Assembly: GCF_005862305.2 (NCBI RefSeq)
Contig: NZ_CP054021.1
Span: 1,426,001-1,490,000 of the forward strand
Length of the DNA: 64,000 bases
Source of the DNA: Rhizobium indicum
GTDB lineage: Bacteria; Pseudomonadota; Alphaproteobacteria; Rhizobiales; Rhizobiaceae
Direction of reading: 5' to 3'
In this document: positions 1 to 64,000 of the stretch, one piece after another
Numbering within the stretch: the stretch's first letter is position 1
How the letters are laid out: each line of letters opens with the position of its first letter
The notes under the pieces: model-generated
The model's database searches: none
Told to the model about the DNA's origin: nothing
The model's input: only the letters and a program-made list of their open reading frames with translations
Made by a program: the position numbers and the translations under genes

Positions 1-277
1 GGGATTCGGCATTGTCGGCGCGGGTTCTTGCGGTTGCGCGGCGGCAGCCGAGCTGATGCACGACATAGCGAAAGACCGATCGCATCAGCGTCAGCGTCAG
101 CCGGTCGGCGGCCAGCGAAACTTCGACGTCATGCTCGGTCCAGACGTTGAAAACGAAGCCGGCGATGATCCGGCCGCGGTCGATATGGGCGAGCGTCGTG
201 TAAGGCGGGTGAAAGGCCACACCGATCCTGTTGCCGACCCAGGCCGCGATCTGCTCGCGCGGTTCGGAGACGATCAA
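1..277 (-). CDS. GNAT-like phage protein, cut off by the window edge
   Basis: Ninety-two codons are visible and the reading frame runs off the left edge, so the C-terminus is missing. The start is a TTG at 277 that overlaps the stop of the upstream tail gene (TTGA), which indicates translational coupling within the phage operon. The visible part has a strand-turn-strand start (GVAFHPPY), a GRIIAGFVFNVW segment, and a helix followed by LGCRRATARTRADNAES. That resembles the acetyl-CoA-binding half of the small GNAT proteins often found next to phage tail genes. Its substrate is unknown, and the GNAT assignment rests on pattern only. Confidence 0.6.
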   Translation of the reverse strand, partial: MIVSEPREQIAAWVGNRIGVAFHPPYTTLAHIDRGRIIAGFVFNVWTEHDVEVSLAADRLTLTLMRSVFRYVVHQLGCRRATARTRADNAES

Positions 278-2097
278 ATCGGCGCGCCCTTTTCGTAAAG
301 CACCGAGCCGCCGACCACGGCCGCCTCGGAGACCGAGCCGGACGAACCCGAGATCAGCGCCCGGATCGTCGGCGCCAAGGCCGAGCCCGCGCCGCCGGCG
401 GAGGCGAATTTACGGACGAGCGAAATGCCGGGGAATTTCGCGACACCCCAGACCGCCGTTCCCCACTTCGCCGCCGCATTGTTTTCGACCGACGACAGAA
501 GGGCTGTCGGAATCTTGGTCTGATAGTCCACCGAGATCCCGGCATACATCAGCGTCGACACCCCGATCTGCGCCGTCACCCCGATCAGCTTCGAGAGCTT
601 GGTCGAGAGCCCGTCGCCATAGCGGCTCCAGGCGCCGACCATCAGCGCGTCGATCGCCACGCCATTGTCGTTGGCGCCGACCTCGGCCTCATAAACCGTG
701 CCGTCGCCCGCGCCGAAGAACAGCCGGTCCTGCCAGGTCGCCCAGCAGGAGGCCGGCATGCCGACGAAGCGGCACCAGGCCCCAGTTTCGGTGTTCATCA
801 CATATTGATAGGGACCGAAGGAGGACGGCAGATTGACGATCGCCATCTGCCTGGCCGGGAAGCTCGAAAGCTGCCACTCCTCAGAGGTCGTGCCGGTCGC
901 CGCAACGGTCTCGCGCCAGGTCGGGCCGATCTTGGCGGTGATCGCGCCGAGACTGGTGGCACCGCGATCGAGCTGCACGGCCTTGGTGATCGGCACGATG
1001 CCGTCGGTGGTCATGATCGCCAGATCGGCGCCGACCGACAGCAGGCATCGATCGGTGCCGAGCGGCCGGCCGAGCTTGAAGGTGCCGATCAGGCCCCAAT
1101 TGGAAGCACTCGAGGGATCGGAACCCTGGAAAACGATCACCTCGCCTTCTGAGGAGATCAGCACCAGGCACTGCTGCAGGCCTGTCGAAACAGGGATGGT
1201 CCAGACGTTGATCGCAATCAGCGTGCCGCCATATTTCATGTTGCCGCCGACCGGCAGCACCGTCGCCGTGCCGCTGACGGCATCGGTGGCGAGATACCAG
1301 ACATTGGTCGAATTCTTCTCGATGAACCAGAGACGCGAACGATAGGCGGTGACGGCGATCAGCAGCGAGGCGTCCGGAATGCCCGTAATCATCGTCGAGG
1401 GAACGTAAGCTGTGGCGACCGCGCCCGTCTCAAGCTGCGCATTGGTGACCGTTCCCGAGACGGTGACGACAAGCGTGCCGGCCGCCGGCGTGAAGGTGAG
1501 CGTCACCCGGTTGGCGACGCCCGTGCCGTTCAGCGTGCCGGTGAAGGCGCCGGAAAGGGTGACCGAGCCGGTGCCGAAGAAGCTCAGCGTATAGGGCGTG
1601 TTCCTGACGGCGACGTTCTGGGTGGCGAGCGTTGCCGTGCCCACCAGAAAATTATTCGTCCAGGTGGTACCGTTGAAGAGCAGCGGCGTGTCGAGGCCGT
1701 TGACGAGGCGCAAAAACTCCTGGCCGGCCGGGTTGGTATATTGCTGCACCGACCAGTGGGCGCTGGCCATGCCGGAGACGACGGGCGCACCGGCGGCGCC
1801 ACCCGCCGTGACGTCGAAGATCTTGTCTCCGGCGGCGGCAAACAGCCTGTTGCCGACGCCCGAATAGGCAATGACCGTCTGCACATCGGCGCCAAGCCCG
1901 GTGGCGAAAGCGAGGAAGCCATAGCGGGCGCGCACCCGGTTTGCTTCGGGAAAGAAATTGTCGAGCTGAAACGCCGCATCGGCGGGCATATCCGCCATCT
2001 CGACATCGGTTCGCCAGCCGCCGATCGGCGCGATCCAGTCTTTGCCTGGTGAAACGCGGCCGGTGCGCCCATTTTGAGGGACAGGTCTGCGGGTCAT
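274..2097 (-). CDS. Phage tail/neck structural protein (nozzle-like)
   Basis: This 607-residue protein starts at the ATG at 2097, which overlaps the preceding stop (ATGA); an upstream in-frame start exists but would overlap the neighbour further. It has repeated beta-rich segments, each with aromatic W and Y residues and GDGT-, GNR- or DRL-type turns, for example near WQDRLFFGAGDGTVYEAE. This suggests a beta-propeller or nozzle-type virion protein such as those closing the portal vertex of short-tailed phages. A Thr/Gly-rich insertion lies around residues 160-240. Its position directly after the neck adaptor supports a tail role. The exact family is not identified; P22 stabilisation-protein or T7 nozzle analogues are the best guesses. 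Confidence 0.6.
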   Translation of the reverse strand: MTRRPVPQNGRTGRVSPGKDWIAPIGGWRTDVEMADMPADAAFQLDNFFPEANRVRARYGFLAFATGLGADVQTVIAYSGVGNRLFAAAGDKIFDVTAGGAAGAPVVSGMASAHWSVQQYTNPAGQEFLRLVNGLDTPLLFNGTTWTNNFLVGTATLATQNVAVRNTPYTLSFFGTGSVTLSGAFTGTLNGTGVANRVTLTFTPAAGTLVVTVSGTVTNAQLETGAVATAYVPSTMITGIPDASLLIAVTAYRSRLWFIEKNSTNVWYLATDAVSGTATVLPVGGNMKYGGTLIAINVWTIPVSTGLQQCLVLISSEGEVIVFQGSDPSSASNWGLIGTFKLGRPLGTDRCLLSVGADLAIMTTDGIVPITKAVQLDRGATSLGAITAKIGPTWRETVAATGTTSEEWQLSSFPARQMAIVNLPSSFGPYQYVMNTETGAWCRFVGMPASCWATWQDRLFFGAGDGTVYEAEVGANDNGVAIDALMVGAWSRYGDGLSTKLSKLIGVTAQIGVSTLMYAGISVDYQTKIPTALLSSVENNAAAKWGTAVWGVAKFPGISLVRKFASAGGAGSALAPTIRALISGSSGSVSEAAVVGGSVLYEKGAPI

Positions 2098-2801
2098 GGG
2101 TTGGACACCGTGATCGTGCCGGGCCAATAATTCTCAGGCGCCTGCCCCCTGCCCGGCAGCGAGAGGTCGACGGGCGCTGCGGCGCGATCGGCGCCGATCG
2201 CGGCTTCCTTGGATCGCTCGAAACTGGCGATCTCCTCGCCATAATCGAGGCCCTTGGCCCGCTTCCAGCGCCAGATCAGCGAAAGTTCGAGAAGGTCTTC
2301 GGGAAAACGGGCCGTATCGGTATCGTTCGCCCAATTGGCGGCATAGGTCGCCTCGCCGTTCAGCGCCACCCAGAAGCCGGAAATATACTCGTAAGCCATC
2401 GTCTCGCCTGCAGCGTTCGGGTGGATGTCGAGCCTGCCGCCGGCCATGCGCCAGATCTGCGGCACCGGGTTCGAATTGATGATCCTGTTGCGCTGCCAGG
2501 TCTGCGGCTCCACCGGGCCATTCAGCTGCCAGAGGCGCGAGGCATTCCAGACCTTCGAATTGGCGGCGAAACGGTCCCAGTCAGCGGGCGGCTCGGCCGG
2601 TTCCGGGTTGGCGCCCGTCGTTGTGAATTGCCGCTGCACCATCAGCGTCGACCAGTCATGCTCGCGCATCAGGTCGCGGCCGGCTCGGGTGGAGAGGATG
2701 CGCAGCTGCATGATCTGCGGATCCGCCGAGGACATGACAGCCGTCGGCGGATCGAGGTCGATTTCCGCGCAGACATTCTGAATGATGGTCAAGAGCGACA
2801 T
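2094..2801 (-). CDS. Phage neck/head-tail adaptor protein
   Basis: A 235-residue protein starting at the ATG at 2801, preceded by GGAGA. The helical N-terminus (LLTIIQNVCAEIDLDPP) and the pattern of REHDWSTLMVQRQF followed by a W- and Y-rich beta segment with PQIWRMAGGRLDIHPNAAG are typical of the tail-tube A or P22 gp4-like adaptors that dock onto the portal. It would connect the portal ring to the tail nozzle. It is translationally coupled to the next gene (ATGA overlap). The role is inferred from size, fold pattern and order; I cannot name the family with certainty. Confidence 0.65.
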   Translation of the reverse strand: MSLLTIIQNVCAEIDLDPPTAVMSSADPQIMQLRILSTRAGRDLMREHDWSTLMVQRQFTTTGANPEPAEPPADWDRFAANSKVWNASRLWQLNGPVEPQTWQRNRIINSNPVPQIWRMAGGRLDIHPNAAGETMAYEYISGFWVALNGEATYAANWANDTDTARFPEDLLELSLIWRWKRAKGLDYGEEIASFERSKEAAIGADRAAAPVDLSLPGRGQAPENYWPGTITVSNP

Positions 2802-2817
2802 GCGCGGGATCTCCGGT

Positions 2818-3390
2818 TCAGGCGGCGACGCGGCCGCGGGATTTGGCCCCGCCTTGACGTTCGTTTTCGAGAGTCTCGAAGCGGGAAGCCATCTCCCTCA
2901 TCTGCTCCTGCAGGCGGGTGACCTCGCCCTTCAGCCGCTCGTTTTCGGCGGCAAAGGCCGAGGCAGCACTCGAATTCTCGGCGGTGGCCAGATAGGCCCG
3001 GGCGGCGGCGACGAGCTCGTTTGCCCCCATGCCGATCTTCTGCTTGACGGTGTCGGAGAGGGCGGCGAGCTGCTCGACGGTATAGATGTTGACCGCTTCC
3101 AGCTCCTTGATCTGGCTGGGCTTGAGATAGGGCCATTGCGCCAGCGGCGTGCCGGTCAGCTGCTCGCGGGCGGCAGCGCCTTCCTTGAAACGCTTATAGG
3201 CATCGGAAAAGCGCTGTTTGTCATTGTCGGTCACCTCGCGATAGACTTCGGTGTGCTTGTCGCCGGAGATGAAGATGCGAACGAATTCCTTGTCGGCGAA
3301 AATCGGCCGGCCCTCCTTCTCCGTCAGAAAGGTCTGTTCGACCGGTTCGAGGCTGAAAGAGGCATAAATTCCGGTGTTGCTGTCGGGCAT
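2818..3390 (-). CDS. Phage protein of unknown function with C-terminal coiled coil
   Basis: A 190-residue protein. I start it at the ATG at 3390 (MPDSNTGIYASFS) because the longer reading frame would run into a palindromic repeat. The N-terminal half is mixed alpha/beta with FADKEFVRIFISGDKH. A central helix-rich part follows (ELEAVNIYTVEQLAALSD, a helix-hairpin-like segment), and the C-terminus is a likely coiled coil (AENERLKGEVTRLQEQMREM). It sits between the decoration-like protein and the neck adaptor. The coiled coil suggests oligomerisation, perhaps as a head-interior or assembly factor. No function is assigned. Confidence 0.6.
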   Translation of the reverse strand: MPDSNTGIYASFSLEPVEQTFLTEKEGRPIFADKEFVRIFISGDKHTEVYREVTDNDKQRFSDAYKRFKEGAAAREQLTGTPLAQWPYLKPSQIKELEAVNIYTVEQLAALSDTVKQKIGMGANELVAAARAYLATAENSSAASAFAAENERLKGEVTRLQEQMREMASRFETLENERQGGAKSRGRVAA

Positions 3391-3502
3391 GGTGTTGTCT
3401 CGCTGTTGATGGCGGGGAAATGGGAACGGGCGTCGAAGCGCCTCGGGCGTGATTGGTGACAAACAATACTCGGCGTCGTCATCGACGCAGGAGATCGCCG
3501 AC

Positions 3503-3643
3503 TGCCCCTCATCCGGCTGCCGCCACCTTCTCCCCGCAGGCGGGGAGAAGGGGATATGCCGCGCCGGCTTCGTCAATCTCGACGTTGCGTTTGGCACGTC
3601 CCCTCTCCCCGTTTTTACGGGGAGAGGGTTAGGGTGAGGGGCA
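3503..3643. repeat. RIME-like rhizobial intergenic palindromic element
   Basis: The element is bounded by TGCCCCTCA at 3503 and its inverse TGAGGGGCA ending at 3643. Inside are two strong hairpins: CCTTCTCCCCGC/GCGGGGAGAAGG at about 3527-3551 and CCCTCTCCCCG/CGGGGAGAGGG at about 3600-3628. Two hairpins inside terminal inverted repeats is the layout described for RIME elements of Rhizobium. It lies between two phage structural genes. Confidence 0.8.
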
Positions 3644-3696
3644 GCCATCGGCACGAACTGGATGAGGGGCAGGCCGCGTATGGAGAGGTCGACGAA

Positions 3697-3716
3697 ACGG
3701 GCGCCAAAGCGCCCGT
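3697..3716 (-). terminator. Hairpin after the decoration-like gene
   Basis: ACGGGCGC and GCGCCCGT form an 8-bp stem with a 4-base loop, a few bases beyond the stop of the minus-strand gene ending at 3722. In that direction only a short T run follows, so termination would be weak or factor-assisted. Confidence 0.5.
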
Positions 3717-3721
3717 CGATG

Positions 3722-4507
3722 TTAGTTCACCTTCGACAGGAACGGACGCATCAGCGTCGCCTCGAGCACGCCCGTCGCCGTGATGGTGATGCCGGTACCG
3801 TTAGCGGTGGCGTTGGCCGAGAGGGTGATGCTCTGGACGACGCCGCTCGGGCTGTAGGTGATGACCGAGATGGTCGTGCCGCCGGCAATCCCGGTGCCCG
3901 AGACGGCCGCGCCGATGAACGGACCGGAACCGGCATTCAGACCGGAAAGGCTCGTCAGCAGGTTGGAACCGTTGACGGTAGTTGCCGTGAACGTCTGGTT
4001 GGCCGCCGCGAAGTTGACGTTGGCGATGGCCTTGGTGGTTGCCGTGGCGGATGCGGGGGCGCTCGCCTGGCCTGCGGTGGTGGTGGTTTCGGCAACGACG
4101 AGGGCCGCCGTTGCGGTTGCGACCAATGCCGGAGCCTGGCCATTGCGCTGCAGCCAGACGTAATAGGTGCCCGGTGCAAGGGTGATGGCACCGATCGGGC
4201 CACCCGTGAGGGTCGGCGGCTGGGCGGCGCCCGAGAAGACGCCGCAGCGCTGGCCGACGACGGCAGCCGCCGTGGTCAGCAGCGAGGCGACATAATCCCG
4301 GGTCCACTGGAACCATTGGCCGGGCTGAAGGGTCGTCTGCGAGGCCAGCACGAGCTGGCAATAGACCCATTCGGATTCGCGGTCTCCGCCGGCGACAGCG
4401 CCGAGGGAGAAGTTCGGGCCCGGAATACCGGAGCCGGAAACGATCGGGCCTTCGACGACGAACGGGTTCGCGCCAAGACGATCGGACTGGATTGTTGCGA
4501 CCGACAT
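3722..4507 (-). CDS. Phage decoration-like protein
   Basis: A 261-residue protein immediately downstream of the major capsid gene, with a good ribosome site (AAAGGAAAAG) before the ATG at 4507. The N-terminal part has W and Y positions (SEWVYCQLVLASQ, PGTYYVWLQRNGQ) like phage head-decoration or capsid-associated proteins. The second half is rich in Ala, Thr and Gly and ends in immunoglobulin-like strands (GTTISVITYSPSG, GTGITITATGV). The A/T-rich stretch around residues 130-160 looks like a linker. The decoration role is inferred from position and composition. Confidence 0.6.
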   Translation of the reverse strand: MSVATIQSDRLGANPFVVEGPIVSGSGIPGPNFSLGAVAGGDRESEWVYCQLVLASQTTLQPGQWFQWTRDYVASLLTTAAAVVGQRCGVFSGAAQPPTLTGGPIGAITLAPGTYYVWLQRNGQAPALVATATAALVVAETTTTAGQASAPASATATTKAIANVNFAAANQTFTATTVNGSNLLTSLSGLNAGSGPFIGAAVSGTGIAGGTTISVITYSPSGVVQSITLSANATANGTGITITATGVLEATLMRPFLSKVN

Positions 4508-4529
4508 TTGCTTTTCCTTTCGTTGACGA

Positions 4530-5504
4530 TCAGGCGAACAACACGCCCTGCAGGAAGGCGTTGTTCATGGTGAGGTTGCCGGCGAAGCCCATGAGCTGCA
4601 CGAAGGCATCCTGGTTGGTGTTCATGCGCTCGTCGCCGATCGGCGCCATGTCGCGGTCGCGGTGCGGGCGGTAGAACAGATACTTGGTGTTCAGGAAGAA
4701 CATCTGGTTGAGAGGCGCACCGCCGCCGAAGCCGCCGTCGAAGATCACGTCGGCGCCCATGTACTGCAGCGACTGGAAGCCGGCCATGCCCTTGTCCGCC
4801 GAGGTGATGCGCTGGATTGCCTGCAGCGATTCCCAGTAGAGGCGGAAGAAGTTGTTGTCGGCGACGACCAGATCAGGCGCGTCGGAGCCGCGAACGCAGG
4901 ACATGTAGAGCCGGTTCATGTAGCTCTGGATGTTGGCATTCGAGGCCGCGGCACCACCATCGGCCGAGGCCGAGAATTTCTGGTTGCGCCAGAAACCCCA
5001 GGTGGCGCGCGAAATGCCGCCGACGGTGCCTGATGTCGGCGAGGTCGAGACCAGCAGCTGCAACCCGCCGATCTGACGCCCGCCATCGGCCGTGCCATCG
5101 GAATAGCAGTCGAGCGCGATATTGTTCTTCAGGGTCGTTTCGGCATTCTCGATGCGCTGCTCGAGCAGATCGAGGATCGCATCCTCGCCTGAGTTCTGCA
5201 GCTGTTCGAGGCCCGACATGGAGACGGCGACCGCGGCCTGCTTGAGGTCGTATTCGGCAGCGGTGATGACGTCGGAGGGTTGCACATTCAGGATATCGTA
5301 GCCGGAATAGCGCTTGAAGGTGCTGTTTTCCTGGTACTGCAGTTCCTGGACGATGGTGCGGCCGCCGGAGATGGGCTTCTTGCGGCCACGGCTGTTCAGA
5401 CGGGTGAGAAGACCGTTGTTCTTCGTCACGTCGTCGGCGACCGTGCCGCTGCGGTTGCGCAGCGTCGTGGTCACGATTTCAGAGAGGTTGGGCGAGATGG
5501 GCAT
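4530..5504 (-). CDS. Major capsid protein
   Basis: A 324-residue protein with ribosome site AAAGGAATG before the ATG at 5504. It has the expected layout of an HK97-fold coat: a basic flexible arm with a glycine/arginine turn (GRKKPISGGRTIVQELQYQ, an E-loop-like segment), a spine helix (DAILDLLEQRIENAETTLKN), a DLVVADNNFFRLYWES core helix, and C-terminal beta strands (YMGADVIFDGGFGGG, MFFLNTKYLFYRPH). It directly follows the scaffold gene, the usual order in short-tailed and GTA-like head clusters. The capsid assignment is strong; the subfamily is not resolved. Confidence 0.85.
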   Translation of the reverse strand: MPISPNLSEIVTTTLRNRSGTVADDVTKNNGLLTRLNSRGRKKPISGGRTIVQELQYQENSTFKRYSGYDILNVQPSDVITAAEYDLKQAAVAVSMSGLEQLQNSGEDAILDLLEQRIENAETTLKNNIALDCYSDGTADGGRQIGGLQLLVSTSPTSGTVGGISRATWGFWRNQKFSASADGGAAASNANIQSYMNRLYMSCVRGSDAPDLVVADNNFFRLYWESLQAIQRITSADKGMAGFQSLQYMGADVIFDGGFGGGAPLNQMFFLNTKYLFYRPHRDRDMAPIGDERMNTNQDAFVQLMGFAGNLTMNNAFLQGVLFA

Positions 5505-5520
5505 TGATCATTCCTTTTGA

Positions 5521-6594
5521 TCAGACTTGCCCGCGCGAAAAACGCATGGCGTCGCGCAGCGAGTCTCGGATGGAAGTGGGCTGGCCTCTTGCCGCATCGC
5601 GGGTCGGGCCCGGCGCGGAAGATCCAGAGATGGATCGCGAGGCGCGGCGGGCTTGATCTGCCGCTGCTGCCCTCTGGGCTTGCTGCTGGTGGACGGGTGC
5701 CGGCGCAGTCTGGCTGATCAACTGCTGGCGAATGTCCGGGCGCATCCAGCATGCGGCGTCGTAGGCGTCCTGAAGCGATGATGCCCGCCCTGCGTTGATA
5801 AGGGCGATCATGTCATCAAGTACGTCATCGGCGTGCGCGTTTGCCGGGTCGGAAAGGAAGGCATCGACTTGAGTTTCGGTGTCCCTTTTCCGCAAAACAT
5901 GTTCGACCGTCGCCTCGACGTTGACGGGTCGAGGCTGCGGTCCGCCTTGCTGTAGTCCGGCCTGCTGCGAACTCCGCTGCAGGACCTGATCCGTCTGGCC
6001 ATTGACCAGGGCATGAAGGTTGACCCCGGCCATCCTGGCGACGTGAACGACGGTGTTGACGGGGTCGTGGATGAGCGCCTTTTCCCAGTCGATCGCTCGG
6101 CGCATGACATCGGCATGGGTCATGCCGGCCTGGCGGATGAGCGGCGTGAACTCTTCGAGCCCCTTGTAATCCTGCAGGACGCGGAAGCCGTTATCGACCT
6201 CCTGTTCCCGCTTGGTGATGGCCGCCTGCACTTCCCCGGGAAGGGTCGCGAATTGCGCCTTGGCTTCCGCCGACCAGCCGGGCGGAACCCGGCCGCCGAT
6301 CCCTGCCGGCTGCTCCCGGGTCTGCATCTGGCTCTGTGCTTGCGGCGTCTGCTGAGCGGCATTTACCGCGGGCGACGGCCCTGCCCTCGCCGCTGTGGCG
6401 GCCTGCTCCTGCCCCTTGGCCAGGAAGCGGCCGTTTTCCCCGTCGCGCGGCTGGCCGGCGATATCGCCCGGTCCATTGCCTTCGACGGTGTCGATCGCCG
6501 CCTTCAGGCTGTCGCGGATGCTGACCGGCTGCTCGTCGAACGCGCCAAAATCTTCGCTGCCGTTGCCGGCCTCGTTCAGGTCTTCCATATCCAT
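5521..6594 (-). CDS. Capsid scaffolding protein
   Basis: A 357-residue, charged, low-complexity, helix-rich protein directly before the capsid gene. The start is the ATG at 6594 with an AAGGA motif upstream; a second ATG lies two codons in. Residues about 70-110 are Gln/Ala/Pro-rich and probably disordered. The core (PPGWSAEAKAQFATLPGEVQAAITKREQEVDNGFRVL) is a segment seen in scaffold proteins of many tailed phages and precedes a long helical region. A short motif, SIRDSL, occurs near both ends (about residue 25 and near the C-terminus). It would nucleate procapsid assembly and then leave or be degraded. Confidence 0.75.
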   Translation of the reverse strand: MDMEDLNEAGNGSEDFGAFDEQPVSIRDSLKAAIDTVEGNGPGDIAGQPRDGENGRFLAKGQEQAATAARAGPSPAVNAAQQTPQAQSQMQTREQPAGIGGRVPPGWSAEAKAQFATLPGEVQAAITKREQEVDNGFRVLQDYKGLEEFTPLIRQAGMTHADVMRRAIDWEKALIHDPVNTVVHVARMAGVNLHALVNGQTDQVLQRSSQQAGLQQGGPQPRPVNVEATVEHVLRKRDTETQVDAFLSDPANAHADDVLDDMIALINAGRASSLQDAYDAACWMRPDIRQQLISQTAPAPVHQQQAQRAAAADQARRASRSISGSSAPGPTRDAARGQPTSIRDSLRDAMRFSRGQV

Positions 6595-6629
6595 GTCGGA
6601 AAGTTCCTTTGTCGGGGGTTGATGCCCGT

Positions 6630-6941
6630 TCAGGCGTTGTATTCGGCGTGAACTCGCCGCAATTCATTGCGGATCGCCTTTCGATCCGCTTTCGGCTTCT
6701 CGATCGGCTGTGGCTTTTCGTTGCCGATCTCGACCACGCCGGCCGCCCGGTAGGCGGAGCGCAGCTTGGCTTTCGAGGTGTAATGCCTGCCGTCATGCAT
6801 CGACTGGATATCGATGCTGTCACTGACGAAATGCGGCGCCGGCAGATCCGACTGCGCCGAGTTTTGCGCCGGCATGCAGTTGTGCGGCCATTTATCGAGC
6901 GCGTGCCAGCCACCGCAGACGCGGCAATAGCGTTCTCTCAT
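6630..6941 (-). CDS. Small phage protein with zinc-ribbon-like N-terminus
   Basis: A 103-residue protein between the portal and scaffold genes, with GGAGTGAAAG before the ATG at 6941. The N-terminus carries CRVCGGWHALDKWPHNC, a Cys/His set that could bind one zinc ion. The C-terminal half is basic and helical (KPKADRKAIRNELRRVHAEY). It contains SMHDGRHYTSKAKLRSAYRAAG, which resembles the short regulatory FmdB-type segments found in other phage head clusters. Its function is not known; the metal site is inferred from residue spacing. Confidence 0.6.
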   Translation of the reverse strand: MRERYCRVCGGWHALDKWPHNCMPAQNSAQSDLPAPHFVSDSIDIQSMHDGRHYTSKAKLRSAYRAAGVVEIGNEKPQPIEKPKADRKAIRNELRRVHAEYNA

Positions 6942-6953
6942 CTTTCACTCCGT

Positions 6954-9083
6954 TCACTGATAGGCGGGCTGCTGCGCCTGGAACTGCTGCAAGCCCTGCG
7001 CCGCCGCCTCGCCGCGCGCCTGTTCGACCACGGCGCGATGCTCGATCTCGGCTTGCGCCACACCAAGCTCGGCTTTCCGCTGTTCCGCACCCGCCTTCAC
7101 CTCAGCCGTTTTCAGCTTGATCATCTGCTCGGCCGGCGGCTCCGGTGGCGGTTTTGGCGCGGTGGCGGCCTCGGAGAGCTGGGCGCCGACTTGTTCCAGC
7201 GTGCTTTCGAGTTGGCGACCGGCCCTGAAGCCGCGGGCGGCAAAGAGCAGCGTCTCGACCATCACGGGCACCAGCATCGGGTTCTGCTGCGCCATGGCGC
7301 CGGCCTGCTGCAGGAAGCCGCCGATCATCTGCACGAATTCCATGCGGCGCTGCTTTTCGGCGTCTTCGTCGGGCTCGATCGTCGAATCCGTTTCGATGTC
7401 GATCTGGAAGCCGCGAATGCTGTCATTGCGGAGCAACTGCACGACCTCGTCGATCGTCGGCTGCTGCATCATCTGCTCAAGCTGCGGCGGCATCTGCGGC
7501 GGCGGCGGTGCGGGCTGGCCCGTCTGCTCTGCACGCATTGCCGCCTGCTGTGCCGCCATCTGCATCTGCTGCATCTGCATTTGGACCTGCTGCTTTTCGG
7601 CCATGGTGGGAAGCTTGATGCCGCTGACGAGCATCAGCGTTTCCGGCTGGAACTGGTCGCAGATGATTTCGCCGGCAAGGCGGATGATGTCACGGGCGAA
7701 GCGGGCAAGCTCCGACTGGCGGTCGCGGATGCGGATCGAGCCCCACTGGCTCTTGATGCGCTGCGCCGTTGCCGTCTCCGACGCCTGGGTGTCGCCGCGG
7801 ACGATGTCGGAGATGCCGGTGATCTGATAGACATCCTCGATCAGCTGCTTGCGGGCCTGGATGCAGGCGATGATGACCTTCTGCACCTCGTCGATCGGCA
7901 GCGTCACGATCGCCTTCGAGCCGCCCTTGTCGGTGAAGGCAGCCCATTCCGGGATCGGCACCATAACTGTATCGTTTTCCGGCCGCATCGCCTTCTCGAT
8001 CGCCGGCGAGATCGCGCCGTCGCCGGAGGGATAAAACACTTTCAGGCGCAGCTGATCGGTCAGCTTGTTGACGCGCTTCGTTAACAGATCGATCTCGTCG
8101 CATTGCTGCTGATAATAGACATAGTCGGGAACCGGGATGAGCGAGCTGGTCGACATCGTGCCATAGGCCGGGCGCGGGCAGGGCCAGAAATGCGTCAGAT
8201 CGAGCGGCGGCTCCGACACTTCGAGCGCCACCGGCGCGCCGTCGGCGATCCACAGCGTATAGTTTTCGCTCTTGCACCAGATCTCCCAGACATGGGTCTT
8301 GCCCTCGTTCTCGGCGCGCTCCGTCTGATTGGTGCCCTTGTTGCTGCCGGCACCTTGCGCCTGGAGCGATGTCATGGCGTCAGGGCCGAACCGCTTCTCC
8401 ATTTCCTCGTCAGTCATCGGCACGCGCCGCGCCACCCATGTCACATCCTTCCAGCGCCGCGCCGGCGAATGCAGGAAATCCGACCAGTGGACATAGTCGA
8501 TGCAGACACGCTCGTCGCTGATTGCCTCCGGCGGAACGCCATTCTCGCCCATGCCACCGGGCAAGCCGCCTGGGAAGCCACCGGGGAGACCCTCGGGAAA
8601 GCCCCCATTGGCCGGCGGGTCGGAAGGCTCGACGCCCATGTCGAGCGGCTCGAAATCGGCCTCATAGCGCAGCCACACCGTGCCGCGGGCGCAGAGCAGG
8701 AAATCGTCGCGCACCGCCCGCATGATGGAATCGATATCGGCTTCGTCGCCCATATAGGCGAGATTGCGTTCGACGAGCTCGGAGGCCATGCGCGCCACCG
8801 GCTGCGCATCCTTGAAGCGGCGCTCGACGACGGGCTGCGGCACCCGGGCATAGACGGCCGGCTGCAGCACAGAGGTGTTTGCCCACAGCATCGGAAACCT
8901 TCGCTTGGCCGCATTCGTCTGGTCCGACTGCTGGTCGAGATAAATCTTCTCGATCTTGACGCAGCGGTCATGCCAGGACTTGAAATAGCGCTGAGCGCGC
9001 TCGAGCTCCTGCTGCCAACGGGCGCCGACCTTTGCCAGGTCCCATTGCTGCCCGCCCTCCAAAGCCGTTGTTTCATCTTCCAT
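6954..9083 (-). CDS. Phage portal protein
   Basis: A 709-residue protein starting at the ATG at 9083, which overlaps the terminase stop by one base (TGATG). It matches large P22-like portals: a basic helical N-terminus with YFKSWHDRCVKIEKIYLDQ, a WANTSVLQPAVYARVPQPVVERRF segment, RNLAYMGDEADIDSIMRAVRDDFLLCARGTVWLRYE (clip/wing), a stem region with YYQQQCDEIDLLTKRVNKL, and the ITGISDIVRGDTQASETATAQ segment common to portals. The C-terminus has a Gln/Met-rich helical stretch (about residues 490-540) that could form the barrel. It would form the dodecameric DNA channel. The large size and barrel-like tail fit a short-tailed phage. Confidence 0.9.
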   Translation of the reverse strand: MEDETTALEGGQQWDLAKVGARWQQELERAQRYFKSWHDRCVKIEKIYLDQQSDQTNAAKRRFPMLWANTSVLQPAVYARVPQPVVERRFKDAQPVARMASELVERNLAYMGDEADIDSIMRAVRDDFLLCARGTVWLRYEADFEPLDMGVEPSDPPANGGFPEGLPGGFPGGLPGGMGENGVPPEAISDERVCIDYVHWSDFLHSPARRWKDVTWVARRVPMTDEEMEKRFGPDAMTSLQAQGAGSNKGTNQTERAENEGKTHVWEIWCKSENYTLWIADGAPVALEVSEPPLDLTHFWPCPRPAYGTMSTSSLIPVPDYVYYQQQCDEIDLLTKRVNKLTDQLRLKVFYPSGDGAISPAIEKAMRPENDTVMVPIPEWAAFTDKGGSKAIVTLPIDEVQKVIIACIQARKQLIEDVYQITGISDIVRGDTQASETATAQRIKSQWGSIRIRDRQSELARFARDIIRLAGEIICDQFQPETLMLVSGIKLPTMAEKQQVQMQMQQMQMAAQQAAMRAEQTGQPAPPPPQMPPQLEQMMQQPTIDEVVQLLRNDSIRGFQIDIETDSTIEPDEDAEKQRRMEFVQMIGGFLQQAGAMAQQNPMLVPVMVETLLFAARGFRAGRQLESTLEQVGAQLSEAATAPKPPPEPPAEQMIKLKTAEVKAGAEQRKAELGVAQAEIEHRAVVEQARGEAAAQGLQQFQAQQPAYQ

Positions 9084-10654
9084 CAAACACGCTCGCTATA
9101 TGCAGGGGTGGAATCGGCAAATTCGTTGAATGTCATCGTCTGGAAGGTCGGCAGCGCCTTGGCCTGCGGCTTCAGCGGTTCCGGCGCCAGGCCGGTGAAA
9201 ATGATCGCCAGCCCGCCGAAAGCATCGGCGCCGTGCGAGGCCCAGTTGTGCAGGGGCTCGTCGCGGAAGACGCTCAAATCCTCGTCCCAGTCCTTGCGGT
9301 AGTTCCTCAGGCATTTGATGCCCTGGATGCAGCCGGCCTGATCGAACTCGATCTTTGCCAGAATGCGCCTGGTGCCGTTGATCCGGTCATGGACATAGGC
9401 GCGCTCGATCTTGCGGACGGTGCCGAGACCGCGGGCCTTGACCTCTCTCAGCATGACTTCGATGCGGGTCATGCCGCCGCGTGTCCATTCCCTGACCTTG
9501 ATGTCATGCGGCATGTTGTGGACGCAGTAGACATAGCCATGCTCGGCGCCGCGCCGCTCCAGCTCGGCGAGCATGCCATCCATGCCGGTGCCGGTATGCT
9601 CGAAATAACCGATCATCCTGACCCTGCCGGGCAGCACCTGAAACAGCCAGACGCTGTTGGTGTCATCCATGCCGATGTCGGAAATGGTATGGACGGGATA
9701 GCCTTCCACATGCGGGAAAACCCCGATGCGCTCTTCGGCATCGGCCACCGCCATCTGGTCGGCGTAATAGGCGCCCTCGACGCTCGCTTCGAACGCTTCG
9801 GCCGGCGTCGAGGGATATTCGCGCTTCATGTCGCCGAGCTGGGTTTCGGCCTTCTTGACGTACCAGGCCTTCTGCCCGTCCGTCAGCGTGATGCCCTGAT
9901 CGGCCAGATTGCGGAAATATTTTGCGAAAGCATCGGTGATGATGACGCCTTGGGGCGCGATTGCATATTGCGGCTCCTTCCACCAAGGGAAGAAATGGAA
10001 TTTGAAATCGAGTTCCGTCAGCTTCGCCGCCTGGCGTTGCTTGACCTGGCCATCTTCGCAGAGCGTGTAGAAATGCCCTTCCTGGCCTTCCGCCGTGCTT
10101 TCGACGAAGACCAGCTGACCGGCCTGCACTGTGTTCAGCGCGCCGGTGCGGACTTCCCTCGCCTTGTCGGGATATTTCGCGCAAAGCTTTCCATATTCGG
10201 AAATATGCAGATATTGCAGCGTACCAGAGCGCAGCGAGGTGCCGACACGAATGCTCGAATTATTGCCAAGCAGCAGTTCGGTCTGGTTGGCTCTGACGAC
10301 AGGCACGGCGTTGCGGATACCATCAGGCAGATTGTCATAGGGATATTTGATCTTGTCCCGGAAGATCGTCTGCACGTCGCCCAGCGTATGGGCGATGGTG
10401 CCGGCCCTTATATCCCGGTTGAAGACGCAGGCATCGAGCATGAAGATCTGAATGAAGGTCGTGAGGCCGAGCTGGCGGGCTTTCAGCAGCACATTGAGGT
10501 AATGCATCTCTTCGAAAAAGGTCATCTGCGTCCAGTTCATTTCGAACCTGACGCGTTTGCCCGATTTGTCGGTGATCCAATAAAGGTTGTTGAGACGCCA
10601 GCGCCAGTCGGAAAACTGGTCAATTGCCGTTTGGAAGTCCGCGCGTCTTGCCAT
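9083..10654 (-). CDS. Terminase large subunit
   Basis: A 523-residue DNA-packaging motor. The ATPase part has a Walker A-like KARQLGLTT at residues 58-66 (the usual GK is replaced by GL), and a Walker B region around YLHISEYGK with the catalytic Glu after it. The nuclease part shows TISDIGMDDTNSVWLFQV, the first metal-binding Asp strand, and GADAFGGLAI near the end, the last acidic site. It starts at the ATG at 10654, inside the end of the small-subunit gene (35-bp overlap), and is coupled to the portal gene. It would translocate phage DNA into proheads and make headful cuts. Confidence 0.9.
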   Translation of the reverse strand: MARRADFQTAIDQFSDWRWRLNNLYWITDKSGKRVRFEMNWTQMTFFEEMHYLNVLLKARQLGLTTFIQIFMLDACVFNRDIRAGTIAHTLGDVQTIFRDKIKYPYDNLPDGIRNAVPVVRANQTELLLGNNSSIRVGTSLRSGTLQYLHISEYGKLCAKYPDKAREVRTGALNTVQAGQLVFVESTAEGQEGHFYTLCEDGQVKQRQAAKLTELDFKFHFFPWWKEPQYAIAPQGVIITDAFAKYFRNLADQGITLTDGQKAWYVKKAETQLGDMKREYPSTPAEAFEASVEGAYYADQMAVADAEERIGVFPHVEGYPVHTISDIGMDDTNSVWLFQVLPGRVRMIGYFEHTGTGMDGMLAELERRGAEHGYVYCVHNMPHDIKVREWTRGGMTRIEVMLREVKARGLGTVRKIERAYVHDRINGTRRILAKIEFDQAGCIQGIKCLRNYRKDWDEDLSVFRDEPLHNWASHGADAFGGLAIIFTGLAPEPLKPQAKALPTFQTMTFNEFADSTPAYSERV

Positions 10655-11093
10655 TGATATCTTCCAGCAATTGCGAAACCTCGCCGGTCACGGCGCCCTG
10701 GTCGGGCTCGACCTTGGAACCGTATTTCTTCGGCCTCAGCTTCTCGGCGACCCACTGCCGGGTGGCGATGCGGAGCTGCGAACGCCTTATGGCCTCGCCA
10801 TTCTCCTGCCAGCCGGTGGTCTCGCCGCTCGCATTCTTCTTTTCGATCCAGTCGTTTGCGCGGTCATCGGCAATCTCGACCATCTCGTCGACAAAGCCGT
10901 CCGCCTGGATCTCGCGCGCCAGGGCATATTTGACCCGAAAACCGGCCTTGTTCTCATCGGCTAGCCAGGAGAGCACGCTCGACATCGCCGGCATCTCTTC
11001 ATCCCGACAAATCGACCGGAGGCTTTCCCTGTCGGCGATGCGCTCGCAAATCCTGTCGGCAATCGCCTGGGTGAACTTCGTCGGTCTGCCCAT
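10620..11093 (-). CDS. Terminase small subunit
   Basis: A 157-residue protein. The N-terminus MGRPTKFTQAIADRICERIADRESLRSICRDEEMP followed by VLSWLADE is the helix-turn-helix typical of Sf6/phage-type small terminases, which recognise the packaging site. A helical oligomerisation region follows (IRRSQLRIATRQWVAEKLRPKKYG), ending in a variable tail. The gene overlaps the large subunit by 35 bp, the usual arrangement. AAGG lies before the ATG at 11093. Confidence 0.88.
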   Translation of the reverse strand: MGRPTKFTQAIADRICERIADRESLRSICRDEEMPAMSSVLSWLADENKAGFRVKYALAREIQADGFVDEMVEIADDRANDWIEKKNASGETTGWQENGEAIRRSQLRIATRQWVAEKLRPKKYGSKVEPDQGAVTGEVSQLLEDINGKTRGLPNGN

Positions 11094-11115
11094 ATGGCCC
11101 GCCTTCTGGAGGGTT

Positions 11116-11352
11116 CTAGAACAGTGCGACGATATTGGAGGCCGTAGTCCCGGTCAGCGCCACAATGGCAGCGTGAACCGGCAGGATCGTCCCGGCCGGC
11201 ACGTTTCTGAAGATGACAGGATCCATGTCCCGGCGCGGCGCAATGGCAACATCGCCCGCCGTGCCGATATAAAGCGCGCGCGCACCGACGATGGCAGTAT
11301 CGTTCGGAGTCACCACTGCCGCCCGCGAGGCCGGAGCAATCGAAGGGTCCAT
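11116..11352 (-). CDS. Small spike-base-like phage/GTA protein
   Basis: A 78-residue protein and the first gene of the visible structural operon, with a strong ribosome site (AAGGAG) before the ATG at 11352. It has AVVTPNDTAIVGARALYIGTAGDVAI and FRNVPAGTILPVHAAIVALTGTTASNIVAL. This is the pattern of the short beta-rich proteins known from gene transfer agents as spike base protein (RCAP_Rcc01079 type) and common in alphaproteobacterial prophages. It lies upstream of TerS rather than in the tail block, an arrangement I believe is frequent in these prophages. Confidence 0.65.
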   Translation of the reverse strand: MDPSIAPASRAAVVTPNDTAIVGARALYIGTAGDVAIAPRRDMDPVIFRNVPAGTILPVHAAIVALTGTTASNIVALF

Positions 11353-11498
11353 TACAGTTCTCCTTGTGAGAGGCGAGCGCTACCCGGCCCGATCCCAATG
11401 TGATCGAAGATGAGAGGTCAGGCGGAAGAAGATGGGGGATCAATGATGATCTGGGGAAGCTGGCCGGACGGTGGCAGACACACCGATCGGAGGGCGGC

Positions 11499-11783
11499 GC
11501 CGACTTGGTCGACATCACCGTCTGGATTCAAATTTCGCAGCTTGGATTTACGGTAGTCTTAACTGATTTGCCGGGGGGTGATCAAGGATTGATTGTAGGT
11601 CGCGGGTTGGTCTGGAATCTAGCCTGCCCGACCAAGCGGGCGTCAGAATGCCATCGGCCCTCTGGTGAGTTTGGCAAAACACACGCCCCATCCTCCGTCA
11701 TCCCAGGCCTTGAGCCTGGGATCCATGCCCGCTGCTGATGGAGACCAGCGTGGATCCTCGGGTCAAGCCCGAGGAGGACGGAG
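11499..11783. repeat. Composite intergenic repeat, copy 1
   Basis: It begins with GCCGACTTGGTCGACAT (11499-11515). A conserved block at about 11525-11590 contains CTTGGATTTACGGTAGT and GGGGGGTGATCAAGGA. It ends with a double hairpin: ATCCCAGGC/GCCTGGGAT around 11700-11722 and CCTCGGG/CCCGAGG at 11756-11774. The same order of parts recurs at 11880-12109. Confidence 0.75.
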
Positions 11784-11879
11784 CAAGGGGTGAGCTTTGT
11801 GGCAAACCCGCGATCGTCGCTCAGTGACGCTGGCCGGCTCTCAAGCCTTGGCGAATGGCGCGTACTATCGAAGGGTGCC

Positions 11880-12109
11880 GCCGACTTGGTCGACATTCCC
11901 TCTTGATTCAAATTTCGCAGCCTGGATTTACGGTAGCCATAACGGATGTGCCAGGGGGTGATCAAGGGCCGGTCGGGGTCGTGCGCAGTTCGTGCGCCGG
12001 TGGGGAGTTTGGCGGACGCTTCCCCAACCTCCGTCATCCCAGGCCTTGAGCCTGGGATCCATGCCCGCTGCCAATGGAGACCAGCGTGGATCCTCGGGTC
12101 AAGCCCTCG
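11880..12109. repeat. Composite intergenic repeat, copy 2
   Basis: It has the same three parts as copy 1: GCCGACTTGGTCGACAT (11880-11896), the CCTGGATTTACGGTAG block (about 11904-11970) and the ATCCCAGGC/GCCTGGGAT hairpin (from about 12031). The second hairpin is cut short after CCTCGGGTCAAGCCC, where unrelated sequence begins. On the minus strand the middle block keeps a short frame reading MATVNPGCEI then stop, which I do not call a gene. Confidence 0.75.
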
Positions 12110-12340
12110 TTGGAATCGAACTCGGCAAATTGTGAAGAACGCTTGAGCTGGTTCACTCGCAAGCAGCATGTTAAGTTAGAGCCATTGCATATAGACAGGC
12201 CTTCAGCCGCATTCTCCAACGAGCTTATCTAGCGTTCGAAAGGCGTTGCATTCTCCTGTCTTCGCAGATCCTGCGGACAGCCGGGATGACCGCTCTCAGA
12301 CGCCCAATCAACAAGCGCGTTCAGAAAAGGAAGCACCCTC

Positions 12341-13375
12341 ATGGATGCCGACGGACCAATTACCACTCCGTTCACTCGCTTGCTCGGTATTCGCCACCCA
12401 ATCGTATCGGCGCCGATGGGACGTGCCTCTCAACCGGAACTTGCCGCAGCAGTGACCAACGCCGGCGGCCTCGGCGGGCTTGGTTTCAGTTGGGACAGCC
12501 CGGAGCGCATCGAAGAGCTCGTTGGTGCCGTGCGGCAGCTTACCAATGACGGTCCCTTCCTCGCCAACTTCGCCCTTGAATGGGATCAGCACCAGCGGAT
12601 GGATGCCGCGCTTTCGGCCGGCGCTCGGATCATCTCTTTCTTCTGGGGTGACATCGCGCCCTACGTGGATCGAGCAAAAGCCGCAGGTGCGCTGGTCGTC
12701 CACACCGTCGGAACTCCGGAAGAGGCGCGTCGATCGATTGATCTCGGTGTGGATATTCTGGTTGCGCAGGGCAATGAGGCCGGCGGGCACGTTTGGAGTC
12801 GGCTATCGACGATGGTGCTCGTACCGCTTGTGGCCGATGTCGCCGGCAAGGTGCCTGTTCTCGCCGCTGGTGGAATTGCCGATGGTCGAGGTCTTGCAGC
12901 GGCTCTCATGCTGGGCGCATCAGGCGTGTGGATCGGCACACGGTTTCTTGCCTCGACTGAAGCGGCCTGCCACGCCGATTACAAGCGCCGCCTCATCGAA
13001 GCTGCCGCGAGTGAGACGATCGAGACCACTCTTTTTGACGGGGGCTGGCCGGACGCACCGAGTCGCGTGCTGCGGAACCGCGCAGTCGAAGTATGGGAAG
13101 CGGCGGGGCGCCCCAAGTCGGGTTCGAGACCTGGGGAGGGCGAGGAGATCGGACGCACACCCGACGGCAAACCCGTACGGCGCTACTCGTTCCCCAGCCT
13201 GCTCAGCGGCGGTCAGGGGGATATCGACGACTTCGCCATTTACGCCGGCGAGTCCGTCGGACTGGTGCGTGAGATTCTACCGGCGTCTGCCATTGTCAGA
13301 GCCTTGGTCGAGGATGCGGCAGAGATCATGGCGCAGCGATCCGGGCATCGCAGTGGCCACTCGACAAAGAGCTGA
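12341..13375 (+). CDS. Nitronate monooxygenase (2-nitropropane dioxygenase family)
   Basis: A 344-residue FMN-dependent TIM-barrel enzyme that oxidises alkyl nitronates such as propionate 3-nitronate to carbonyl compounds and nitrite. The start at 12341 has AGGAAG upstream. Family signatures are HPIVSAPMGRASQPELAAAVTNAGGLGGLG at the N-terminus (flavin-binding first strands), ILVAQGNEAGGH with the catalytic-region His, LAAGGIADGRGLAAALMLGASGVWIGTRFLAS for phosphate binding, and the C-terminal lid. No signal peptide is seen, so it should be cytoplasmic. It stands alone between repeats with no regulator next to it. Confidence 0.85.
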   Translation: MDADGPITTPFTRLLGIRHPIVSAPMGRASQPELAAAVTNAGGLGGLGFSWDSPERIEELVGAVRQLTNDGPFLANFALEWDQHQRMDAALSAGARIISFFWGDIAPYVDRAKAAGALVVHTVGTPEEARRSIDLGVDILVAQGNEAGGHVWSRLSTMVLVPLVADVAGKVPVLAAGGIADGRGLAAALMLGASGVWIGTRFLASTEAACHADYKRRLIEAAASETIETTLFDGGWPDAPSRVLRNRAVEVWEAAGRPKSGSRPGEGEEIGRTPDGKPVRRYSFPSLLSGGQGDIDDFAIYAGESVGLVREILPASAIVRALVEDAAEIMAQRSGHRSGHSTKS

Positions 13376-13410
13376 AAGGCTGGAGTTCCTGTCGGAGGTG
13401 GCGGCTACGA

Positions 13411-13471
13411 ACAAATCTCGCAGCCTGGATTTACGGTAGTCATAATGGATGTGCCAGGGGGTGATCAAGGG
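13411..13471. repeat. Third copy of the intergenic repeat block
   Basis: CGCAGCCTGGATTTACGGTAGT followed by GGATGTGCCAGGGGGTGATC repeats the middle block found at about 11525 and 11904, here without the flanking GCCGACTTGGTCGACAT or the double hairpin. It follows directly on the nitronate monooxygenase gene. Confidence 0.75.
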
Positions 13472-13608
13472 CTTTTGATCGCAGGTCATGCGCCGGTTTG
13501 AAGTCGACTCAACCCGGCCCAATCGGCGGCAGAACGCCTCGCCGCTTTGCGAGCCTTCAGGTCCGGCGTACAATGCGCAGGCTGTTGGTCAAACGGTGGA
13601 GAAGTTCA

Positions 13609-14454
13609 GTGAAAAACACGAGACTTTTTCTTTGCCTCGTCGCTTTTCTCAGCGTCACCTTCGCTGGAAACCCGGCTGATGCCGACGAACTGGTTCACTT
13701 CGAAAGCGCGCCCGTAAAGCTAAGCCCATTTCGAATAAGCAAGGCTAGAGAACAGGGAGAAATTCTTTCTCAACCGCAAGGTACGCCCCTGCTGGGATAT
13801 CTATCCCGCCCCCGGGGTGATGGTCCCTTCCCGGCGGTTGTCGTCCTGCATGGATGCGAGGGTATGCGTCTGAGCGTCAAAGACCTTTGGCCAAAACGAC
13901 TGGTCTCATGGGGCTACGTCGTGCTCGTCGTCGATAGCTTCACCACCCGCAACATCAAGGACACGTGTCAAAGCCATCTCCCCGATCGCGTCTTCGACGC
14001 CTATGGCGCTTTGGCTTTTCTATCGGAATCGAGCTTTGTCGATATCAGGCGCGTCGCCTTAATGGGCTTTTCAACCGGCGGCACGGCGACGCTGGAGGGA
14101 ACAAAAATCGAAGGCAACGAACAGCTGATGGACCACAAATTCCAGGCAGCGGTTGCCTACTATCCCCGCTGCGCGGCAACTCAGGGCGATGCGACGGTGC
14201 CGATCCTGATTTTGACAGGCGAACGAGACAATTGGAGCCCGGCCGACCGATGCCGGAAGAGGCTTGCCAATCTGAGTGACGATAGCCCGCCCATCGAACT
14301 CAATATCTACAAGGGTACCTACCACGATTTCGATGCCCCGGAGTTTAAGGTGGGAAGGAAGGTGTTGGGGCACATCGAAAAATACAATCCGGACGCCGCC
14401 GAAAAGTCGATCCGCAGCGTTTACACATTCCTTCGAAACTACATCTCGAATTAA
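13609..14454 (+). CDS. Exported dienelactone hydrolase-like alpha/beta hydrolase
   Basis: I start this at the GTG at 13609 (281 residues), which has GGAGAAG upstream and gives a clear Sec signal (VKNTRLFLCLVAFLSVTFAG ending near PADA). An ATG 12 codons further up is also possible. The core shows GYLSRPRGDGPFPAVVVLHGCEG (oxyanion region), the nucleophile elbow GFSTGG with Ser, LILTGERDNWSP carrying the acid, and GTYHDFD with the catalytic His. Dienelactone hydrolases classically use Cys, so a Ser here suggests a more general esterase. It is likely periplasmic; the substrate is unknown. Confidence 0.75.
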   Translation: MKNTRLFLCLVAFLSVTFAGNPADADELVHFESAPVKLSPFRISKAREQGEILSQPQGTPLLGYLSRPRGDGPFPAVVVLHGCEGMRLSVKDLWPKRLVSWGYVVLVVDSFTTRNIKDTCQSHLPDRVFDAYGALAFLSESSFVDIRRVALMGFSTGGTATLEGTKIEGNEQLMDHKFQAAVAYYPRCAATQGDATVPILILTGERDNWSPADRCRKRLANLSDDSPPIELNIYKGTYHDFDAPEFKVGRKVLGHIEKYNPDAAEKSIRSVYTFLRNYISN

Positions 14455-14506
14455 AACCCCGGCTCGGAGCGCGTCGCTGGCAATATGGTAAAACGCGCCC
14501 CTACCC

Positions 14507-14544
14507 TCCGTCATCCCAGGCCTCGAGCCTGGGATCCATGCTCG
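14507..14544. repeat. Rhizobial palindromic hairpin
   Basis: ATCCCAGGCCTCGAGCCTGG and the following GATCCATGC form the same hairpin as at 11700 and 12035, here lying convergently between a hydrolase gene and the minus-strand gene that ends at 14560. It could act as a bidirectional terminator. Confidence 0.7.
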
Positions 14545-14559
14545 CCGCCCGCGGAGGCA

Positions 14560-15018
14560 CTACCGCGAGAGCATGGCCTTCAGCCGCTGTTGCAAGACAG
14601 GAGGTTCGCTGGACATTCGAACCTGACCGAGCGCATAGCGCATAGCCGGCGTGAACGGCAGCCAATGTTGTAGACGGTCCAGCAAGTCTTCCGACATCAT
14701 ATCTTCGAGCGGGCCGGCGCCCAATTGGCCGAGCGCTTTTTCGTGGCGAGGCAATTGGGCTTGCTCGATAATAGCGAGCACTCGCTTCAAGACGATCTCG
14801 CTCGGATCATGCAGCAAAAGTGTCGTCCAATACCATTCGCCGGGATCTGCGAGATAGGCATCTACATAGGCATCAGCAGTAAGCGGTGGCTTTCCAACAG
14901 CCGTCATATCCGGCAGCCACGTCAGATCCGATGCGAGCGCGCTCCGGGTGAACGCGTCGACCGCTGGAGCGTCGGCGGTGTGTTTTCCCGAGCGCGGGTT
15001 GCTACGGTTCTTGGTCAC
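14560..15018 (-). CDS. DUF6869-like protein
   Basis: A 152-residue, probably cytoplasmic protein with a GTG start at 15018 (AAGG upstream). The central segment WYWTTLLLHDPSEIVLKRVLAIIEQAQ and LGAGPLEDMMSEDLLDRLQHW, followed by FRYALGQVRM-type residues, fits the DUF6869 pattern of helical repeats with a conserved LGAGPLE. Such proteins are scattered in bacterial genomes and have no established function. It ends next to a palindromic hairpin. Confidence 0.6.
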   Translation of the reverse strand: MTKNRSNPRSGKHTADAPAVDAFTRSALASDLTWLPDMTAVGKPPLTADAYVDAYLADPGEWYWTTLLLHDPSEIVLKRVLAIIEQAQLPRHEKALGQLGAGPLEDMMSEDLLDRLQHWLPFTPAMRYALGQVRMSSEPPVLQQRLKAMLSR

Positions 15019-15047
15019 TTTTGCGCCTTCTACGTCTGCGGCCTATT

Positions 15048-15572
15048 CTACGGTTTCTTGAGAACTGACGTCTCGACCCAAACATTCAACAGGTCTTTAC
15101 CAACGACGACCACCGTCATCCACGTATTCTCACCCTCGATCAAATAGGCCATGCCGCTTTCCTTGCGGTCCTTCGTGACTGAACCCAACGAGGCTGCCGC
15201 GAGCCCAGCTTCGAAGGCTTCGAGCTCAGCGCTCGAACAACGCAGATCCTCGGAACGATCCGCCGCCAGGACGCCGAAATAGTCGAGTGAACAGGTGGCA
15301 GAAAAGAGGTTTCGGTATTCCCGATAAAACATGGCGAACCGCAGTCCGCTCGGCATCGTGTATTGCTCGCTGCCGGTTCGAGGCTCAGAGGTCGGGTTGA
15401 CGGGAGAAGAAGGCGCTTCAACGGTCCAATCACCTCGATCGACGCCGTTGTGCAGGGCAGCCAGGCTTCGACCATTCAAGACGCAAAGCTTCAACGTATC
15501 ATTGAGAGGGCATGCAACCGCCCCCTCCCCACTCAACAGGATCGCAATCACCAAAGCTGCAAAGAAACGCAC
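15048..15572 (-). CDS. Exported protein of unknown function
   Basis: With the GTG at 15572 the product has 174 residues and opens with a good signal peptide (VRFFAALVIAILLSGEGAVA, cut before CPLNDT). A longer frame to 15638 lacks a convincing start. The mature part has four cysteines (CPLNDTLKLC, ATCSLDYFG, DLRCSSAE), enough for two disulfides. It ends in beta-rich MAYLIEGENTWMTVVVVGKDLLNVWVE. The amino end of the mature protein and GLRFAMFYREYRNLFSA suggest a small periplasmic binding or inhibitor-like domain. No family is recognised. Confidence 0.6.
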   Translation of the reverse strand: MRFFAALVIAILLSGEGAVACPLNDTLKLCVLNGRSLAALHNGVDRGDWTVEAPSSPVNPTSEPRTGSEQYTMPSGLRFAMFYREYRNLFSATCSLDYFGVLAADRSEDLRCSSAELEAFEAGLAAASLGSVTKDRKESGMAYLIEGENTWMTVVVVGKDLLNVWVETSVLKKP

Positions 15573-15650
15573 TCGACTACCCCGAAAGTCATCACCATTA
15601 AACCACCGGCACCGTAGTTCAGATGCCGGAGAAAACAAGGCAATGGCGCC

Positions 15651-15715
15651 AGAGCATGATGCCGAAAGTGTGCGCGGTTTTCACGCGACGTCAGGCTCTC
15701 ACTCTGCTCTAGGTT
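15651..15715. repeat. AGAGCATGATG-type rhizobial intergenic element
   Basis: AGAGCATGATGCCGAAAGTG at 15651 and the following CGCGGTTTT resemble a widespread rhizobial intergenic motif. The same AGAGCATGATG start recurs at 63948. It lies between two minus-strand genes. Confidence 0.5.
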
Positions 15716-15734
15716 CAGGAGCTGTTGAGAGGCT

Positions 15735-16208
15735 CTAAGCCTTGCCCAGATGCTTCGGCCAGAATTGCTGATGGACTTCGGCGGCTTCTTCTTCGAGGTT
15801 CGTCGGGCCAACCACAGTGACGTTGCGTGCGCCGGTTTGCAACACCGCCCGGCTCGGTACGTTCAACCCGATCCCGGCGATCTCGCCAAGCCGTGTTTCG
15901 GAGCACGCAAACACCATGCGCCCGATGCCCGACCAGTAGATCGCCCCGGAGCACATCGCGCACGGCTCCGTGCTGGTGTAGAGCGTGCAGCCGGCGAGAA
16001 AAGCAGTGTCGTAGTGTTGTGCCGCCAGTTTCACCAGGTTCATCTCGGCGTGGTTGGTCATATCGTGGCCGGTGAAGACGCTGTTTTCGGCGCGCAGGAT
16101 GACTTCGCCGTCCTTCACCAGCACCGAGCCAAACGGTTCGTCGCCGTTTTCGACCGCGGATTTCGAGAGTGCAATCGCCTCGCGTAAAAACGGCTCGTGG
16201 TTTTCCAT
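15735..16208 (-). CDS. Nucleoside/guanine deaminase family zinc enzyme
   Basis: A 157-residue cytidine-deaminase-fold protein. The start at 16208 follows GAGGGGA; a longer frame runs upstream without support. The zinc site is complete: NHAEMN gives the His ligand and catalytic Glu, and TEPCAMCSGAIYWSG gives the two Cys ligands. EPFGSVLVKDGEVILRAEN and IGRMVFACSE are typical of guanine deaminase/TadA-like enzymes. The absence of a TadA-like tRNA-binding tail and the IGLNVPSRAVL segment favour a free nucleobase or nucleoside substrate. It is cytoplasmic. Confidence 0.8.
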   Translation of the reverse strand: MENHEPFLREAIALSKSAVENGDEPFGSVLVKDGEVILRAENSVFTGHDMTNHAEMNLVKLAAQHYDTAFLAGCTLYTSTEPCAMCSGAIYWSGIGRMVFACSETRLGEIAGIGLNVPSRAVLQTGARNVTVVGPTNLEEEAAEVHQQFWPKHLGKA

Positions 16209-16222
16209 CAGAGTCCCCTCAG

Positions 16223-16642
16223 CTAGAGCGGGATGATCTTGTCTTGAATCGGAGCGATTTCCAAGGGGCTGCAAACAGGGGTGAGGTGGGTCAGTACGCA
16301 CCACCACCTGTTACCCTCCCGGTGATAGACGTCGGTGATCCATTCGTCGGCTGATATCGGTTCGCCACGGAACATCCCCGTGTTCTGCCCGCGACCGGTA
16401 ACCGTGGCGACATTGCCGAGCAGATGGACGTGATGCGTCGTCTTGGTCATCGTGTCGTGGCTCAGGACACCGGATCCGATCGCCGAAAGAATAGCCTGCG
16501 CAGGGATTGGGCCACGCTCAGGCGTCACCAGCACCCAATCGTCCGTGATGCAGGCGGCGATCTGGGCGGGATCGTTGGAAACCATCGCCGCGTTGAAGGC
16601 GCGCTCAGCCGCCTCGAGCGCTTCAAGGGCTGCGGCACTCAC
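16223..16642 (-). CDS. SnoaL/DUF4440-type NTF2-fold protein
   Basis: A 139-residue protein with a GTG start at 16642 overlapping the stop of the upstream VOC gene (GTGA), so it is translated by coupling. The N-terminal helix LEALEAAERAFNAAMVSNDP, then ITDDWVLVTPERG and HVHLLGNVATVTGRGQNTG, is the NTF2-like fold of DUF4440 proteins. The last 20 or so residues (SPLEIAPIQDKIIPL) read into sequence that looks like an intergenic element. The ligand is unknown; its partner VOC gene suggests a small-molecule role. Confidence 0.7.
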   Translation of the reverse strand: MSAAALEALEAAERAFNAAMVSNDPAQIAACITDDWVLVTPERGPIPAQAILSAIGSGVLSHDTMTKTTHHVHLLGNVATVTGRGQNTGMFRGEPISADEWITDVYHREGNRWWCVLTHLTPVCSPLEIAPIQDKIIPL

Positions 16643-17088
16643 GCCGACATATCCTCGTTCCAGCGGCGTTGCATCTCCTCAGCCGTGACCTGCTCGATGG
16701 TTTGCGACAACATCCAGCGATGACCGAAGGGATCAAGCACCTGCGCCACCCGCTCGCCAAAACTCTGGTCGGTCGCCGGGCGCAACATCGTCGCCCCAGC
16801 CGACAGCGCCTGCGCCAGTGCTTCATCGGTCGACACCGTGTCCATGTGGAAAGTTACCGGTGAGCCTCCGATGGTATCGGGAGACAAGGCGCCGAAGTCC
16901 GGATATTCGTCTGCCAGCATCATCAGCGTCTCTCCGAAACGCAGCTCGGCATGGCCGATCCGCCCGTCCGAAGGATCGGTCATGCGGAAGACTTCCGTGG
17001 CGCCGAAAGCCTCCTTGTAGAAATCGATGGCCCGTGCCGCATCCTTGACGATGAAGTAGGCGCTCACTTTTCGGGCAAAACTCGGCAT
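16639..17088 (-). CDS. VOC-fold (PhnB/YjdN-like) protein
   Basis: A 149-residue protein starting at the ATG at 17088 after an excellent ribosome site (AAGGAGG). It has the paired beta-alpha-beta-beta-beta modules of the vicinal oxygen chelate fold: VSAYFIVKDAARAIDFYKEAFGATEVFRM, IGHAELRFGETLMMLADE, and later GERVAQVLDPFGHRWMLSQ. This is the PhnB/YjdN or EhpR-like subgroup, often involved in binding antibiotics or phosphonate-like compounds. It is divergent from a TetR regulator and coupled to a SnoaL-like gene, so the three form one regulated unit. Confidence 0.8.
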   Translation of the reverse strand: MPSFARKVSAYFIVKDAARAIDFYKEAFGATEVFRMTDPSDGRIGHAELRFGETLMMLADEYPDFGALSPDTIGGSPVTFHMDTVSTDEALAQALSAGATMLRPATDQSFGERVAQVLDPFGHRWMLSQTIEQVTAEEMQRRWNEDMSA

Positions 17089-17122
17089 GGATGATCCTCC
17101 TTGACTGGGTCCTTTATTAACG

Positions 17123-17135
17123 TTACGTATCGTAA
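17123..17135. promoter_or_regulatory. Palindromic operator TTACGTATCGTAA
   Basis: A 13-bp inverted repeat (TTACG-TAT-CGTAA, perfect arms) lies in the short gap between the divergent VOC gene (start 17088) and the TetR gene (start 17140). It ends only 4 bases before the TetR start codon. This is the expected place for an autoregulatory TetR site controlling both directions. Confidence 0.65.
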
Positions 17136-17139
17136 AGAT

Positions 17140-17742
17140 ATGAGTCAAGAGAATAACGCAACACCGAAGAAACGAGGGCGGCCGCCAAGCGCTGCCGCGC
17201 AGAGGCGTGCCTTGGAGGCCGCCCATGAGATCCTGATGGCCGAAGGTTTTGGCCGCATGACGATCGAAGCCGTGGCGGCGCGGTCCGGTGTCGGCAAGCC
17301 GACGATCTACCGCTCCTGGGCCAACGCGCAGGAACTGGCGATGGCCGCTCTTCTGGTCAACCGGCTACCGGAAGCGGAGGTTGGAGGGGCCACGGCGCAG
17401 GCGGCTCTCGGCGCGCAAATGAGCGGGCTGGTGACCGCCTTTGCGAGCACGCGCGGGCGGCAGATCACGATGGCACTTGCGGCCGCCGACCCGGAAAGCG
17501 AATTTACCAAGGCCTTCCGCAATCAGGTGATCCTGTCGAGCCGCAACGCGGGTCGTGTCATCCTGGAGGAGGCTCTGGCTCGAGGAGAGATCGTTGCGCC
17601 GCTGGATATGGAGGCGCTGCTCGACATGATCTACGGACCGGTCTTCTTCCGGCTGCTGGTCGGCCATCGCCCGGTCTCGCCGGAGTTCGGCGATGCGATC
17701 GTCAGGACTGCGTTGCGGGCCGTTGCACCGTCGGGCGCGTGA
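17140..17742 (+). CDS. TetR-family regulator, divergent from VOC gene
   Basis: A 200-residue protein using the ATG at 17140; the frame extends 13 codons upstream, but that would read through the palindrome at 17123. A basic tail (PKKRGRPPSAAAQRR) precedes the N-terminal helix-turn-helix (ILMAEGFGRMTIEAVAARSGVGKPTIYRSWANAQEL). The C-terminal ligand domain is helical (GLVTAFASTRGRQITMALAAADPESEFTKAFRNQVILSSR, DMIYGPVFFRLLVGHRPVS), the TetR_C_11-like pattern. It probably represses itself and the VOC/SnoaL-like operon through the operator at 17123. Confidence 0.85.
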   Translation: MSQENNATPKKRGRPPSAAAQRRALEAAHEILMAEGFGRMTIEAVAARSGVGKPTIYRSWANAQELAMAALLVNRLPEAEVGGATAQAALGAQMSGLVTAFASTRGRQITMALAAADPESEFTKAFRNQVILSSRNAGRVILEEALARGEIVAPLDMEALLDMIYGPVFFRLLVGHRPVSPEFGDAIVRTALRAVAPSGA

Positions 17743-17764
17743 CGCAGGCGGCCGACCAGGCGAC

Positions 17765-18703
17765 CTAGCCGTGATCGCCACCCAGTTCGCCAAGGTGGCG
17801 CTGGACCCACTTGATCTCTTCCGACGCGGTGCGCCCGAAATGCCGTTTGAAATCGCGGCTGAACTGCGCAGGGCTTGCGTAGCCGACGGAAGCCGCGATC
17901 TCGGCGATCGTTCTCGTCTGGCGGGCGATCATCAATCTTGCTTCGTGAAGGCGCATCGCCTTGACGTATTGCATCGGACTGCTGCCGGTCAGACCCTTGA
18001 AATGGACATGGTAGGACGGAACGCTCATGCCGACGTCTCTTGCCAGATCGGTGACCGCGACCTCCAGGCCATAGTTTTCTCGCAACCAGGCCAGGCTCTG
18101 GATGATCTTTCCGGATCTGCCTTTCTGCTGGAGGGCGGCGATCATCGCGCCGCCTTGCGGACCGACCAGGACGCGGTAGTGCAGTTCGCGCAAAATGCCG
18201 GCGCCAAGCACATCCGTCTCAACGGTGCTGCGTAGCGCCGTCAGCAGGCGCAGCAGGACATCCTCGATATCAGCAGACATCCTGCTCGACACGAGACTTC
18301 TCGCCTCGTCGCCTGGCAGTTCGGCATGCTTTTCCACTTGCAGTGCGATCTCGGCTGCCATCTGCATGTCGAACTCGACATAGACCGCAAGCAATGGCCG
18401 CTCGGGACTGGCCGTCGACGTCATCCGGAATGGGACGGGCAGCGACACCGCCAGATAATGCTCCTCATCATAGAGGAAGACCTCGCCTTCGAGGATGCCC
18501 TGCTTGCTCCCCTGCAGGACGAAAACCGCGCCCGGTCTATAGAGGACAGGGATGTCGTGGAGCACGGCTTCGGTGCGCAATATGCGGACGGGAGCAAGCG
18601 CGGTCGGATTGTATCCGTGACGAGGGGCGAGACGTCCGGCCAGCTCGACCATCTCCCCTCGCCTCGATAGGCCACGATCACCATTCATAGGATTTGGCAA
18701 CAT
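17765..18703 (-). CDS. AraC-family regulator
   Basis: A 312-residue protein; an alternative ATG lies five codons in at 18688. The N-terminal half is the AraC_N-type ligand domain (ILRTEAVLHDIPVLYRPGAVFVLQG, a typical segment). The C-terminus has two helix-turn-helix motifs (LEVAVTDLARDVGMSVPSYHVHFKGLTGSSPMQYVKAMRL and TRTIAEIAASVGYASPAQFSRDFKRHFG). It is divergent from the SDR gene at 18783 and probably activates it in response to the SDR substrate or product. An ATTTG-T-CAAAT palindrome lies in the gap near 18745. Confidence 0.85.
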   Translation of the reverse strand: MLPNPMNGDRGLSRRGEMVELAGRLAPRHGYNPTALAPVRILRTEAVLHDIPVLYRPGAVFVLQGSKQGILEGEVFLYDEEHYLAVSLPVPFRMTSTASPERPLLAVYVEFDMQMAAEIALQVEKHAELPGDEARSLVSSRMSADIEDVLLRLLTALRSTVETDVLGAGILRELHYRVLVGPQGGAMIAALQQKGRSGKIIQSLAWLRENYGLEVAVTDLARDVGMSVPSYHVHFKGLTGSSPMQYVKAMRLHEARLMIARQTRTIAEIAASVGYASPAQFSRDFKRHFGRTASEEIKWVQRHLGELGGDHG

Positions 18704-18782
18704 TTTGAGAGAATCCGCAATCGATTCGCCGGTTTCTCCATACTATTTGTCAAATCGCATCCTCAATCAAGGAATAATGCTG

Positions 18783-19610
18783 ATGTCACGAAAGACCTTC
18801 TTCATCACCGGATCGAATTCCGGCTTCGGGCTGGCCATCGCGTCTGCGGCGCTTCAGGCGGGCCACACGGTGATCGGCACCGTCCGCTCGCAAGCCGCGC
18901 GCACAGCGCTTGCCAAAACCCTGCCTGCCCTGCAGCCGGTCCTCTGCGACGTCACCGAGTTCGACCGGATCGATGATGTCGTCCGGCAGGTGGAGGACGA
19001 GCATGGGCCCGTCGACGTGCTGATCAACAATGCCGGTTACGGCCACGAGGGCGTGCTCGAGGAGTCGCCGATCGAAGAGATGCGGCGGCAGTTCGAGGTG
19101 AATGTCTTCGGCGCCGTCGCCGTCGCCAAGGCGTTTCTGCCGCGGTTTCGCACGCGGCGCCAAGGGTTCATCGTCAACGTCACCTCGATGGGCGGCATGA
19201 TCACCATGCCCGGCATCGCCTATTACTGCGGCAGCAAATTTGCGCTGCAAGGCATATCGGAGGTGATGCGCGCGGAAATGGCTCCGTTCGGGGTGCATGT
19301 GACGACCCTTTGCCCCGGCTCCTTCCGGACAGACTGGGCCGGACGATCGATGGTCCGCACAGAGCGGTCGATCGCCGATTATGATGGGCTTTTCGACCCG
19401 ATCCGCGAGGCGCGACAGGCCGTCAGCGGCAAGCAGCTCGGCGATCCCGCCAAACTGGCAGCAGCGGTTCTGAAGCTCATCGAATCCGATAATCCACCGC
19501 CGCAGCTGCTGCTCGGCAGCGACGCCCTCAAGCATGTTTCGGAGAGGATCGGTCGCCTGCAGCAGGAGATCGAGGCTTGGAAATCCGTCACCGTCTCGAC
19601 CGACGGCTGA
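18783..19610 (+). CDS. Short-chain dehydrogenase/reductase
   Basis: A 275-residue protein. I prefer the ATG at 18783 because AAGGAA then has proper spacing; another ATG lies two codons earlier. It has the nucleotide site TGSNSGFG, LINNAGYG, catalytic Ser in VNVTSMGG and YCGSK (Tyr and Lys), then CPGSFRTDWAGRSM. The C-terminal extension to 275 residues places it with the 17beta-hydroxysteroid-dehydrogenase-like oxidoreductases. It is NADP-dependent by family; the substrate is unknown. It is paired with the divergent AraC gene. Confidence 0.85.
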   Translation: MSRKTFFITGSNSGFGLAIASAALQAGHTVIGTVRSQAARTALAKTLPALQPVLCDVTEFDRIDDVVRQVEDEHGPVDVLINNAGYGHEGVLEESPIEEMRRQFEVNVFGAVAVAKAFLPRFRTRRQGFIVNVTSMGGMITMPGIAYYCGSKFALQGISEVMRAEMAPFGVHVTTLCPGSFRTDWAGRSMVRTERSIADYDGLFDPIREARQAVSGKQLGDPAKLAAAVLKLIESDNPPPQLLLGSDALKHVSERIGRLQQEIEAWKSVTVSTDG

Positions 19611-19635
19611 CGGCGGAACATCAATCAGCCAGCTC

Positions 19636-19872
19636 TCATTGGATGATTTTCCCACCCTCGGCCGCCAACTTCCGCCTGAGTGCCTGCTCCTGTTCGTATG
19701 ATTTATGCGGGAAATGCTCAAAGCACCACCAGCGCGTTGGCACGGCCGGGGATGGGCTGTGGCCCCAGCCTCCCCATTCCTTGCAGCCTGTGCCGTCGGC
19801 ATGCCGGTGCTCGCAATAATGTTCAACGATCATATTGGCGCCCGGCGCACTCGAATGGCCTTCGTTGCTCAT
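19636..19872 (-). CDS. Small Cys/His-rich hypothetical protein
   Basis: A 78-residue protein beginning with the ATG at 19872, which overlaps the stop of the upstream gene (ATGA). It has HYCEHRHADGTGCKEWGGWGH and WWCFEHFPHKSYEQE, so three Cys and several His that could bind a metal. No known family. Co-translation with the 106-residue gene upstream suggests that the two act together. Confidence 0.55.
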   Translation of the reverse strand: MSNEGHSSAPGANMIVEHYCEHRHADGTGCKEWGGWGHSPSPAVPTRWWCFEHFPHKSYEQEQALRRKLAAEGGKIIQ

Positions 19873-20189
19873 CGGTGCGCCGTCCTTGGTTTCCCGCCTT
19901 TGATGCTCTCGTAGATCATTTCCAGCCGCCTCGAGGCGACATAGGCACTTTCCTCGTATCCGGCTGACGGCCAATCCAGTCGAGGGTTGCCATCTGTCGC
20001 CACGATCCAGAACCATCGATTATCGATCCCTTCGCCGGCCTGAGAGCGGAATATCCTTCCGATCTGGGTATCGCCGTCAAAAGCGACGTAGTCGTCACCG
20101 GGTTTCTCCTTCCAGGCGTGCCGCCATTTGTATTTGATTTCTCGGCCGCTGACATGTTCCCACGATTTCCATGTGATTTGTTCTGGCAT
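19869..20189 (-). CDS. Hypothetical protein
   Basis: A 106-residue, Trp-rich soluble protein starting at the ATG at 20189. The segment WKEKPGDDYVAFDGDTQIGRIFR followed by WFWIVATDG suggests a small beta-sheet domain, and the C-terminus is helical (SAYVASRRLEMIYESIK). Proteins of this kind are found in rhizobial genomes as uncharacterised genes. It is the first gene of a two-gene unit with the Cys/His-rich protein. Confidence 0.55.
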   Translation of the reverse strand: MPEQITWKSWEHVSGREIKYKWRHAWKEKPGDDYVAFDGDTQIGRIFRSQAGEGIDNRWFWIVATDGNPRLDWPSAGYEESAYVASRRLEMIYESIKGGKPRTAHR

Positions 20190-20263
20190 GCGTCGTCCTG
20201 TCCTCTCGCGAGGTTCTCTTTGACCGCATGGTTGATGGATGGCTCCCGCCCGAGCCGGTGAAT

Positions 20264-20983
20264 TCAGATCAGCGTCGGTTCCGGATCGGGGTCGATCGGA
20301 TCGATAATGTCAGCCGTGTCATTCTTGGGCGAACCCACATTGCGGCCGATCGGCCACATGGTCATCAGCTCCGCCGGGAACGGCTTCATCAGGTCGTTCG
20401 GATCGGGTTCCGGCGATAGCCAGCGTTCATAATCCTCTCGATGCAGGATGACCGGCATCCGGTCATGGATCTGCGCCATCATCTCATTCGGCTCACAGGT
20501 GACGATTGCGAAGTTTCGGACGTCTATGCCTTCCGGGCTGCGCCAAATCTCCCAGATGCCGGCGAGCGCAAAGGGCGAGCCGTCAGCCATGGCGATCGCA
20601 TAAGGCTGCTTGTTCTTGCCCGTGCCGAAGATATCCTTCCACTCGAAGAAGCCGTTGATCGGCACCAGGCAACGGCGCGATCTGTAGGCCGAGCGGAACA
20701 GGCCGTTGGTACTGATGCCCTCGCAGCGGGCATTGATCGGCGGCGGCCGCCCACCCGGCTTCATCCATGCCGGCATCAGACCCCAGCGCGCCGAGGCGAA
20801 CACCGGCCCCATGATATCAGGCTCGCGGACCATGTCGCGAATGATGATCGGATAATCCAGCGTCGGCGCGCCGTTGTAGCGCGGAAATCGGTTCCCGAGC
20901 GCATCGATCGCGCCTCGCTCTGCGAAGGCGAAATTGCGCACCAGTTCCTCAAGCGAGGTCTTGATATAGACGCGGCCGCACAT
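20264..20983 (-). CDS. SOS response-associated (SRAP/YedK/HMCES) abasic-site protein
   Basis: A 239-residue protein. The start must be the ATG at 20983 because the catalytic Cys has to be residue 2 after Met removal (MCGRVY); GGAG lies just upstream. Other signatures are FPRYNGAPTLDYPII, WGLMPAW, NARCEGISTNGLFRSAYRSRRCLVPINGFFEWK (with the key Asn and Glu) and IHDRMPVIL with the conserved His. SRAP proteins crosslink to abasic sites in single-stranded DNA and shield them. No LexA box was recognised upstream. The acidic tail (DTADIIDPIDPDPEPTLI) is unusual for the family. Confidence 0.9.
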   Translation of the reverse strand: MCGRVYIKTSLEELVRNFAFAERGAIDALGNRFPRYNGAPTLDYPIIIRDMVREPDIMGPVFASARWGLMPAWMKPGGRPPPINARCEGISTNGLFRSAYRSRRCLVPINGFFEWKDIFGTGKNKQPYAIAMADGSPFALAGIWEIWRSPEGIDVRNFAIVTCEPNEMMAQIHDRMPVILHREDYERWLSPEPDPNDLMKPFPAELMTMWPIGRNVGSPKNDTADIIDPIDPDPEPTLI

Positions 20984-21146
20984 CCAGAACTCCATTCCGT
21001 ATATTAGGTGTTCTGATTATGTTCTGGGTGTCCGAGGCGAGTCAAGGCCAGTCGCTACAACCGATGCCATCATCACTTTCGCCCGCATCAAGGTGAAGCC
21101 GGTGACCGCCTCGACGACCGCTGACGGTGGAAAATTTGCTTTCGGC

Positions 21147-21175
21147 TTGACAGCCTTCCTACTGGAAGGTAGATA
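21147..21175 (+). promoter_or_regulatory. Promoter with TetR operator in the spacer; leaderless start
   Basis: TTGACA at 21147-21152 and TAGATA at 21170-21175 are spaced 17 bp, a good sigma-70-type promoter. The inverted repeat CCTTCC-TACT-GGAAGG (21154-21169) fills the spacer exactly. A start point about 7 bases after the -10 would fall at or next to the ATG at 21181, so the message is predicted to be leaderless; no ribosome site is present. Confidence 0.7.
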
Positions 21176-21180
21176 GACTT

Positions 21181-21771
21181 ATGAGCAATCTTTTGACGAC
21201 GTCAGACGAGATCCTGGCCTCCGCCCGCGCACTGATCATGACCGGAGGCTATAATGGCTTCAGTTATGCCGATATTGCTGCCGTCGTCGGCATCCGCAAG
21301 GCCAGCATCCATCACCACTTTCCGAGCAAAACCGACCTGGTGCGCATGCTTGTCGTGCGATATCGCGAAGATGCCGAGGCGGGTATCGCGGGCCTGGAGC
21401 AGCATGTGAAGGATCCCCTGGCACTCCTCAAAACCTATGCGGGCCATTGGGCCCAGTGCATCGAGGACGCCAGCCGGCCTTTTTGCGTCTGCGCCCTGCT
21501 GGCGAGCGAACTGCCGGCGCTGCCGCCGGAGGTCGCGGCCGAGGTCAAGGCTTTCTTCCGCTTTGCGTCGGCATGGCTGACCTCGGTGATGGAACGGGGC
21601 GCTGAGAACGGGAGTCTGACGCTGTCGAGCGAACCGCGCGTCGAGGCCGAAGCCTTCATGGCCTCCGTCCATGGCGCCATGCTGTCGGCCCGTGCCTACG
21701 GGACCCCGGAGATCTTCGCCACCATTCTGGCCCCCACCTTGGAGCGGCTTACTCCGGCCGCCGCCCGATAA
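21181..21771 (+). CDS. TetR-family regulator
   Basis: A 196-residue repressor with the helix-turn-helix GFSYADIAAVVGIRKASIHHHFPSKTDLV. The C-terminal domain has two Cys in close spacing (RPFCVCALLASELPALPPEV), which could make it redox- or electrophile-sensitive, as in some other TetR proteins. Its promoter contains the inverted repeat at 21154-21169, and a related site lies before the next gene (21819-21836). It therefore probably represses itself and the exported protein downstream. Confidence 0.85.
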   Translation: MSNLLTTSDEILASARALIMTGGYNGFSYADIAAVVGIRKASIHHHFPSKTDLVRMLVVRYREDAEAGIAGLEQHVKDPLALLKTYAGHWAQCIEDASRPFCVCALLASELPALPPEVAAEVKAFFRFASAWLTSVMERGAENGSLTLSSEPRVEAEAFMASVHGAMLSARAYGTPEIFATILAPTLERLTPAAAR

Positions 21772-21818
21772 TGCTCCGGGCGGAATAAAGCCCGGAGCGA
21801 CAACGACGTTCAGCGAAA

Positions 21819-21836
21819 CTACCAACTAGTAGGAAG
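21819..21836 (+). promoter_or_regulatory. Second TetR operator, overlapping the ribosome site
   Basis: Read on the minus strand this is CTTCCTACTAGTTGGTAG, which matches the operator region before the TetR gene (CTTCCTACTGGAAGGTAG) at 15 of 18 positions. It overlaps the AGGAAG ribosome site of the gene starting at 21843, so bound repressor could block transcription there. Confidence 0.6.
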
Positions 21837-21842
21837 AACGAT

Positions 21843-22472
21843 ATGATCAAGACCATTCTCCCCGCCCTCGTGTTGGGGCTCAGCGCCATCGCGACGGCGG
21901 CACTTCCAGCGGCGCCTGCCCATGCCGAAGACCAGAAGCCCGAGCAGATTCATGTCAGGGGCAGCATCGTCACCTACAGCGGCTCTGTTCTCAAGGTGAA
22001 GACCCGCGAAGGAGAGACCGTCGATGTGACGCTTGCCGACGGCTGGCAACTGGCGAGCGTCGCAAATGCCGCGGTCACCGACATCAAACCGGGCGACTTC
22101 GTCGGCATCGCATCCCTGCCGAGTGACGGCGGCGGCGACGGCGCGCTTGAGGTGCTGATCTTCCCGCCGGCGATGAAGGGTGCGGGTGAAGGCAGCTACG
22201 GTTGGGACCTCAAGCCGAACAGCAGCATGACCAATGCGACCGTGGCCGACGCCGTCAAGGGCGTCGATGGCCGCACCGTCACCGTCTCCTATCACGGCAA
22301 GGAAAAGAAGATCGCCATTCCGGACGGCACGCCGGTCGTGACCATCGCTCCGGCCACCAAGGACGATCTCGTTGCCGGCGCCGTCGTCTTCATCCCCGCC
22401 GAGAAGGCTGCCTCGGGTCCCCTCGCCCATCAGGTGCTTGTCGGCAAAAATGGCGTGGTCCCGCCCATGTGA
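21843..22472 (+). CDS. Exported DUF5666-like protein
   Basis: A 209-residue protein with a clear signal peptide (MIKTILPALVLGLSAIATAALPAAPAHA). The mature part has two beta-barrel-like repeats, each with a VLKVKTREGETVDVTLADG or TVTVSYHGKEKKIAIPDGTPVV pattern. This is the OB-like layout of DUF5666 proteins, which some databases label as metal ABC transporter permease by transfer error. Its role is unknown; it is probably periplasmic. It is preceded by the second copy of the TetR operator. Confidence 0.7.
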   Translation: MIKTILPALVLGLSAIATAALPAAPAHAEDQKPEQIHVRGSIVTYSGSVLKVKTREGETVDVTLADGWQLASVANAAVTDIKPGDFVGIASLPSDGGGDGALEVLIFPPAMKGAGEGSYGWDLKPNSSMTNATVADAVKGVDGRTVTVSYHGKEKKIAIPDGTPVVTIAPATKDDLVAGAVVFIPAEKAASGPLAHQVLVGKNGVVPPM

Positions 22473-22705
22473 CCACGTCGTTGCCGGTCGGCCGGGCCGC
22501 CCCCGGTTCGACCGGCGATTTACCGGGGAATGTCGCCTGACCGCAGCCGATGGACTCGAACGACGGAGAACGTCGTCGCGGCAGCAGCCCGGCGGTGCTG
22601 GGGCGGTTGCGAAAACCCAGGAAACCCAATCGCGATGACGGACGCCACCGCTCATGACGGTGAGCCGCCCCTATCAGACCAACACCATCACACTGGAAAG
22701 AGATC

Positions 22706-23284
22706 ATGATGAACACCGATCAAACCACCGTCGCGTCCGGCGACAGGGAAGAGTGGCTGACGCGCTATTATTTCACCCGAGCAGCCTTTTCCGCCATCTG
22801 GGTCGCAGCCGCCTTGACGGCCGGCCAGCAGTCGCTTGCCGTCGCGGCCGCCTTGCTGATCCTCTACCCGGCCTGGGATGCCGCCGCCAACCTCATCGAC
22901 GCAGCGCGGAACGGCGGCCTGGCAAACAACCGCAGCCAGGCGATCAACGTCGCCGTCAGCGCGGTGACGACGGCGGCCGTGATCGTCGCGCTGACAATGA
23001 GCATGAACTGGGTTCTCGGCGTCTTCGGCCTCTGGGCGATCTTTTCCGGCCTGCTGCAGCTTGGAACCGCTGTCCGGCGCTGGAAGACCAATGGCGGCCA
23101 GTGGGCGATGATCCTCAGCGGCGGCCAATCCGCGGTGGCAGGCGCGTTCTTCATCGCCCAGGCGCAAATGCCGGAACCGCCGTCAATCGCCAACATTGCC
23201 GGCTATGCCGGCCTCGGCGCCTTCTATTTCCTGGTGTCGGCCGTCTGGCGGAGCGTCACGCAGATGCGGCGGAATCGGGCCTGA
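22706..23284 (+). CDS. DUF308-like membrane protein
   Basis: A 192-residue inner-membrane protein, start at 22706 or 22709 after GGAAAGA. It has about six hydrophobic segments (FSAIWVAAALTAGQQSLAVAAALLILYPAWDAAANL, NVAVSAVTTAAVIVALTM, WVLGVFGLWAIFSGLLQLGTAV, WAMILSGGQSAVAGAFFI, IAGYAGLGAFYFLVSAVW). The pairwise glycine-rich helices are typical of DUF308/HdeD-like proteins, linked to acid or stress responses in other bacteria. It lies 233 bp after the DUF5666-like gene and could be in the same TetR regulon, but no operator was found here. Confidence 0.7.
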   Translation: MMNTDQTTVASGDREEWLTRYYFTRAAFSAIWVAAALTAGQQSLAVAAALLILYPAWDAAANLIDAARNGGLANNRSQAINVAVSAVTTAAVIVALTMSMNWVLGVFGLWAIFSGLLQLGTAVRRWKTNGGQWAMILSGGQSAVAGAFFIAQAQMPEPPSIANIAGYAGLGAFYFLVSAVWRSVTQMRRNRA

Positions 23285-23380
23285 GGCGAGCGGAGCGGGA
23301 GAGTGCCGGGGCGGGGTCGGGCCGGCCCGCCTGCACCGCTTATCTCCAGACCGACGGGATCGGAGAAGGCTTTCCAGGGG

Positions 23381-23408
23381 TGATAGCCGCTTGAGCGAAG
23401 CGCTATCA
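23381..23408. terminator. Hairpin between convergent genes
   Basis: TGATAGC-C-GCTT pairs with AAGC-GCTATCA (11 bp with one bulged base) in the gap between the DUF308 gene and the minus-strand lipoprotein gene. No T run follows, so it may be a factor-assisted bidirectional terminator. Confidence 0.45.
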
Positions 23409-23460
23409 TGTGGTCGCCGACTGTCACCTGATTGCGGCGGCGGCCAGCCTCGAGCCTCAC

Positions 23461-23799
23461 TCAAGATCCGATGGTGAACGTGAACCGGCGATCACCGATC
23501 CAGCCTGTGCCGGTTCCCTTCTCGCGCTTAGAAGGGCGAGTGAAGGAGAAGGAGCCGCTTTGTCCGCCATTACAGGTGAACGTCCCTTCGCCCTTGCGGC
23601 GGGTAACGCGGCCAGAATAGCCTTGGCAATCAATCCCCTTGCTACTCCAGATGTGAAAGTCGGTAACACCGTCTGCAAATCTCATAGCAGAGCCTGTGAA
23701 CGTTTCGTCCTCGCTCTCCATCCGCCCCTCCAGAGGCAGCACCGTTGTGCAACCGGAAAGTAGAACGGCGAGGAGTGCCAAGGGAATAAGCGATTTCAT
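23461..23799 (-). CDS. Small lipoprotein
   Basis: A 112-residue protein starting at the ATG at 23799. The signal peptide ends in a lipobox (LLAVLLSGC), so it should be lipid-anchored. The mature domain is small and beta-rich, with FTGSAMRFADGVTDFHIWSSKGIDCQGYSG and a repeated pattern (GTFTCNGGQSGSFSFTRPS); two Cys may pair. It resembles small uncharacterised rhizobial outer-envelope lipoproteins. The function is unknown. Confidence 0.7.
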   Translation of the reverse strand: MKSLIPLALLAVLLSGCTTVLPLEGRMESEDETFTGSAMRFADGVTDFHIWSSKGIDCQGYSGRVTRRKGEGTFTCNGGQSGSFSFTRPSKREKGTGTGWIGDRRFTFTIGS

Positions 23800-23920
23800 G
23801 GATTGCTCTGATAAAATCATGTTGCGAACGGCATCAAGCATATTGCCTTGCCCAGTGCCACAATCTTTTCTCACCCCTTGCCGCAAAGGCGGACCGTTTT
23901 GGGCATCATCCGCCCCACCT

Positions 23921-24063
23921 TCCGTCATCCCAGGCCTTGAGCCTGGGATCCATGCCGCTGCTGATCGAGGCAAGAGTGGATCCTTGGGTCAAGCCGGAGG
24001 AGGAAGGAGCGTGCGGTGGCGTCCGGAGCAAGGACAGCGGCGCATGCGGACATGATCGGCGAC
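23921..24063. repeat. Extended rhizobial palindromic repeat
   Basis: It starts with CCGTCATCCCAGGCC and its hairpin partner, then a second part GGATCCTTGGGTCAAGCC, then a tail GGTGGCGTCCGGAGC...CATGATCGG that also occurs at about 30545-30590. The stretch 23800-24215 is otherwise without a gene. Confidence 0.7.
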
Positions 24064-24215
24064 AGCTCGCACGGTCGCCGATCTTGTTCTGCCGAAACGC
24101 GCAGCGGCGGTGTGGCCACACTCACCGCCTTGTGTAAGTTTTCAAAAAGCGGTTAGCTGCCATCGTTGACTATACTTCGTGTGCTGAGACGTGTCCGCAT
24201 TTCGGGGGAAATCTC

Positions 24216-26150
24216 GTGCACTGGTCCAAACCCCTAAGACTGCATCTCGGCGTCCTGGTTGTCGCATCGCTGCTTTGCACGTCGACGCCGATCATCTGGC
24301 TGGCGTTCAGGCAAGGAAGCGATGCTGCGGTCAGTGCGGGCGTGCAGCAGATGCGCGAGATGAGCCTGCGGCTGATCGAGGGGTACCGCAATACGCTGCA
24401 GGGCGGCACCGAGGCGGTGGCACTGGCATCGACCCTGCCGCAGCTCACCTCGCCGCCGCCCCAGGATATCACGGAGAAACAGCAATTCTTTCTGGAGGTT
24501 CTCAGAAATGTCCCCAACGCGACGAGCGTCTACACCGGCTATCCTGACGGCTCGTATCTACAGGTCATCAACACGCAAAGGCAGGATGTCCGCCGGATCC
24601 TCGCAGCACCCGATGGCACGGCTTTCGCCATCCGCACGATAGCACGCAGACAGGGGCCGGACGTCATATCGACGTTTCGCTTCCTCGACCGCCAGGCAAG
24701 GCCGATCGCCGAGCGTGACGTCGACTTTGCATCATTCGATCCGCGGCAACGCCCCTGGTACCAATCCGTCATCCAGCAGGGCGAGGAAGTATCCGTCGGA
24801 CCCTATGTTGCCGGAACGCTGCAGCTTCCGACGCTGACGATCGCAGCACCGATGAGAGACGACGATCAGGTTGTCGTCGGCATCAACATCCACCTGATGA
24901 CTGTCAGCCGCCTGCTGGATGCGCAGGAAATTTCGCCGCGGGCGCGCGCCTACATCATCGATGATGCCGATGATCTGATCGCCCATTCCGACCCGGCGAT
25001 CATGAACAGGCTTCTCGGCATATGGTCGAAAAGTGCCGGTGACGGCGCCGTTGCCGTCGATACGACGACGGACAGTTACGACACGAGCCTCGAAACGGTG
25101 GCGAGGCTCAGGCGGGATCCGGCCTTTGCAAATGGCGGCGTGGTGCGGATCGATCTCGATGGCGAACGCCAGATCCTGCAGATCGCCCCCGTCGGCGTCT
25201 CCGGTCTGTTCAAGGGAAGCGTCGCCGCAATCGTCGTGCCCCTGGAAGATCTGGTGGCTGAGGCCAATCGGCTGCTCATGCACAATCTCCTGATTGCGGC
25301 CGCCTTCGTGATCGCGGGCGTCGCTGCCTCCGTGATGCTGTCGCGCATGGTCAGCCGCTCCCTCTACCGGCTGGCGGACGAGGCGCGCAGGATCGGCGAT
25401 CTCGACGTCGGCGAGAAAGGCGTCTCCCATTCCTTCATATCGGAGATCAACACGCTCGCAGGCGCGCTGGCGGCAAGCCGCCATGCCATCAGCCAGTTTG
25501 CCCTCTATGTTCCGCGTGAAGTCGTCAGGCGGATCATCGATCCCAAGGGAAGAACCGCCGTCAAGGCGCAGCGGCAGGATGTGACCGTGCTGTTCACCGA
25601 CATTCGCGACTTCACCACCATATCCGAGCAGCATTCGCCCGAGGACGTGGTCGATACGCTGTCGGCCTATTTCGAACTCTTGAACACTATCGCCGAGCAC
25701 AATGGCGGGACTGTCGTGCAATATCTCGGCGATTCCATTTTCGTCATGTGGAACGCCCCTGTTCCGGATGCCGGACATGCCGAAAACGGCTGCCGATGCG
25801 CGCTGGCCATGAAAGCGGCGGTCGACGAGTTGAATGAAGCCAACCGCCGGAATGGCCGTCCCGCGCTCATCACGCGATTTGGATTGCACACCGGCCCGGC
25901 GGTCGTCGGCAGTTTCGGCGCGATTTCGCGACAGCAGTACACAGCCATGGGCGATACGATCAATGTCGCCTCACGGCTGGAAGGACTGAACAAGGAATTC
26001 AACACCTCGATCCTGGTGAGCGCCGCCATATACGAGGCCGTCGCCGATCGCTTCGCCCTTCGCCCGCTTGGCCTGGTGCAGCTCAAGGGGCGCGGCGAGA
26101 AGGTCGATTTATGGGAACTTGTCGAGGAAGGCCGGAGGCCGCAGGAATGA
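24216..26150 (+). CDS. Membrane adenylate/guanylate cyclase (dCache-HAMP-class III)
   Basis: A 644-residue sensor cyclase with a GTG start at 24216 (GGGGAAA upstream). The first transmembrane helix is at about residues 10-32. It is followed by a periplasmic double-Cache region (YTGYPDGSYLQV, DPRQRPWYQSV, VVVGINIHLMTVSRLLD), a second helix near residue 350, a HAMP-like linker (RMVSRSLYRLADEARRIGDLD) and the catalytic domain from about residue 445. Metal Asp residues sit in VLFTDIRDFTT and QYLGDSIFVMWN, with NVASRLEGLN for the transition state. It would make cAMP or cGMP in response to an external ligand. Confidence 0.9.
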   Translation: MHWSKPLRLHLGVLVVASLLCTSTPIIWLAFRQGSDAAVSAGVQQMREMSLRLIEGYRNTLQGGTEAVALASTLPQLTSPPPQDITEKQQFFLEVLRNVPNATSVYTGYPDGSYLQVINTQRQDVRRILAAPDGTAFAIRTIARRQGPDVISTFRFLDRQARPIAERDVDFASFDPRQRPWYQSVIQQGEEVSVGPYVAGTLQLPTLTIAAPMRDDDQVVVGINIHLMTVSRLLDAQEISPRARAYIIDDADDLIAHSDPAIMNRLLGIWSKSAGDGAVAVDTTTDSYDTSLETVARLRRDPAFANGGVVRIDLDGERQILQIAPVGVSGLFKGSVAAIVVPLEDLVAEANRLLMHNLLIAAAFVIAGVAASVMLSRMVSRSLYRLADEARRIGDLDVGEKGVSHSFISEINTLAGALAASRHAISQFALYVPREVVRRIIDPKGRTAVKAQRQDVTVLFTDIRDFTTISEQHSPEDVVDTLSAYFELLNTIAEHNGGTVVQYLGDSIFVMWNAPVPDAGHAENGCRCALAMKAAVDELNEANRRNGRPALITRFGLHTGPAVVGSFGAISRQQYTAMGDTINVASRLEGLNKEFNTSILVSAAIYEAVADRFALRPLGLVQLKGRGEKVDLWELVEEGRRPQE

Positions 26151-26269
26151 ATGAGGCGTTCGGGTTGCTACCAACGGCAGCTTCGCGCCCGCCGCCAGCG
26201 GCCTTGTGGCGTCGCAAACTTTCTCTATTTCTTCCGTCAATTTAATCATGGCCGCCAAGGGTATCGCCA

Positions 26270-27004
26270 ATGGGATGGGAAGCACTCGGGCAATGGGGTG
26301 AAGACGCGGTTCGCATCGAACCGCTCACCGGTGGAGTTGCCAACGACGTGTGGAGCGTTCGCTTAAACGGGCAGATCGCGGTCGCTCGTCTCGGCTCCAG
26401 GAGCGACGCTGATCTTGCATGGGAAGCCGAGCTGCTCCAATACCTCGACCGTGAAGGCATGACCGTTCCGGTGCCGATGCCGACGACTGACGGCCGGCTG
26501 TTCGTGGACGGGCTGGTGGTGATGAAATACATGGAGGGCGGACCGCCCGAGACGAAGTCCGACTGGCGTCGCGTCGCCGACACGCTGCGCGAGCTGCATC
26601 GGCTGACGCAGGGCTGGCCGCAGCGCCCGGGCTGGCGGTCGTCGAGCGACCTCCTGCATACCGAAACCGGAACGAGGATCAACCTTACCGCGATGCCGCC
26701 TGAGGGCGTTATTCGATGTCGAGCGGCGTGGGCACGGCTCATCGGGCGTCAGACATGCGTTGTCCACGGCAACCCCAACAGCCCCGGCAACGTCCGCATG
26801 ACTGCAGATCGGGTCGCGTTGATCGACTGGGATGAGTCACATGTCGACGTCCCCGACCTTGACCTGGTGCTGCCCGACAATGCTGCCGATCTCGACGACG
26901 GCGCACATGACATCGCCGCGCAAGCCTCAGCCGCATGGGAAGCCGCCGTCTGCTGGCAGGACGAATACGCAGTCAAGCGGCTTGCCGAGGTTCGGGCGGT
27001 CTGA
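26270..27004 (+). CDS. Aminoglycoside-phosphotransferase-like protein
   Basis: A 244-residue kinase-fold protein (AAGGG before the ATG at 26270). The N-lobe shows IEPLTGGVANDVWSVRLNGQIAVARLGSR, with the lysine position of the family not obvious. VPVPMPTTDGRLFVDGLVVMKYMEG is the hinge. The Brenner motif reads HGNPNSPGN where the catalytic Asp (HGD) is expected, although the downstream metal site LIDWDESHVD is intact. If real, the Asn change would reduce or abolish phosphotransfer. The C-terminus is short for a full APH. Confidence 0.75.
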   Translation: MGWEALGQWGEDAVRIEPLTGGVANDVWSVRLNGQIAVARLGSRSDADLAWEAELLQYLDREGMTVPVPMPTTDGRLFVDGLVVMKYMEGGPPETKSDWRRVADTLRELHRLTQGWPQRPGWRSSSDLLHTETGTRINLTAMPPEGVIRCRAAWARLIGRQTCVVHGNPNSPGNVRMTADRVALIDWDESHVDVPDLDLVLPDNAADLDDGAHDIAAQASAAWEAAVCWQDEYAVKRLAEVRAV

Positions 27005-27153
27005 GTAGTTTCGCCGGATCGACAGGCGGCATCCACCCGTGAATTGCGCCATCGCCAGCGGAACATGGGTTGGCGGCGGACTTCAGGAAGCAGTCACGCT
27101 GCGCCAATTCCCTGTTTCGTCCTGTTCGAGGCATGGCCGAATGAGTCGAGCTG

Positions 27154-27648
27154 TCACACGCTCGCACTGAGCGTGATGAGAAGTTCATCCAACTGCTCGA
27201 ACTGCTCGGGCAACGCGTCTTCCATACCGACGAAAGACTGGTCGAGCGCTTCCTTCGAGGGATAGAGTTCCCGCAGCACCAGCAGCGTCCTGCCGTCCTC
27301 TTCCTCGAAGGTCACCGTGGTGACGGCGCCCTCCTCCCCGCCTTCGTCATTGCTCCAGACGAGGCGCGATGGCGGCGACACGTCGAGATATTTGCCGAAG
27401 AAGGCCATGGCGTCGGCGGCGTCGTGTCCGAACGTGATGCGATAGCTGCCCCCGGTGCGAACATCCATCTCGCAGGAAAGAATGGGCACGCCCATCGACT
27501 TCGGCGCCCACCACAGCTTGAACAATTCGGGCTTGGTCCACGCGTCGAATACGAGGCGAACCGGGCCGTTGAAGGTGCGCGTCACCACGAGTTCAAGCTC
27601 CGATCTCCGTTCGACCACCGTGCGGCCGTTACTCGCTCTGTCCCCCAT
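27154..27648 (-). CDS. SRPBCC (AHSA1-type) protein
   Basis: A 164-residue protein of the Bet v1/START fold used to bind hydrophobic ligands. It starts at the ATG at 27648 after AAGGAG and overlaps the ArsR gene by 20 bp. Signatures are LVVTRTFNGPVRLVFDAWTKPELFKLWWAPKSMG, the conserved family opening, YRITFGHD, and the helix EALDQSFVGMEDALPEQFEQLDELL. The ArsR-SRPBCC operon is a common two-gene unit; the ligand is not known. Confidence 0.85.
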   Translation of the reverse strand: MGDRASNGRTVVERRSELELVVTRTFNGPVRLVFDAWTKPELFKLWWAPKSMGVPILSCEMDVRTGGSYRITFGHDAADAMAFFGKYLDVSPPSRLVWSNDEGGEEGAVTTVTFEEEDGRTLLVLRELYPSKEALDQSFVGMEDALPEQFEQLDELLITLSASV

Positions 27649-27991
27649 CGACTTTCTCCTTCCGTTTTAGTGCCTCGATGACGTCATCAAGCGCGTCGAA
27701 GCGTGCGTTCCAGATCTGGCGGCGCGCTTCGATCCAGGCCGCCTCTTCCTCGAGCCCGCGTGATCCCAGCCTGCAGGTCCGCACACGGCCGACCTTCTCC
27801 GTCGTCACCAGCCCCGCCTGCTCCAGGACGCCAATGTGCTTCTTCATGCCCGTGAGGGTCATGTGGAATTTCTCTGCGAGCTCCGTGATCGAAGCATCCG
27901 CACTCCCGAGCTGCTCCAGAACGCCGCGTCGCGTGGCGTCCGAGAGCGCGGCAAAAGAGGCGTCAAGGCGAGCTGTCGAAAACTGAACCAT
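27629..27991 (-). CDS. ArsR-family regulator paired with SRPBCC protein
   Basis: A 120-residue winged helix-turn-helix: LDASFAALSDATRRGVLEQLGSADASITELAEKFHMTLTGMKKHIGVLEQAGLVTTEKVGRVRTCRL. It lacks the Cys pair of metal-sensing ArsR proteins, as is usual for the SRPBCC-linked subgroup (HTH_20 type). A strong inverted repeat (27982-28001) overlaps its start codon, so it should repress itself together with the SRPBCC gene. Confidence 0.9.
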   Translation of the reverse strand: MVQFSTARLDASFAALSDATRRGVLEQLGSADASITELAEKFHMTLTGMKKHIGVLEQAGLVTTEKVGRVRTCRLGSRGLEEEAAWIEARRQIWNARFDALDDVIEALKRKEKVDGGQSE

Positions 27992-28001
27992 ATAGTTCAG
28001 T
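27982..28001. promoter_or_regulatory. ArsR operator ACTGAAC-N6-GTTCAGT
   Basis: Seven-base perfect arms with a 6-base spacer overlap the start codon of the ArsR gene (27989-27991). Placement on the start codon is the classic autoregulatory position. Confidence 0.65.
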
Positions 28002-28057
28002 GTCTAGCACGCAGATCGGCGTCATGCAAGGGACCGAGATCCGCCTCAGGCGATCGG

Positions 28058-28198
28058 CTAGCGTTGGAAAGTGAGGTGGCTGGTGCCGCTCGATGAGGTT
28101 TCCGCCTTGACGGTGCAGCCGGCTTCCAGGCCGCGCAGCGCTTCCCGAACCTCATGCACTTTCTGAAGTTCGTGCCGAAACGAGCGGATCGTGATGGA
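28058..28198 (-). pseudogene. C-terminal gene remnant
   Basis: On the minus strand a coding-like frame reads FRHELQKVHEVREALRGLEAG then CTVKAETSSSGTSHLTFQR and a stop at 28058. It keeps the composition of a real protein (amphipathic helix, then a beta end) but has no start, and an in-frame stop lies just upstream near 28200. It appears to be the last 40-45 codons of a lost gene. Family unknown. Confidence 0.5.
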
Positions 28199-28349
28199 CT
28201 ATGGCACGCCCAATCCCGGCGACCCCGAGCATTTCCGCGCCACGGTGACCTTCGATGAGCAGGCTGACGGCAAGACGTTTCTGACCCTGCGCCAGCGATT
28301 TTTGCCCCGTGATTTCGCCCACGCAAAATTGCCTTTGACATTTCGCTGA
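28185..28349 (+). pseudogene. SRPBCC gene fragment
   Basis: On the plus strand the frame reads VMDYGTPNPGDPEHFRATVT then FDEQADGKTFLTLRQRF. This is the central hallmark of AHSA1-type SRPBCC proteins (HFRATVTFDE and TLRQ). After that the similarity stops, and an unrelated tail (LPRDFAHAKLPLTFR) runs to a stop at 28349. No start domain is present. It lies just before an intact ArsR-SRPBCC operon and touches a second remnant on the other strand. Confidence 0.65.
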
Positions 28350-28360
28350 ACAGAATATAT

Positions 28361-28377
28361 CCATATGGCTATATAGC
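28361..28377. promoter_or_regulatory. AT-rich palindromic operator before ArsR gene
   Basis: Two perfect palindromes overlap by one base: CCATATGG (28361-28368) and GCTATATAGC (28368-28377), 13 bases before the start codon at 28391. A likely ArsR binding region. Confidence 0.5.
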
Positions 28378-28390
28378 TAAATGGTGATAT

Positions 28391-28723
28391 ATGGACGACA
28401 AGCTCGATGCGATTTTCTCCGCACTCGCCGATCCCACAAGGCGAGCAATTCTTGGGCGGCTTGCGAACGGCAAGGCGACGGTGGCTGAACTCGCTGATCC
28501 CTTCGAGTTGTCTCAGCCTGCCATATCAAAGCATCTCAAGGTCCTGGAACAGGCCGGATTGATCCGCTCCGGCCGTGAAGCGAATTCGCGTCCCCGCGTC
28601 CTCGAGCCGACCGCGTTGAAGACGGTTGCTGATTGGATCGCCGATTACAGAGGCTTCTGGGATCAAAGCTTTGATCGTCTCGATGACTATCTGTCCAAGG
28701 TACAAGGATACGACAATGACTAA
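28391..28723 (+). CDS. ArsR-family regulator, second SRPBCC operon
   Basis: A 110-residue repressor: MDDKLDAIFSALADPTRRAILGRLANGKATVAELADPFELSQPAISKHLKVLEQAGLIRSGREANSRPRVLEPTALKTVADW. It has the typical SDHR-type layout without metal-binding Cys. It begins an operon: the next start codon at 28716 lies inside its end. There is no strong ribosome site before the ATG at 28391, so initiation may depend on the AT-rich leader. Confidence 0.9.
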   Translation: MDDKLDAIFSALADPTRRAILGRLANGKATVAELADPFELSQPAISKHLKVLEQAGLIRSGREANSRPRVLEPTALKTVADWIADYRGFWDQSFDRLDDYLSKVQGYDND

Positions 28724-29201
28724 TCAAGAGACCGACACCGCCAATACCCGCGACCTAGTTCTCGTCCGAAGGTTTGATGCTCCATGCGATCTGGTTTTCA
28801 GGGCATGGACCGACCCGAAAGCGTTAGCACAGTGGTGCGGTCCTCACGGTTTCAAGGCGGTGGGCGACCAGCTTGAAGCTTGGCCCGGCGGTAGACACCG
28901 CGCCTGTCTGATCGCGCCAGATGGAGAAGAGCATTGGGTCCGCGGAAAATATCTGGAGGTCGAGCCGCCGCACAGGCTTGTCTTCACTCATGCCTGGGAA
29001 CTCGCAACCGGCGAAAATAGCCCGGAAACGGTCGTCACCATCACGTTCAGGGAAAGCGACGGAGGTACGGAAATGACTTTTCGGCAGAGTGGATTTGATA
29101 GCGCATCGTCACTTGCGGGTCATGAAGCCGGCTGGTCGCAAAGTCTCGAGCGGTTGAGCTTGTTTCTCGGAACTGAATCCGAAGGGCCGGATCATGCTTA
29201 A
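28716..29201 (+). CDS. SRPBCC (AHSA1-type) protein
   Basis: A 161-residue protein whose ATG at 28716 overlaps the ArsR gene by 8 bp, with AAGGA inside the ArsR end. It has LVLVRRFDAPCDLVFRAWTDPKALAQWCGPHGFK and the ligand-cavity region RACLIAPDGEEHWVRGKYLEVEPPHRLVFTHAWE, then VVTITFRESDGGTEMTFRQSGFDS. It is the intact counterpart of the fragment at 28185. The downstream GST gene follows closely, so detoxification of an electrophile is a reasonable guess. Confidence 0.88.
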   Translation: MTNQETDTANTRDLVLVRRFDAPCDLVFRAWTDPKALAQWCGPHGFKAVGDQLEAWPGGRHRACLIAPDGEEHWVRGKYLEVEPPHRLVFTHAWELATGENSPETVVTITFRESDGGTEMTFRQSGFDSASSLAGHEAGWSQSLERLSLFLGTESEGPDHA

Positions 29202-29208
29202 GGCGGCG

Positions 29209-29814
29209 ATGAAGCTCTATTACTGTGAGACGCTCAATCCCCGGAAGGCCTGCGCCGCCGCTCGTTATCTCAAAGCCGACGTCGAGTTCGTCAGGGTTGA
29301 CCTGGCAAGCGGAGAACAGCGCAGTCCAAAATTCCTGGCGCTTAACCCGAACGGGAAAGTGCCGGTGCTGCAGGATGATGCGGGAACTTTATGGGAAGCG
29401 AACGCCATCATGTGCAGGCTGTCTGACAGCGTCGCATCGGATTTTTGGCCGCATGACCACCGGCAAATCGACGTGCTGCGCTGGTTGAGTTGGGATGCCA
29501 GTCACTTCACCCGGCACGGAGCAACGCTGTGGTTTGAAACCTTGATCAAGCCGTTGTTCGGCGGGGAGCCTGACGTCGCCGTGATCGACGATGCGAAGAC
29601 GAGTTTTCGGCTCCACGCTCGCGTGCTCGACGATCATTTGGCCAACAACAGCGTCGCCGTCGGGGAGACACTGACTGTGGCAGACTTCGCATTGGCCGCC
29701 GCACTTCCTTATGCGACTTCTGCTGAGATTCCAGTTTCCGAGTTTACGCATATACAGGCGTGGTACGAACGGCTTGAACAACTGGATGCGTGGCGAAACC
29801 CTTTCCCAGCCTAA
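29209..29814 (+). CDS. Glutathione S-transferase
   Basis: A 201-residue GST, third gene of the ArsR operon. I start it at the ATG at 29209 (MKLYYCETLNPRKACAAAR), the typical first strand; an ATG five codons earlier overlaps the previous stop. The thioredoxin-like domain has NPNGKVPVLQDDAGTLWEANAIMCRL (cis-Pro and glutathione gamma-glutamyl contact Glu-Ala/Ser positions). The helical domain has LTVADFALAAALPYA with the N-capping box. A Cys at residue 6 and Asn/Pro nearby could serve as the catalytic site. Confidence 0.88.
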   Translation: MKLYYCETLNPRKACAAARYLKADVEFVRVDLASGEQRSPKFLALNPNGKVPVLQDDAGTLWEANAIMCRLSDSVASDFWPHDHRQIDVLRWLSWDASHFTRHGATLWFETLIKPLFGGEPDVAVIDDAKTSFRLHARVLDDHLANNSVAVGETLTVADFALAAALPYATSAEIPVSEFTHIQAWYERLEQLDAWRNPFPA

Positions 29815-29924
29815 GAGGGCACGAGCGAAGGACCTCTTTTGCCAGGGTGAAAGGCGTTGGCAAAGGCACGTGAATTTATCGAGATCGGCCACCGATCTAT
29901 TGGCTACCTTTCTGGAGATGAAGC

Positions 29925-30299
29925 ATGTTCACCCACGTGATGATTGGAAGCAACGACTTGGAGCGGGCCAGAAACTTCTACGACGCCACGTTCGCTGCCT
30001 TGGGAGGCAAGCCCGGCGAGATGGATGCAAGAGGCAGGCTGATCTATGCCCACGAGGGTGGTCGGCTGATGATCACGAAACCGATTGATGGCAAGCCGGC
30101 GACCGCAGCCAACGGTGGGACTATCGGTATCGCCGCCGCGAGCCCCGACCATGTTCTAGCGTGGCATGCCGCCGGTACTGCGCATGGTGGCACAGCGATC
30201 GAAAGCCCGCCACGGGAACGTCCGAACGGGTCATTCGTCGCCTATCTTCGCGATCCTGACGGAAATAAACTGACCGTACGGTCGCAGCCGACGAAATGA
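29925..30299 (+). CDS. Glyoxalase/VOC-fold protein
   Basis: A 124-residue protein, last gene of the ArsR-SRPBCC-GST region (111 bp after the GST stop), with GGAGATGAAGC before the ATG at 29925. It has MFTHVMIGSNDLERARNFYDATFAALGGKPG, GRLMITKPIDGKPATAANGGTIGIAAASPDHVLAWH and FVAYLRDPDGNKLTV. That is the arrangement of small single-module VOC proteins in which a metal and a thiol adduct may bind. It probably belongs to the same detoxification unit. Confidence 0.85.
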   Translation: MFTHVMIGSNDLERARNFYDATFAALGGKPGEMDARGRLIYAHEGGRLMITKPIDGKPATAANGGTIGIAAASPDHVLAWHAAGTAHGGTAIESPPRERPNGSFVAYLRDPDGNKLTVRSQPTK

Positions 30300-30354
30300 G
30301 TTAGCCTTCAGCAGCGCCTACTGGACAGCATGGTCGAGAGCGACCCATGTACCA

Positions 30355-30447
30355 TCAATCCTGCGCCGGCTCCCACAGCTCGACTGGATTGCCTTCGGAA
30401 TCGTGAATCCGGGCAAAGCGGCCGTCAAGATAGTCTTTAAACCAAGC
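30355..30447 (-). pseudogene. C-terminal scar of a VOC/glyoxalase gene
   Basis: On the minus strand the frame reads AWFKDYLDGRFARIHDSEGN then PVELWEPAQD and a stop at 30355. GRFARIHDxEGNPVELWEP is the very characteristic last strand of glyoxalase-like VOC enzymes. Upstream of it the frame hits a stop within a few codons, so only about 30 codons survive. A palindromic repeat follows 60 bases away (30506). The remaining gap to 30658 holds nothing else I can support. Confidence 0.75.
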
Positions 30448-30505
30448 AGATACTCGCTATCAGGCAGGCGCTGGCCTCATCCACTTCCCGGAAGGAGGAG
30501 GCCAG

Positions 30506-30591
30506 AATGGATCCTCGGGTCAAGCCCGAGGACGACGGAGCGCGGGGTGGCGTCCGCAGCCGGAACAGCGACGTATGCCGACATGATCGGG
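30506..30591. repeat. Partial rhizobial palindromic repeat
   Basis: Only the second half of the element is present: GGATCCTCGGGTCAAGCCCG with its hairpin and the tail GGTGGCGTCCGCAGC...CATGATCGG shared with 23990-24063. The first half (GTCATCCCAGG hairpin) is missing. Confidence 0.7.
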
Positions 30592-30658
30592 TGCCATCAA
30601 CACCGGTTTGGCCCGCAATTCGCCCGTGAAGGCCTAGCCGAGGTCTCGGACAGCCGTT

Positions 30659-31591
30659 TCAATTTCCAGCCATCGCTTCTGCCACCGGAGCGCCGGAGAC
30701 ATCCTTTGCCACCTCTGATATCAATGACCTCAGCCACCGATGGGCGGGGTCGTTTCGGTAGCGGACATGCCATGCCAGCTCGACCGGGAAGCTGCCGAGA
30801 TCGACCGGTGCGGGCAGGACTTTGAGACGCGGGTCGCGGGCAAGGCGATGGCAGATCAGCCGGGGCAGCGTCGCGCAGTAGTCCGTGACGGCCACCATTT
30901 CCGGGACCGCCAGGAAATGAGTGACGGAGACCGAGACGTCGCGCCTGAGGCCTGCCTGCTGCAGCATCTGGAACAGGCCGACGCGCATCCGGCCGGGCGG
31001 AAGCACGTTGACATGCCGCATCCGCTGATACTGTTCCTCGGAGATGCTTTCGGCGATCTCGGGATGATCTTTGCGCACGACACAGGCCAGCCCATCATCC
31101 ATGAGATGCTGCACGACCATGTTATCAGGCGGCTCGACGATCCTGCCGAGCACCATTTCCGTCGCCCCTGACATCGCGCCGGTCTCGGCCAGATCATTGC
31201 CGAAGGGCGTCAGGCGCAGCCTGATCCCGGGAGCGCATTCGCGCAGCCGCGCCACGATCACCGGCATCAGCACGAACTCGACGTAGCTGTTGGGGGCGAT
31301 GGTGAACTGCCGTGTCGCTCGCGCCGGATCGAACGCCTGCTGACCGAGAATGACGTCATCGAGGCTCGCCAGAGCCGTGCGGATCACCGGAGCAAGTGCC
31401 TCTGCCATCTCAGTCGGCTTCATGCCATAGCGCTCGCGGATGAACAGCGGATCGCGCAGCGTCTCGCGAAGGCGGTTCAAGGCGTTGGAGACGGCCGGCT
31501 GCGTCATGCCCAGTTGTTCGGCTGCGCGCGTGACGTTGCGCTCTTCCATGAGCGCCACGAAGACAGGGAGAAGGTTGAGGTCATACTTCAT
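30659..31591 (-). CDS. LysR-family regulator (NodD-like subgroup)
   Basis: A 310-residue protein. MKYDLNLLPVFVALMEERNVTRAAEQLGMTQPAVSNALNRLRETLRDPLFIRERYGMKPTEMAEAL is the LysR helix-turn-helix with the opening of the NodD/NahR-like subgroup. The effector domain follows (RQFTIAPNSYVEFVLMPVIVARLRE). It is divergent from a DJ-1/PfpI-type gene at 31713, and a 7-12-7 inverted repeat lies at its start. It probably controls that gene in response to a reactive small molecule. Confidence 0.88.
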   Translation of the reverse strand: MKYDLNLLPVFVALMEERNVTRAAEQLGMTQPAVSNALNRLRETLRDPLFIRERYGMKPTEMAEALAPVIRTALASLDDVILGQQAFDPARATRQFTIAPNSYVEFVLMPVIVARLRECAPGIRLRLTPFGNDLAETGAMSGATEMVLGRIVEPPDNMVVQHLMDDGLACVVRKDHPEIAESISEEQYQRMRHVNVLPPGRMRVGLFQMLQQAGLRRDVSVSVTHFLAVPEMVAVTDYCATLPRLICHRLARDPRLKVLPAPVDLGSFPVELAWHVRYRNDPAHRWLRSLISEVAKDVSGAPVAEAMAGN

Positions 31592-31593
31592 CC

Positions 31594-31619
31594 AGATATA
31601 TTGCCGAACGCATATCTGA
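31594..31619. promoter_or_regulatory. LysR site CAGATAT-N12-ATATCTG
   Basis: Perfect 7-base arms separated by 12 bases lie immediately upstream of the LysR start at 31591, between two divergent genes. Size and position fit a LysR-type T-N11-A recognition box. Confidence 0.65.
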
Positions 31620-31712
31620 AATCAAAGAAATAAATTTCCGGAATGATAGCGGCCGAGGCATGATCCCCTCAACAAAAGCAACCGATCACATCTGTCTCGA
31701 AAGGATCTCCAG

Positions 31713-32405
31713 ATGAAAATCCTCATGGTTCTCACCTCGCACGACCAACTGGGCAACACCGGCCGGAAGACCGGCTTCTGGCTCGAAGAGTTCGCCGCCC
31801 CCTATTATGCCTTCCTCGAAGCCGGCGCCGACATCACCGTCGCATCGCCCAAGGGCGGACAGCCGCCTCTCGACCCGAAGAGCGACGAACCCGGCTTCCA
31901 GACCGACCAGACCCGTCGCTTCCATGCCGATCCGGATGCCCAGGCGGTACTCGCCTCGACCGCAAAGCTCGCTTCGGTCTCCCATGACGATTACGACGCC
32001 GTGTTTTATCCGGGCGGCCATGGCCCGCTGTGGGATCTGGCGGAAGACAGGAATTCGATCGCCCTCATCCAATCGCTCTATCAGGCCGGCAAGCCCGTCG
32101 CCTTTGTCTGCCACGCCCCGGGTGTGCTGCGCCACGTCAAGGCTTTGGACGGCACGCCGCTGGTTCAGGGCAGACAAGTCACCGGGTTCAAGAACTCCGA
32201 AGAAGACGGCGTCGGTCTCACCCAGGTGGTGCCGTTCCTGGTCGAGGACATGTTGAAGGAGAATGGCGGCATCTACTCCAGCGGCGACGACTGGTCGTCC
32301 TATGCTGTGAAGGACGGCCTGCTCATCACCGGGCAGAACCCCGGTTCATCGGTGGAGACCGCCGGCATTCTGCTCGCCGCCGTGACGGCGGCAAAGGCCG
32401 CCTGA
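31713..32405 (+). CDS. DJ-1/PfpI-family protein (Hsp31-like)
   Basis: A 230-residue class I glutamine-amidotransferase-like protein. The nucleophile is Cys133 in FVCHAPG, followed by the His of the family, and the acidic partner Glu25/26 sits in GFWLEEFAAPYY. It also has the AVFYPGGHGPLWDLA segment and GLTQVVPFLVEDML. The length fits Hsp31-like members, which act as glyoxalase III, deglycase or chaperone. The ribosome site lies in AAAGGATCTCCAG before the ATG at 31713. It is paired with the divergent LysR gene. Confidence 0.88.
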   Translation: MKILMVLTSHDQLGNTGRKTGFWLEEFAAPYYAFLEAGADITVASPKGGQPPLDPKSDEPGFQTDQTRRFHADPDAQAVLASTAKLASVSHDDYDAVFYPGGHGPLWDLAEDRNSIALIQSLYQAGKPVAFVCHAPGVLRHVKALDGTPLVQGRQVTGFKNSEEDGVGLTQVVPFLVEDMLKENGGIYSSGDDWSSYAVKDGLLITGQNPGSSVETAGILLAAVTAAKAA

Positions 32406-32470
32406 CACACGGCGGCTGGTCGGGGATAAACCCAAGACCAGCCGCTCTGTTATTTGTGTTGCGGCGATAC

Positions 32471-32944
32471 TCAGAGCTTTCCCTCTGCCAGCAGTTCGCG
32501 GGTCCGCTTCAGTGTCGATAGCAGGGCGGCCTTGTAGCCCGTTTCGCCGTCGAATTGAGCCTGCTCGGCCTGCTCTTCCGGGCCGTTCGGCTGTTTGCCA
32601 CGCAGCCCGAGATAGCAGTAGAAGCGTAGCTGCAGCCGACCGTCTTCATCCTCGAAAAGCTCATTGACGATCGCTCCCTCGCGTGGCCCCGCCGTCTGAA
32701 AGAAGGTGACCTTGCTTTGCGGCTCCAGGGTGATGATCTCGCGCAGATCCTGCCCGGCAATCGTCGCCTCGCGCACGAAATGGGTCGGGCTTTCCTCTAC
32801 GACATCGCAACGGGTGCAGAGACCGGCGGGAAGAAAGAGCCGGGCGTCGCGCGCCTTGCGTTCGAGACCTTGCCAGGCCTCAGCGCGCGTCAACGGGGTT
32901 TCACCTTCCGGGTTCACCGGAACTGTGGCGGTCGAATAGATCAT
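32471..32944 (-). CDS. AtaL-like (DUF1857) SRPBCC protein
   Basis: A 157-residue protein. Its opening MIYSTATVPVNPEGETPLTRAEAWQGLERKARDARLFLPAGLCTRCDVVEESPTHFVREATIAG matches the DUF1857/AtaL pattern, a branch of the START-like fold that in fungi helps polyketide or redox metabolism. FQTAGPREGAIVNELFEDEDG and the C-terminal helix (GYKAALLSTLKRTRELLAEG) complete it. It lies 33 bp downstream of the NmrA-like gene, in the same direction, so they are probably one operon. Confidence 0.75.
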   Translation of the reverse strand: MIYSTATVPVNPEGETPLTRAEAWQGLERKARDARLFLPAGLCTRCDVVEESPTHFVREATIAGQDLREIITLEPQSKVTFFQTAGPREGAIVNELFEDEDGRLQLRFYCYLGLRGKQPNGPEEQAEQAQFDGETGYKAALLSTLKRTRELLAEGKL

Positions 32945-32977
32945 CGTGATCGTCCTTTTGAGATCGCTGTTGCTGCC

Positions 32978-33847
32978 TCAGGCGGAGGCAACGGTTTCCG
33001 CGGCGAAGGCGGAATAGGAGCGCAGCGGGCGTCCGAGCAGCCTTGTCAGACGCTCGACGTCGCCGGCCTCAGGCAGCATCCCGTCGGTCAGGAAACGCTC
33101 GCCCATCAGCCGCATGTCGTAGGCCATCCAGGCAGGCATGAACTGCCTGAGATTCTGCTCGAAGCCCTCGGTATTGTCGCCGCCATAGTGGATCGGACGG
33201 GCGAGCACGTCCGACCAGATGGCGGCGATATCGATTCCGGTGAGTGTCTCCGGACCGACGAGGTTGATCCGCTCGAGCGCCAGCGGCTCTGCAGCCTGTT
33301 CGCGGCGCAGCAGTTCTAGGGCGGCGATCTCGGCGATATCACGCACGTCGATCATGGCGAGACCCTTGGGCCCGATCGGCATCGGGTAGGCGCCGTAGCC
33401 GGTGATGACGTCTTTGACCGTCAGATCGTTCTGGATGAAGTAGGCCGGGCGGAGGATCGTCGCCTTGAAACCCATCTGCTCGATCATCCGCTCGACACCG
33501 AACTTGCCGGCGAAATGCGGCACGTTGACGTAGACGTCGGCGTGGATCACCGAGAGATAGACGATCCGCTCGATGCCGGCCGACCGGGCGACATTCAGCG
33601 CAATCAAAGCCTGGGTGAATTCGTCCGGCACCACGGCGTTGAGCAGGAACAGCGTCGACACGCCTGACATGGCGTTGCGCAGCGCGTCGACGTCGAGGAA
33701 GTCGCCCTGCACGACGCTGACGCCAGCCGGGAATTCGGCTTTCGACGGGTCGCGGACAAGAGCACGGACATCGGCGCCGCGCTTGACGAGGTGTTCGACG
33801 ACTTGGCGGCCAACATTGCCTGTGGCGCCGGTGACGAGAATGGTCAT
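32978..33847 (-). CDS. NmrA-like NAD(P)-binding oxidoreductase
   Basis: A 289-residue Rossmann protein. The correct start is the ATG at 33847 (GGAGAAAG upstream), directly before MTILVTGATGNVGRQVVEHLVKRGADVRALVRDPSKAEF, an NmrA/QOR2-type nucleotide site. Other features are FLLNAVVPDEFTQALIALNVARSAGIERIVYLSVIHAD and the Tyr/Lys positions replaced by PHFAGKFGVERMIEQ. It may act as a quinone or aldehyde reductase or as an NADP-ratio sensor. It is divergent from a LysR gene. Confidence 0.85.
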   Translation of the reverse strand: MTILVTGATGNVGRQVVEHLVKRGADVRALVRDPSKAEFPAGVSVVQGDFLDVDALRNAMSGVSTLFLLNAVVPDEFTQALIALNVARSAGIERIVYLSVIHADVYVNVPHFAGKFGVERMIEQMGFKATILRPAYFIQNDLTVKDVITGYGAYPMPIGPKGLAMIDVRDIAEIAALELLRREQAAEPLALERINLVGPETLTGIDIAAIWSDVLARPIHYGGDNTEGFEQNLRQFMPAWMAYDMRLMGERFLTDGMLPEAGDVERLTRLLGRPLRSYSAFAAETVASA

Positions 33848-33909
33848 GGTCTTTCTCCGTGTTGGGTTGCTTGACACGTCGAATATGTGTGGTTCACTGG
33901 TAGTCCGAT

Positions 33910-33935
33910 AGACAGCAATTTTGGACACGCTGTCT
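33910..33935. promoter_or_regulatory. LysR site AGACAGC-N12-GCTGTCT
   Basis: Perfect 7-base arms with a 12-base spacer, in the gap between the divergent NmrA-like (start 33847) and LysR (start 33952) genes. It has the same geometry as the site at 31594. Confidence 0.65.
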
Positions 33936-33951
33936 CGCTGGTGGAACACTC

Positions 33952-34842
33952 ATGGATCTTCTTGCGCTTGCCGATTTCAATCTCGTTGCCCGCCATGGTG
34001 GCTTCGGCAAAGCGGCAAGGGCGACAGGCCGGCCGAAGGCAACCCTGTCGCGGCGTGTCGCCGAGTTGGAAAGCAGCCTCGCTCTGCGGCTGTTTGAACG
34101 GGGCGCGCGTAACCTGAAGCTTACCGAGGAAGGACGGGCGCTGTTCGAGCGAACCGGCGCGCTGCTCGCCGAACTGGACGAGACAGCGTCGGCGATTGCC
34201 TCCGGCGGTCAAAAACCCAAGGGCAGATTGCGGATCAGCGCACCCTTGCATTTCTCCCAGACCGCAATGGGAAGGATCGCCGCCGGCTTTGCCCTTAAAT
34301 ATCCGGAGGTGAGGCTTGAGGTGACGAGTGAGGACCGGCCCGTCGATATGATCGAGGAAGGCTACGATCTGGTCATCCGGGTCAATCCCGATCCCGACGA
34401 AAGCCTGGTCGGACGAGCGTTTCTGCGCGACCGGCTGGTGGTGGTGGCAAGCCCCGATCTCCCCCGCCCGACCGGCGGACACGCCGCTCCAGGCGTTGCG
34501 CGCGGGACAGGCGAAGCTCAAACATGGCAGGTGAAGACAGCCGGCGGCCGGGCGACGATCAAGATCGAGCCGGTCCTCACCTTGTCAACACTCATCACGA
34601 TCCGGGATGCAGTGCGTGCCGGCGTCGGTGCAGGACGTCTTCCCATTTCGCTGGTCAGCCACGACCTGGCTGACGGCACGTTGGTCAATTGGGGGGATAT
34701 CGACGGCCCCGAGATCGCTCTCTGGACGCTCTACCCCTCCAGGCGGCTGCTCAGCGCGCGCGTCTCGGCGTTCCTGGACTTTCTGAAACAGGCCTTCCCC
34801 AACGGCACGGCCGACGAACTGGCCGCCTATATCGGCAGGTGA
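33952..34842 (+). CDS. LysR-family regulator (CrgA-like)
   Basis: A 296-residue protein: MDLLALADFNLVARHGGFGKAARATGRPKATLSRRVAELESSLALRLFERGARNLKLTEEGRALFER. It is of the LTTR CrgA/AaeR group often controlling divergent quinone or aromatic aldehyde responses. The effector domain includes GRLRISAPLHFSQTAMGRIAAGFALKYPEVRLEV. The last 20 codons (AFPNGTADELAAYIGR) are echoed in a scar at 45042-45097. It is divergent from the NmrA-like gene and has the 7-12-7 repeat just upstream. Confidence 0.88.
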   Translation: MDLLALADFNLVARHGGFGKAARATGRPKATLSRRVAELESSLALRLFERGARNLKLTEEGRALFERTGALLAELDETASAIASGGQKPKGRLRISAPLHFSQTAMGRIAAGFALKYPEVRLEVTSEDRPVDMIEEGYDLVIRVNPDPDESLVGRAFLRDRLVVVASPDLPRPTGGHAAPGVARGTGEAQTWQVKTAGGRATIKIEPVLTLSTLITIRDAVRAGVGAGRLPISLVSHDLADGTLVNWGDIDGPEIALWTLYPSRRLLSARVSAFLDFLKQAFPNGTADELAAYIGR

Positions 34843-35049
34843 TGACCGAACCCGCTTTCGGACGCAGAGAATCTGGCCCATAACCGACGAGATCGACATC
34901 CAGAGGAGAGCAGCGTGTTTCGTTATTGCTTGCGGAGAGGTATTGCGGGGCGGAGCCGAAGCCGATGCGCCCGCTCTGCGCGCCGTCATTCGTCTTGATG
35001 CTGTTTATGATGTCAATTCCGTCCCCAATGATTATTTTGGTTGAGTTCG

Positions 35050-35610
<561 letters not shown>

Positions 35611-35657
35611 GTCGGTTCAACCTCGCGACTGCCCGAGCGGGCCCGCCGCAGCGGACC

Positions 35658-36650
35658 TCAGTTCTGTAAGGCCCAGTCCGCCACCTGCCAGCGCATCTGC
35701 CCGCGGTCGGCGACGACCCGGCCGAGCCCTGGGAAGGGCATGTGCGTGGCGGCGATGAGCGCGCCCTCCGAAGCGGCGCGAGGAAAAAAGCGGTCGCGCA
35801 TCGCTTTGGCCGCTGCAGGGTCCTGCTCGAACAGGAAGAACACATCGGTGGCCCCAGGATGCACGACCGGAAAGATCATATCCGAAACCATGATGAGGCT
35901 CTGCCCGCCATCTTCGACCCGCACGCCGATATGGCCGGGTGTATGGCCGGCAAGGTCGACAATGGAGACGCCCCGCACAATCTCACGCTCGCCGTCAATC
36001 GCCTGGAGTTTCGGGTAGAGGCGCACGACCTCCCCCGCCATTTGGAAGCTGGTCTGCAGATAATCGGGCGCGCCGCTGCGCTTGGCCGGGTCGGTCCAAT
36101 GGGTGACGTCGCGACGATCGATGTAGAGTTCCGCCTTGGGGTAGTTGTTCTTGCCCCCGACGATCAGACCGCCCATGTGGTCCTGATGCATATGCGTCAC
36201 GATCACCGCGTCGATCTGGTCGCGCTGCAGGCCGAGCGCGCCGAGCGCCTGCGGCAGGTCGCCGGTCTGCCCGATCGAGCCCGCTGGACCGGCATCGATT
36301 AGGATCCGGCGCTCGCCATCCTCGACCAGATACTGGTTGAAGAGAAACCGCACGCCGCTCGGCCGGGCGGTGAACTGCGCGATTGCCGCCTGTTCGACCT
36401 CGGCCGCGGCGCGTCCCGGAAAATAGTCGTAGGGCATATCGGCATACCCGTCCGTCAGGGCTGTCACCGTGAAGCGGCCAATGCGGATCTGCGCCAGCGG
36501 CGTAACGCTGACCGGCGTCTTAGCGGTATCCGGCGTCGCGGCAAGGGCGGGCGCGGGAGCGCCACCGATCATGTCTCCGCCGAGGAGGCTCCCCCCGATG
36601 AGGCCCAGAGGAAGCGCGCTGGCAAAGGCGCGACGTGAAAGTTGAGGCAT
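35658..36650 (-). CDS. Tat-exported MBL-fold metallohydrolase
   Basis: A 330-residue protein. The N-terminus MPQLSRRAFASALPLGLIGGSLLGG is a twin-arginine signal (SRRAFA), pointing to export in folded, metal-loaded form. The metal site is H153-x-H155-x-D157-H158 (THMHQDHMGG), with further ligands in AGHTPGH and SDMIF. It belongs to the AHL-lactonase/hydroxyacylglutathione-hydrolase-like group. It is divergent from a LysR gene and starts the operon with the PPOX gene. Confidence 0.87.
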   Translation of the reverse strand: MPQLSRRAFASALPLGLIGGSLLGGDMIGGAPAPALAATPDTAKTPVSVTPLAQIRIGRFTVTALTDGYADMPYDYFPGRAAAEVEQAAIAQFTARPSGVRFLFNQYLVEDGERRILIDAGPAGSIGQTGDLPQALGALGLQRDQIDAVIVTHMHQDHMGGLIVGGKNNYPKAELYIDRRDVTHWTDPAKRSGAPDYLQTSFQMAGEVVRLYPKLQAIDGEREIVRGVSIVDLAGHTPGHIGVRVEDGGQSLIMVSDMIFPVVHPGATDVFFLFEQDPAAAKAMRDRFFPRAASEGALIAATHMPFPGLGRVVADRGQMRWQVADWALQN

Positions 36651-36721
36651 GGCGTCTTCCTCCGGATCTTTGGCAAACGGGAGCCAGCCGGCCGGCGTCC
36701 CCTGGACGACATGAAAGCTAT

Positions 36722-36745
36722 GATATCCACAATTGATAGGGTATC
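36722..36745. promoter_or_regulatory. Imperfect LysR site GATATCC-N10-GGGTATC
   Basis: Seven-base arms with one mismatch, in the gap between the MBL gene (start 36650) and the LysR gene (start 36789). The position fits LysR control of both directions; it is weaker than the sites at 31594 and 33910. Confidence 0.4.
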
Positions 36746-36788
36746 CTGCCATTTAGAGAACTTACCTCTCAAATTCCGGAAGGTTTCG

Positions 36789-37685
36789 ATGGATCGGTTC
36801 GAAGCAATGTCGGTGCTGCTGGCGGTGGTCGAGGCAGGCAGCCTCTCGGCCGGGGCGCGGCGACTGCATGCACCGCTCGCCACGGTCAGCCGCAAGGTCG
36901 CCGATCTTGAAAAGCACCTTGGTGTGCGCTTGGTCCTGCGCACCCGCCGCGGCCTCGGCGTGACGGAGGAGGGGCGCGCCTTCGTCGCCGCGTCCCGTCG
37001 CATTCTGGAGGAACTGGACGCGGCGGAGCGGCAGGCCAGCGGCGATCATGGCGCGCTGCGTGGCGGGCTGCACGTAACGGCACCGATTGCCTTCGGCGAG
37101 CGCCATCTGCTGCCAATTGCGCTGGAATTCCTGAAGGAGCAACCCGATATCAACCTGCGCCTGACCCTGGTCGATCGGCAGCTAAGTCTGGTGGATGAGC
37201 ACGTTGATGTGGCCCTGCGGATCGGGCATCTGGCGGACAGCGCGCTTATCGCAACGCGCGTGGGCGCCGTCCGCCGGGTGATGTGCGCGAGCCCCGACTA
37301 TCTCGCCCGCCGAGGAGTGCCGCGTCAGCCGGATGACCTCGCCCAGCATGACGGCATAAGCTTCCAAGGCTTCGCGACCGCGCCGGAATGGCGCTACCGC
37401 CGGGATGGCGCGGCCTTTGCCGTCGAGCCGCGCTACAAACTCGCGGTCAACACGACGGAGGCCGCCATTCAGGCAGCACTGGCCGGTATCGGCATTATCC
37501 GCGTGCTGTCTTACCAGATCTCCGATCAATTGCGCTCCGGCGCGCTGCAGGAATTGCTGACGGAGTTCGCACCGGAACCGCTTCCGGTGAACGTTGTCCA
37601 TGGACCAGCCGATCCCCTGCCGCTGAAGGTGCGTTGCTTCCTCGACTGGATCGGGCCCCGCCTACGCGCGCAGATGGCTCGCTAG
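36789..37685 (+). CDS. LysR-family regulator, divergent from MBL gene
   Basis: A 298-residue protein beginning at the ATG at 36789 (GGAAGG upstream); the frame extends further up but that part is non-coding. MDRFEAMSVLLAVVEAGSLSAGARRLHAPLATVSRKVADLEKHLGVRLVLRTRRGLGVTEEGRAFV is the helix-turn-helix, and LHVTAPIAFGERHLLPIALEFLKEQPDINLRLTLVDRQ opens the effector domain. It is of the LTTR CrgA-like subgroup and probably controls the MBL/PPOX operon. Confidence 0.88.
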   Translation: MDRFEAMSVLLAVVEAGSLSAGARRLHAPLATVSRKVADLEKHLGVRLVLRTRRGLGVTEEGRAFVAASRRILEELDAAERQASGDHGALRGGLHVTAPIAFGERHLLPIALEFLKEQPDINLRLTLVDRQLSLVDEHVDVALRIGHLADSALIATRVGAVRRVMCASPDYLARRGVPRQPDDLAQHDGISFQGFATAPEWRYRRDGAAFAVEPRYKLAVNTTEAAIQAALAGIGIIRVLSYQISDQLRSGALQELLTEFAPEPLPVNVVHGPADPLPLKVRCFLDWIGPRLRAQMAR

Positions 37686-38154
37686 CGTCCCCGCTATCCA
37701 GGCGCGCCTCCGTTAATCGCGGTCAGGCACACTGTGAGAATGCTGCAAGGTGCAGCGCACCTTCCCCAAGCTCCTGACATGTCGGGCTTTCCAGAAAGAG
37801 CCAAACATCTCCAGGACTGCAACGAGGGCGCAGAACTGCCGTTGATTGGAAGTGGGACGATAATCTTCGGACCGGCAGCGGAAATAATTTCCGTCAAGGC
37901 GCAATGGTCCCAGGTTCTGAGCTCTGGCCCGATGGCATGGGGACTTGTACCTTCGGTGCTTCAAGAAGACATTCAGCATTGCTGTCACAGCCCCAGAGCG
38001 GACCCCGCAGCCTGTAGGTCGGCTGCTCCTGTCGATCGATCTGCGATGTATTTCACATGTGATATTGGTTATTGTCCTGGGGCTGTGAGCGGTTTCATTA
38101 AGCGATCGTTCACGTATTCAAGGGGTTTGTACGTTTGCGTCCGGAGCTTCGATC
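37686..38154. other. Non-coding region before the large regulator
   Basis: No convincing gene, RNA or repeat was recognised. Short open frames exist but lack ribosome sites and known motifs. The end carries the ribosome site GGAG of the gene at 38155. Confidence 0.5.
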
Positions 38155-41061
38155 GTGCTTTCCTACTTCTTTGGCCCGTACGTACTTGTACCAGAGCGGC
38201 AGTCGCTGATGCGGGATCAGACGGCCGTTCGTGTCGGTAGCCGCGCACTGGAAATTTTGGCGGCGCTGATCGAGCGTCCCGGCGAACTGGTGGGCAAGGC
38301 TGAGCTTGTGTCGCGCGTCTGGCCGGATACCTTCGTCGAGGAAAGCAATCTCAAGGTAAACGTTGCAGCTCTTCGTCGCGCGCTTGGCGATGCTCCGGGC
38401 GACATGCAATACATAGCGACGGTGAGCGGCCGGGGCTATCGGTTCGTCTTTCCCGTGCGTATTTCGGGGCAGAATGACACCTCCGTCACGGCGAAGGCTC
38501 AAGGTGCCCGCACGCACAATCTGCCTGTTTCAACAACCCGTTTGGTGGGAAGAGGCGATGCTGTTGATGCAATCCGGTGCGCACTTGAGGTATCGCGCCT
38601 CTTGACGATCGTTGGCCCGGGTGGCGTCGGCAAGACGAGGTTGGCTCTCGCAATAGCTGATCAACTTACTGCTGCGTATCACGATGGCATCTGGTTCGTT
38701 GATCTGGCGACCGTGAACGATGCAACTCTCGTACCGACGGCGATCGCCACGGCGATGGGATTGAGGGTCCACTCGGCGAAGATCAAAGCTGCGGTCGCCG
38801 CCTTCGCAACCGACCGGGAATTCATGCTTGTGCTCGACAATTGTGAGCACGTCATCGAAGCGGTGGCCTCCTGCGCAGAAACGCTCCTGGCCGCCGCCGC
38901 GAGGGTACGGATTCTCGCCACGAGCCGTGAACCCATGCGGGTTGTCGGAGAACAGGTCTATCGCCTGCCGCCTCTCGAAACACCACCCGAAGTGTCCGAA
39001 CTGTCCGCAGCCCAGGCTTTGGCGTTCCCAGCGGTGGAGCTCTTCGTCGAGCGCGCGGCCGGAAGTCGCGGCGAGTTCAAGCTTAACGACGGGAACGCGC
39101 CAGTCGCTGCTGAGATCTGCCGCAGGCTCGATGGGCTGGCACTCGCGATCGAACTCGCTGCGCCGCGACTGGATGCGTTCAGTACACGCGAACTCCTCGA
39201 CCTTCTCGCCGATCAATCTCATGTGTTGAGCGATAGGCGGTGTGGCGACCCTCGCCACCACACCTTGGCTGCAACGCTGGACTGGAGCTATGGCCTGCTC
39301 GCCGAGCCTGAGCGCGTCCTGCTGCGACGCCTCTCGGTCTTTGCAGGCGCCTTCAGTCTCGAATCGGCCTGCGCCGTTGCAGTCGACAAGGGTCGTGCCC
39401 GCTCCGGATGCATTCACGGTGTCGCGAACCTCGTTGCGAAGTCGCTTATATCGACGGAGAGAGGAGAGCTCGGGACGCACTACAGATTGCTCGATACAAC
39501 CCGCAAATATGCGCTGCAGAAACTTGCCGAGAGCGGCGAAAGCAACAGCCTGCGCCAGCGCCACGCCGAACATCTCCTCGAACTCGCCAAACGCGCCGAG
39601 GCGGAATGGAAAATCCGGCCGACGGCCCAATGGCTCGCCGAGTACGGGCGAAAGATGGACGATATCCGCGGTGCTTTGGGCTGGGCGTTCTCCGGGAACC
39701 GCAGCGTTGCCACCGGCGTAGCGCTCACGGTTGCTGCTCTCCCGTTTTGGGAACATCTTTCGCTCCTGGAGGAGTGCCGCACCGGGGTAGAACTCGCTCT
39801 CAGTCGTTGTTTTGCCGATTTCCGTAGTGCGAGCGACGACATGAAGCTGCAGCTTGCCTATGGCACGGCGCTGCTTCACACCCGCGGCCCGCTGCCCGAA
39901 GTCAAGACCGCCTGGACCACAGCCCTCGGCTCCGCCGAAGTGCTCAACGACACCGAATACATGCTCAGGTGCCTGTGGGGATTGTGCGACTATTTCACCT
40001 GGACGGGCGATCACCAATCGGCCTTGGGGATGGCGGATCGGATAAGAAAGCTGGCAACCGACCGCGGCGATCTGGATGCACGCAACAATGTCGATAGGCA
40101 GACTGGAACCGCTCTGCGCTACTTGGGAGAGCTTGGCGAGGCACGGCGTCACCTCGAACGCATGATCTCCCGATATGTCCCTCCCGTGACCCGTTCCGAC
40201 ATTGCGCGTTTCCAGTTGGACCCACGATCTGCGGCAAGGGGCACCCTTGCGAACGTCACCTGGCTGCAGGGGCATCCCGACAGGGCGGTTGCCATGGCGC
40301 AGCGTCAATTGGAAGAGGCACGGGCCTCGCAGCACGCCCTCGCGCTCTGCAATGCCATCGTCCACACGACCTGCCCCATTGCACTGTGGACGGGAGACCT
40401 TGCTGCCGCGGAGCGCCTGCTTGTTGGCATCGAAGCCCATGTCGCGGAGCACGCGATGTCGATTTGGAGTGCCATGAGCCGCTGCCTGCGCGCAGAGTGG
40501 TTGCTGCAAAGCGGTGATCCGTCTGGACTGGCGATGTTGAGAGGCGCGCTCGATGAGCTTCTTGTGGTAGGTTTCCGCATGCGTTGCCCTTTCTATATCG
40601 GCGTTTACGCTGCGGGTCTGGGGGATCATGGGGACGTTGATGCGGGGCAGACCGCGATCGGCGAGGCAGTCGCGCTTTCGGCATCGACCGGCGAAATCTG
40701 GTGCATGCCGGAACTGCTGCGCATAAAGGCGGTTTTGTTGGGCAAGGAAAGCGCCAACCGGACGGTAAAAGCCGCAGAAGCCCTTTATTTTCAGTCGCTC
40801 GACCTCGCGCGCCACCAAGGTGCACTGTCATGGGAGTTGCGCGCCGCAACGGCTCTCGCCGAGCATTGGGCTCAGTCGGGACAAAGCGAAAGGGTTGGCG
40901 GGCTTCTGGCACCGATTTATCGACGCTTCGGCGAAGGGCTCACCACCCGCGATCTGGTGAAGGCGCGCGCACTCCTCGATAGCCTGGGGGATGCTGGCAA
41001 GGGGAGCAAAAGCGCTGCTCGTCAGGCTCGTCGCGATGGGCATACAAGTCCGAATTCCTAG
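38155..41061 (+). CDS. Winged-helix regulator with NB-ARC/AAA ATPase and TPR domain
   Basis: A 968-residue protein with a GTG start at 38155. Residues 5-100 form an OmpR/CadC-type winged helix (ALEILAALIERPGELVGKAELVSRVWP, VAALRRALGD, YIATVSGRGYRF). Residues about 125-400 are a STAND-type ATPase: Walker A GPGGVGKT at 154-161, Walker B LVLDNCE at 225-231 and the ILATSREPMR sensor. The rest is helical TPR-like repeats with GTALRYLGELGEARRHLERM and others. Such proteins switch transcription when a ligand releases the ATPase. It faces the MFS gene, whose stop overlaps its own. It may control the redox cluster downstream. Confidence 0.85.
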   Translation: MLSYFFGPYVLVPERQSLMRDQTAVRVGSRALEILAALIERPGELVGKAELVSRVWPDTFVEESNLKVNVAALRRALGDAPGDMQYIATVSGRGYRFVFPVRISGQNDTSVTAKAQGARTHNLPVSTTRLVGRGDAVDAIRCALEVSRLLTIVGPGGVGKTRLALAIADQLTAAYHDGIWFVDLATVNDATLVPTAIATAMGLRVHSAKIKAAVAAFATDREFMLVLDNCEHVIEAVASCAETLLAAAARVRILATSREPMRVVGEQVYRLPPLETPPEVSELSAAQALAFPAVELFVERAAGSRGEFKLNDGNAPVAAEICRRLDGLALAIELAAPRLDAFSTRELLDLLADQSHVLSDRRCGDPRHHTLAATLDWSYGLLAEPERVLLRRLSVFAGAFSLESACAVAVDKGRARSGCIHGVANLVAKSLISTERGELGTHYRLLDTTRKYALQKLAESGESNSLRQRHAEHLLELAKRAEAEWKIRPTAQWLAEYGRKMDDIRGALGWAFSGNRSVATGVALTVAALPFWEHLSLLEECRTGVELALSRCFADFRSASDDMKLQLAYGTALLHTRGPLPEVKTAWTTALGSAEVLNDTEYMLRCLWGLCDYFTWTGDHQSALGMADRIRKLATDRGDLDARNNVDRQTGTALRYLGELGEARRHLERMISRYVPPVTRSDIARFQLDPRSAARGTLANVTWLQGHPDRAVAMAQRQLEEARASQHALALCNAIVHTTCPIALWTGDLAAAERLLVGIEAHVAEHAMSIWSAMSRCLRAEWLLQSGDPSGLAMLRGALDELLVVGFRMRCPFYIGVYAAGLGDHGDVDAGQTAIGEAVALSASTGEIWCMPELLRIKAVLLGKESANRTVKAAEALYFQSLDLARHQGALSWELRAATALAEHWAQSGQSERVGGLLAPIYRRFGEGLTTRDLVKARALLDSLGDAGKGSKSAARQARRDGHTSPNS

Positions 41062-42260
41062 CGCGCTAGCGCTCGCGTACGGCGATCCAACATGAGAAGG
41101 ATCGGAGCGATCGCGGCAATGCCCGCGAAGATTGAAAAGGCCTCGACGTAGCGCGTACCTTCGGCGGCCATGATGTGCAGCGATGCCGGGCCAAGTCCAG
41201 CGCCCATGGTCAAAGCCATGTAGTTGATGCCGAAGAGCTTGCCGAAGCTTCGCATTCCGAACCGTTTCGACAGCAGGTAACCGATCGCGTCGCCCTCCGC
41301 TCCGGTGGCGAGGCCGAAGAAGACGGCGCTGACATAGACGGGGATCAGAGCTTCGGAATTCAACAGAATGAAATGACCGACAACGGGTGACAGAAAAGCC
41401 AGGCTGGTCAACGGGACCGGGGGAAATCGATCGAGCAGTGCCCCGAAGCCGAGACGCATGACAATGAAGGACAACCCCACAAGGCTCATGACCAAGGCCG
41501 CCATTGCCGGATCCGCTCCGCGATCCGCCAGCACGACAGGGAGCGAAATAGACCCGGCTGCAGCGGCGAAGTAGTTGAGAAAAAATGCGCCCAGCATCAA
41601 CCAGAAGCTTGCCGTCTCCACCGCCCGGCGAACAGTGTGGCCCTCGCCCCCTGTGCGGTCGGGTCGCTGAAGCACGGGCGGATCACGAATAACGAAAAGC
41701 GCGACGGGAAGCGTGACCGCAATTGATATCAGACCGGCTGCCATGAAGGCAAAGCGCCAGCCCCACTCGGAAATCAGGAATGCAAGGAACGGAGGAAGCG
41801 TTGCGATCCCAAGCCCCACGAAGGAAAGCATGACACCCAGTGCGAGACCGCGTCGCGCGGAGAACCATCCGACCACCACATAGGTGTAGGGCACGCCGGT
41901 CTGCGCGGCACCCATAAGGCTTGCCACGGCGACGGCCACGATGAATGTAGTCAAATTCTGCGACGCAATGCCGACCCCGATCAGGCCGATCGCCATCGAC
42001 ATGGACGATACGGCAAGCACCCGGCGCGGGCCGAACCGATCCGTCAACGCCCCTACTACAGGCGACATAAGACCGTTTACGACGGCTATCGGTGCGACGA
42101 CGGCGGCCACCACGGTCCGATCCCACCCAGTATCCTCGGTGATCGGCACGATGAAAACGCTGAAGCCATAGATCAGCACGATCCCGATGCTGAAATACAT
42201 TCCCGCGCCTGCACCCAGCACGATTGCAATCCGTCTGGTCCGCCCCGCCGTTGTGTCCAT
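41058..42260 (-). CDS. MFS transporter
   Basis: A 400-residue 12-helix permease. The start is the ATG at 42260; its ribosome site AAGGGAT is close. The stop (CTA in plus sense) shares CTAG with the convergent regulator. It carries the major facilitator signature loop DRFGPRRV after helix 2, a second loop near LDRFPPVP, and a long hydrophilic loop around residue 190 (VIRDPPVLQRPDRTGGEGHTVRRAVE). It resembles the monocarboxylate/oxalate-type (MCT-like) transporters. Substrate unknown. Confidence 0.87.
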   Translation of the reverse strand: MDTTAGRTRRIAIVLGAGAGMYFSIGIVLIYGFSVFIVPITEDTGWDRTVVAAVVAPIAVVNGLMSPVVGALTDRFGPRRVLAVSSMSMAIGLIGVGIASQNLTTFIVAVAVASLMGAAQTGVPYTYVVVGWFSARRGLALGVMLSFVGLGIATLPPFLAFLISEWGWRFAFMAAGLISIAVTLPVALFVIRDPPVLQRPDRTGGEGHTVRRAVETASFWLMLGAFFLNYFAAAAGSISLPVVLADRGADPAMAALVMSLVGLSFIVMRLGFGALLDRFPPVPLTSLAFLSPVVGHFILLNSEALIPVYVSAVFFGLATGAEGDAIGYLLSKRFGMRSFGKLFGINYMALTMGAGLGPASLHIMAAEGTRYVEAFSIFAGIAAIAPILLMLDRRTRALAR

Positions 42261-42447
42261 ATCCCTTATGAGCCTTTGTTGGCCCCGGTCCGGGGGCCGC
42301 GGTCCGCGCGCAGGAAGATACCAGGTCGCCGTTATCGTACTGACCGGATGGCTGCTCGGTTCACCAAATTTCCCAGATCTTAACCAGCCTCGCAAGCGCG
42401 GACGCGCTAGAATTTGCGCAGTCACCCCGCGAACACAGGAGGCAACG

Positions 42448-43299
42448 ATGTCTCGCGATCAAAAGCCAGCTACCCAACCGGACGACCCGGAGCGCCGAGC
42501 CATCCTTCGCGCCGCCGGAGGCGTTGCAATCGGCGGAATTGCCGCTGCCCTAGCAGGCGATGCAACTGCGTCCGCAGATACGCCAGTCGCAACCGGCGAT
42601 CCAGGTTCGCTGGGTGCCCGGCTTCAGGGCGTACAGCATTTCGGCCTGACCGTGCAGAACATGGAACGCGCGTACGAGTTCTACACAGCCGTACTCGGTG
42701 GGACCGAAGTCTTCCGCCATGGTGACTTTCAAGGCGACGCCGTGCAGAACACACTGCTTGCCGACCAGGAAATCCTGGCCAATCAGCTCGGCGTCAATCC
42801 GCGGACGATCGGCGTGCCTGACCTCAGGGACGGCGCCCAACGCCTCGATGTGCGATTCATCCAGTTCGACAACGTCGTTATTGAGCTCTTGCAGTATCGC
42901 GATGCGGACCAACCGATGGGTGGTCCCAAGGCGTTCGCGGAACCTGTGGAGCACATGAGCCCGGCTTTTCCGCGAATGATGCACATCTGCTTCTACGTCC
43001 GGGATGATGTCGACTTCAACCAGTTTATCGCCGATCTCGAGGCGGAGTCCGAGCGGCGTGGCATGACGCAGGTGCGGGCAAATCGCATCATACGTGTTTC
43101 GACAGAAGACGAACGAAAGGCGGCCCCCCAGAGCGCCAACACCAACAAAGTGACCGTTGCGCCATCAGACGGCTGGGAACTGATCTATTGCAAGGGCCCG
43201 GAGGGGGAACAACTGGAGTTCGTGAAGGCGCTTGGATCCGTGAAAAAACGGTTTGCCGATGCATTGGCGGCGCATCTGCAACTTGCGAGCGCGAAGTAA
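42448..43299 (+). CDS. Tat-exported VOC-fold protein
   Basis: A 283-residue protein with AGGAGG before the ATG at 42448. The signal (ERRAILRAAGGVAIGGIAAALAGDATASA) carries a twin arginine, so the protein would be folded before export. The VOC region is VQHFGLTVQNMERAYEFYTAVLGGTEVFR, NVVIELLQYRD, MMHICFYVRDDVDFNQFIADLE and DGWELIYCKGPEGEQLEFVK. An HxE-type metal site is possible. It begins a run of co-directional redox genes (43392, 43945) that face away from the MFS gene. Confidence 0.82.
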   Translation: MSRDQKPATQPDDPERRAILRAAGGVAIGGIAAALAGDATASADTPVATGDPGSLGARLQGVQHFGLTVQNMERAYEFYTAVLGGTEVFRHGDFQGDAVQNTLLADQEILANQLGVNPRTIGVPDLRDGAQRLDVRFIQFDNVVIELLQYRDADQPMGGPKAFAEPVEHMSPAFPRMMHICFYVRDDVDFNQFIADLEAESERRGMTQVRANRIIRVSTEDERKAAPQSANTNKVTVAPSDGWELIYCKGPEGEQLEFVKALGSVKKRFADALAAHLQLASAK

Positions 43300-43391
43300 G
43301 CGCAGAAGGCATCAGCATCACTTTGCAGGCCGGCACCCGGATTTGGCCAGCGGGCCATCTTACCGCGCTTGGCAAGATAAGGAGAAACGAC

Positions 43392-43820
43392 ATGATCACT
43401 ACGCTGCAGCTGCAAGCTTCGGCTATTCTGCTCGGGGGCCTGCTCGCGGGACCCGTTCTCCAAGCGGACGCGCTCGCTCAGGAAGGCCCGGGCCAGGGCT
43501 ATGCCAAAATTGCAAGTGGGGCCTATTCGGTTGTTGCCGAGGTCCGTGCCAAACCGGGCAAGGAGGCCGAACTACGGGCCGTCACGCTTCCTCTTATTGA
43601 CCTTGTCCGCAGCGATCCCGCAAACCTCGTCTATTTTCTTCAGGAGAACCGTGAGACCCCCGGACACTTCATCTTCTACGAGATATTCGCCAACGAAGCC
43701 GACTTTGAGGCTCATAACGCCATGCCGTATGTGAAGGAGTGGTTTGCCAAGCTGCCCGAACTCGCCGATGGCGGAGTGAAGGTGATGCGAATGCAGATCC
43801 TCGCGCCGGCTGGCGACTAG
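43392..43820 (+). CDS. Exported ABM-domain (putative quinol) monooxygenase
   Basis: A 142-residue protein: Sec signal MITTLQLQASAILLGGLLAGPVLQADALAQ, then an antibiotic-biosynthesis-monooxygenase fold (YSVVAEVRAKPGKEAELRAVTLPLIDLVRSDPANLVYFLQENRETPGHFIFYEIFANEADFEAHNAMPYVKEWF). Family members such as YgiN act on quinols without a cofactor and are usually cytoplasmic; an exported one is unusual. AAGGAG precedes the ATG at 43392. It lies 92 bp after the VOC gene. Confidence 0.82.
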   Translation: MITTLQLQASAILLGGLLAGPVLQADALAQEGPGQGYAKIASGAYSVVAEVRAKPGKEAELRAVTLPLIDLVRSDPANLVYFLQENRETPGHFIFYEIFANEADFEAHNAMPYVKEWFAKLPELADGGVKVMRMQILAPAGD

Positions 43821-43944
43821 CACGCTTCCCACGAAACTGGACGTCGGCGAACGAGGGCCATCGCGGATTGCTCGGGGAAGAGCACGCCGCGCCGCAGGCG
43901 CCGCTTTTGCACACGACACCATCAAGCCAAGAAGGAGCTGCAAG

Positions 43945-44664
43945 ATGAGACTCAAGGGCAAGGTTGCATTGGTCACAGGAGCCGCAGGTGGTATCGGTTT
44001 CGCAGTCGCGGATCTGTTCAATAGCGAGGGCGCCATTGTCATCGCCGCCGACATCAAGCCGTCCGAAAAACCATATCCCGACGCCGTCGAAGCAGTGACG
44101 CTTGATGTGACCAGCGAAGAGCAATGGGCAACGGTCGTTGCCGCGATCGTCAGGAAACATGGCCGACTTGACGTGCTTGTAAACAATGCCGGCATTATCG
44201 CCTACGAGCCGCTCGACAAGCTGGAGATGAAGGACTGGCTGAAGATGATCGCCGTCGACCAGACTGGTGTCTTCCTCGGCATGCGGGAAGCAATTCGCGT
44301 CATGCGCAAGCAGCAAGCGGGTGCGATCGTCAACATCTCCTCGATCTGGGGCAGTGCAGCGGTTGCGGGTGCGCATTCCTACCATGCCGCAAAAGGTGCA
44401 GTCCGCAACATGTCGAAAAACGCGGCGATGACGTACGTATCCGACGGGATCCGGGTCAACTCCGTGCATCCGGGCTTCGTACACACGCCGCTGACGGATG
44501 CACAGGCGCCAGAGCTCAATGAAGCTGTCATCGCGGCAACACCGATGAAGCGCGGTGGCAGGTCGATCGAGATCGCCTACGGCTGCCTGTATCTAGCTTC
44601 CGAGGAGGCAAGCTACGTGACCGGCGTCGAGTTGAACATCGACGGCGGTTATCTTGCCCAGTAG
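43945..44664 (+). CDS. SDR-family oxidoreductase
   Basis: A 239-residue classical SDR with AAGGAGC before the ATG at 43945. It has TGAAGGIG (nucleotide loop), ADIKPS, NNAGI, catalytic Ser in VNISSIWGS, Tyr and Lys in SYHAAKGA, and the C-terminal VTGVELNIDGGY. NAD(P)-dependent and cytoplasmic, it is the only soluble member of this operon. It is followed by a hairpin at 44691. Confidence 0.9.
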   Translation: MRLKGKVALVTGAAGGIGFAVADLFNSEGAIVIAADIKPSEKPYPDAVEAVTLDVTSEEQWATVVAAIVRKHGRLDVLVNNAGIIAYEPLDKLEMKDWLKMIAVDQTGVFLGMREAIRVMRKQQAGAIVNISSIWGSAAVAGAHSYHAAKGAVRNMSKNAAMTYVSDGIRVNSVHPGFVHTPLTDAQAPELNEAVIAATPMKRGGRSIEIAYGCLYLASEEASYVTGVELNIDGGYLAQ

Positions 44665-44690
44665 CGCAATAGACATGCGGGTCATCGCGG

Positions 44691-44712
44691 GCGGCTCTCT
44701 CTTACGAGCCGC
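44691..44712 (+). terminator. Hairpin after the VOC-ABM-SDR unit
   Basis: GCGGCTC/GAGCCGC, a 7-bp stem with an 8-base loop, 27 bases after the SDR stop. No T run follows, so termination is probably factor-assisted. The rest of the region to 45361 is non-coding apart from the scar at 45042. Confidence 0.45.
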
Positions 44713-45041
44713 AGACGCGATCAGTCAGACAACTTGATCCGGACCTTGTTCTCCATTTTTCGGGACCGTCTTGGGCAAGAGTCGGGAACGAATCCATCCG
44801 CGCAGTCGTGCGCGTCAGCAGTGAATGTCTGCTTTCGATTCCGTTAGCGCAAACGCCAATGACTGGATTGGGGGCGTATGACCGCCGCTCAGCGCCGCAA
44901 CCTTCATGGTCCGCTTTGGCGGATGTTTTTGAAAGCCTAGTATCTTTCCCCTGGTCCGGGCGGCAGATATTTGGGCCACGTTGCATATTGCCTCCTGAGG
45001 TCATCGATATCGGCTCCGTCAGGTAAATGGCCGAAAATAAC

Positions 45042-45097
45042 CGGCCTTCCCCAACGGCACGCCGGAGGAGCTGGCCGCCTAATATCGGCAGGTGATG
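45042..45097 (+). pseudogene. Scar of a LysR gene 3' end
   Basis: GGCCTTCCCCAACGGCACG followed by CTGGCCGCCT and ATATCGGCAGGTGATG repeats the last 20 codons of the LysR gene at 34793-34850, with small differences and one extra A that would break the frame. Everything before it is unrelated. It is the only trace of a paralogous regulator here. Confidence 0.7.
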
Positions 45098-45271
45098 GCC
45101 GCGCTGCCGGTGTGGCGGGTCTGGCCTAGGACCGATCGACAATACTCCTACCGGCATTTGTCGAGCGCTGAGCAATCGTCCGAATTCAGAAGCTCCATTT
45201 CTAAACCCATGCAGATATTCCCGCCTAATCGGATGATCTCGTGGGGCTTATATCACTAACCGCCAACATGA

Positions 45272-46512
<1,241 letters not shown>

Positions 46513-46581
46513 TCAAGCGGCGCCCGCTGGCATTTCCGAAGCCGCCACAGGTCACATTTCCCATATCCAGAAAGGATCCTC

Positions 46582-47049
46582 ATGCCATCGTTCCGTTCTG
46601 TCCTTCTAGCCCTCGGTGGGGCCGCTCTGCTCCTAGCATCCGGCCTTGCCGCCGCAGCCGCCAACCGCGCGACCTTCCCGAAAGATTTCAAGCAGATGGT
46701 TATGTATGGAGATTACAGGCGCGGCTCAGGTGGCGAGCTGGCTTATGCCCTGAAGGAAACGATCGACATCGCGAAGGCTGGCCAGCCGTTACCCCCGGGC
46801 ACGAGGCTTGTACTGGAGATTTATGACGACGGTGCCCTAACCGGCTACTTCGTGATGGAAAAAGGCGTGGATTGGGGCCTCGAAGTCGAGGAGGAGAAGC
46901 GCACCGGTGACTGGCATTTCCAGCAGTTCGACACCAACGGCCAGGTCAACCGCACCTCGATCGCGGAACGTTGCGAGGCCTGCCACCAAGGGCAGGAAAG
47001 CAATGATTTCATGTTCACCCGCGGCCGCATGGAAGCGTATCTGCCCTGA
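46582..47049 (+). CDS. Cytochrome P460-family protein
   Basis: A 155-residue exported c-type cytochrome: signal peptide MPSFRSVLLALGGAALLLASGLAAAAA, then a P460-like fold (FPKDFKQMVMYGDYRRGSGG, LPPGTRLVLEIYDDG, GYFVMEKGVDWG) and a single heme motif CEACH at residues 131-135. Members are linked to hydroxylamine or NO oxidation, although many short ones only transfer electrons. It is coupled to the next gene (TGATG). An 89-bp gap separates it from the AKR gene. Confidence 0.85.
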   Translation: MPSFRSVLLALGGAALLLASGLAAAAANRATFPKDFKQMVMYGDYRRGSGGELAYALKETIDIAKAGQPLPPGTRLVLEIYDDGALTGYFVMEKGVDWGLEVEEEKRTGDWHFQQFDTNGQVNRTSIAERCEACHQGQESNDFMFTRGRMEAYLP

Positions 47050-47726
47050 TGCCGCTTCAGGTTCGCCTGCTGATGAACGCCGTGGCGGGTGGTCTGCTAG
47101 TGGCTGCCCTGGCCTATGATTGGCTGGGCAACCTTACCCATGAACTGATCGGCACGGCCATGTTCGGGCTGCTGATCTTCCACAACGCCTTCAATCGCCG
47201 CTGGTACGGTTCGACCGCCCGCAAGGGTAGCCGGGATCTGCGCGGCTGGCTCAACATCGTCACCATCGGCGCACTCGCGGCCGCAATGCTAAGCCTGCTG
47301 GTCACCAGCTTGATCATTTCGCGCTCTCTATTCAGCCTCTTGCCGATTGCCAGCTCGTTCGGGGCACGTCAACTGCACGCCCAGGCCGCCTATTGGGCGC
47401 TGGTGATCGTCGCGGTCCACGTCGGCATGCGCTGGGCCATGATCATGGCCTCGATGCGCGCCTGGCTGCGACTTGGCACCCCCAGCGTCGGTAGGACTTG
47501 GATCCTCCGCGCCCTGGCGCTGGCCGTAGCCGCCTACGGCGTCCACAGCTGGATGGTCATGGGTACCGGGTCGCGCCTTATGGCCGAAATGACTCTTAAT
47601 CTCTGGAATTTCGAAGAAGCGGCATTGCGGTTCTTTTTGCACCAGGGCGCCATTGTTGCGCTGTTCGTCTGCCTCGGGCACTACGCAACCAGCCTAATGC
47701 AATTGCGCAGGAAAGGCTCACGCTGA
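47049..47726 (+). CDS. DUF4405 membrane protein (cytochrome b561-like)
   Basis: A 225-residue protein with about five or six transmembrane helices (VAGGLLVAALAYDWL, ELIGTAMFGLLIFHNAFNRRWY, LNIVTIGALAAAMLSLLVTSLI, LHAQAAYWALVIVAVHVGMRW, LRALALAVAAYGVHSW, FLHQGAIVALFVCLGHYATSL). His residues sit in the helices (HE, FHN, LHAQ, VHVG, HSW, LHQG, GHY), suitable for one or two b-type hemes. Its start overlaps the P460-like stop, so the pair probably works as a membrane electron relay to the exported cytochrome. Confidence 0.8.
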   Translation: MPLQVRLLMNAVAGGLLVAALAYDWLGNLTHELIGTAMFGLLIFHNAFNRRWYGSTARKGSRDLRGWLNIVTIGALAAAMLSLLVTSLIISRSLFSLLPIASSFGARQLHAQAAYWALVIVAVHVGMRWAMIMASMRAWLRLGTPSVGRTWILRALALAVAAYGVHSWMVMGTGSRLMAEMTLNLWNFEEAALRFFLHQGAIVALFVCLGHYATSLMQLRRKGSR

Positions 47727-47743
47727 GTGGCATTCCGTCACAA

Positions 47744-47905
47744 ATGACAGGTCGCGATTTCGATTCCCATCAAGACCCGATATGGCCGCTTCTGGCGGAT
47801 ACCGCTGACAAAGTCGCGTCGCAGGTGATGACCGCCTTTGCCGGCGTCATGGATGAGCTCCGCGTCGCATGTTTCATGGAGCGCGCAGCGGCTTATACGG
47901 GATGA
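47744..47905 (+). CDS. Possible small protein or gene fragment
   Basis: A 53-codon frame, 17 bases after the DUF4405 gene: MTGRDFDSHQDPIWPLLADT then ADKVASQVMTAFAGVMDELR and VACFMERAAAYTG. The composition is protein-like (amphipathic helix). There is no good ribosome site and no recognised motif. It may be a remnant; the rest of 47727-48080 shows nothing. Confidence 0.3.
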   Translation: MTGRDFDSHQDPIWPLLADTADKVASQVMTAFAGVMDELRVACFMERAAAYTG

Positions 47906-48080
47906 CGGAGAGTGGGGCGCGTGCTTTCGCCGGGAGCCCCGCCGTCGAAGAAAATCCTTCCTGCGAAACTCCTCGAATCAAAGTCGATTTTAGGGTAAAA
48001 TTAACCAGTGCATTGAGAGGGCTGAAACGTCCTTGCGCGCCGCATGCGTCGCGCAGCGCTTACGAAGGAAAGATGAGCCA

Positions 48081-48623
48081 ATGAAAAGGTTAGCAATCGT
48101 TATCCTGTCGCTGGTGACGGCGCTGACGAGCGTCCCGCCGGCCATGGCGTTTCCCACTGTTGCCGTGCCGAAAATCGAAGCCGCAGAGGCGCAGCCGGTC
48201 CAGTACAGAAATTATCGCGGCGGCTACCGCGGTGGATACCGAGGCGGCTATCGAGGCTACCGCGGGGGTGGCTATCGCAACGACAATTGGGCTTGGGGTC
48301 TCGGCGGGCTCGCGACCGGCGCAATCATCGGCGGAATGCTAGCGCAGCCGTATTATGGCCGAAGCTATTACGGTCGGGGCTACTACGATCAGGGCTACTA
48401 CGACCGGGGCTACTACGGATCGCCCTATTACGGTCCGCCGCGCTACTACGGCTCGACCATTTACCGTCCGCGCTACTACGCGCCGCGCTCGTACCGCCAA
48501 GTCTATAGTGGCGGCAACGGACATACGAGCTGGTGCTACTCGCGCTACCGGTCTTACAGGGCTTACGACAACACGTTCCAGCCCTATTACGGTCCGCGAC
48601 GGGCGTGCGTCTCGCCCTACTAG
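48081..48623 (+). CDS. BA14K-family surface protein
   Basis: A 180-residue exported protein. After the signal (MKRLAIVILSLVTALTSVPPAMA) comes a glycine/tyrosine repeat (YRGGYRGGYRGGYRGYRGGGYR). A hydrophobic glycine hinge (WGLGGLATGAIIGGMLA) follows, then a second repeat (YYGRGYYDQGYYDRGYY) and the BA14K signature WCYSRYRSYRAYDNTFQPYYGPRRAC near the end. BA14K proteins are lectin-like and immunoreactive in Brucella and occur in most rhizobia. AAGGAAAG lies upstream of the ATG. Confidence 0.9.
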   Translation: MKRLAIVILSLVTALTSVPPAMAFPTVAVPKIEAAEAQPVQYRNYRGGYRGGYRGGYRGYRGGGYRNDNWAWGLGGLATGAIIGGMLAQPYYGRSYYGRGYYDQGYYDRGYYGSPYYGPPRYYGSTIYRPRYYAPRSYRQVYSGGNGHTSWCYSRYRSYRAYDNTFQPYYGPRRACVSPY

Positions 48624-48682
48624 GCTCAGGACTTATTAATTTGGTTTGAGATGTGATTCAGGCTTCCAACAGGAGGTCTGTG

Positions 48683-49018
48683 ATGGGTGATCTGTTTCTG
48701 CTGAGCGAGCGCCAGATGGCGCGGATATCGCCGTTCTTCCCGCAGTCGCGCGGGGTTCCGCGGGTCGATGACCGGCGGGTGGTGAGTGGGATCGTCTACG
48801 TGATCCGCAATGGCCTGCAGTGGAAGGACGCGCCGGCAGGTAATGGGCCGCACAACGCTCTACAATCGCTTCATCCGCTGGAGCCGGCTCGGCGTCTTCG
48901 ATCGCATCTTCGCTGGGCTCACCGGCGGACGGTCCAGGCCTGGGCGCATCATGATCGACGCGACTCATCTGAAAGCCCACCCGCACGGCTGCGAGCCTGC
49001 TTAAAAGGGGATGTTCCC
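48683..49018 (+). pseudogene. IS5-family transposase remnant with frameshift
   Basis: The first frame gives MGDLFLLSERQMARISPFFPQSRGVPRVDDRRVVSGIVYVIRNGLQWKDAPAG, the opening of an IS5-type transposase. After about 48854, near CACAACGCTC, a two-base loss shifts the reading; the second frame continues TLYNRFIRWSRLGVFDRIFAGLTGG then RIMIDATHLKAHPHGC. The similarity ends near 49018, with the DDE catalytic core missing. The 5' flank from 48624 (AGGACTTATTAATTTGG) may be the insertion end. The element is inactive. Confidence 0.8.
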
Positions 49019-49090
49019 GATTGGGCGCGTTGTGCCGATCGCGGAGACAATAATCTCCGCGTCCAGCCCCATCGTTCGCAAGCCGGCGTC

Positions 49091-49477
49091 TCAGTCGGCA
49101 GAGAACTTCTGGACGGCGGTAACGTCGAAATAATCCCGCCACTCGACAATCTTGTCACCTTCGATCTCGAAAATGCCCATGATCATCACGCGTCCGATTT
49201 CGCTGCCGTCGGCACGCTCGAACCTGTCGAGCCTTTCGGTGAGAACGCGAGATCCGTCGGCGGCAATCGCGAGCATGTCGATATGGACCGTCGAGATGCC
49301 CATCGACGTCTCCAGTCCGTCGATCATGGCGATAGCCTCTTCGACGCCGTTCGTGACTGAAACGCCTTCGTTGACCCAGCGCGTGTTGGGTGTGAACCAG
49401 CGACGGACGGCTGGCCTTCCGCCGTCTTCCAAGAATGTGGCGCAAAAAGCCGAAACAGTTTCCGTTGGGGTGGGCAT
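49091..49477 (-). CDS. Limonene-1,2-epoxide hydrolase-like (SnoaL) protein
   Basis: A 128-residue NTF2-fold protein with AAAGGAAC before the ATG at 49477. TERLDRFERADG and KIVEWRDYFD carry the Arg/Asp catalytic pattern of limonene-1,2-epoxide hydrolases. VSAFCATFLEDGGRPAVRRWFTPNTRWVNEG is the fold opening. It is divergent from an AraC gene at 49637 and could remove an epoxide or related compound. An ATTGCC/GGCAAT pair lies in the gap (49580 and 49614). Confidence 0.8.
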   Translation of the reverse strand: MPTPTETVSAFCATFLEDGGRPAVRRWFTPNTRWVNEGVSVTNGVEEAIAMIDGLETSMGISTVHIDMLAIAADGSRVLTERLDRFERADGSEIGRVMIMGIFEIEGDKIVEWRDYFDVTAVQKFSAD

Positions 49478-49636
49478 GGCAGTTCCTTTCAGGATGATTT
49501 AGAAGCCTCAACGGCCTCTGTGTTCAGCCTGAAGATAGGCTTTGAATCGCGACGCCACGATGCCAGATCTTCCGCTATCATTGCCTGATTTTCCGGAATG
49601 ATTGATAATTCTGGGCAATCGAGTTAAGCTGCCTTG

Positions 49637-50554
49637 ATGAGCGAACTCGACAAAATCCGCGCCATGGCGGTGCGCCACGCTGGCCGTCAGAGTCCTCAAC
49701 TGCCGAGACTGTTCGCTTACACCCTCGACCATACAACCGAGATCGACCCGCTGATCTACGATCCTGCGGCGTCCCTGGTGATCCAGGGAACTCAGCGCAT
49801 GTTTATCGGCGACAAGATGTTTGAGTACGGCCCTGGCCAAAGCATGATCGTCGCGGCTGAGATCGCTGCGTTGGGTCAGATCTGTGAGGCGTCAGAGGAT
49901 CAACCGTTTCTCGCAGTCGGTCTGTTTTTGGATCCAGCCCTGCTGTCGGATCTCGTACTTGAAATGGCAGCGATACCAGAGTTGCCGATTGAATCGGGAT
50001 ACGGCGTCAGCACCGCGAGCGCGTCGCTTCTGGGCGCTTGGGGAAGACTACTGGAACTACTCGATCGCCCAACCGAAATCCCGGTCATGGCTCAGTCTCT
50101 GGAGCACGAGCTCATGTTTCGGCTGCTGATGGGACCGCACGGCGGCCTGCTCCGTCAGATTGCCGGATCTGACTCGCGCCTGATGCACATCCGAAAGGCC
50201 ATGGCTTGGATCCGCGATCACTACACCGAGCGCCTCAATTTCAAGGCGGTCGCTGCGCTCGCGGGTATGAGCGTATCCGTGTTTTACGATCGCTTTAAAG
50301 CCGTTGCCGCCGTCAGCCCGCTTCAGTATCAGAAATATATCCGGCTCCACGAGGCCCGCCGTCGCATGATCGCGAACCAGGTGAGTGCAGCCGAGGTGGG
50401 GTTTGCGGTCGGCTATGAAAGCGCCTCGCAGTTCAGCCGTGAGTACAAGCGTCTCTTCGGAGCGCCGCCAGGTCAAGACACCGAGAGAGCGAAAGCGGGC
50501 TTGGGGGGAATCAATCGGCCAAGATCGCCTGGTGCTCGACCAGATGTTGCTTGA
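49637..50554 (+). CDS. AraC-family regulator
   Basis: A 305-residue protein starting at the ATG at 49637 (a TTG just before gives only a longer frame). The N-terminal AraC_N region has YDPAASLVIQGTQRMFIGDKMFEYGPGQSMIVAAEIAALGQI. Two helix-turn-helix motifs follow (LNFKAVAALAGMSVSVFYDRFKAVAAVSPLQYQKYIRLHEAR and VSAAEVGFAVGYESASQFSREYKRLFG). Its last codons overlap the GST remnant on the other strand. It is expected to act on the divergent LEH gene. Confidence 0.87.
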   Translation: MSELDKIRAMAVRHAGRQSPQLPRLFAYTLDHTTEIDPLIYDPAASLVIQGTQRMFIGDKMFEYGPGQSMIVAAEIAALGQICEASEDQPFLAVGLFLDPALLSDLVLEMAAIPELPIESGYGVSTASASLLGAWGRLLELLDRPTEIPVMAQSLEHELMFRLLMGPHGGLLRQIAGSDSRLMHIRKAMAWIRDHYTERLNFKAVAALAGMSVSVFYDRFKAVAAVSPLQYQKYIRLHEARRRMIANQVSAAEVGFAVGYESASQFSREYKRLFGAPPGQDTERAKAGLGGINRPRSPGARPDVA

Positions 50555-51048
50555 AACGGCGACCGTAGTCCCGCCCCACGGCCGCGACGACGCTCGCTCG
50601 TAGTGCCAAAGCCTCACGCCATATGGATACGCGTGGGAGACCCTGAAATATCATCTGCGTCACGGTCGGGTTGATGAGGTCGAAATACCGGAACAGAGGC
50701 GCGAACACCGCATCGACCATGCTGAACGTCGATCCAGAGAAGTAGGGCCCTTGGTCACGCACATCTTCGAGCCTCTCTAGCCGGTTTCGGAACGCTGCCC
50801 GCTTGGCGTCTGCGGTTGCACGATCCTTGGCGTTTAGGAGTTGCCAGGCTTCGGCTAGAGCCGCCGTACCATATTCGATCCACGCGCGCTGTTGAGCGCG
50901 AGACAGCGCGTCCTCAGAGTAGAGCCTTGCGCCGCCCTGCGTCTCCTCGAGATATTCGCAGATCACCATGCATGCTTTCGAACAGAGTTGCGTCCCAGTC
51001 ATCCGCTCGCTCCATCTTCGGCAAGGGCACCTTGGACGACATCACCCT
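50511..51048 (-). pseudogene. Glutathione S-transferase broken by a 4-bp duplication
   Basis: The helical C-terminal domain is intact (MVICEYLEETQGGARLYSEDALSRAQQRAWIEYG and SMVDAVFAPLFRYFDLINP). The thioredoxin-like domain is shifted: just upstream, in another frame, lie SKVPLPKMERADDWDATLFES, the glutathione-site segment. Between them CATGCATG at 50967-50974 appears as a 4-base duplication; removing one CATG joins LFES to MVICEYLEE. The first 50 or so codons before VPLPKM are also missing; the frame runs into intergenic sequence near 51048. The gene is probably non-functional. Confidence 0.75.
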
Positions 51049-51157
51049 ACTAAAACATGTCGCGCAAAAGTGTGCAGCGGTTTTGCGATAACGACATGCG
51101 TAAAAACAAAGAGCTAAAGCGCGACAAGCGAATCTGAAAGATCGCGACGCGCTTTAG
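51049..51157. repeat. Rhizobial intergenic motif with hairpin
   Basis: AAAACATGTCGCGCAAAAGT and the following GCAGCGGTTTTGCG are a motif common between rhizobial genes. A 10-bp inverted repeat, CTAAAGCGCG (51114-51123) with CGCGCTTTAG (51148-51157), follows. It joins the end of the GST remnant. The gap to 51216 holds no gene. Confidence 0.6.
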
Positions 51158-51216
51158 CCGTTTAATTCAGAACAGCATTCAGGTTTGAGGCCTACCCGGT
51201 ATCACATCATCATGCT

Positions 51217-51963
51217 TTAGCGAAAACCGCCGCTGGCGGACAATCGTTCGCCGCTCAGCCAGCGGGCATCGTCGGAAGCGAGGAAGACGGCGACACCGGC
51301 GATATCATCCGGCTGGCCGATGCGGCCGAGCGGTGTCTGGGCGACGATGGTCTGCTGGAAATCCGAGCCGATGACGCCCGCCGTGTGCGTGCCCTCGGTT
51401 TCGACCATCCCTGGCAGGATGGCGTTGACGCGGATCTTGCGCGGGCCGAGTTCCTTGGCAAGCACGCTGTTGATGCCCTCGACGGCTCCCTTCGTCCCGG
51501 TATAGACGGCGGAGTCTGGCGGCGCCAGACTGGTGACCACCGAGGAGATGTTGATGATGCTGCCGCCCTCGCCGAGATGCTTCACCGCTGCCTGGGTGGT
51601 CAAGAGAACACCGAGAACATTCACGTCGAACATGCGACGATACTGTTCCTCGGTCACCTCACCGATCGGCGCGAATTCATAGACGCCGGAATTGTTGACC
51701 AGCACGTCGAGCTTGCCGAACTCCTTGACCGCAGCATCGACCAGTCCCTGTGCCTCACCGGCCTTCGAAACATCGCCTTGCACCGCAATGGCTTTGCCAC
51801 CGGCCGCGCTGATCGCCTCAACCACGGCGTCGGCTCCCGACTTGCTCGAAGCGTAGTTGACCACCACTTGCGCACCCTCTGCTGCGAACGCCTTGGCAAT
51901 CGCAGCGCCAATGCCTTTGGAGGCGCCCGTTACGACAGCGACCTTTCCTGTGAGCTTAGCCAT
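51217..51963 (-). CDS. SDR-family oxidoreductase paired with ArsR
   Basis: A 248-residue classical SDR starting at the ATG at 51963 (GAAGGGACGAG upstream). It has TGASKGIG, YASSKSGADAVV (a cofactor-selecting SSK loop favouring NADPH), NNSGVYEF, Ser in INISSVVTS, Tyr and Lys in YTGTKGA and the ASGGFR end. It belongs to the FabG-like group that often acts on aldehydes or quinones. It is divergent from a small ArsR gene, and the gap has an inverted repeat at 52016-52034. Confidence 0.9.
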   Translation of the reverse strand: MAKLTGKVAVVTGASKGIGAAIAKAFAAEGAQVVVNYASSKSGADAVVEAISAAGGKAIAVQGDVSKAGEAQGLVDAAVKEFGKLDVLVNNSGVYEFAPIGEVTEEQYRRMFDVNVLGVLLTTQAAVKHLGEGGSIINISSVVTSLAPPDSAVYTGTKGAVEGINSVLAKELGPRKIRVNAILPGMVETEGTHTAGVIGSDFQQTIVAQTPLGRIGQPDDIAGVAVFLASDDARWLSGERLSASGGFR

Positions 51964-52015
51964 TTCTCGTCCCTTCAGATCTGGACAGCCGCCGGGATTG
52001 GCAGGCTTGTTCCAT

Positions 52016-52034
52016 AGTTCAGAAATTCGGAACT
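52016..52034. promoter_or_regulatory. Putative ArsR operator AGTTC-N9-GAACT
   Basis: Five-base arms with a 9-base spacer, between the divergent SDR (start 51963) and ArsR (start 52071) genes. It shares the GTTC/GAAC core with the stronger operator at 27982. Confidence 0.45.
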
Positions 52035-52070
52035 GTTGATCTCGATGTCAAGGGACGCTATATAAAATTC

Positions 52071-52415
52071 ATGAGACCGCTCTTTCACCCAGCCCTGGAG
52101 GACATCAAGCCCGAGGCGATCCTCTATGCGCTGTCCGATCCGGAGCGCGTTGCCATTTATGCAAAGCTTGCCGGCGCCAGCAGTGGCGGGACGTGCTCTG
52201 CGCTTGCCGATCTCGGCGATCGCGTCATTCCAAAGTCGTCGCTGTCCAACCATTTCAAGGTGCTGCGCGAGTCCGGGCTGATCATGAGCGAGCGCCAGGG
52301 TGTGGAGATGCGCAATCAAACGCGCTGCCCCGAGCTGGACGAACGCTTCCCGGGCCTGATCAAGGCCATCCTGACGGCTTACGGCCAGCTTCCCGGGCAG
52401 CCGAAGACGGACTGA
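52071..52415 (+). CDS. ArsR-family regulator divergent from SDR
   Basis: A 114-residue winged helix protein: PEAILYALSDPERVAIYAKLAGASSGGTCSALADLGDRVIPKSSLSNHFKVLRESGLIMSERQGVEMRNQTRCPELDERFPGLIKAIL. A single Cys after the GG loop and another near the end are not the classic metal pair. The start has no clear ribosome site. It likely represses the SDR and itself. Confidence 0.85.
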   Translation: MRPLFHPALEDIKPEAILYALSDPERVAIYAKLAGASSGGTCSALADLGDRVIPKSSLSNHFKVLRESGLIMSERQGVEMRNQTRCPELDERFPGLIKAILTAYGQLPGQPKTD

Positions 52416-52610
52416 TCGACCCTAGAGAATAGCCCCCAATGGCCGCTGCCGGCGGAGGTTCGCCTGGTGCTTGCAGGCAACACGAATGGTCGCATGGATC
52501 CAGTCGCCCTTTCTATCTGCCCTACTGATGATTGTGGGCGTAGTTTGCGACCCGCGCATTGGACCGACAGGCGACCCAATGCGGGAGCACCAACAGCGGA
52601 CAGAAGCAGA

Positions 52611-53032
52611 TCAACGAGCGCTGCGGGTTATGATCTCCATCACGAGCTCTTTGTCTTTGTCCGTCCGATAGATTCCCCACACCCGGCAGCCGCGCATGAT
52701 TTCATAGTTTTCGCGGTTATCCGGGTTCGATCGCATGAGCGCCACAATCACGTCGTTCGCCCCCTCCACTGGTCCGCAAGCCCGCTTCGTGTCCAATTGA
52801 AAGACAATGGCCCCTGTTGAACGCTCCCCTTCAGGGTCTCCAGTATTTCGAGGGTCACCCGCGCCTCTTGGCCCGGTTCCAAAACTTCGAAGTCCCGGAA
52901 ATTGCCCCGAACGATCACGTCAGCGTCGAACAGCTCAGAAAAAAATGGTCGAGGTACTGCGCACGCGTGAGCGCTCGTCGCTGCGACGAAAACGGAAATC
53001 AGGGCGCAGACTGCCGGAAGCAAAAATTTCAT
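52611..53032 (-). pseudogene. Exported protein with a G-tract frameshift
   Basis: The upstream part (start 53032) has a signal peptide (MKFLLPAVCALISVFVAATSAHA), then CAVPRPFFSELFDADVIVRGN and VTLEILETLKGSVQQGPLSFNWTRSG, ending QWRGRTT and stop. In the -1/+1 neighbouring frame the protein continues as ANDVIVALMRSNPDNRENYEIMRGCRVWGIYRTDKDKELVMEI. The two halves join at a run of five G (52760-52764, minus strand); one added G restores a single product of about 140 residues. It is either a pseudogene, a sequencing error or a slippage switch. Family unknown. Confidence 0.6.
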
Positions 53033-53046
53033 CCCCCCAAGCGCAA

Positions 53047-53445
53047 CTAAGATGCAAAGGCGGTTTCATATTCAGGATAGGCCATGCCCAATATGATAAT
53101 ATTTATTTCCTGAACGGTTTCATTGAAATCCTCAATCGCGACGCCCTCGCATCGAAGCACCCCGAACTCTGCTGAACATGCAGAGAGCTGGGCCTTGCCC
53201 TCTAAATCATTATATTCGCCGTCAATTACGAACGCGTGGAGGCGTGGATCATAATCTGGAGTGGGAACAAAATGTCCCCCTGCAACGCCCATCGACGGAT
53301 CGATGGGACCGAGATCGGCGTGCCCAATGATTTTTTCTTCGTGCAGAATATCGACATTCATGGCTTCATCTCGAAGTTTGCCTCGTTGCCTACCCACCGA
53401 ATTTTCGACCACTATACCGCGAAGCTCCATTATATAGGATGTCAT
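53047..53445 (-). CDS. Hypothetical protein in AT-richer island
   Basis: A 132-residue soluble protein. I use the ATG at 53445 (MTSYIMELRGIVVENSVG), which follows GGAAG; the longer frame reads a Cys/Pro-rich non-coding start. It has two acidic segments (EEKIIGHADLGPIDPSMG and DGEYNDLEGKAQLSACSAEFGVLRCEGVAIEDF). The size and acid content resemble immunity proteins or small secretion-associated chaperones, but no family is recognised. Base composition is clearly more AT-rich than its neighbours. Confidence 0.5.
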   Translation of the reverse strand: MTSYIMELRGIVVENSVGRQRGKLRDEAMNVDILHEEKIIGHADLGPIDPSMGVAGGHFVPTPDYDPRLHAFVIDGEYNDLEGKAQLSACSAEFGVLRCEGVAIEDFNETVQEINIIILGMAYPEYETAFAS

Positions 53446-53571
53446 CACGATGCTTCCTTCCGAGTGGCAATTGAACGAGTACCGCCGCGTAGGGGCTGGA
53501 GCCGGCTCATAACAGCAACAGGCCGACACGCGAACTGCTAGTCAGCGACTGGTCCAACCTTTGGCCTTAGC

Positions 53572-54021
53572 TTAATTCTTGATCACATTGATGTTGACGG
53601 TGACGTCCTTGATGGTCCCCTCGCCGTAGGACACCCTCACCTTGTACATGTCACTTCCAGAATAGCCGCTGTTGGAAGTATAGTATTCCGACACGCCGAG
53701 AGATTTCCTGGAATTGCATTTAATGCGGATGCCATCCTTGTAATTTGAATAAATATTCTCTTTGACGAATTCAACCGAGCCATGCGCCGGGGCTTGTACC
53801 AATTCTATATTGGCCATTGTTGCAGCCGTGCAGTCTTCATTCAAATTGTAGGACTGGCCCATCTTTGTCCGCTCTCCACTCAGAGCCCGACTGTGATCCG
53901 CAGAAATAGCGACACCGTTTTGAGTGGTGACACATCCAGACAGACCGAAAATGATGGAAAGCACAGAAATCGAAATAGAGTTTTCTTTCAAAAATCGCGA
54001 AGCCTGCATTTTGTTTTTCAT
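53572..54021 (-). CDS. Putative lipoprotein in AT-richer island
   Basis: A 149-residue protein. The signal FLKENSISISVLSIIFGLSGC ends in a lipobox (GLSGC). The mature domain is small and beta-rich: NLNEDCTAATMANIELVQAPAHGSVEFVKENIYSNYKDGIRIKCNSRKSLGVSEYYTSNSGYSGSDMYKVRVSYGEGTIKDVTVNINV. This resembles Ig-like fold segments with a conserved C-terminal strand. The start is the ATG at 54021 (CAAGAG just upstream is weak). AT-rich codon use suggests recent acquisition. Confidence 0.6.
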   Translation of the reverse strand: MKNKMQASRFLKENSISISVLSIIFGLSGCVTTQNGVAISADHSRALSGERTKMGQSYNLNEDCTAATMANIELVQAPAHGSVEFVKENIYSNYKDGIRIKCNSRKSLGVSEYYTSNSGYSGSDMYKVRVSYGEGTIKDVTVNINVIKN

Positions 54022-54160
54022 CTCTTGGTTTTATCAATAGCGCCATTCACCTTATCCAAACAGCAGCCTATTGCAATCGTAGGTGCCTGCGGCCGCAACC
54101 GCCTTCATGGCCTTATCACCGCGGAAGCAGCCTGCCAGCAAAGCCGATGGTACAGCGCCC

Positions 54161-55144
54161 ATGCTCGATTTTAATCCGCTTTATTCGACCCCGCAGGTTG
54201 CGGCTATCGAACAGTTCATCGATCGGCATTATCCGCTCGCAGGGCCGGTTTCCTGCCGGATGCTCCAGCGCGGTTTGAATGATGTGTATCTTGCCGTCGG
54301 AAGCAACGGCGAGCGTTATGTGTTCCGGCTTTCCCACCGCCGCGCCCGTGGTCCGGCCGACGTCAAGACCGAAACGGCTTTCCTGACGCATCTTGCGCAA
54401 TCTGGCGTTCCCGTCGCCGCAGCCGTCCCGACACGCGAGGGCAGCTTGTTCGTTGAGGGAGATGCGCCGGAGGGCGTGCGCCAGGCCGTGCTCTTCCGGG
54501 CGCTCGAGGGCCGCAAGCCGGATACGGCGGATGCCGGCGATGCGCGGGCCAACGGCAAGACCCTTGCTTTGATGCACGACGCCGCCGAGACATTTCAGCC
54601 GGACGGAGCGCTCTATCGGCTTGATCTCGAACACTTGCTGCATCGGCCGCTTGCCCGCATATGCGACAGCGGCGTCGTGGAGGACGCCGAGGTCCGCAGC
54701 GAACTTGAAGACATCGCTGCGCGGACCGCAAAGGCGATCGAAGCCTTCGGCGATTTGACGTCGACCTATTGCCACGGCGACTGTCACGGCTTCAATGCGC
54801 GGATCAACGACGCCGGTGAAGCCGTATTTTTCGACTTCGATGACGGAGGTCCGGGATATCTCGCCTACGACTTGTCGGTGTTTTTGTGGGCTCAAATATC
54901 CTTCGGTCGGAGATCAACCGCCATGTGGGACGCCTTCGTCGATGGCTATCGAACCGTCCGGCCGATCACGCCCGACGACTTCGAAGCCGCCCATCGCTTC
55001 GTGATCGTCCGCCACATCTGGCTGATGGGCGAATATGCCAGCCGGGCCCAGGAATGGGGAAACGAGACTGTCGGCTGGATTGCCCGGGAAGCAAATTTCC
55101 TCAGGCGGTGGGAGACCGAGCGATGTGTCGATCGGCTGTTTTGA
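54161..55144 (+). CDS. Phosphotransferase (APH/homoserine-kinase-like)
   Basis: A 327-residue kinase-fold protein. I start at the ATG at 54161 (MLDFNPLYSTPQV), the first Met of a typical family opening. It has NDVYLAVGSNGERYVFRLS (the P-loop/Lys region), HLAQSGVPVAAAVPTREG, the Brenner motif CHGDCHGFN with catalytic Asp and metal Asn, and FFDFDDGGPGYLAYDLSVFLW. This is the SrkA/homoserine-kinase-like branch rather than a drug-modifying enzyme. The substrate is not clear. Confidence 0.82.
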   Translation: MLDFNPLYSTPQVAAIEQFIDRHYPLAGPVSCRMLQRGLNDVYLAVGSNGERYVFRLSHRRARGPADVKTETAFLTHLAQSGVPVAAAVPTREGSLFVEGDAPEGVRQAVLFRALEGRKPDTADAGDARANGKTLALMHDAAETFQPDGALYRLDLEHLLHRPLARICDSGVVEDAEVRSELEDIAARTAKAIEAFGDLTSTYCHGDCHGFNARINDAGEAVFFDFDDGGPGYLAYDLSVFLWAQISFGRRSTAMWDAFVDGYRTVRPITPDDFEAAHRFVIVRHIWLMGEYASRAQEWGNETVGWIAREANFLRRWETERCVDRLF

Positions 55145-55409
55145 TTCAGGCCTACTCGGCAGCCGGAGGATCGGCGGTGCGCCGGCGCAGTCGGCGATCG
55201 CTTCGACCTTCGCCCACTCCTGGTGCCGATAAAGGAACGCCCGTGAAGGTCGATATATGGGACTTGGCGGGATATCAGCACTCCCGCTGTGTCATATTTT
55301 CTTGAGAAGCGTTAACATGGTTCCGCTGGATTGCCCGGTGTGACGGCGGTACGCGCGACCCGAATGGCCGTGTTACGGTCCATTCTTGATCGGGAGAGGA
55401 TGGTAAGCC

Positions 55410-56216
55410 ATGGAAGCCGCAGAACTACGATATAATTGGGCTGATCCCGACGTCTACGAGACATTCATAGGGCGCTGGAGCGAACATCTGGCAAGCCCAT
55501 TTCTCACACGTGCCAATATTGCTCCGGGCAGTCGCGTGCTCGATGTAGCATGTGGGACAGGTGTGTTGTCGAAAGCGCTGGCCGAGGCGGGAGCGCATGT
55601 GATCGGTGTTGACGCATCGGAGGGATACCTGGAAGGAGCCCGCCGTCGACGATCCCACCCCAATATCGCATATGAACACGGCGATGTCCGGCACATGCGG
55701 TTCGACACTAACTTTTTCGATGCGGCCGTTTCCACGCTGGCCCTGGACGTTATCCCGGAAATTGAACAGGTAGTTGCCGAGATGATGCGCGTGACCCGTC
55801 CAGGCGGCGTGGTCGCGTCCGCCGTTACTCAGTTCTTGGGTGGCATGCCCGCCTTCGATCTCGTCATTAACACCGGCGCCGTGCTTGAGACCGACTTCGC
55901 CAGGCTGAGATCCATGCGGGCGGGGCGCCAGCTCTTCTGGCCTAATGGTCAGGCGACGTTGTGGCGGAAGATCGGCCTCGTCGACGTGACGGAGATTCCC
56001 GTTGTCGTGGATTGCGAGTATGCGTCCTTCGCGGATTATTGGGCTACGTTCACCGACGGCCCAGGCAGCATCACAAGCACATTGATTGCACTTTCGGACG
56101 ATGCCCGCGGTTCGATCGAACAGCATGTTCGTGCCGGGTATCTGGTTGGCTTACCCGATGGACCCCGGTCATTTCCCATGATGTTCCGTGTGGTGCGTGG
56201 CTTGGTCCCGGCCTGA
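55410..56216 (+). CDS. Class I SAM-dependent methyltransferase
   Basis: A 268-residue enzyme with GGAGAGG upstream. Motif I is VLDVACGTGVLS; then GVDASEGYLEGARRR, the acidic loop HGDVRHMRFDTNFFDAAVS, and PGGVVASAVTQ. It has no N-terminal extension. The C-terminus (GSITSTLIALSDDARGSIEQHVRAGYL) forms a lid as in UbiE- or Coq5-like methyltransferases. It stands alone. Confidence 0.87.
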   Translation: MEAAELRYNWADPDVYETFIGRWSEHLASPFLTRANIAPGSRVLDVACGTGVLSKALAEAGAHVIGVDASEGYLEGARRRRSHPNIAYEHGDVRHMRFDTNFFDAAVSTLALDVIPEIEQVVAEMMRVTRPGGVVASAVTQFLGGMPAFDLVINTGAVLETDFARLRSMRAGRQLFWPNGQATLWRKIGLVDVTEIPVVVDCEYASFADYWATFTDGPGSITSTLIALSDDARGSIEQHVRAGYLVGLPDGPRSFPMMFRVVRGLVPA

Positions 56217-56475
56217 TTCTGGAGAGCATGCAATGGGCCTGCGAGGGCCCGGTGTGGGCCATTCTGAGACCATAATCCCCGCGGGTTGATCGTCAGCTAT
56301 CGTTCCTCGGCAGCCAAAAGCTGCCAGGCCGCTAACGGCCCCAAATGCCGATCAGCAATGCGCCTCATAATGGTCATCGAGCCACCCCGTCGCTGTTGCT
56401 GCAAGGCGGACATGACGCAGTGACAACGCGGCTCGCAGTTGCGCCAAAAGCCGCCATTCCGCCCCATGCGGGTGA

Positions 56476-57585
56476 TTAGATCACGAATCCCTCCTCGTAC
56501 GTCTGTGGCTCGGGAACGACCGTAACCTCCACTGGAACGATCCAATTGGCCGCGTAGCTCTCGCAGTCGGAACGCTGGAGGTCGGGCTGCACGCACCCCG
56601 CCCCATCGATCGCGCGACATCGCAGCATATATCGCCCCACTTCTTCAGGGGTCCACATGTACTCCCACAAGCGCCATGCAAAGGGACGGTCTGTTTCGAG
56701 AAGCCTTCCCTCGCGCCAGCCCCTGCCATCTCCGGTGCAGACCTGCACCTGCCGGATAGCAGCCTCTCCGCTCCAGGCGGCGCCGAAAATCCGGTACGGT
56801 TGGCCGGCGATGAGACGCGCCCCCTGTACGGGACGCGCGATCTGCGCTTTGACCTCCATCTCCGCAAGAGGGACCAGCCTGGGTTCCTCGAGGCTGCGCT
56901 CCCAACGGAAATAGTCGCGCGCCTGCCAGTAGCCAAGGAACGGTTGCTCCACAACCGTGATATGCGTGATCCATTTGACCCAAGCCATGCCGAACCAGCC
57001 ACCCACGACCGCGCGTAGCGGGTAGCCGTGATCGCGCGTCAACGGCTCCTCGTTCATCGAATAGGCAAGGATCGTGCTGTCAGCGATGGCCTTCTCAAGC
57101 GGTAAACTGCGCGCAAAAGCGATGGGGCCGGGAGAAGCCGTTTTCTTGTTCGTGTCGACGACGCCGCTGTCGGCGCCTGCGAGCAGAACCTCACGTGCGG
57201 TTGGCTTAACGCCCGCCATTTCCAAAATCTCGCGCAGAAGAACACCTGTCCAGGCGGCATTGCCGACGGCTCCGTTCTGCCACTGCAACCCCTCCTTCGG
57301 CGGCTCATAGTAGACGCGCCCGTTCCCTGCGCACTCGACGACGGCGGTGAAAGTCGTGCTCCGCATCGCCTTGATGCTGTCGAGGTCAAGTTCGATCGGC
57401 CGCTCCACCGCCCCGTCAACGCGCAATCTCCAGTCTCGCGCATCGAGGTCCGGCGACGGGAAATGGTTTCGCACGAAGAACTGCTCGGTTGGGATCAGCC
57501 AATCGGAGAGCGACGCAAACGGAAACTCGATGTTCGGTGGGGATTTCTGTCGAACTATTAGACTGGGTTGCTGTGGTGTCGGCAT
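56476..57585 (-). CDS. Sulfite-oxidase-like molybdoenzyme
   Basis: A 369-residue molybdopterin enzyme starting at the ATG at 57585 (GGGAGACGAGG upstream). FFVRNHFPSPDLDARDWRLRVDG is the family entry. Cys85 in VVECAGNGR is the molybdenum ligand. GAVGNAAWTGVLLREILEMAGV and LTRDHGYPLRAVVGGWFGMAWVKW complete the active site, and the C-terminal Ig-like dimerisation domain follows (IFGAAWSGEAAIRQVQV, EVGRYMLRCRAIDGAG). No Sec or Tat signal is visible, and no heme partner gene is adjacent. The upstream gap 57586-57910 shows no gene. Confidence 0.88.
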   Translation of the reverse strand: MPTPQQPSLIVRQKSPPNIEFPFASLSDWLIPTEQFFVRNHFPSPDLDARDWRLRVDGAVERPIELDLDSIKAMRSTTFTAVVECAGNGRVYYEPPKEGLQWQNGAVGNAAWTGVLLREILEMAGVKPTAREVLLAGADSGVVDTNKKTASPGPIAFARSLPLEKAIADSTILAYSMNEEPLTRDHGYPLRAVVGGWFGMAWVKWITHITVVEQPFLGYWQARDYFRWERSLEEPRLVPLAEMEVKAQIARPVQGARLIAGQPYRIFGAAWSGEAAIRQVQVCTGDGRGWREGRLLETDRPFAWRLWEYMWTPEEVGRYMLRCRAIDGAGCVQPDLQRSDCESYAANWIVPVEVTVVPEPQTYEEGFVI

Positions 57586-57910
57586 CGTCCTCGTCTCCCC
57601 TTTCAACAGCACAACGTCGGCTCTCGGTCGCGCGAATTCCGGTACGATCACACCGCCCCTCGCAGTGTGTCGGTCGCATTCCGACTTCGGGCCGCATTCT
57701 AGCACATACCGCACGTTCCTCGGATCGACCTCGAACGGCAGCAAAGGGGCCGACGGCGGTCTTGACCGCTTTGCGCCCATTTCCAGACATACGTCTCGCC
57801 GACCGGAACGAGCGACGAGCGCCGCATCTGGGCTTTCGCGGTCAGTGAAACGAAGGTCGCGTCTCGGACCCTTCGAAGCGTTTGTCATCTGTGGCTGCTC
57901 GTCAACGCGA

Positions 57911-59800
57911 TTAGGGCGAAGCACACTCCGGCAGGCGCAACGGCTTCTTTAGCTTCGTGAGCTCTTCCGCTTTGGCGCAATCAGGAAAGCCGACGAGCCG
58001 CATGGTTTCGATCAACCGCTGGCGCTCCGCTTCATTGAATCCGGGAATATTGGCAAATCCCTCAACGGTCAAATTGGGAAACCGCCTGAGTGCGTCCGTT
58101 ACTGAGACCTTCGCCTCTTCAGTTCGGCCAAGAGCCGCAAGCGCGCCAGAACGCATCACCCAGTGTTTCCTTCCATAGTTTTCCGCCGTCAAGCGGTCCA
58201 GCATCCGCAGGGCATCCTCATACCGGCCAGCCATGAAGTAGGCATGAGTGAAAATCCTGGCACTCCACATCGGGAAACCGGGGTTGAGACTGACCGCCTT
58301 GTCGACCAGTTCCGCGGTGCGCTCAGGCTCGCCGAAGGTCGAGGCCCAATCGATATAGAAAGTCAGAACTTCGAACTGACCGGGAGCGAGGCGCAGCGCG
58401 GTATCGAACTCTACCTTGGCGCGTCCAAATTCGCCTCTGTCGCCTAAAACTATGGCATAAACAGCATGCGCCTCGGCATCGCTCGGGTCGAGCTGGACGG
58501 CGCGCTCGGCAGCCTCGGCAGAGAGAACCCGGTTCTTGTCGGGTTCAACCCCAAAACCGGTCAAGACACCATGGGAATGGCTAAGTTCGACCCAGGCGCG
58601 GGCAAGACCGGGGTCCAGTTCGACCGCGCGGGTGAGCAGCCTGACGGCCTCCTCGACATCCGCCTGATTGACTTGCTCGAGTTTTTCGGTGCCGAGCAGA
58701 TAAAGTTCGTAGGCGTTGAGATTCCCGGGCGGCTTTCGGTGGGCAGTGATGCGGCCCGCCTCCTGGACCAAACCTGCGCCGCCGCCGAGGCGGTTCGAAA
58801 TCTGCTCGGATATTTCGATCTGGATTGCGAACAAGTCCTCGTCCGGCCGGTCCCAGCGCTGCGACCAAAGATGTTTGCCCGTCTTGGCGTCGCTGAGCTG
58901 CGTCGTAATTCTTACGCGGTCAGACTGACGCTGGATGGAACCCTCGACCACAAATCCCGCGCCAAGCGCCTTACCCACTTCACTCGGCGCGGCTGGTTTG
59001 TCCCGGTATTGTTCAGTCGAGTTACGGGCGATCACGTGGAATTCAGGGAACCCCGCCAGATCGGTGATGATGTCCTCAGTGAGGCCATTGGCGAGGCGTC
59101 CGGTCGCCTCGTCGCCGCCATAGTTGTCGAACGGCAGCACCGCTACCGACGGCTTGCCGCTTACTGTCGCGGTCGGCCAGAATTGCCAGACCGTCCCGGC
59201 CAAGACCAGAATAAGGACTGGCACGGCTGCTGCTGCCCAAACCCAGCGCGGAGGCGATGACCGCGCTGGTTGGCGTGGGGCTTGTCCCTCTAGGATGACG
59301 CGGAAGGCCTGTACCGGTTCGGCGATATTCTTCACCTTCTGCTCGCCCATCGGCTCGAAACCGAAAGCCAGCTTCTTCTCAACCTCCCTTGCGACCTTTC
59401 CCGAAACACAGATGCCGCCAGGGTCTGCCAACTGCTGAAGCCTGGCCGCGACGTTGACGCCCTCGCCATACCGGTCCTCGCCCTCAACGATCACCTCGCC
59501 GAGATTGATCCCGATCCTGACCCTGATCCGCTGGTCCTCGGGAACGGCGGCGTTCCGTTCCGCCAGCCCGCGCTGCAGCGAGACGGCGCATTCCACCGCG
59601 TCCACCACGCTGCCAAATTCGGCGAGCATCCCGTCGCCCATCAGCTTGAAAATCTGGCCGTGATGGCGAGCAATATCCGGCTCAAACAGTTCCTTGCGTC
59701 CCGCACGAAGGCGCTCGAATGTACCAGCCTCGTCGCGCTCCATCAGCGCGGAATAGCCCACGACATCAGCAGCGAGGATGGCGGAAAGCTTGCGGTCCAT
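57911..59800 (-). CDS. Adenylate/guanylate cyclase with TPR domain
   Basis: A 629-residue protein starting at the ATG at 59800 (GTGAGG upstream). The class III catalytic domain is at the N-terminus: ILAADVVGYSALMERDEAG and FKLMGDGMLAEFG hold the metal Asp residues, with GEGVNVAARLQQLADP after. A transmembrane helix (WVWAAAAVPVLILVLAGTVW, about residues 185-205) follows, then a TolB-like N-terminal segment (SVAVLPFDNYGGDE) and several TPRs to the end. This is the adenylate cyclase type especially abundant in rhizobia. It would make cAMP. Confidence 0.9.
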   Translation of the reverse strand: MDRKLSAILAADVVGYSALMERDEAGTFERLRAGRKELFEPDIARHHGQIFKLMGDGMLAEFGSVVDAVECAVSLQRGLAERNAAVPEDQRIRVRIGINLGEVIVEGEDRYGEGVNVAARLQQLADPGGICVSGKVAREVEKKLAFGFEPMGEQKVKNIAEPVQAFRVILEGQAPRQPARSSPPRWVWAAAAVPVLILVLAGTVWQFWPTATVSGKPSVAVLPFDNYGGDEATGRLANGLTEDIITDLAGFPEFHVIARNSTEQYRDKPAAPSEVGKALGAGFVVEGSIQRQSDRVRITTQLSDAKTGKHLWSQRWDRPDEDLFAIQIEISEQISNRLGGGAGLVQEAGRITAHRKPPGNLNAYELYLLGTEKLEQVNQADVEEAVRLLTRAVELDPGLARAWVELSHSHGVLTGFGVEPDKNRVLSAEAAERAVQLDPSDAEAHAVYAIVLGDRGEFGRAKVEFDTALRLAPGQFEVLTFYIDWASTFGEPERTAELVDKAVSLNPGFPMWSARIFTHAYFMAGRYEDALRMLDRLTAENYGRKHWVMRSGALAALGRTEEAKVSVTDALRRFPNLTVEGFANIPGFNEAERQRLIETMRLVGFPDCAKAEELTKLKKPLRLPECASP

Positions 59801-60039
59801 TGGTTCGGCCTCACCCGCCCTATTATAGGACTGGTCGCACTTAAATGAAACGACCGACCTCAACAGCGCTTCAGGGGAACCCGCGTTTCATCCAACGCTT
59901 CCACTGAATGCCGCAGGCAGTCCCTCGGTGTGGAATGTGAGCCCGATTGTTCGTGTGCCTACCGCAGCAATGTGAGGACCGGCGTCGAACGCAGCCCCAC
60001 TGTCCGGTGTGGGCGGCGAAGCGGCGCATGACCTAACCA

Positions 60040-60927
60040 TCAGTTCTGCACCTGCGAGCGCAGCCAGTCCTGAAGCTTGTCCACCGCTTCGGACTTCCGG
60101 TATCGCGGCTTCACCAGATAGAAGTGCGAGCGCGCTTTGAGGGCGCCGTCGAAGACCTGCCTCAACCTGCCCGCCTCGATGTCGGTCGAGACAAAAGCGC
60201 GGGTCGCCACAGCGATGCCCTGTCCGGCGATTGCAGCTTCGATCGCGTGCGATGTCTGTGAGAAGCTGATGCCCCGAAACAGTGTGGGATCACCGCCGCC
60301 GAGGAAGCGATCGATATATTCGGGCCAGGAATTATGGGCATCGTGAAGCAGCGTGTAGTGCGAGAGTTCTTCCGCATTCTCCGGCTCGGCTCCCTCGGCG
60401 ACAAGGCTCGGATTACAGATGGCAATGATCTCCTGCTCGAACAGCAGTTCGGCGGCGAGGCCGGGACCGAAGGGAGGGCTGCCATATCGGACGGCGAGAT
60501 CGACGCCGTCGACCTGGAAGCTGGAAATGCGGTCTGTCGCCAGGATGTGGAGATCGAGACCGGGATGCCTCGAGGTGAAATCAGGAAGACGCGGGATCAG
60601 CCATCTCGAGGCGAAGGTCGGTGTCGTGCTGACCACCAGTTTGACCGGCTGAGGCTTCAGGTTCGCCGTCGCGTTTGCGAGCAGTTCGAAGGCGCGCCTG
60701 ACGTCGGCGACGTAGCTTCGCCCCTCGCCCGTCAGCGCCAACGACTTCGGCAGGCGCTCGAACAATGTCACCCCGAGTTCCGCCTCAAGCCCGCGCACGT
60801 GCTGGGCGACAGCCCCTTGGGTGACGCCGAGCTCTTCGGCCGCGAGCCGGAAGTTCAGATGACGCGCCGCCACGTCGAAGGCCTTGAGGCCGTTGAGGGA
60901 TGGAAGATTGCCGATGGACATGGACAT
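60040..60927 (-). CDS. LysR-family regulator (GcvA-like)
   Basis: A 295-residue protein with the GcvA-type opening LPSLNGLKAFDVAARHLNFRLAAEELGVTQGAVAQHVRGLEAELGVTLFERLPKSLALTGEGRSY. The effector domain includes LVVSTTPTFASRWLIPRLPDFTSRHPGLDLHILATDR and the LAVRYGSPPFGPGLAAELLFEQEII segment. It is divergent from an SDR gene at 61044; a weak AGTTTT/AAAACT pair (60933, 60958) lies in the gap. It most likely controls that SDR/PPOX unit. Confidence 0.88.
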   Translation of the reverse strand: MSMSIGNLPSLNGLKAFDVAARHLNFRLAAEELGVTQGAVAQHVRGLEAELGVTLFERLPKSLALTGEGRSYVADVRRAFELLANATANLKPQPVKLVVSTTPTFASRWLIPRLPDFTSRHPGLDLHILATDRISSFQVDGVDLAVRYGSPPFGPGLAAELLFEQEIIAICNPSLVAEGAEPENAEELSHYTLLHDAHNSWPEYIDRFLGGGDPTLFRGISFSQTSHAIEAAIAGQGIAVATRAFVSTDIEAGRLRQVFDGALKARSHFYLVKPRYRKSEAVDKLQDWLRSQVQN

Positions 60928-61043
60928 TCGATAGTTTTTCTACTGGAACATTTCACGAAAACTGGTTCGCTTCCGCTTGAAGCCCATGGTATTCGAAGGA
61001 TCAACGCCCGGCAATGGGTGCAAATCGACTAGGGAGAGCGACG

Positions 61044-61748
61044 ATGACAGTAGAAAAGGTAGCGATCATCACGGCTGGCGGCAGCGGCATGGGTGCGGAG
61101 GCCGCGAAGCGGCTGGCGGCCGATGGCTTCAAGGTCGCTATCCTGTCCTCGTCAGGCAAGGGCGAGGCGCTTGCCGCCGAACTCGGCGGCATCGGCGTCA
61201 CCGGCTCGAACCAGTCCAACGACGACCTGAAGCGCCTGGTCGACGCCACGATGGAGAAATGGGGCCGTGTCGACGTCCTCGTCAACAGCGCCGGCCACGG
61301 CCCCCGCGCGCCGATCACCGAGATCACCGACGAACAGTGGCATGCGGGCATGGACATTTATTTCATGAACGTGGTCCGTCCCGTGCGGCTGGTCACGTCG
61401 ATCATGCAGGCGCAGAAGTCGGGCGCAATCGTCAACATCTCCACCGCCTGGGTGTCCGAACCGTCGGCGATGTTCCCGACCTCGGCCGTCTTCCGCGCCG
61501 GGCTCGCCGCCTACACCAAGATTTACGCCGACACCTATGCGGCCGACGGCATCCGCATCAACAACGTGCTGCCAGGCTGGATCGACAGCCTGCCGGCGAC
61601 GGAGGAGCGCCGCGACAGCGTGCCGATGAAGCGCTACGGCACCAGCGCCGAAGTGGCCGCGACGATTTCCTTCCTCGTTTCCGAAGGGGCGGGCTATATC
61701 ACCGGCCAGAGCCTCAAGATCGACGGCGGCCTTACCCGGTCCGTCTGA
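61044..61748 (+). CDS. Atypical SDR lacking the catalytic Tyr and Lys
   Basis: A 234-residue SDR-fold protein starting at the ATG at 61044 after GGGAGAG. The cofactor loop TAGGSGMG and strand VDVLVNSAG are fine. Where classical enzymes have YxxxK, this protein reads SAVFRAGLAAYTK, so Tyr and Lys are replaced by Ser and Arg. The nearby Ser of the catalytic triad (NISTAWVS) is kept. It may act as a binding or inactive paralogue, or use another residue. It is divergent from the LysR gene, with PPOX genes after it. Confidence 0.85.
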   Translation: MTVEKVAIITAGGSGMGAEAAKRLAADGFKVAILSSSGKGEALAAELGGIGVTGSNQSNDDLKRLVDATMEKWGRVDVLVNSAGHGPRAPITEITDEQWHAGMDIYFMNVVRPVRLVTSIMQAQKSGAIVNISTAWVSEPSAMFPTSAVFRAGLAAYTKIYADTYAADGIRINNVLPGWIDSLPATEERRDSVPMKRYGTSAEVAATISFLVSEGAGYITGQSLKIDGGLTRSV

Positions 61749-61780
61749 CAGGATCGCTTTCAACGCCAAGGAGAACAGCG

Positions 61781-61840
61781 ATGTGCTTCAACTGGAACGT
61801 CAAGGCCGGCGAGATAAGGAACGCGGAGGCGACGGAGTGA
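61781..61840 (+). CDS. Short leader peptide ORF before PPOX gene
   Basis: A 19-residue frame (MCFNWNVKAGEIRNAEATE) after a strong ribosome site (AAGGAG) ends with GTGA, in which the GTG is the start of the PPOX gene. It may be a leader whose translation drives PPOX expression, or the remnant N-terminus of a replaced gene. Its Trp and Cys are notable. Confidence 0.4.
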   Translation: MCFNWNVKAGEIRNAEATE

Positions 61841-62406
61841 CCCTCGCCGAGGTCGATGCATCGGCCTGGGCCGAGCTGGAAGGCGCTGCCGCCGATCCGC
61901 AGTCGGCCTTCCGCTACCTGAACCTGTGTTCGGTCGACGGCGGCGGCCGGCCGCAAGCCCGCATGGTGGTGCTGAGGCGCGTGGATGTGGCGCGACGCAT
62001 CCTGGAAATCCATACGGATGTCAGAAGCCCGAAATGGCAGGAAATATCGGCCAATCCTCGGGTCACCCTCCTCGGCTTTGGCCCGCAGCCGAAAGTGCAG
62101 CTTCGCCTGCAGGGATCGGCCGAACTCAATGGACCGGCAAGCGAGTGCGCGGCCGAGGCCTGGAGCCTGCTGCCGCGATCGACGCGCAGCACCTATATGG
62201 GCGGGCCGCCGGGCGACGACATCGGCGAGCGGCCGGCAAGCGAGGGTAGGATCGCAGACGCCGATGGAGGGGCCTTCTTCGGGGTGCTGATATTCCGGGC
62301 CGAGACGCTGGACTGGTTCCAGCTGCGCCACGCCGACAACCGGCGCGCAGTCTTTGCTTACGACCATCTGGGCGCGCTGACCTCTTCCCGCTGGGTCAAT
62401 CCCTGA
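61837..62406 (+). CDS. Pyridoxamine phosphate oxidase-like flavoprotein
   Basis: A 189-residue PPOX protein with a GTG start at 61837 overlapping the leader stop (GTGA). FRYLNLCSVDGGGRPQARMVVLRRVDVARRILEIHTDVRSPKWQEISANPRVTLLGFGPQPKVQLRLQGSAEL is the FMN-binding split barrel. The C-terminal region has ETLDWFQLRHADNRRAVFAYDHLG, as in PdxH-related proteins. It probably belongs to the SDR operon. A fragment of a second copy lies at the right window edge. Confidence 0.85.
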   Translation: MTLAEVDASAWAELEGAAADPQSAFRYLNLCSVDGGGRPQARMVVLRRVDVARRILEIHTDVRSPKWQEISANPRVTLLGFGPQPKVQLRLQGSAELNGPASECAAEAWSLLPRSTRSTYMGGPPGDDIGERPASEGRIADADGGAFFGVLIFRAETLDWFQLRHADNRRAVFAYDHLGALTSSRWVNP

Positions 62407-62503
62407 ACGCCAGACGACATCGAAACCGCCGATCGGTTTGTATCGTCCGCCCACCGCGCCACCCTGCACAGGAGGACGCTGAACAGGCCTTTTTCGTCAG
62501 TCC

Positions 62504-63154
62504 CTAATAAAGTGTCTTTCGGTAGGCTTGCTCCAGGTCTTCGTCCATCTTTCGCATTTCATCCCCGTCCTTCGGCGCCCCTGTCGTCTCATCCAGAATG
62601 ATCTTTATCAGCGAGGGCATCTCGGTGCGGTCCTGGAAATGATCCGGGCTCCACAAGTGGGACCGTCTGAACGCCTTGGCGCAATGCATGAAAACTTCGC
62701 TTACATTGACGATGATCGCGAGTTTCGGCAGACGATCGGCAACGCTCATGCTCGTCAGCAATTGAGGATCATGGGTCAGACTTGCCCGCCCGTTGACGCG
62801 CAATGTGTCGTCGAAACCGGGGATAAGAAACAATAGCCCGACATTCGGGTTGGCGATGATGTTGCTTAGGGTATCAAGACGATTGTTGCCAGGTCGATCC
62901 GGGATCGCCAGGGTGCGCTCGTCAAGAACCTTGACGAACCCCGGAGGGTCGCCGCGAGGACTGACGTCGGCCCTCCCCTCCGAACTCTGCGTGCCGATGC
63001 AGAAGAATGGCGAGCGCCGAATGAATTCCTGCGCGTGCTCGCCAAGAGAATTCTGACACTTCACGATTGCCAGAGCGTGGGTCGGCTCGAACAGCGCCCG
63101 AAGCGACTGCTCATCCGCGATGGCAAAATCTGGATTGAGTTGTAAGGCCGTCAT
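62504..63154 (-). CDS. MSMEG_1061-type pyridoxamine phosphate oxidase-like protein
   Basis: A 216-residue protein with GAGGGGATC before the ATG at 63154. FIRRSPFFCIGTQSSEGRADVSPRGDPPGFVKVLDERTLAIPDRPGNNRLDTLSNIIANPNVGLLFLIPGFDDTLRVNGRA is the typical split-barrel pattern of this subgroup, probably binding FMN. The C-terminus carries GAPKDGDEMRKMDEDLEQAYRKTL. It is convergent with the PPOX gene at 61837. Its substrate is unknown. Confidence 0.87.
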   Translation of the reverse strand: MTALQLNPDFAIADEQSLRALFEPTHALAIVKCQNSLGEHAQEFIRRSPFFCIGTQSSEGRADVSPRGDPPGFVKVLDERTLAIPDRPGNNRLDTLSNIIANPNVGLLFLIPGFDDTLRVNGRASLTHDPQLLTSMSVADRLPKLAIIVNVSEVFMHCAKAFRRSHLWSPDHFQDRTEMPSLIKIILDETTGAPKDGDEMRKMDEDLEQAYRKTLY

Positions 63155-63449
63155 GATCCCCTCCCGAAATCCCTCTTATCGCATGGCCGAACGGTCGGTC
63201 CGGAACCCTGACCTCGCTCGTCTCCGTCCGCAAGCCATGGATATGATGTACGTACCTCAGAAGATATACATGAGTTGCTACCCGGGATCAATGAAGGTTT
63301 CCGTCGATGCCGCCATCACCGAGATAGCCAAAGCCACCAAGCGAGTGTTTCCACTTTATCGGATAAATCCTGGTCACCACCTCTAACCGCACGCGAAGCA
63401 TTCCGTTGCTGACCTCGGACGCTCGACAGTGGTCGATAACTTGGCGCGT

Positions 63450-63503
63450 CATCAGGGAGGTTCTGACTGGAGTTCAGCAAACATTGCTAAAACCTCCCTG
63501 ATG
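63450..63503. other. Stem-loop with 13-bp perfect arms
   Basis: CATCAGGGAGGTT (63450-63462) and AACCTCCCTGATG (63491-63503) are perfect inverted repeats with a 28-base loop that itself contains CTGA/TCAG. It lies about 140 bases before the BON gene. The remainder of 63155-63643 shows no supported gene. Confidence 0.6.
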
Positions 63504-63643
63504 TCCTTTCAACAAGGATCAGGAGAAATCTTGGTGCCGAGGGAAAGGTGGACTTAAGTCCAGATGGTGATGACAGGACACGCTGCTCATATCTAATGCG
63601 AGGTAACGTGTACGTCCGTGGAGGGGCGGAACAGGAGGAGAAT

Positions 63644-63916
63644 ATGAAGTTCGGCCCCGATAACTACAATCACGAAGAGCGCTGCTCGCAAGGCCACAGT
63701 TCGGCATCCACCATCGCCACAATCGAAGCGACCCTTTCCGCCGATCCGGATATCGACAGCAGTGCCATCGAGATCAGGATGCTCGGCCCTGTCGTCCTGC
63801 TCGAAGGCTTTATAACCAAGGCCGCAGACCGCGACAAAGCCATCTCGCTTGCTGCGATGATCGTTGGCTGGGAGAACGTCCAGGACCGGATGCTGAGCCG
63901 TTTTCCCACGCAGTAG
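63644..63916 (+). CDS. BON-domain protein
   Basis: A 90-residue protein with a strong ribosome site (AGGAGG) before the ATG at 63644. TIATIEATLSADPDIDSSAIEIRMLGPVVLLEGFITKAADRDKAISLAAMIVGWENVQDRML is a single BON module, a small alpha/beta domain that binds phospholipid or peptidoglycan. No signal peptide is visible, so a cytoplasmic or membrane-surface role is likely. The frame extends upstream to 63548, but that part lacks the features of coding sequence. Confidence 0.85.
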   Translation: MKFGPDNYNHEERCSQGHSSASTIATIEATLSADPDIDSSAIEIRMLGPVVLLEGFITKAADRDKAISLAAMIVGWENVQDRMLSRFPTQ

Positions 63917-63947
63917 GCAGGCGAATCCTGTTCTACATTATATAGTT

Positions 63948-64000
63948 AGAGCATGATGTCGCCCGATTGGCCGAACTCAATGGCCCGGCAAGCGAACGCG
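63948..64000 (+). pseudogene. Intergenic element joined to a second PPOX gene fragment
   Basis: AGAGCATGATGTC (63948-63960), the rhizobial motif also seen at 15651, is followed from about 63967 by GGCCGAACTCAATGGCCCGG and CAAGCGAACGCG. That copies 62118-62150 of the PPOX gene with few changes (AELNGPASE). The fragment runs off the window, so its full extent and whether it is truncated remain open. Confidence 0.6.

What the first reader, a model, noticed from the sequence alone, without database searches (positions are those of the whole stretch)
38155..47726. Candidate undescribed exported redox module with a STAND-type regulator
A large winged-helix/ATPase/TPR regulator and an MFS transporter sit beside Tat-VOC, Sec-ABM monooxygenase, SDR, Tat-aldo/keto reductase, cytochrome P460-like and DUF4405 genes, all co-directional from 42448 to 47726. 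Four of the six products carry export signals and one is a membrane electron carrier candidate. A reasonable hypothesis is periplasmic oxidation and detoxification of a phenolic, quinone or nitrogen oxide compound, with import of the product by the transporter.
Basis: inference. Interest (0 to 1): 0.7.

Follow-up and report, generated by a model that had tools for sequence, protein, structure and literature searches.

The report
Two neighbouring exported redox gene cassettes
What looked like one six-gene cluster in a Rhizobium chromosome appears to be two separate gene cassettes side by side, one a widespread detoxification-type set with its own local switch, the other a probable membrane-linked haem peroxidase set inserted next to it.

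Summary
The genes are real and placed as described, but the six-gene "module" is two units. Module A (38155-44664: STAND-type regulator, MFS, Tat-VOC, Sec-ABM, SDR) keeps its order in 11 of the 13 closest named loci. Its core, VOC then ABM, is adjacent in 67 of 79 loci. A 25-bp element between the divergent MFS and VOC genes is conserved and occurs once in the 7.5-Mb genome. Module B (45362-47726: Tat-AKR, cytochrome, DUF4405) is absent here from R. johnstonii 3841, which is collinear on both sides; it recurs elsewhere as a trio. Its last two genes are adjacent in 27 of 29 DUF4405-positive genomes. The "P460" lacks the cross-linking lysine and distal carboxylate but has an invariant arginine aligned to the cap of Nitrosomonas cytochrome c'-beta, which is peroxidase-like. 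Proposed: A is a locally switched exported detoxification/catabolic cassette; B is a quinol-fed periplasmic peroxidase-like pair with a swappable exported enzyme. A and B still co-locate in two genomes, on opposite sides, so a functional link is not excluded. Substrates are unknown.

The parts
38155..41061 (+). Module A: STAND-type regulator, OmpR-type winged helix + NB-ARC/AAA
   Evidence: Pfam Trans_reg_C 61 bits, NB-ARC 25.8; orthologue next to MFS-VOC in 11 of 13 closest loci
41058..42260 (-). Module A: MFS transporter, divergent from VOC
   Evidence: MFS_1 E 5.9e-42; start chosen by gene caller and shared by orthologues
42360..42384 (+). Module A: conserved 25-bp element TTCACCRAATTTCMCNGATYTTMAC, predicted operator/activator site
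   Evidence: conserved in 13 aligned intergenics; single site in the genome at up to 3 mismatches, control 0; regulator binding is inference
42448..43299 (+). Module A: Tat-exported VOC protein with H64/E146/H179/E257
   Evidence: Glyoxalase; the four residues in 79 of 79, RR motif in 75 of 79
43392..43820 (+). Module A: ABM-domain protein with Sec-type N-terminus
   Evidence: ABM E 1.7e-14; next gene after VOC in 67 of 79
43945..44664 (+). Module A: cytosolic SDR with N/S/Y/K motifs
   Evidence: adh_short_C2 E 8e-59; motifs located; family in 19 of 79 loci
44665..45361 (.). 697-bp gap; collinearity with 3841 ends at 44938
45362..46492 (+). Module B: aldo/keto reductase with Tat signal
   Evidence: Aldo_ket_red E 1.5e-74; GRRDF N-terminus shared with L076, L078, L191
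46582..47049 (+). Module B: exported c'-beta-type (P460-fold) heme c protein, CEACH at 131-135
   Evidence: Cytochrome_P460 48.6 bits; R47 31 of 31, L78 29 of 31, F90 22 of 31
47049..47726 (+). Module B: DUF4405 membrane protein, predicted heme-b cytochrome
   Evidence: DUF4405 31.7 bits; H31, H45, H110, H124 in 31 of 31
44939..47887 (.). Segment carrying module B, absent at this site in R. johnstonii 3841
   Evidence: blastn; an autotransporter gene is there instead

Best explanation
The stretch holds two cassettes. Module A (regulator, MFS, VOC, ABM, SDR) is a locally switched detoxification or catabolic cassette. The STAND regulator senses a small molecule and turns on the divergent MFS and VOC promoters through the 25-bp element (inferred). 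The Tat-exported metal VOC protein and the Sec-exported ABM protein act on that molecule in the periplasm (co-action inferred from adjacency), the MFS moves substrate or product, and the SDR handles the resulting carbonyl or alcohol in the cytosol (inferred). Module B (Tat-AKR, c'-beta-type cytochrome, DUF4405) is a separately acquired electron-transfer unit. DUF4405 passes electrons from the quinol pool to a periplasmic c'-beta cytochrome whose open heme with a distal arginine reduces a peroxide or similar oxidant; the exported enzyme upstream, here an AKR, is an exchangeable partner. The two-unit structure is shown here; the chemistry and the electron direction are inferred.
For: Order of A kept in 11 of 13 closest loci; VOC-ABM adjacent in 67 of 79, regulator family within six genes in 48 of 79 although genomes hold only 1-7 copies. 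Conserved element between MFS and VOC, once per genome, none before AKR. 3841 lacks B at this site; trio recurs in L076, L078, L191. P460 next to DUF4405 in 27 of 29 DUF4405-positive genomes. Heme-pocket positions match NeCP-beta, which forms a ferryl species and oxidises guaiacol. DUF4405 purified elsewhere binds heme b. The gene before the pair varies: AKR, exported hydrolase with CMD, Tat-DLH, cupin.
Against: A and B lie within 8 kb in both of the 2 of 394 genomes that hold VOC and close-type P460 (Fisher p 0.005), which hints at a link. Six of 33 P460-positive relatives have no DUF4405 match. The element is missing at L145, which has both a regulator and an MFS homologue. No expression, binding or activity data. 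The DUF4405 fold search was uninformative. VOC fold matches are tied between epimerases and dioxygenases.
Confidence: 0.5

Rival explanations
1. One reading: all six genes plus regulator and transporter work on one substrate, assembled by recruiting module B next to module A.
For: A and close-type B are within 8 kb in both genomes that hold both, of 394 searched; uncorrected Fisher p 0.005. All six genes are co-directional.
Against: 1 of 80 VOC loci has P460/DUF4405 within 7.5 kb; none of the 8 other VOC-positive relatives has the close-type P460; 3841 lacks B here; no copy of the 25-bp element before AKR.
Confidence: 0.2
2. Two unrelated accessory cassettes that share only a hot spot for acquired redox genes.
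For: Variable gene content between SDR and BA14K in 3841; L191 carries B near homologues of the MBL and PNPOx-like genes that flank A here, as if such genes pile up.
Against: Co-location twice on opposite sides is more than one would expect of a random site, though kinship and hot spots were not modelled.
Confidence: 0.4
3. Module B binds or detoxifies nitric oxide: a c'-beta NO carrier with DUF4405 as its reductase.
For: Hydrophobic residues at the lysine and carboxylate positions as in NO-binding c'-beta proteins (PMC11928373).
Against: The cap position is an invariant arginine, as in the peroxidase-like NeCP-beta, not the phenylalanine of McCP-beta.
Confidence: 0.25
4. Module B is a classical hydroxylamine-oxidising cytochrome P460 system.
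For: Pfam Cytochrome_P460 and CxxCH.
Against: Position 78 is Leu in 29 of 31 (Val 1, Met 1) and never Lys; position 90 is Phe or Leu, never Asp/Glu; both are needed for NH2OH oxidation in the proteins of Table 2.
Confidence: 0.04
5. Electrons run the other way: the exported enzyme and the cytochrome oxidise a substrate and DUF4405 delivers electrons to quinone.
For: Neighbour families include exported hydrolases, CMD and cupin proteins typical of catabolic loci; nothing in the sequence sets the direction.
Against: Known c'-beta potential is low (McCP-beta -205 mV), which suits a reductant of oxidants more than an acceptor from alcohols or phenols (inference).
Confidence: 0.2

Closest known systems
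Cytochrome c'-beta of Nitrosomonas europaea (NeCP-beta, PDB 7s5o)
   Same: Best profile match (E 8.4e-17); Arg at the cap, no Lys, no carboxylate
   Different: Leu instead of Met at the lysine position; sits before DUF4405, while the review read here mentions no gene cluster or operon
DUF4405 flavinylation-associated heme-b cytochromes (PMC11334425)
   Same: Pfam DUF4405 and four conserved histidines (paper passages)
   Different: Partner here is a heme c protein; an ApbE or FMN-bind neighbour was not searched for by profile
MsrPQ-type periplasmic enzyme plus heme-b membrane cytochrome
   Same: Works like it in outline: exported partner fed by a membrane heme-b protein; the paper likens DUF4405 to MsrQ
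   Different: Partner is a heme c protein, not a molybdoenzyme (MsrP facts recalled); my fold search did not list MsrQ, which is inconclusive
VOC superfamily: methylmalonyl-CoA epimerase / glyoxalase I / extradiol dioxygenases
   Different: Tat-exported, with a long insertion; no solved sequence relative better than E 0.049
Winged-helix STAND regulators (OmpR-type HTH + NB-ARC)
   Same: Trans_reg_C plus NB-ARC in one chain
   Different: Tied to VOC-ABM loci; NCBIfam hits fall far below their cut-offs

Membership tests
Cytochrome P460 (hydroxylamine-oxidising) | heme-cross-linking lysine | tested here: not met
   aligned position is Leu 29, Val 1, Met 1 of 31 (Table 2 of PMC11928373)
Cytochrome P460 (hydroxylamine-oxidising) | distal carboxylate (Glu/Asp) | tested here: not met
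   Phe 22, Leu 9 of 31
Cytochrome c'-beta, NeCP-beta type | P460 fold family with CxxCH heme c motif | tested here: met
   Pfam Cytochrome_P460; CxxCH in 30 of 31
Cytochrome c'-beta, NeCP-beta type | no cross-link lysine, distal Arg cap | tested here: met
   R47 31 of 31; position 78 never Lys; alignment to 7s5o
Cytochrome c'-beta, NeCP-beta type | peroxidase-like activity | not testable with these tools
   needs purified protein
DUF4405 heme-b cytochrome | four central histidines | tested here: met
   H31, H45, H110, H124 in 31 of 31
DUF4405 heme-b cytochrome | apbE / flavinylated neighbour | not tested
   not searched by profile; the paper says only a minority co-localise
MsrQ-like cytochromes | shared fold | tested here: inconclusive
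   fold search filled by unrelated helical proteins
VOC superfamily, epimerase/glyoxalase I type | VOC fold | tested here: met
VOC superfamily, epimerase/glyoxalase I type | H/E/H/E metal ligands | tested here: inconclusive
   H64, E146, H179, E257 in 79 of 79; that they are the ligands is my reading, not shown on the model
VOC superfamily, epimerase/glyoxalase I type | reaction type | not testable with these tools
   extradiol dioxygenases and HPPD tie within 1 Z
STAND NTPase regulator | winged helix plus NTPase with Walker A | tested here: met
   Pfam; GPGGVGKT at 154
STAND NTPase regulator | C-terminal repeat sensor (TPR) | tested here: inconclusive
   TPR_10 15.7 bits, below cut-off 27.5

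The most novel reading that the evidence does not exclude
Module B represents an undescribed class of quinol-dependent periplasmic peroxidase: an arginine-capped cytochrome c'-beta re-reduced by a DUF4405 heme-b membrane cytochrome, working with an interchangeable exported enzyme (a Tat-AKR carrying its nucleotide, a Tat-dienelactone hydrolase, or an exported hydrolase with CMD), and recruited repeatedly beside the VOC-ABM cassette to finish the same detoxification.
Probability: 0.2. Interest if true: 0.68.

Novelty: new variant of a known kind. Interest (0 to 1): 0.45.

Why it matters
A DUF4405 protein was recently shown to be a heme cytochrome, and only a minority of DUF4405 proteins sit beside apbE (PMC11334425, passages). 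Finding it directly beside an arginine-capped c'-beta protein in 27 of 29 DUF4405-positive genomes gives it a candidate partner here, and gives the unexplained peroxidase-like c'-beta proteins a candidate electron donor. The VOC-ABM core with a local regulator and a single predicted operator is a compact, testable switch found in Rhizobium and its relatives, and VOC-ABM itself in many other soil Proteobacteria.

Tried and rejected
Rejected: one six-gene operon (697-bp gap, synteny break, element only before MFS/VOC); hydroxylamine-oxidising P460; chance placement of the regulator (own genome 3 full-length matches and one partial; 1-7 in ten others; my estimate is about 1% expected within six genes).

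Weak or led nowhere: my signal-peptide heuristic also flagged all 19 SDR controls, so ABM export rests on reading its N-terminal extension, not on that count. The DUF4405 fold search was uninformative and MsrQ was not listed. The VOC model is moderate (pLDDT 70). A LysR gene lies near P460/DUF4405 in 28 of 33 anchored loci, but LysR genes are frequent in this window, so I give it little weight. The sigma-70 scan found 1 site against 3.3 in shuffles. A 58-bp match at 45039-45096 to the LysR1 region of 3841 gave no protein-level match.

Dropped or biased rows: L150 and L164 had no anchored VOC call (79 = 78 of 80 loci plus the window). Three of the 48 regulator-family loci rest on fragments of 94-167 aa (L114, L115, L140). 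L080 had no anchor (33 of 34). The loci were chosen because they carried VOC, P460 or DUF4405 hits, so for adjacency I rely on the two separate searches, compared by eye. The scan kept the best 80 of 142 relatives.

Literature: searches failed by time-out and one search was malformed, so module A's novelty was not checked in print. ('cytochrome P460' with 'DUF4405': 0 papers) is the only search bearing on module B. Papers: PMC11334425, passages; PMC11928373, outline, section 4 part 1 and passages; others seen as listing only.
Full report
Setting. The window is G000:C1:1426001-1490000 of a 7.53-Mb genome. It is 98% identical over 38045-44746 to a stretch of Rhizobium johnstonii 3841, so it lies in or near the R. 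leguminosarum complex (inference).

Observation. The run 42448-47726 is co-directional, with gaps of 92, 124, 697 and 89 nt and a one-base overlap (coordinates). The 697-bp gap between SDR and AKR is the first sign that this is not one operon.

Module A. A scan with a VOC alignment gave 142 relatives, of which the best 80 were kept. In the 13 closest, L091-L103, eleven carry regulator, MFS, VOC, ABM and SDR in the same order. L096 has only MFS fragments, an SDR cut by the contig end and no close regulator beside them; L102 lacks the regulator. Over the anchored loci (79 including the window), ABM directly follows VOC in 67, a member of the regulator family lies within six genes in 48, a different aldo/keto reductase directly precedes VOC in 33, and the SDR family occurs in 19 (the other AKR is about 25% identical to the window's). 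In 7 loci a carotenoid-oxygenase-like gene joins. In several Caulobacter, sphingomonad and Azospirillum loci a LysR gene sits where others have the regulator. The loci are mostly Proteobacteria plus one Acidobacteria MAG. Genomes carry few regulator homologues, so 48 of 79 is far above chance.

A predicted local switch. Aligning 13 MFS/VOC intergenic regions shows one block, TTCACCRAATTTCMCNGATYTTMAC, conserved while its flanks diverge, followed by a TA..AT block (by eye TAGAAT at about 42408-42413 in the window). The block lies at 42360-42384, 88 nt before VOC and 100 nt before MFS. In the whole genome it occurs once at up to three mismatches; the reversed-pattern control gives none. In 99 sources scanned at up to four mismatches (1.96 Mb) every hit lies upstream of VOC in this arrangement. 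Not used to derive it were L071 (0 mismatches), L096 and L196 (1) and L152 (4); other hits are the 13 themselves or duplicate loci. L145, with a regulator and an MFS homologue, has none. There is no site before AKR. That the regulator binds this block is inference.

Module B. In 3841 the chromosome is collinear on both sides but 44939-47887 is missing and an autotransporter gene takes its place. AKR, P460 and DUF4405 recur in this order in L076, L078 and L191, each AKR with a Tat motif. L191 matches the window at 80% nucleotide identity over about 45393-47651 only. Of 18 related AKRs listed near P460, four carry a Tat motif: the window, L076, L078 and one in L180. The tighter unit is P460 plus DUF4405. 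Comparing two searches of the same 150 genomes, 27 of 29 DUF4405-positive genomes have P460 beside it (G004 and G066 do not), and 27 of 33 P460-positive genomes have DUF4405 (compared by eye). The gene before the pair varies: AKR, exported alpha/beta hydrolase with carboxymuconolactone decarboxylase, Tat-dienelactone hydrolase, cupin, and OYE-like or SDR genes in L192 and L194 (the OYE name is by eye).

What the cytochrome is. The profile's best solved relative is 7s5o (E 8.4e-17), cytochrome c'-beta of N. europaea. Table 2 of PMC11928373 (passages) gives its key positions as Met79 (lysine position), Ala109 (carboxylate position) and Arg46 (cap). In the printed alignment these fall, at a constant offset of 20 by my count, on L78, F90 and R47 of the window protein. 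R47 is invariant in 31 of 31; position 78 is Leu 29, Val 1, Met 1; position 90 is Phe 22, Leu 9. The same review reports ferryl formation and guaiacol oxidation by that protein and says the cross-link, or the lysine, prevents this activity. Hydroxylamine oxidation is therefore unlikely, a peroxidase-like role the best lead, and NO binding the main rival.

DUF4405. PMC11334425 (passages) purified one member and saw heme b, with four central histidines and a resemblance to MsrQ and PepSY cytochromes. Here H31, H45, H110 and H124 are present in 31 of 31. My model is good (pLDDT 88), but the fold search was inconclusive.

Are A and B linked? Against: 1 of 80 VOC loci has P460/DUF4405 within 7.5 kb, and none of the 8 other VOC-positive relatives has the close-type P460. 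For: of 394 Rhizobiaceae genomes, 7 hold VOC (E up to 1e-60), 7 hold P460 at 62% identity or more, and 2 hold both: the window's genome and G416, which is Sinorhizobium sp. A49 by two identical 300-base probes from L098. In both the two lie within 8 kb, B downstream of A in one and upstream in the other (Fisher p 0.005, not corrected for kinship). Two recruitments to opposite sides are suggestive, but accessory redox genes may simply pile up: L191 carries B near homologues of the MBL and PNPOx-like genes that flank A in the window.

Verdict. A correct observation with a partly right reading: exported redox enzymes, yes; one module, no. The value lies in two separable hypotheses: a VOC-ABM cassette with a one-site local switch, and a c'-beta/DUF4405 electron-transfer pair for which one literature search found no joint mention. 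Other searches failed, so novelty is provisional.

Noticed in passing
window 1-11352: Phage late genes on the - strand: amidase, major head protein, portal, terminase large and small subunits (PHROGs).
   Followed up: partly
L067 17454-17708 against window 35050-35610: The PNPOx-like gene is intact in the window but internally deleted in R. johnstonii 3841.
   Followed up: partly
window 48623-51041: A second stretch absent from 3841: an IS5-type transposase remnant (48653-49360), a limonene-epoxide-hydrolase-like gene (49091-49477), AraC regulator and GST.
   Followed up: partly
G000:C1:4795905-4797041 (L081): A second P460-DUF4405 pair in the same genome, with LysR, an exported hydrolase and a non-Tat AKR nearby.
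   Followed up: partly
L105, L107, L147, L151, L159, L165, L170: A carotenoid-oxygenase-like gene (RPE65 family) joins the VOC-ABM cassette in these loci, a lead to a terpenoid-type or stilbene-type substrate.
   Followed up: no
G027:C2:2292715-2294023 (L071): The MFS gene of module A is interrupted in this relative (read in two pieces, one stop) while VOC, ABM and SDR remain.
   Followed up: no
L190:4797-5243: A P460-like protein that differs in the CxxCH heme motif while staying beside DUF4405.
   Followed up: no
window 56476-57426: A molybdopterin oxidoreductase of the sulfite-oxidase type (Oxidored_molyb, Mo-co_dimer).
   Followed up: no
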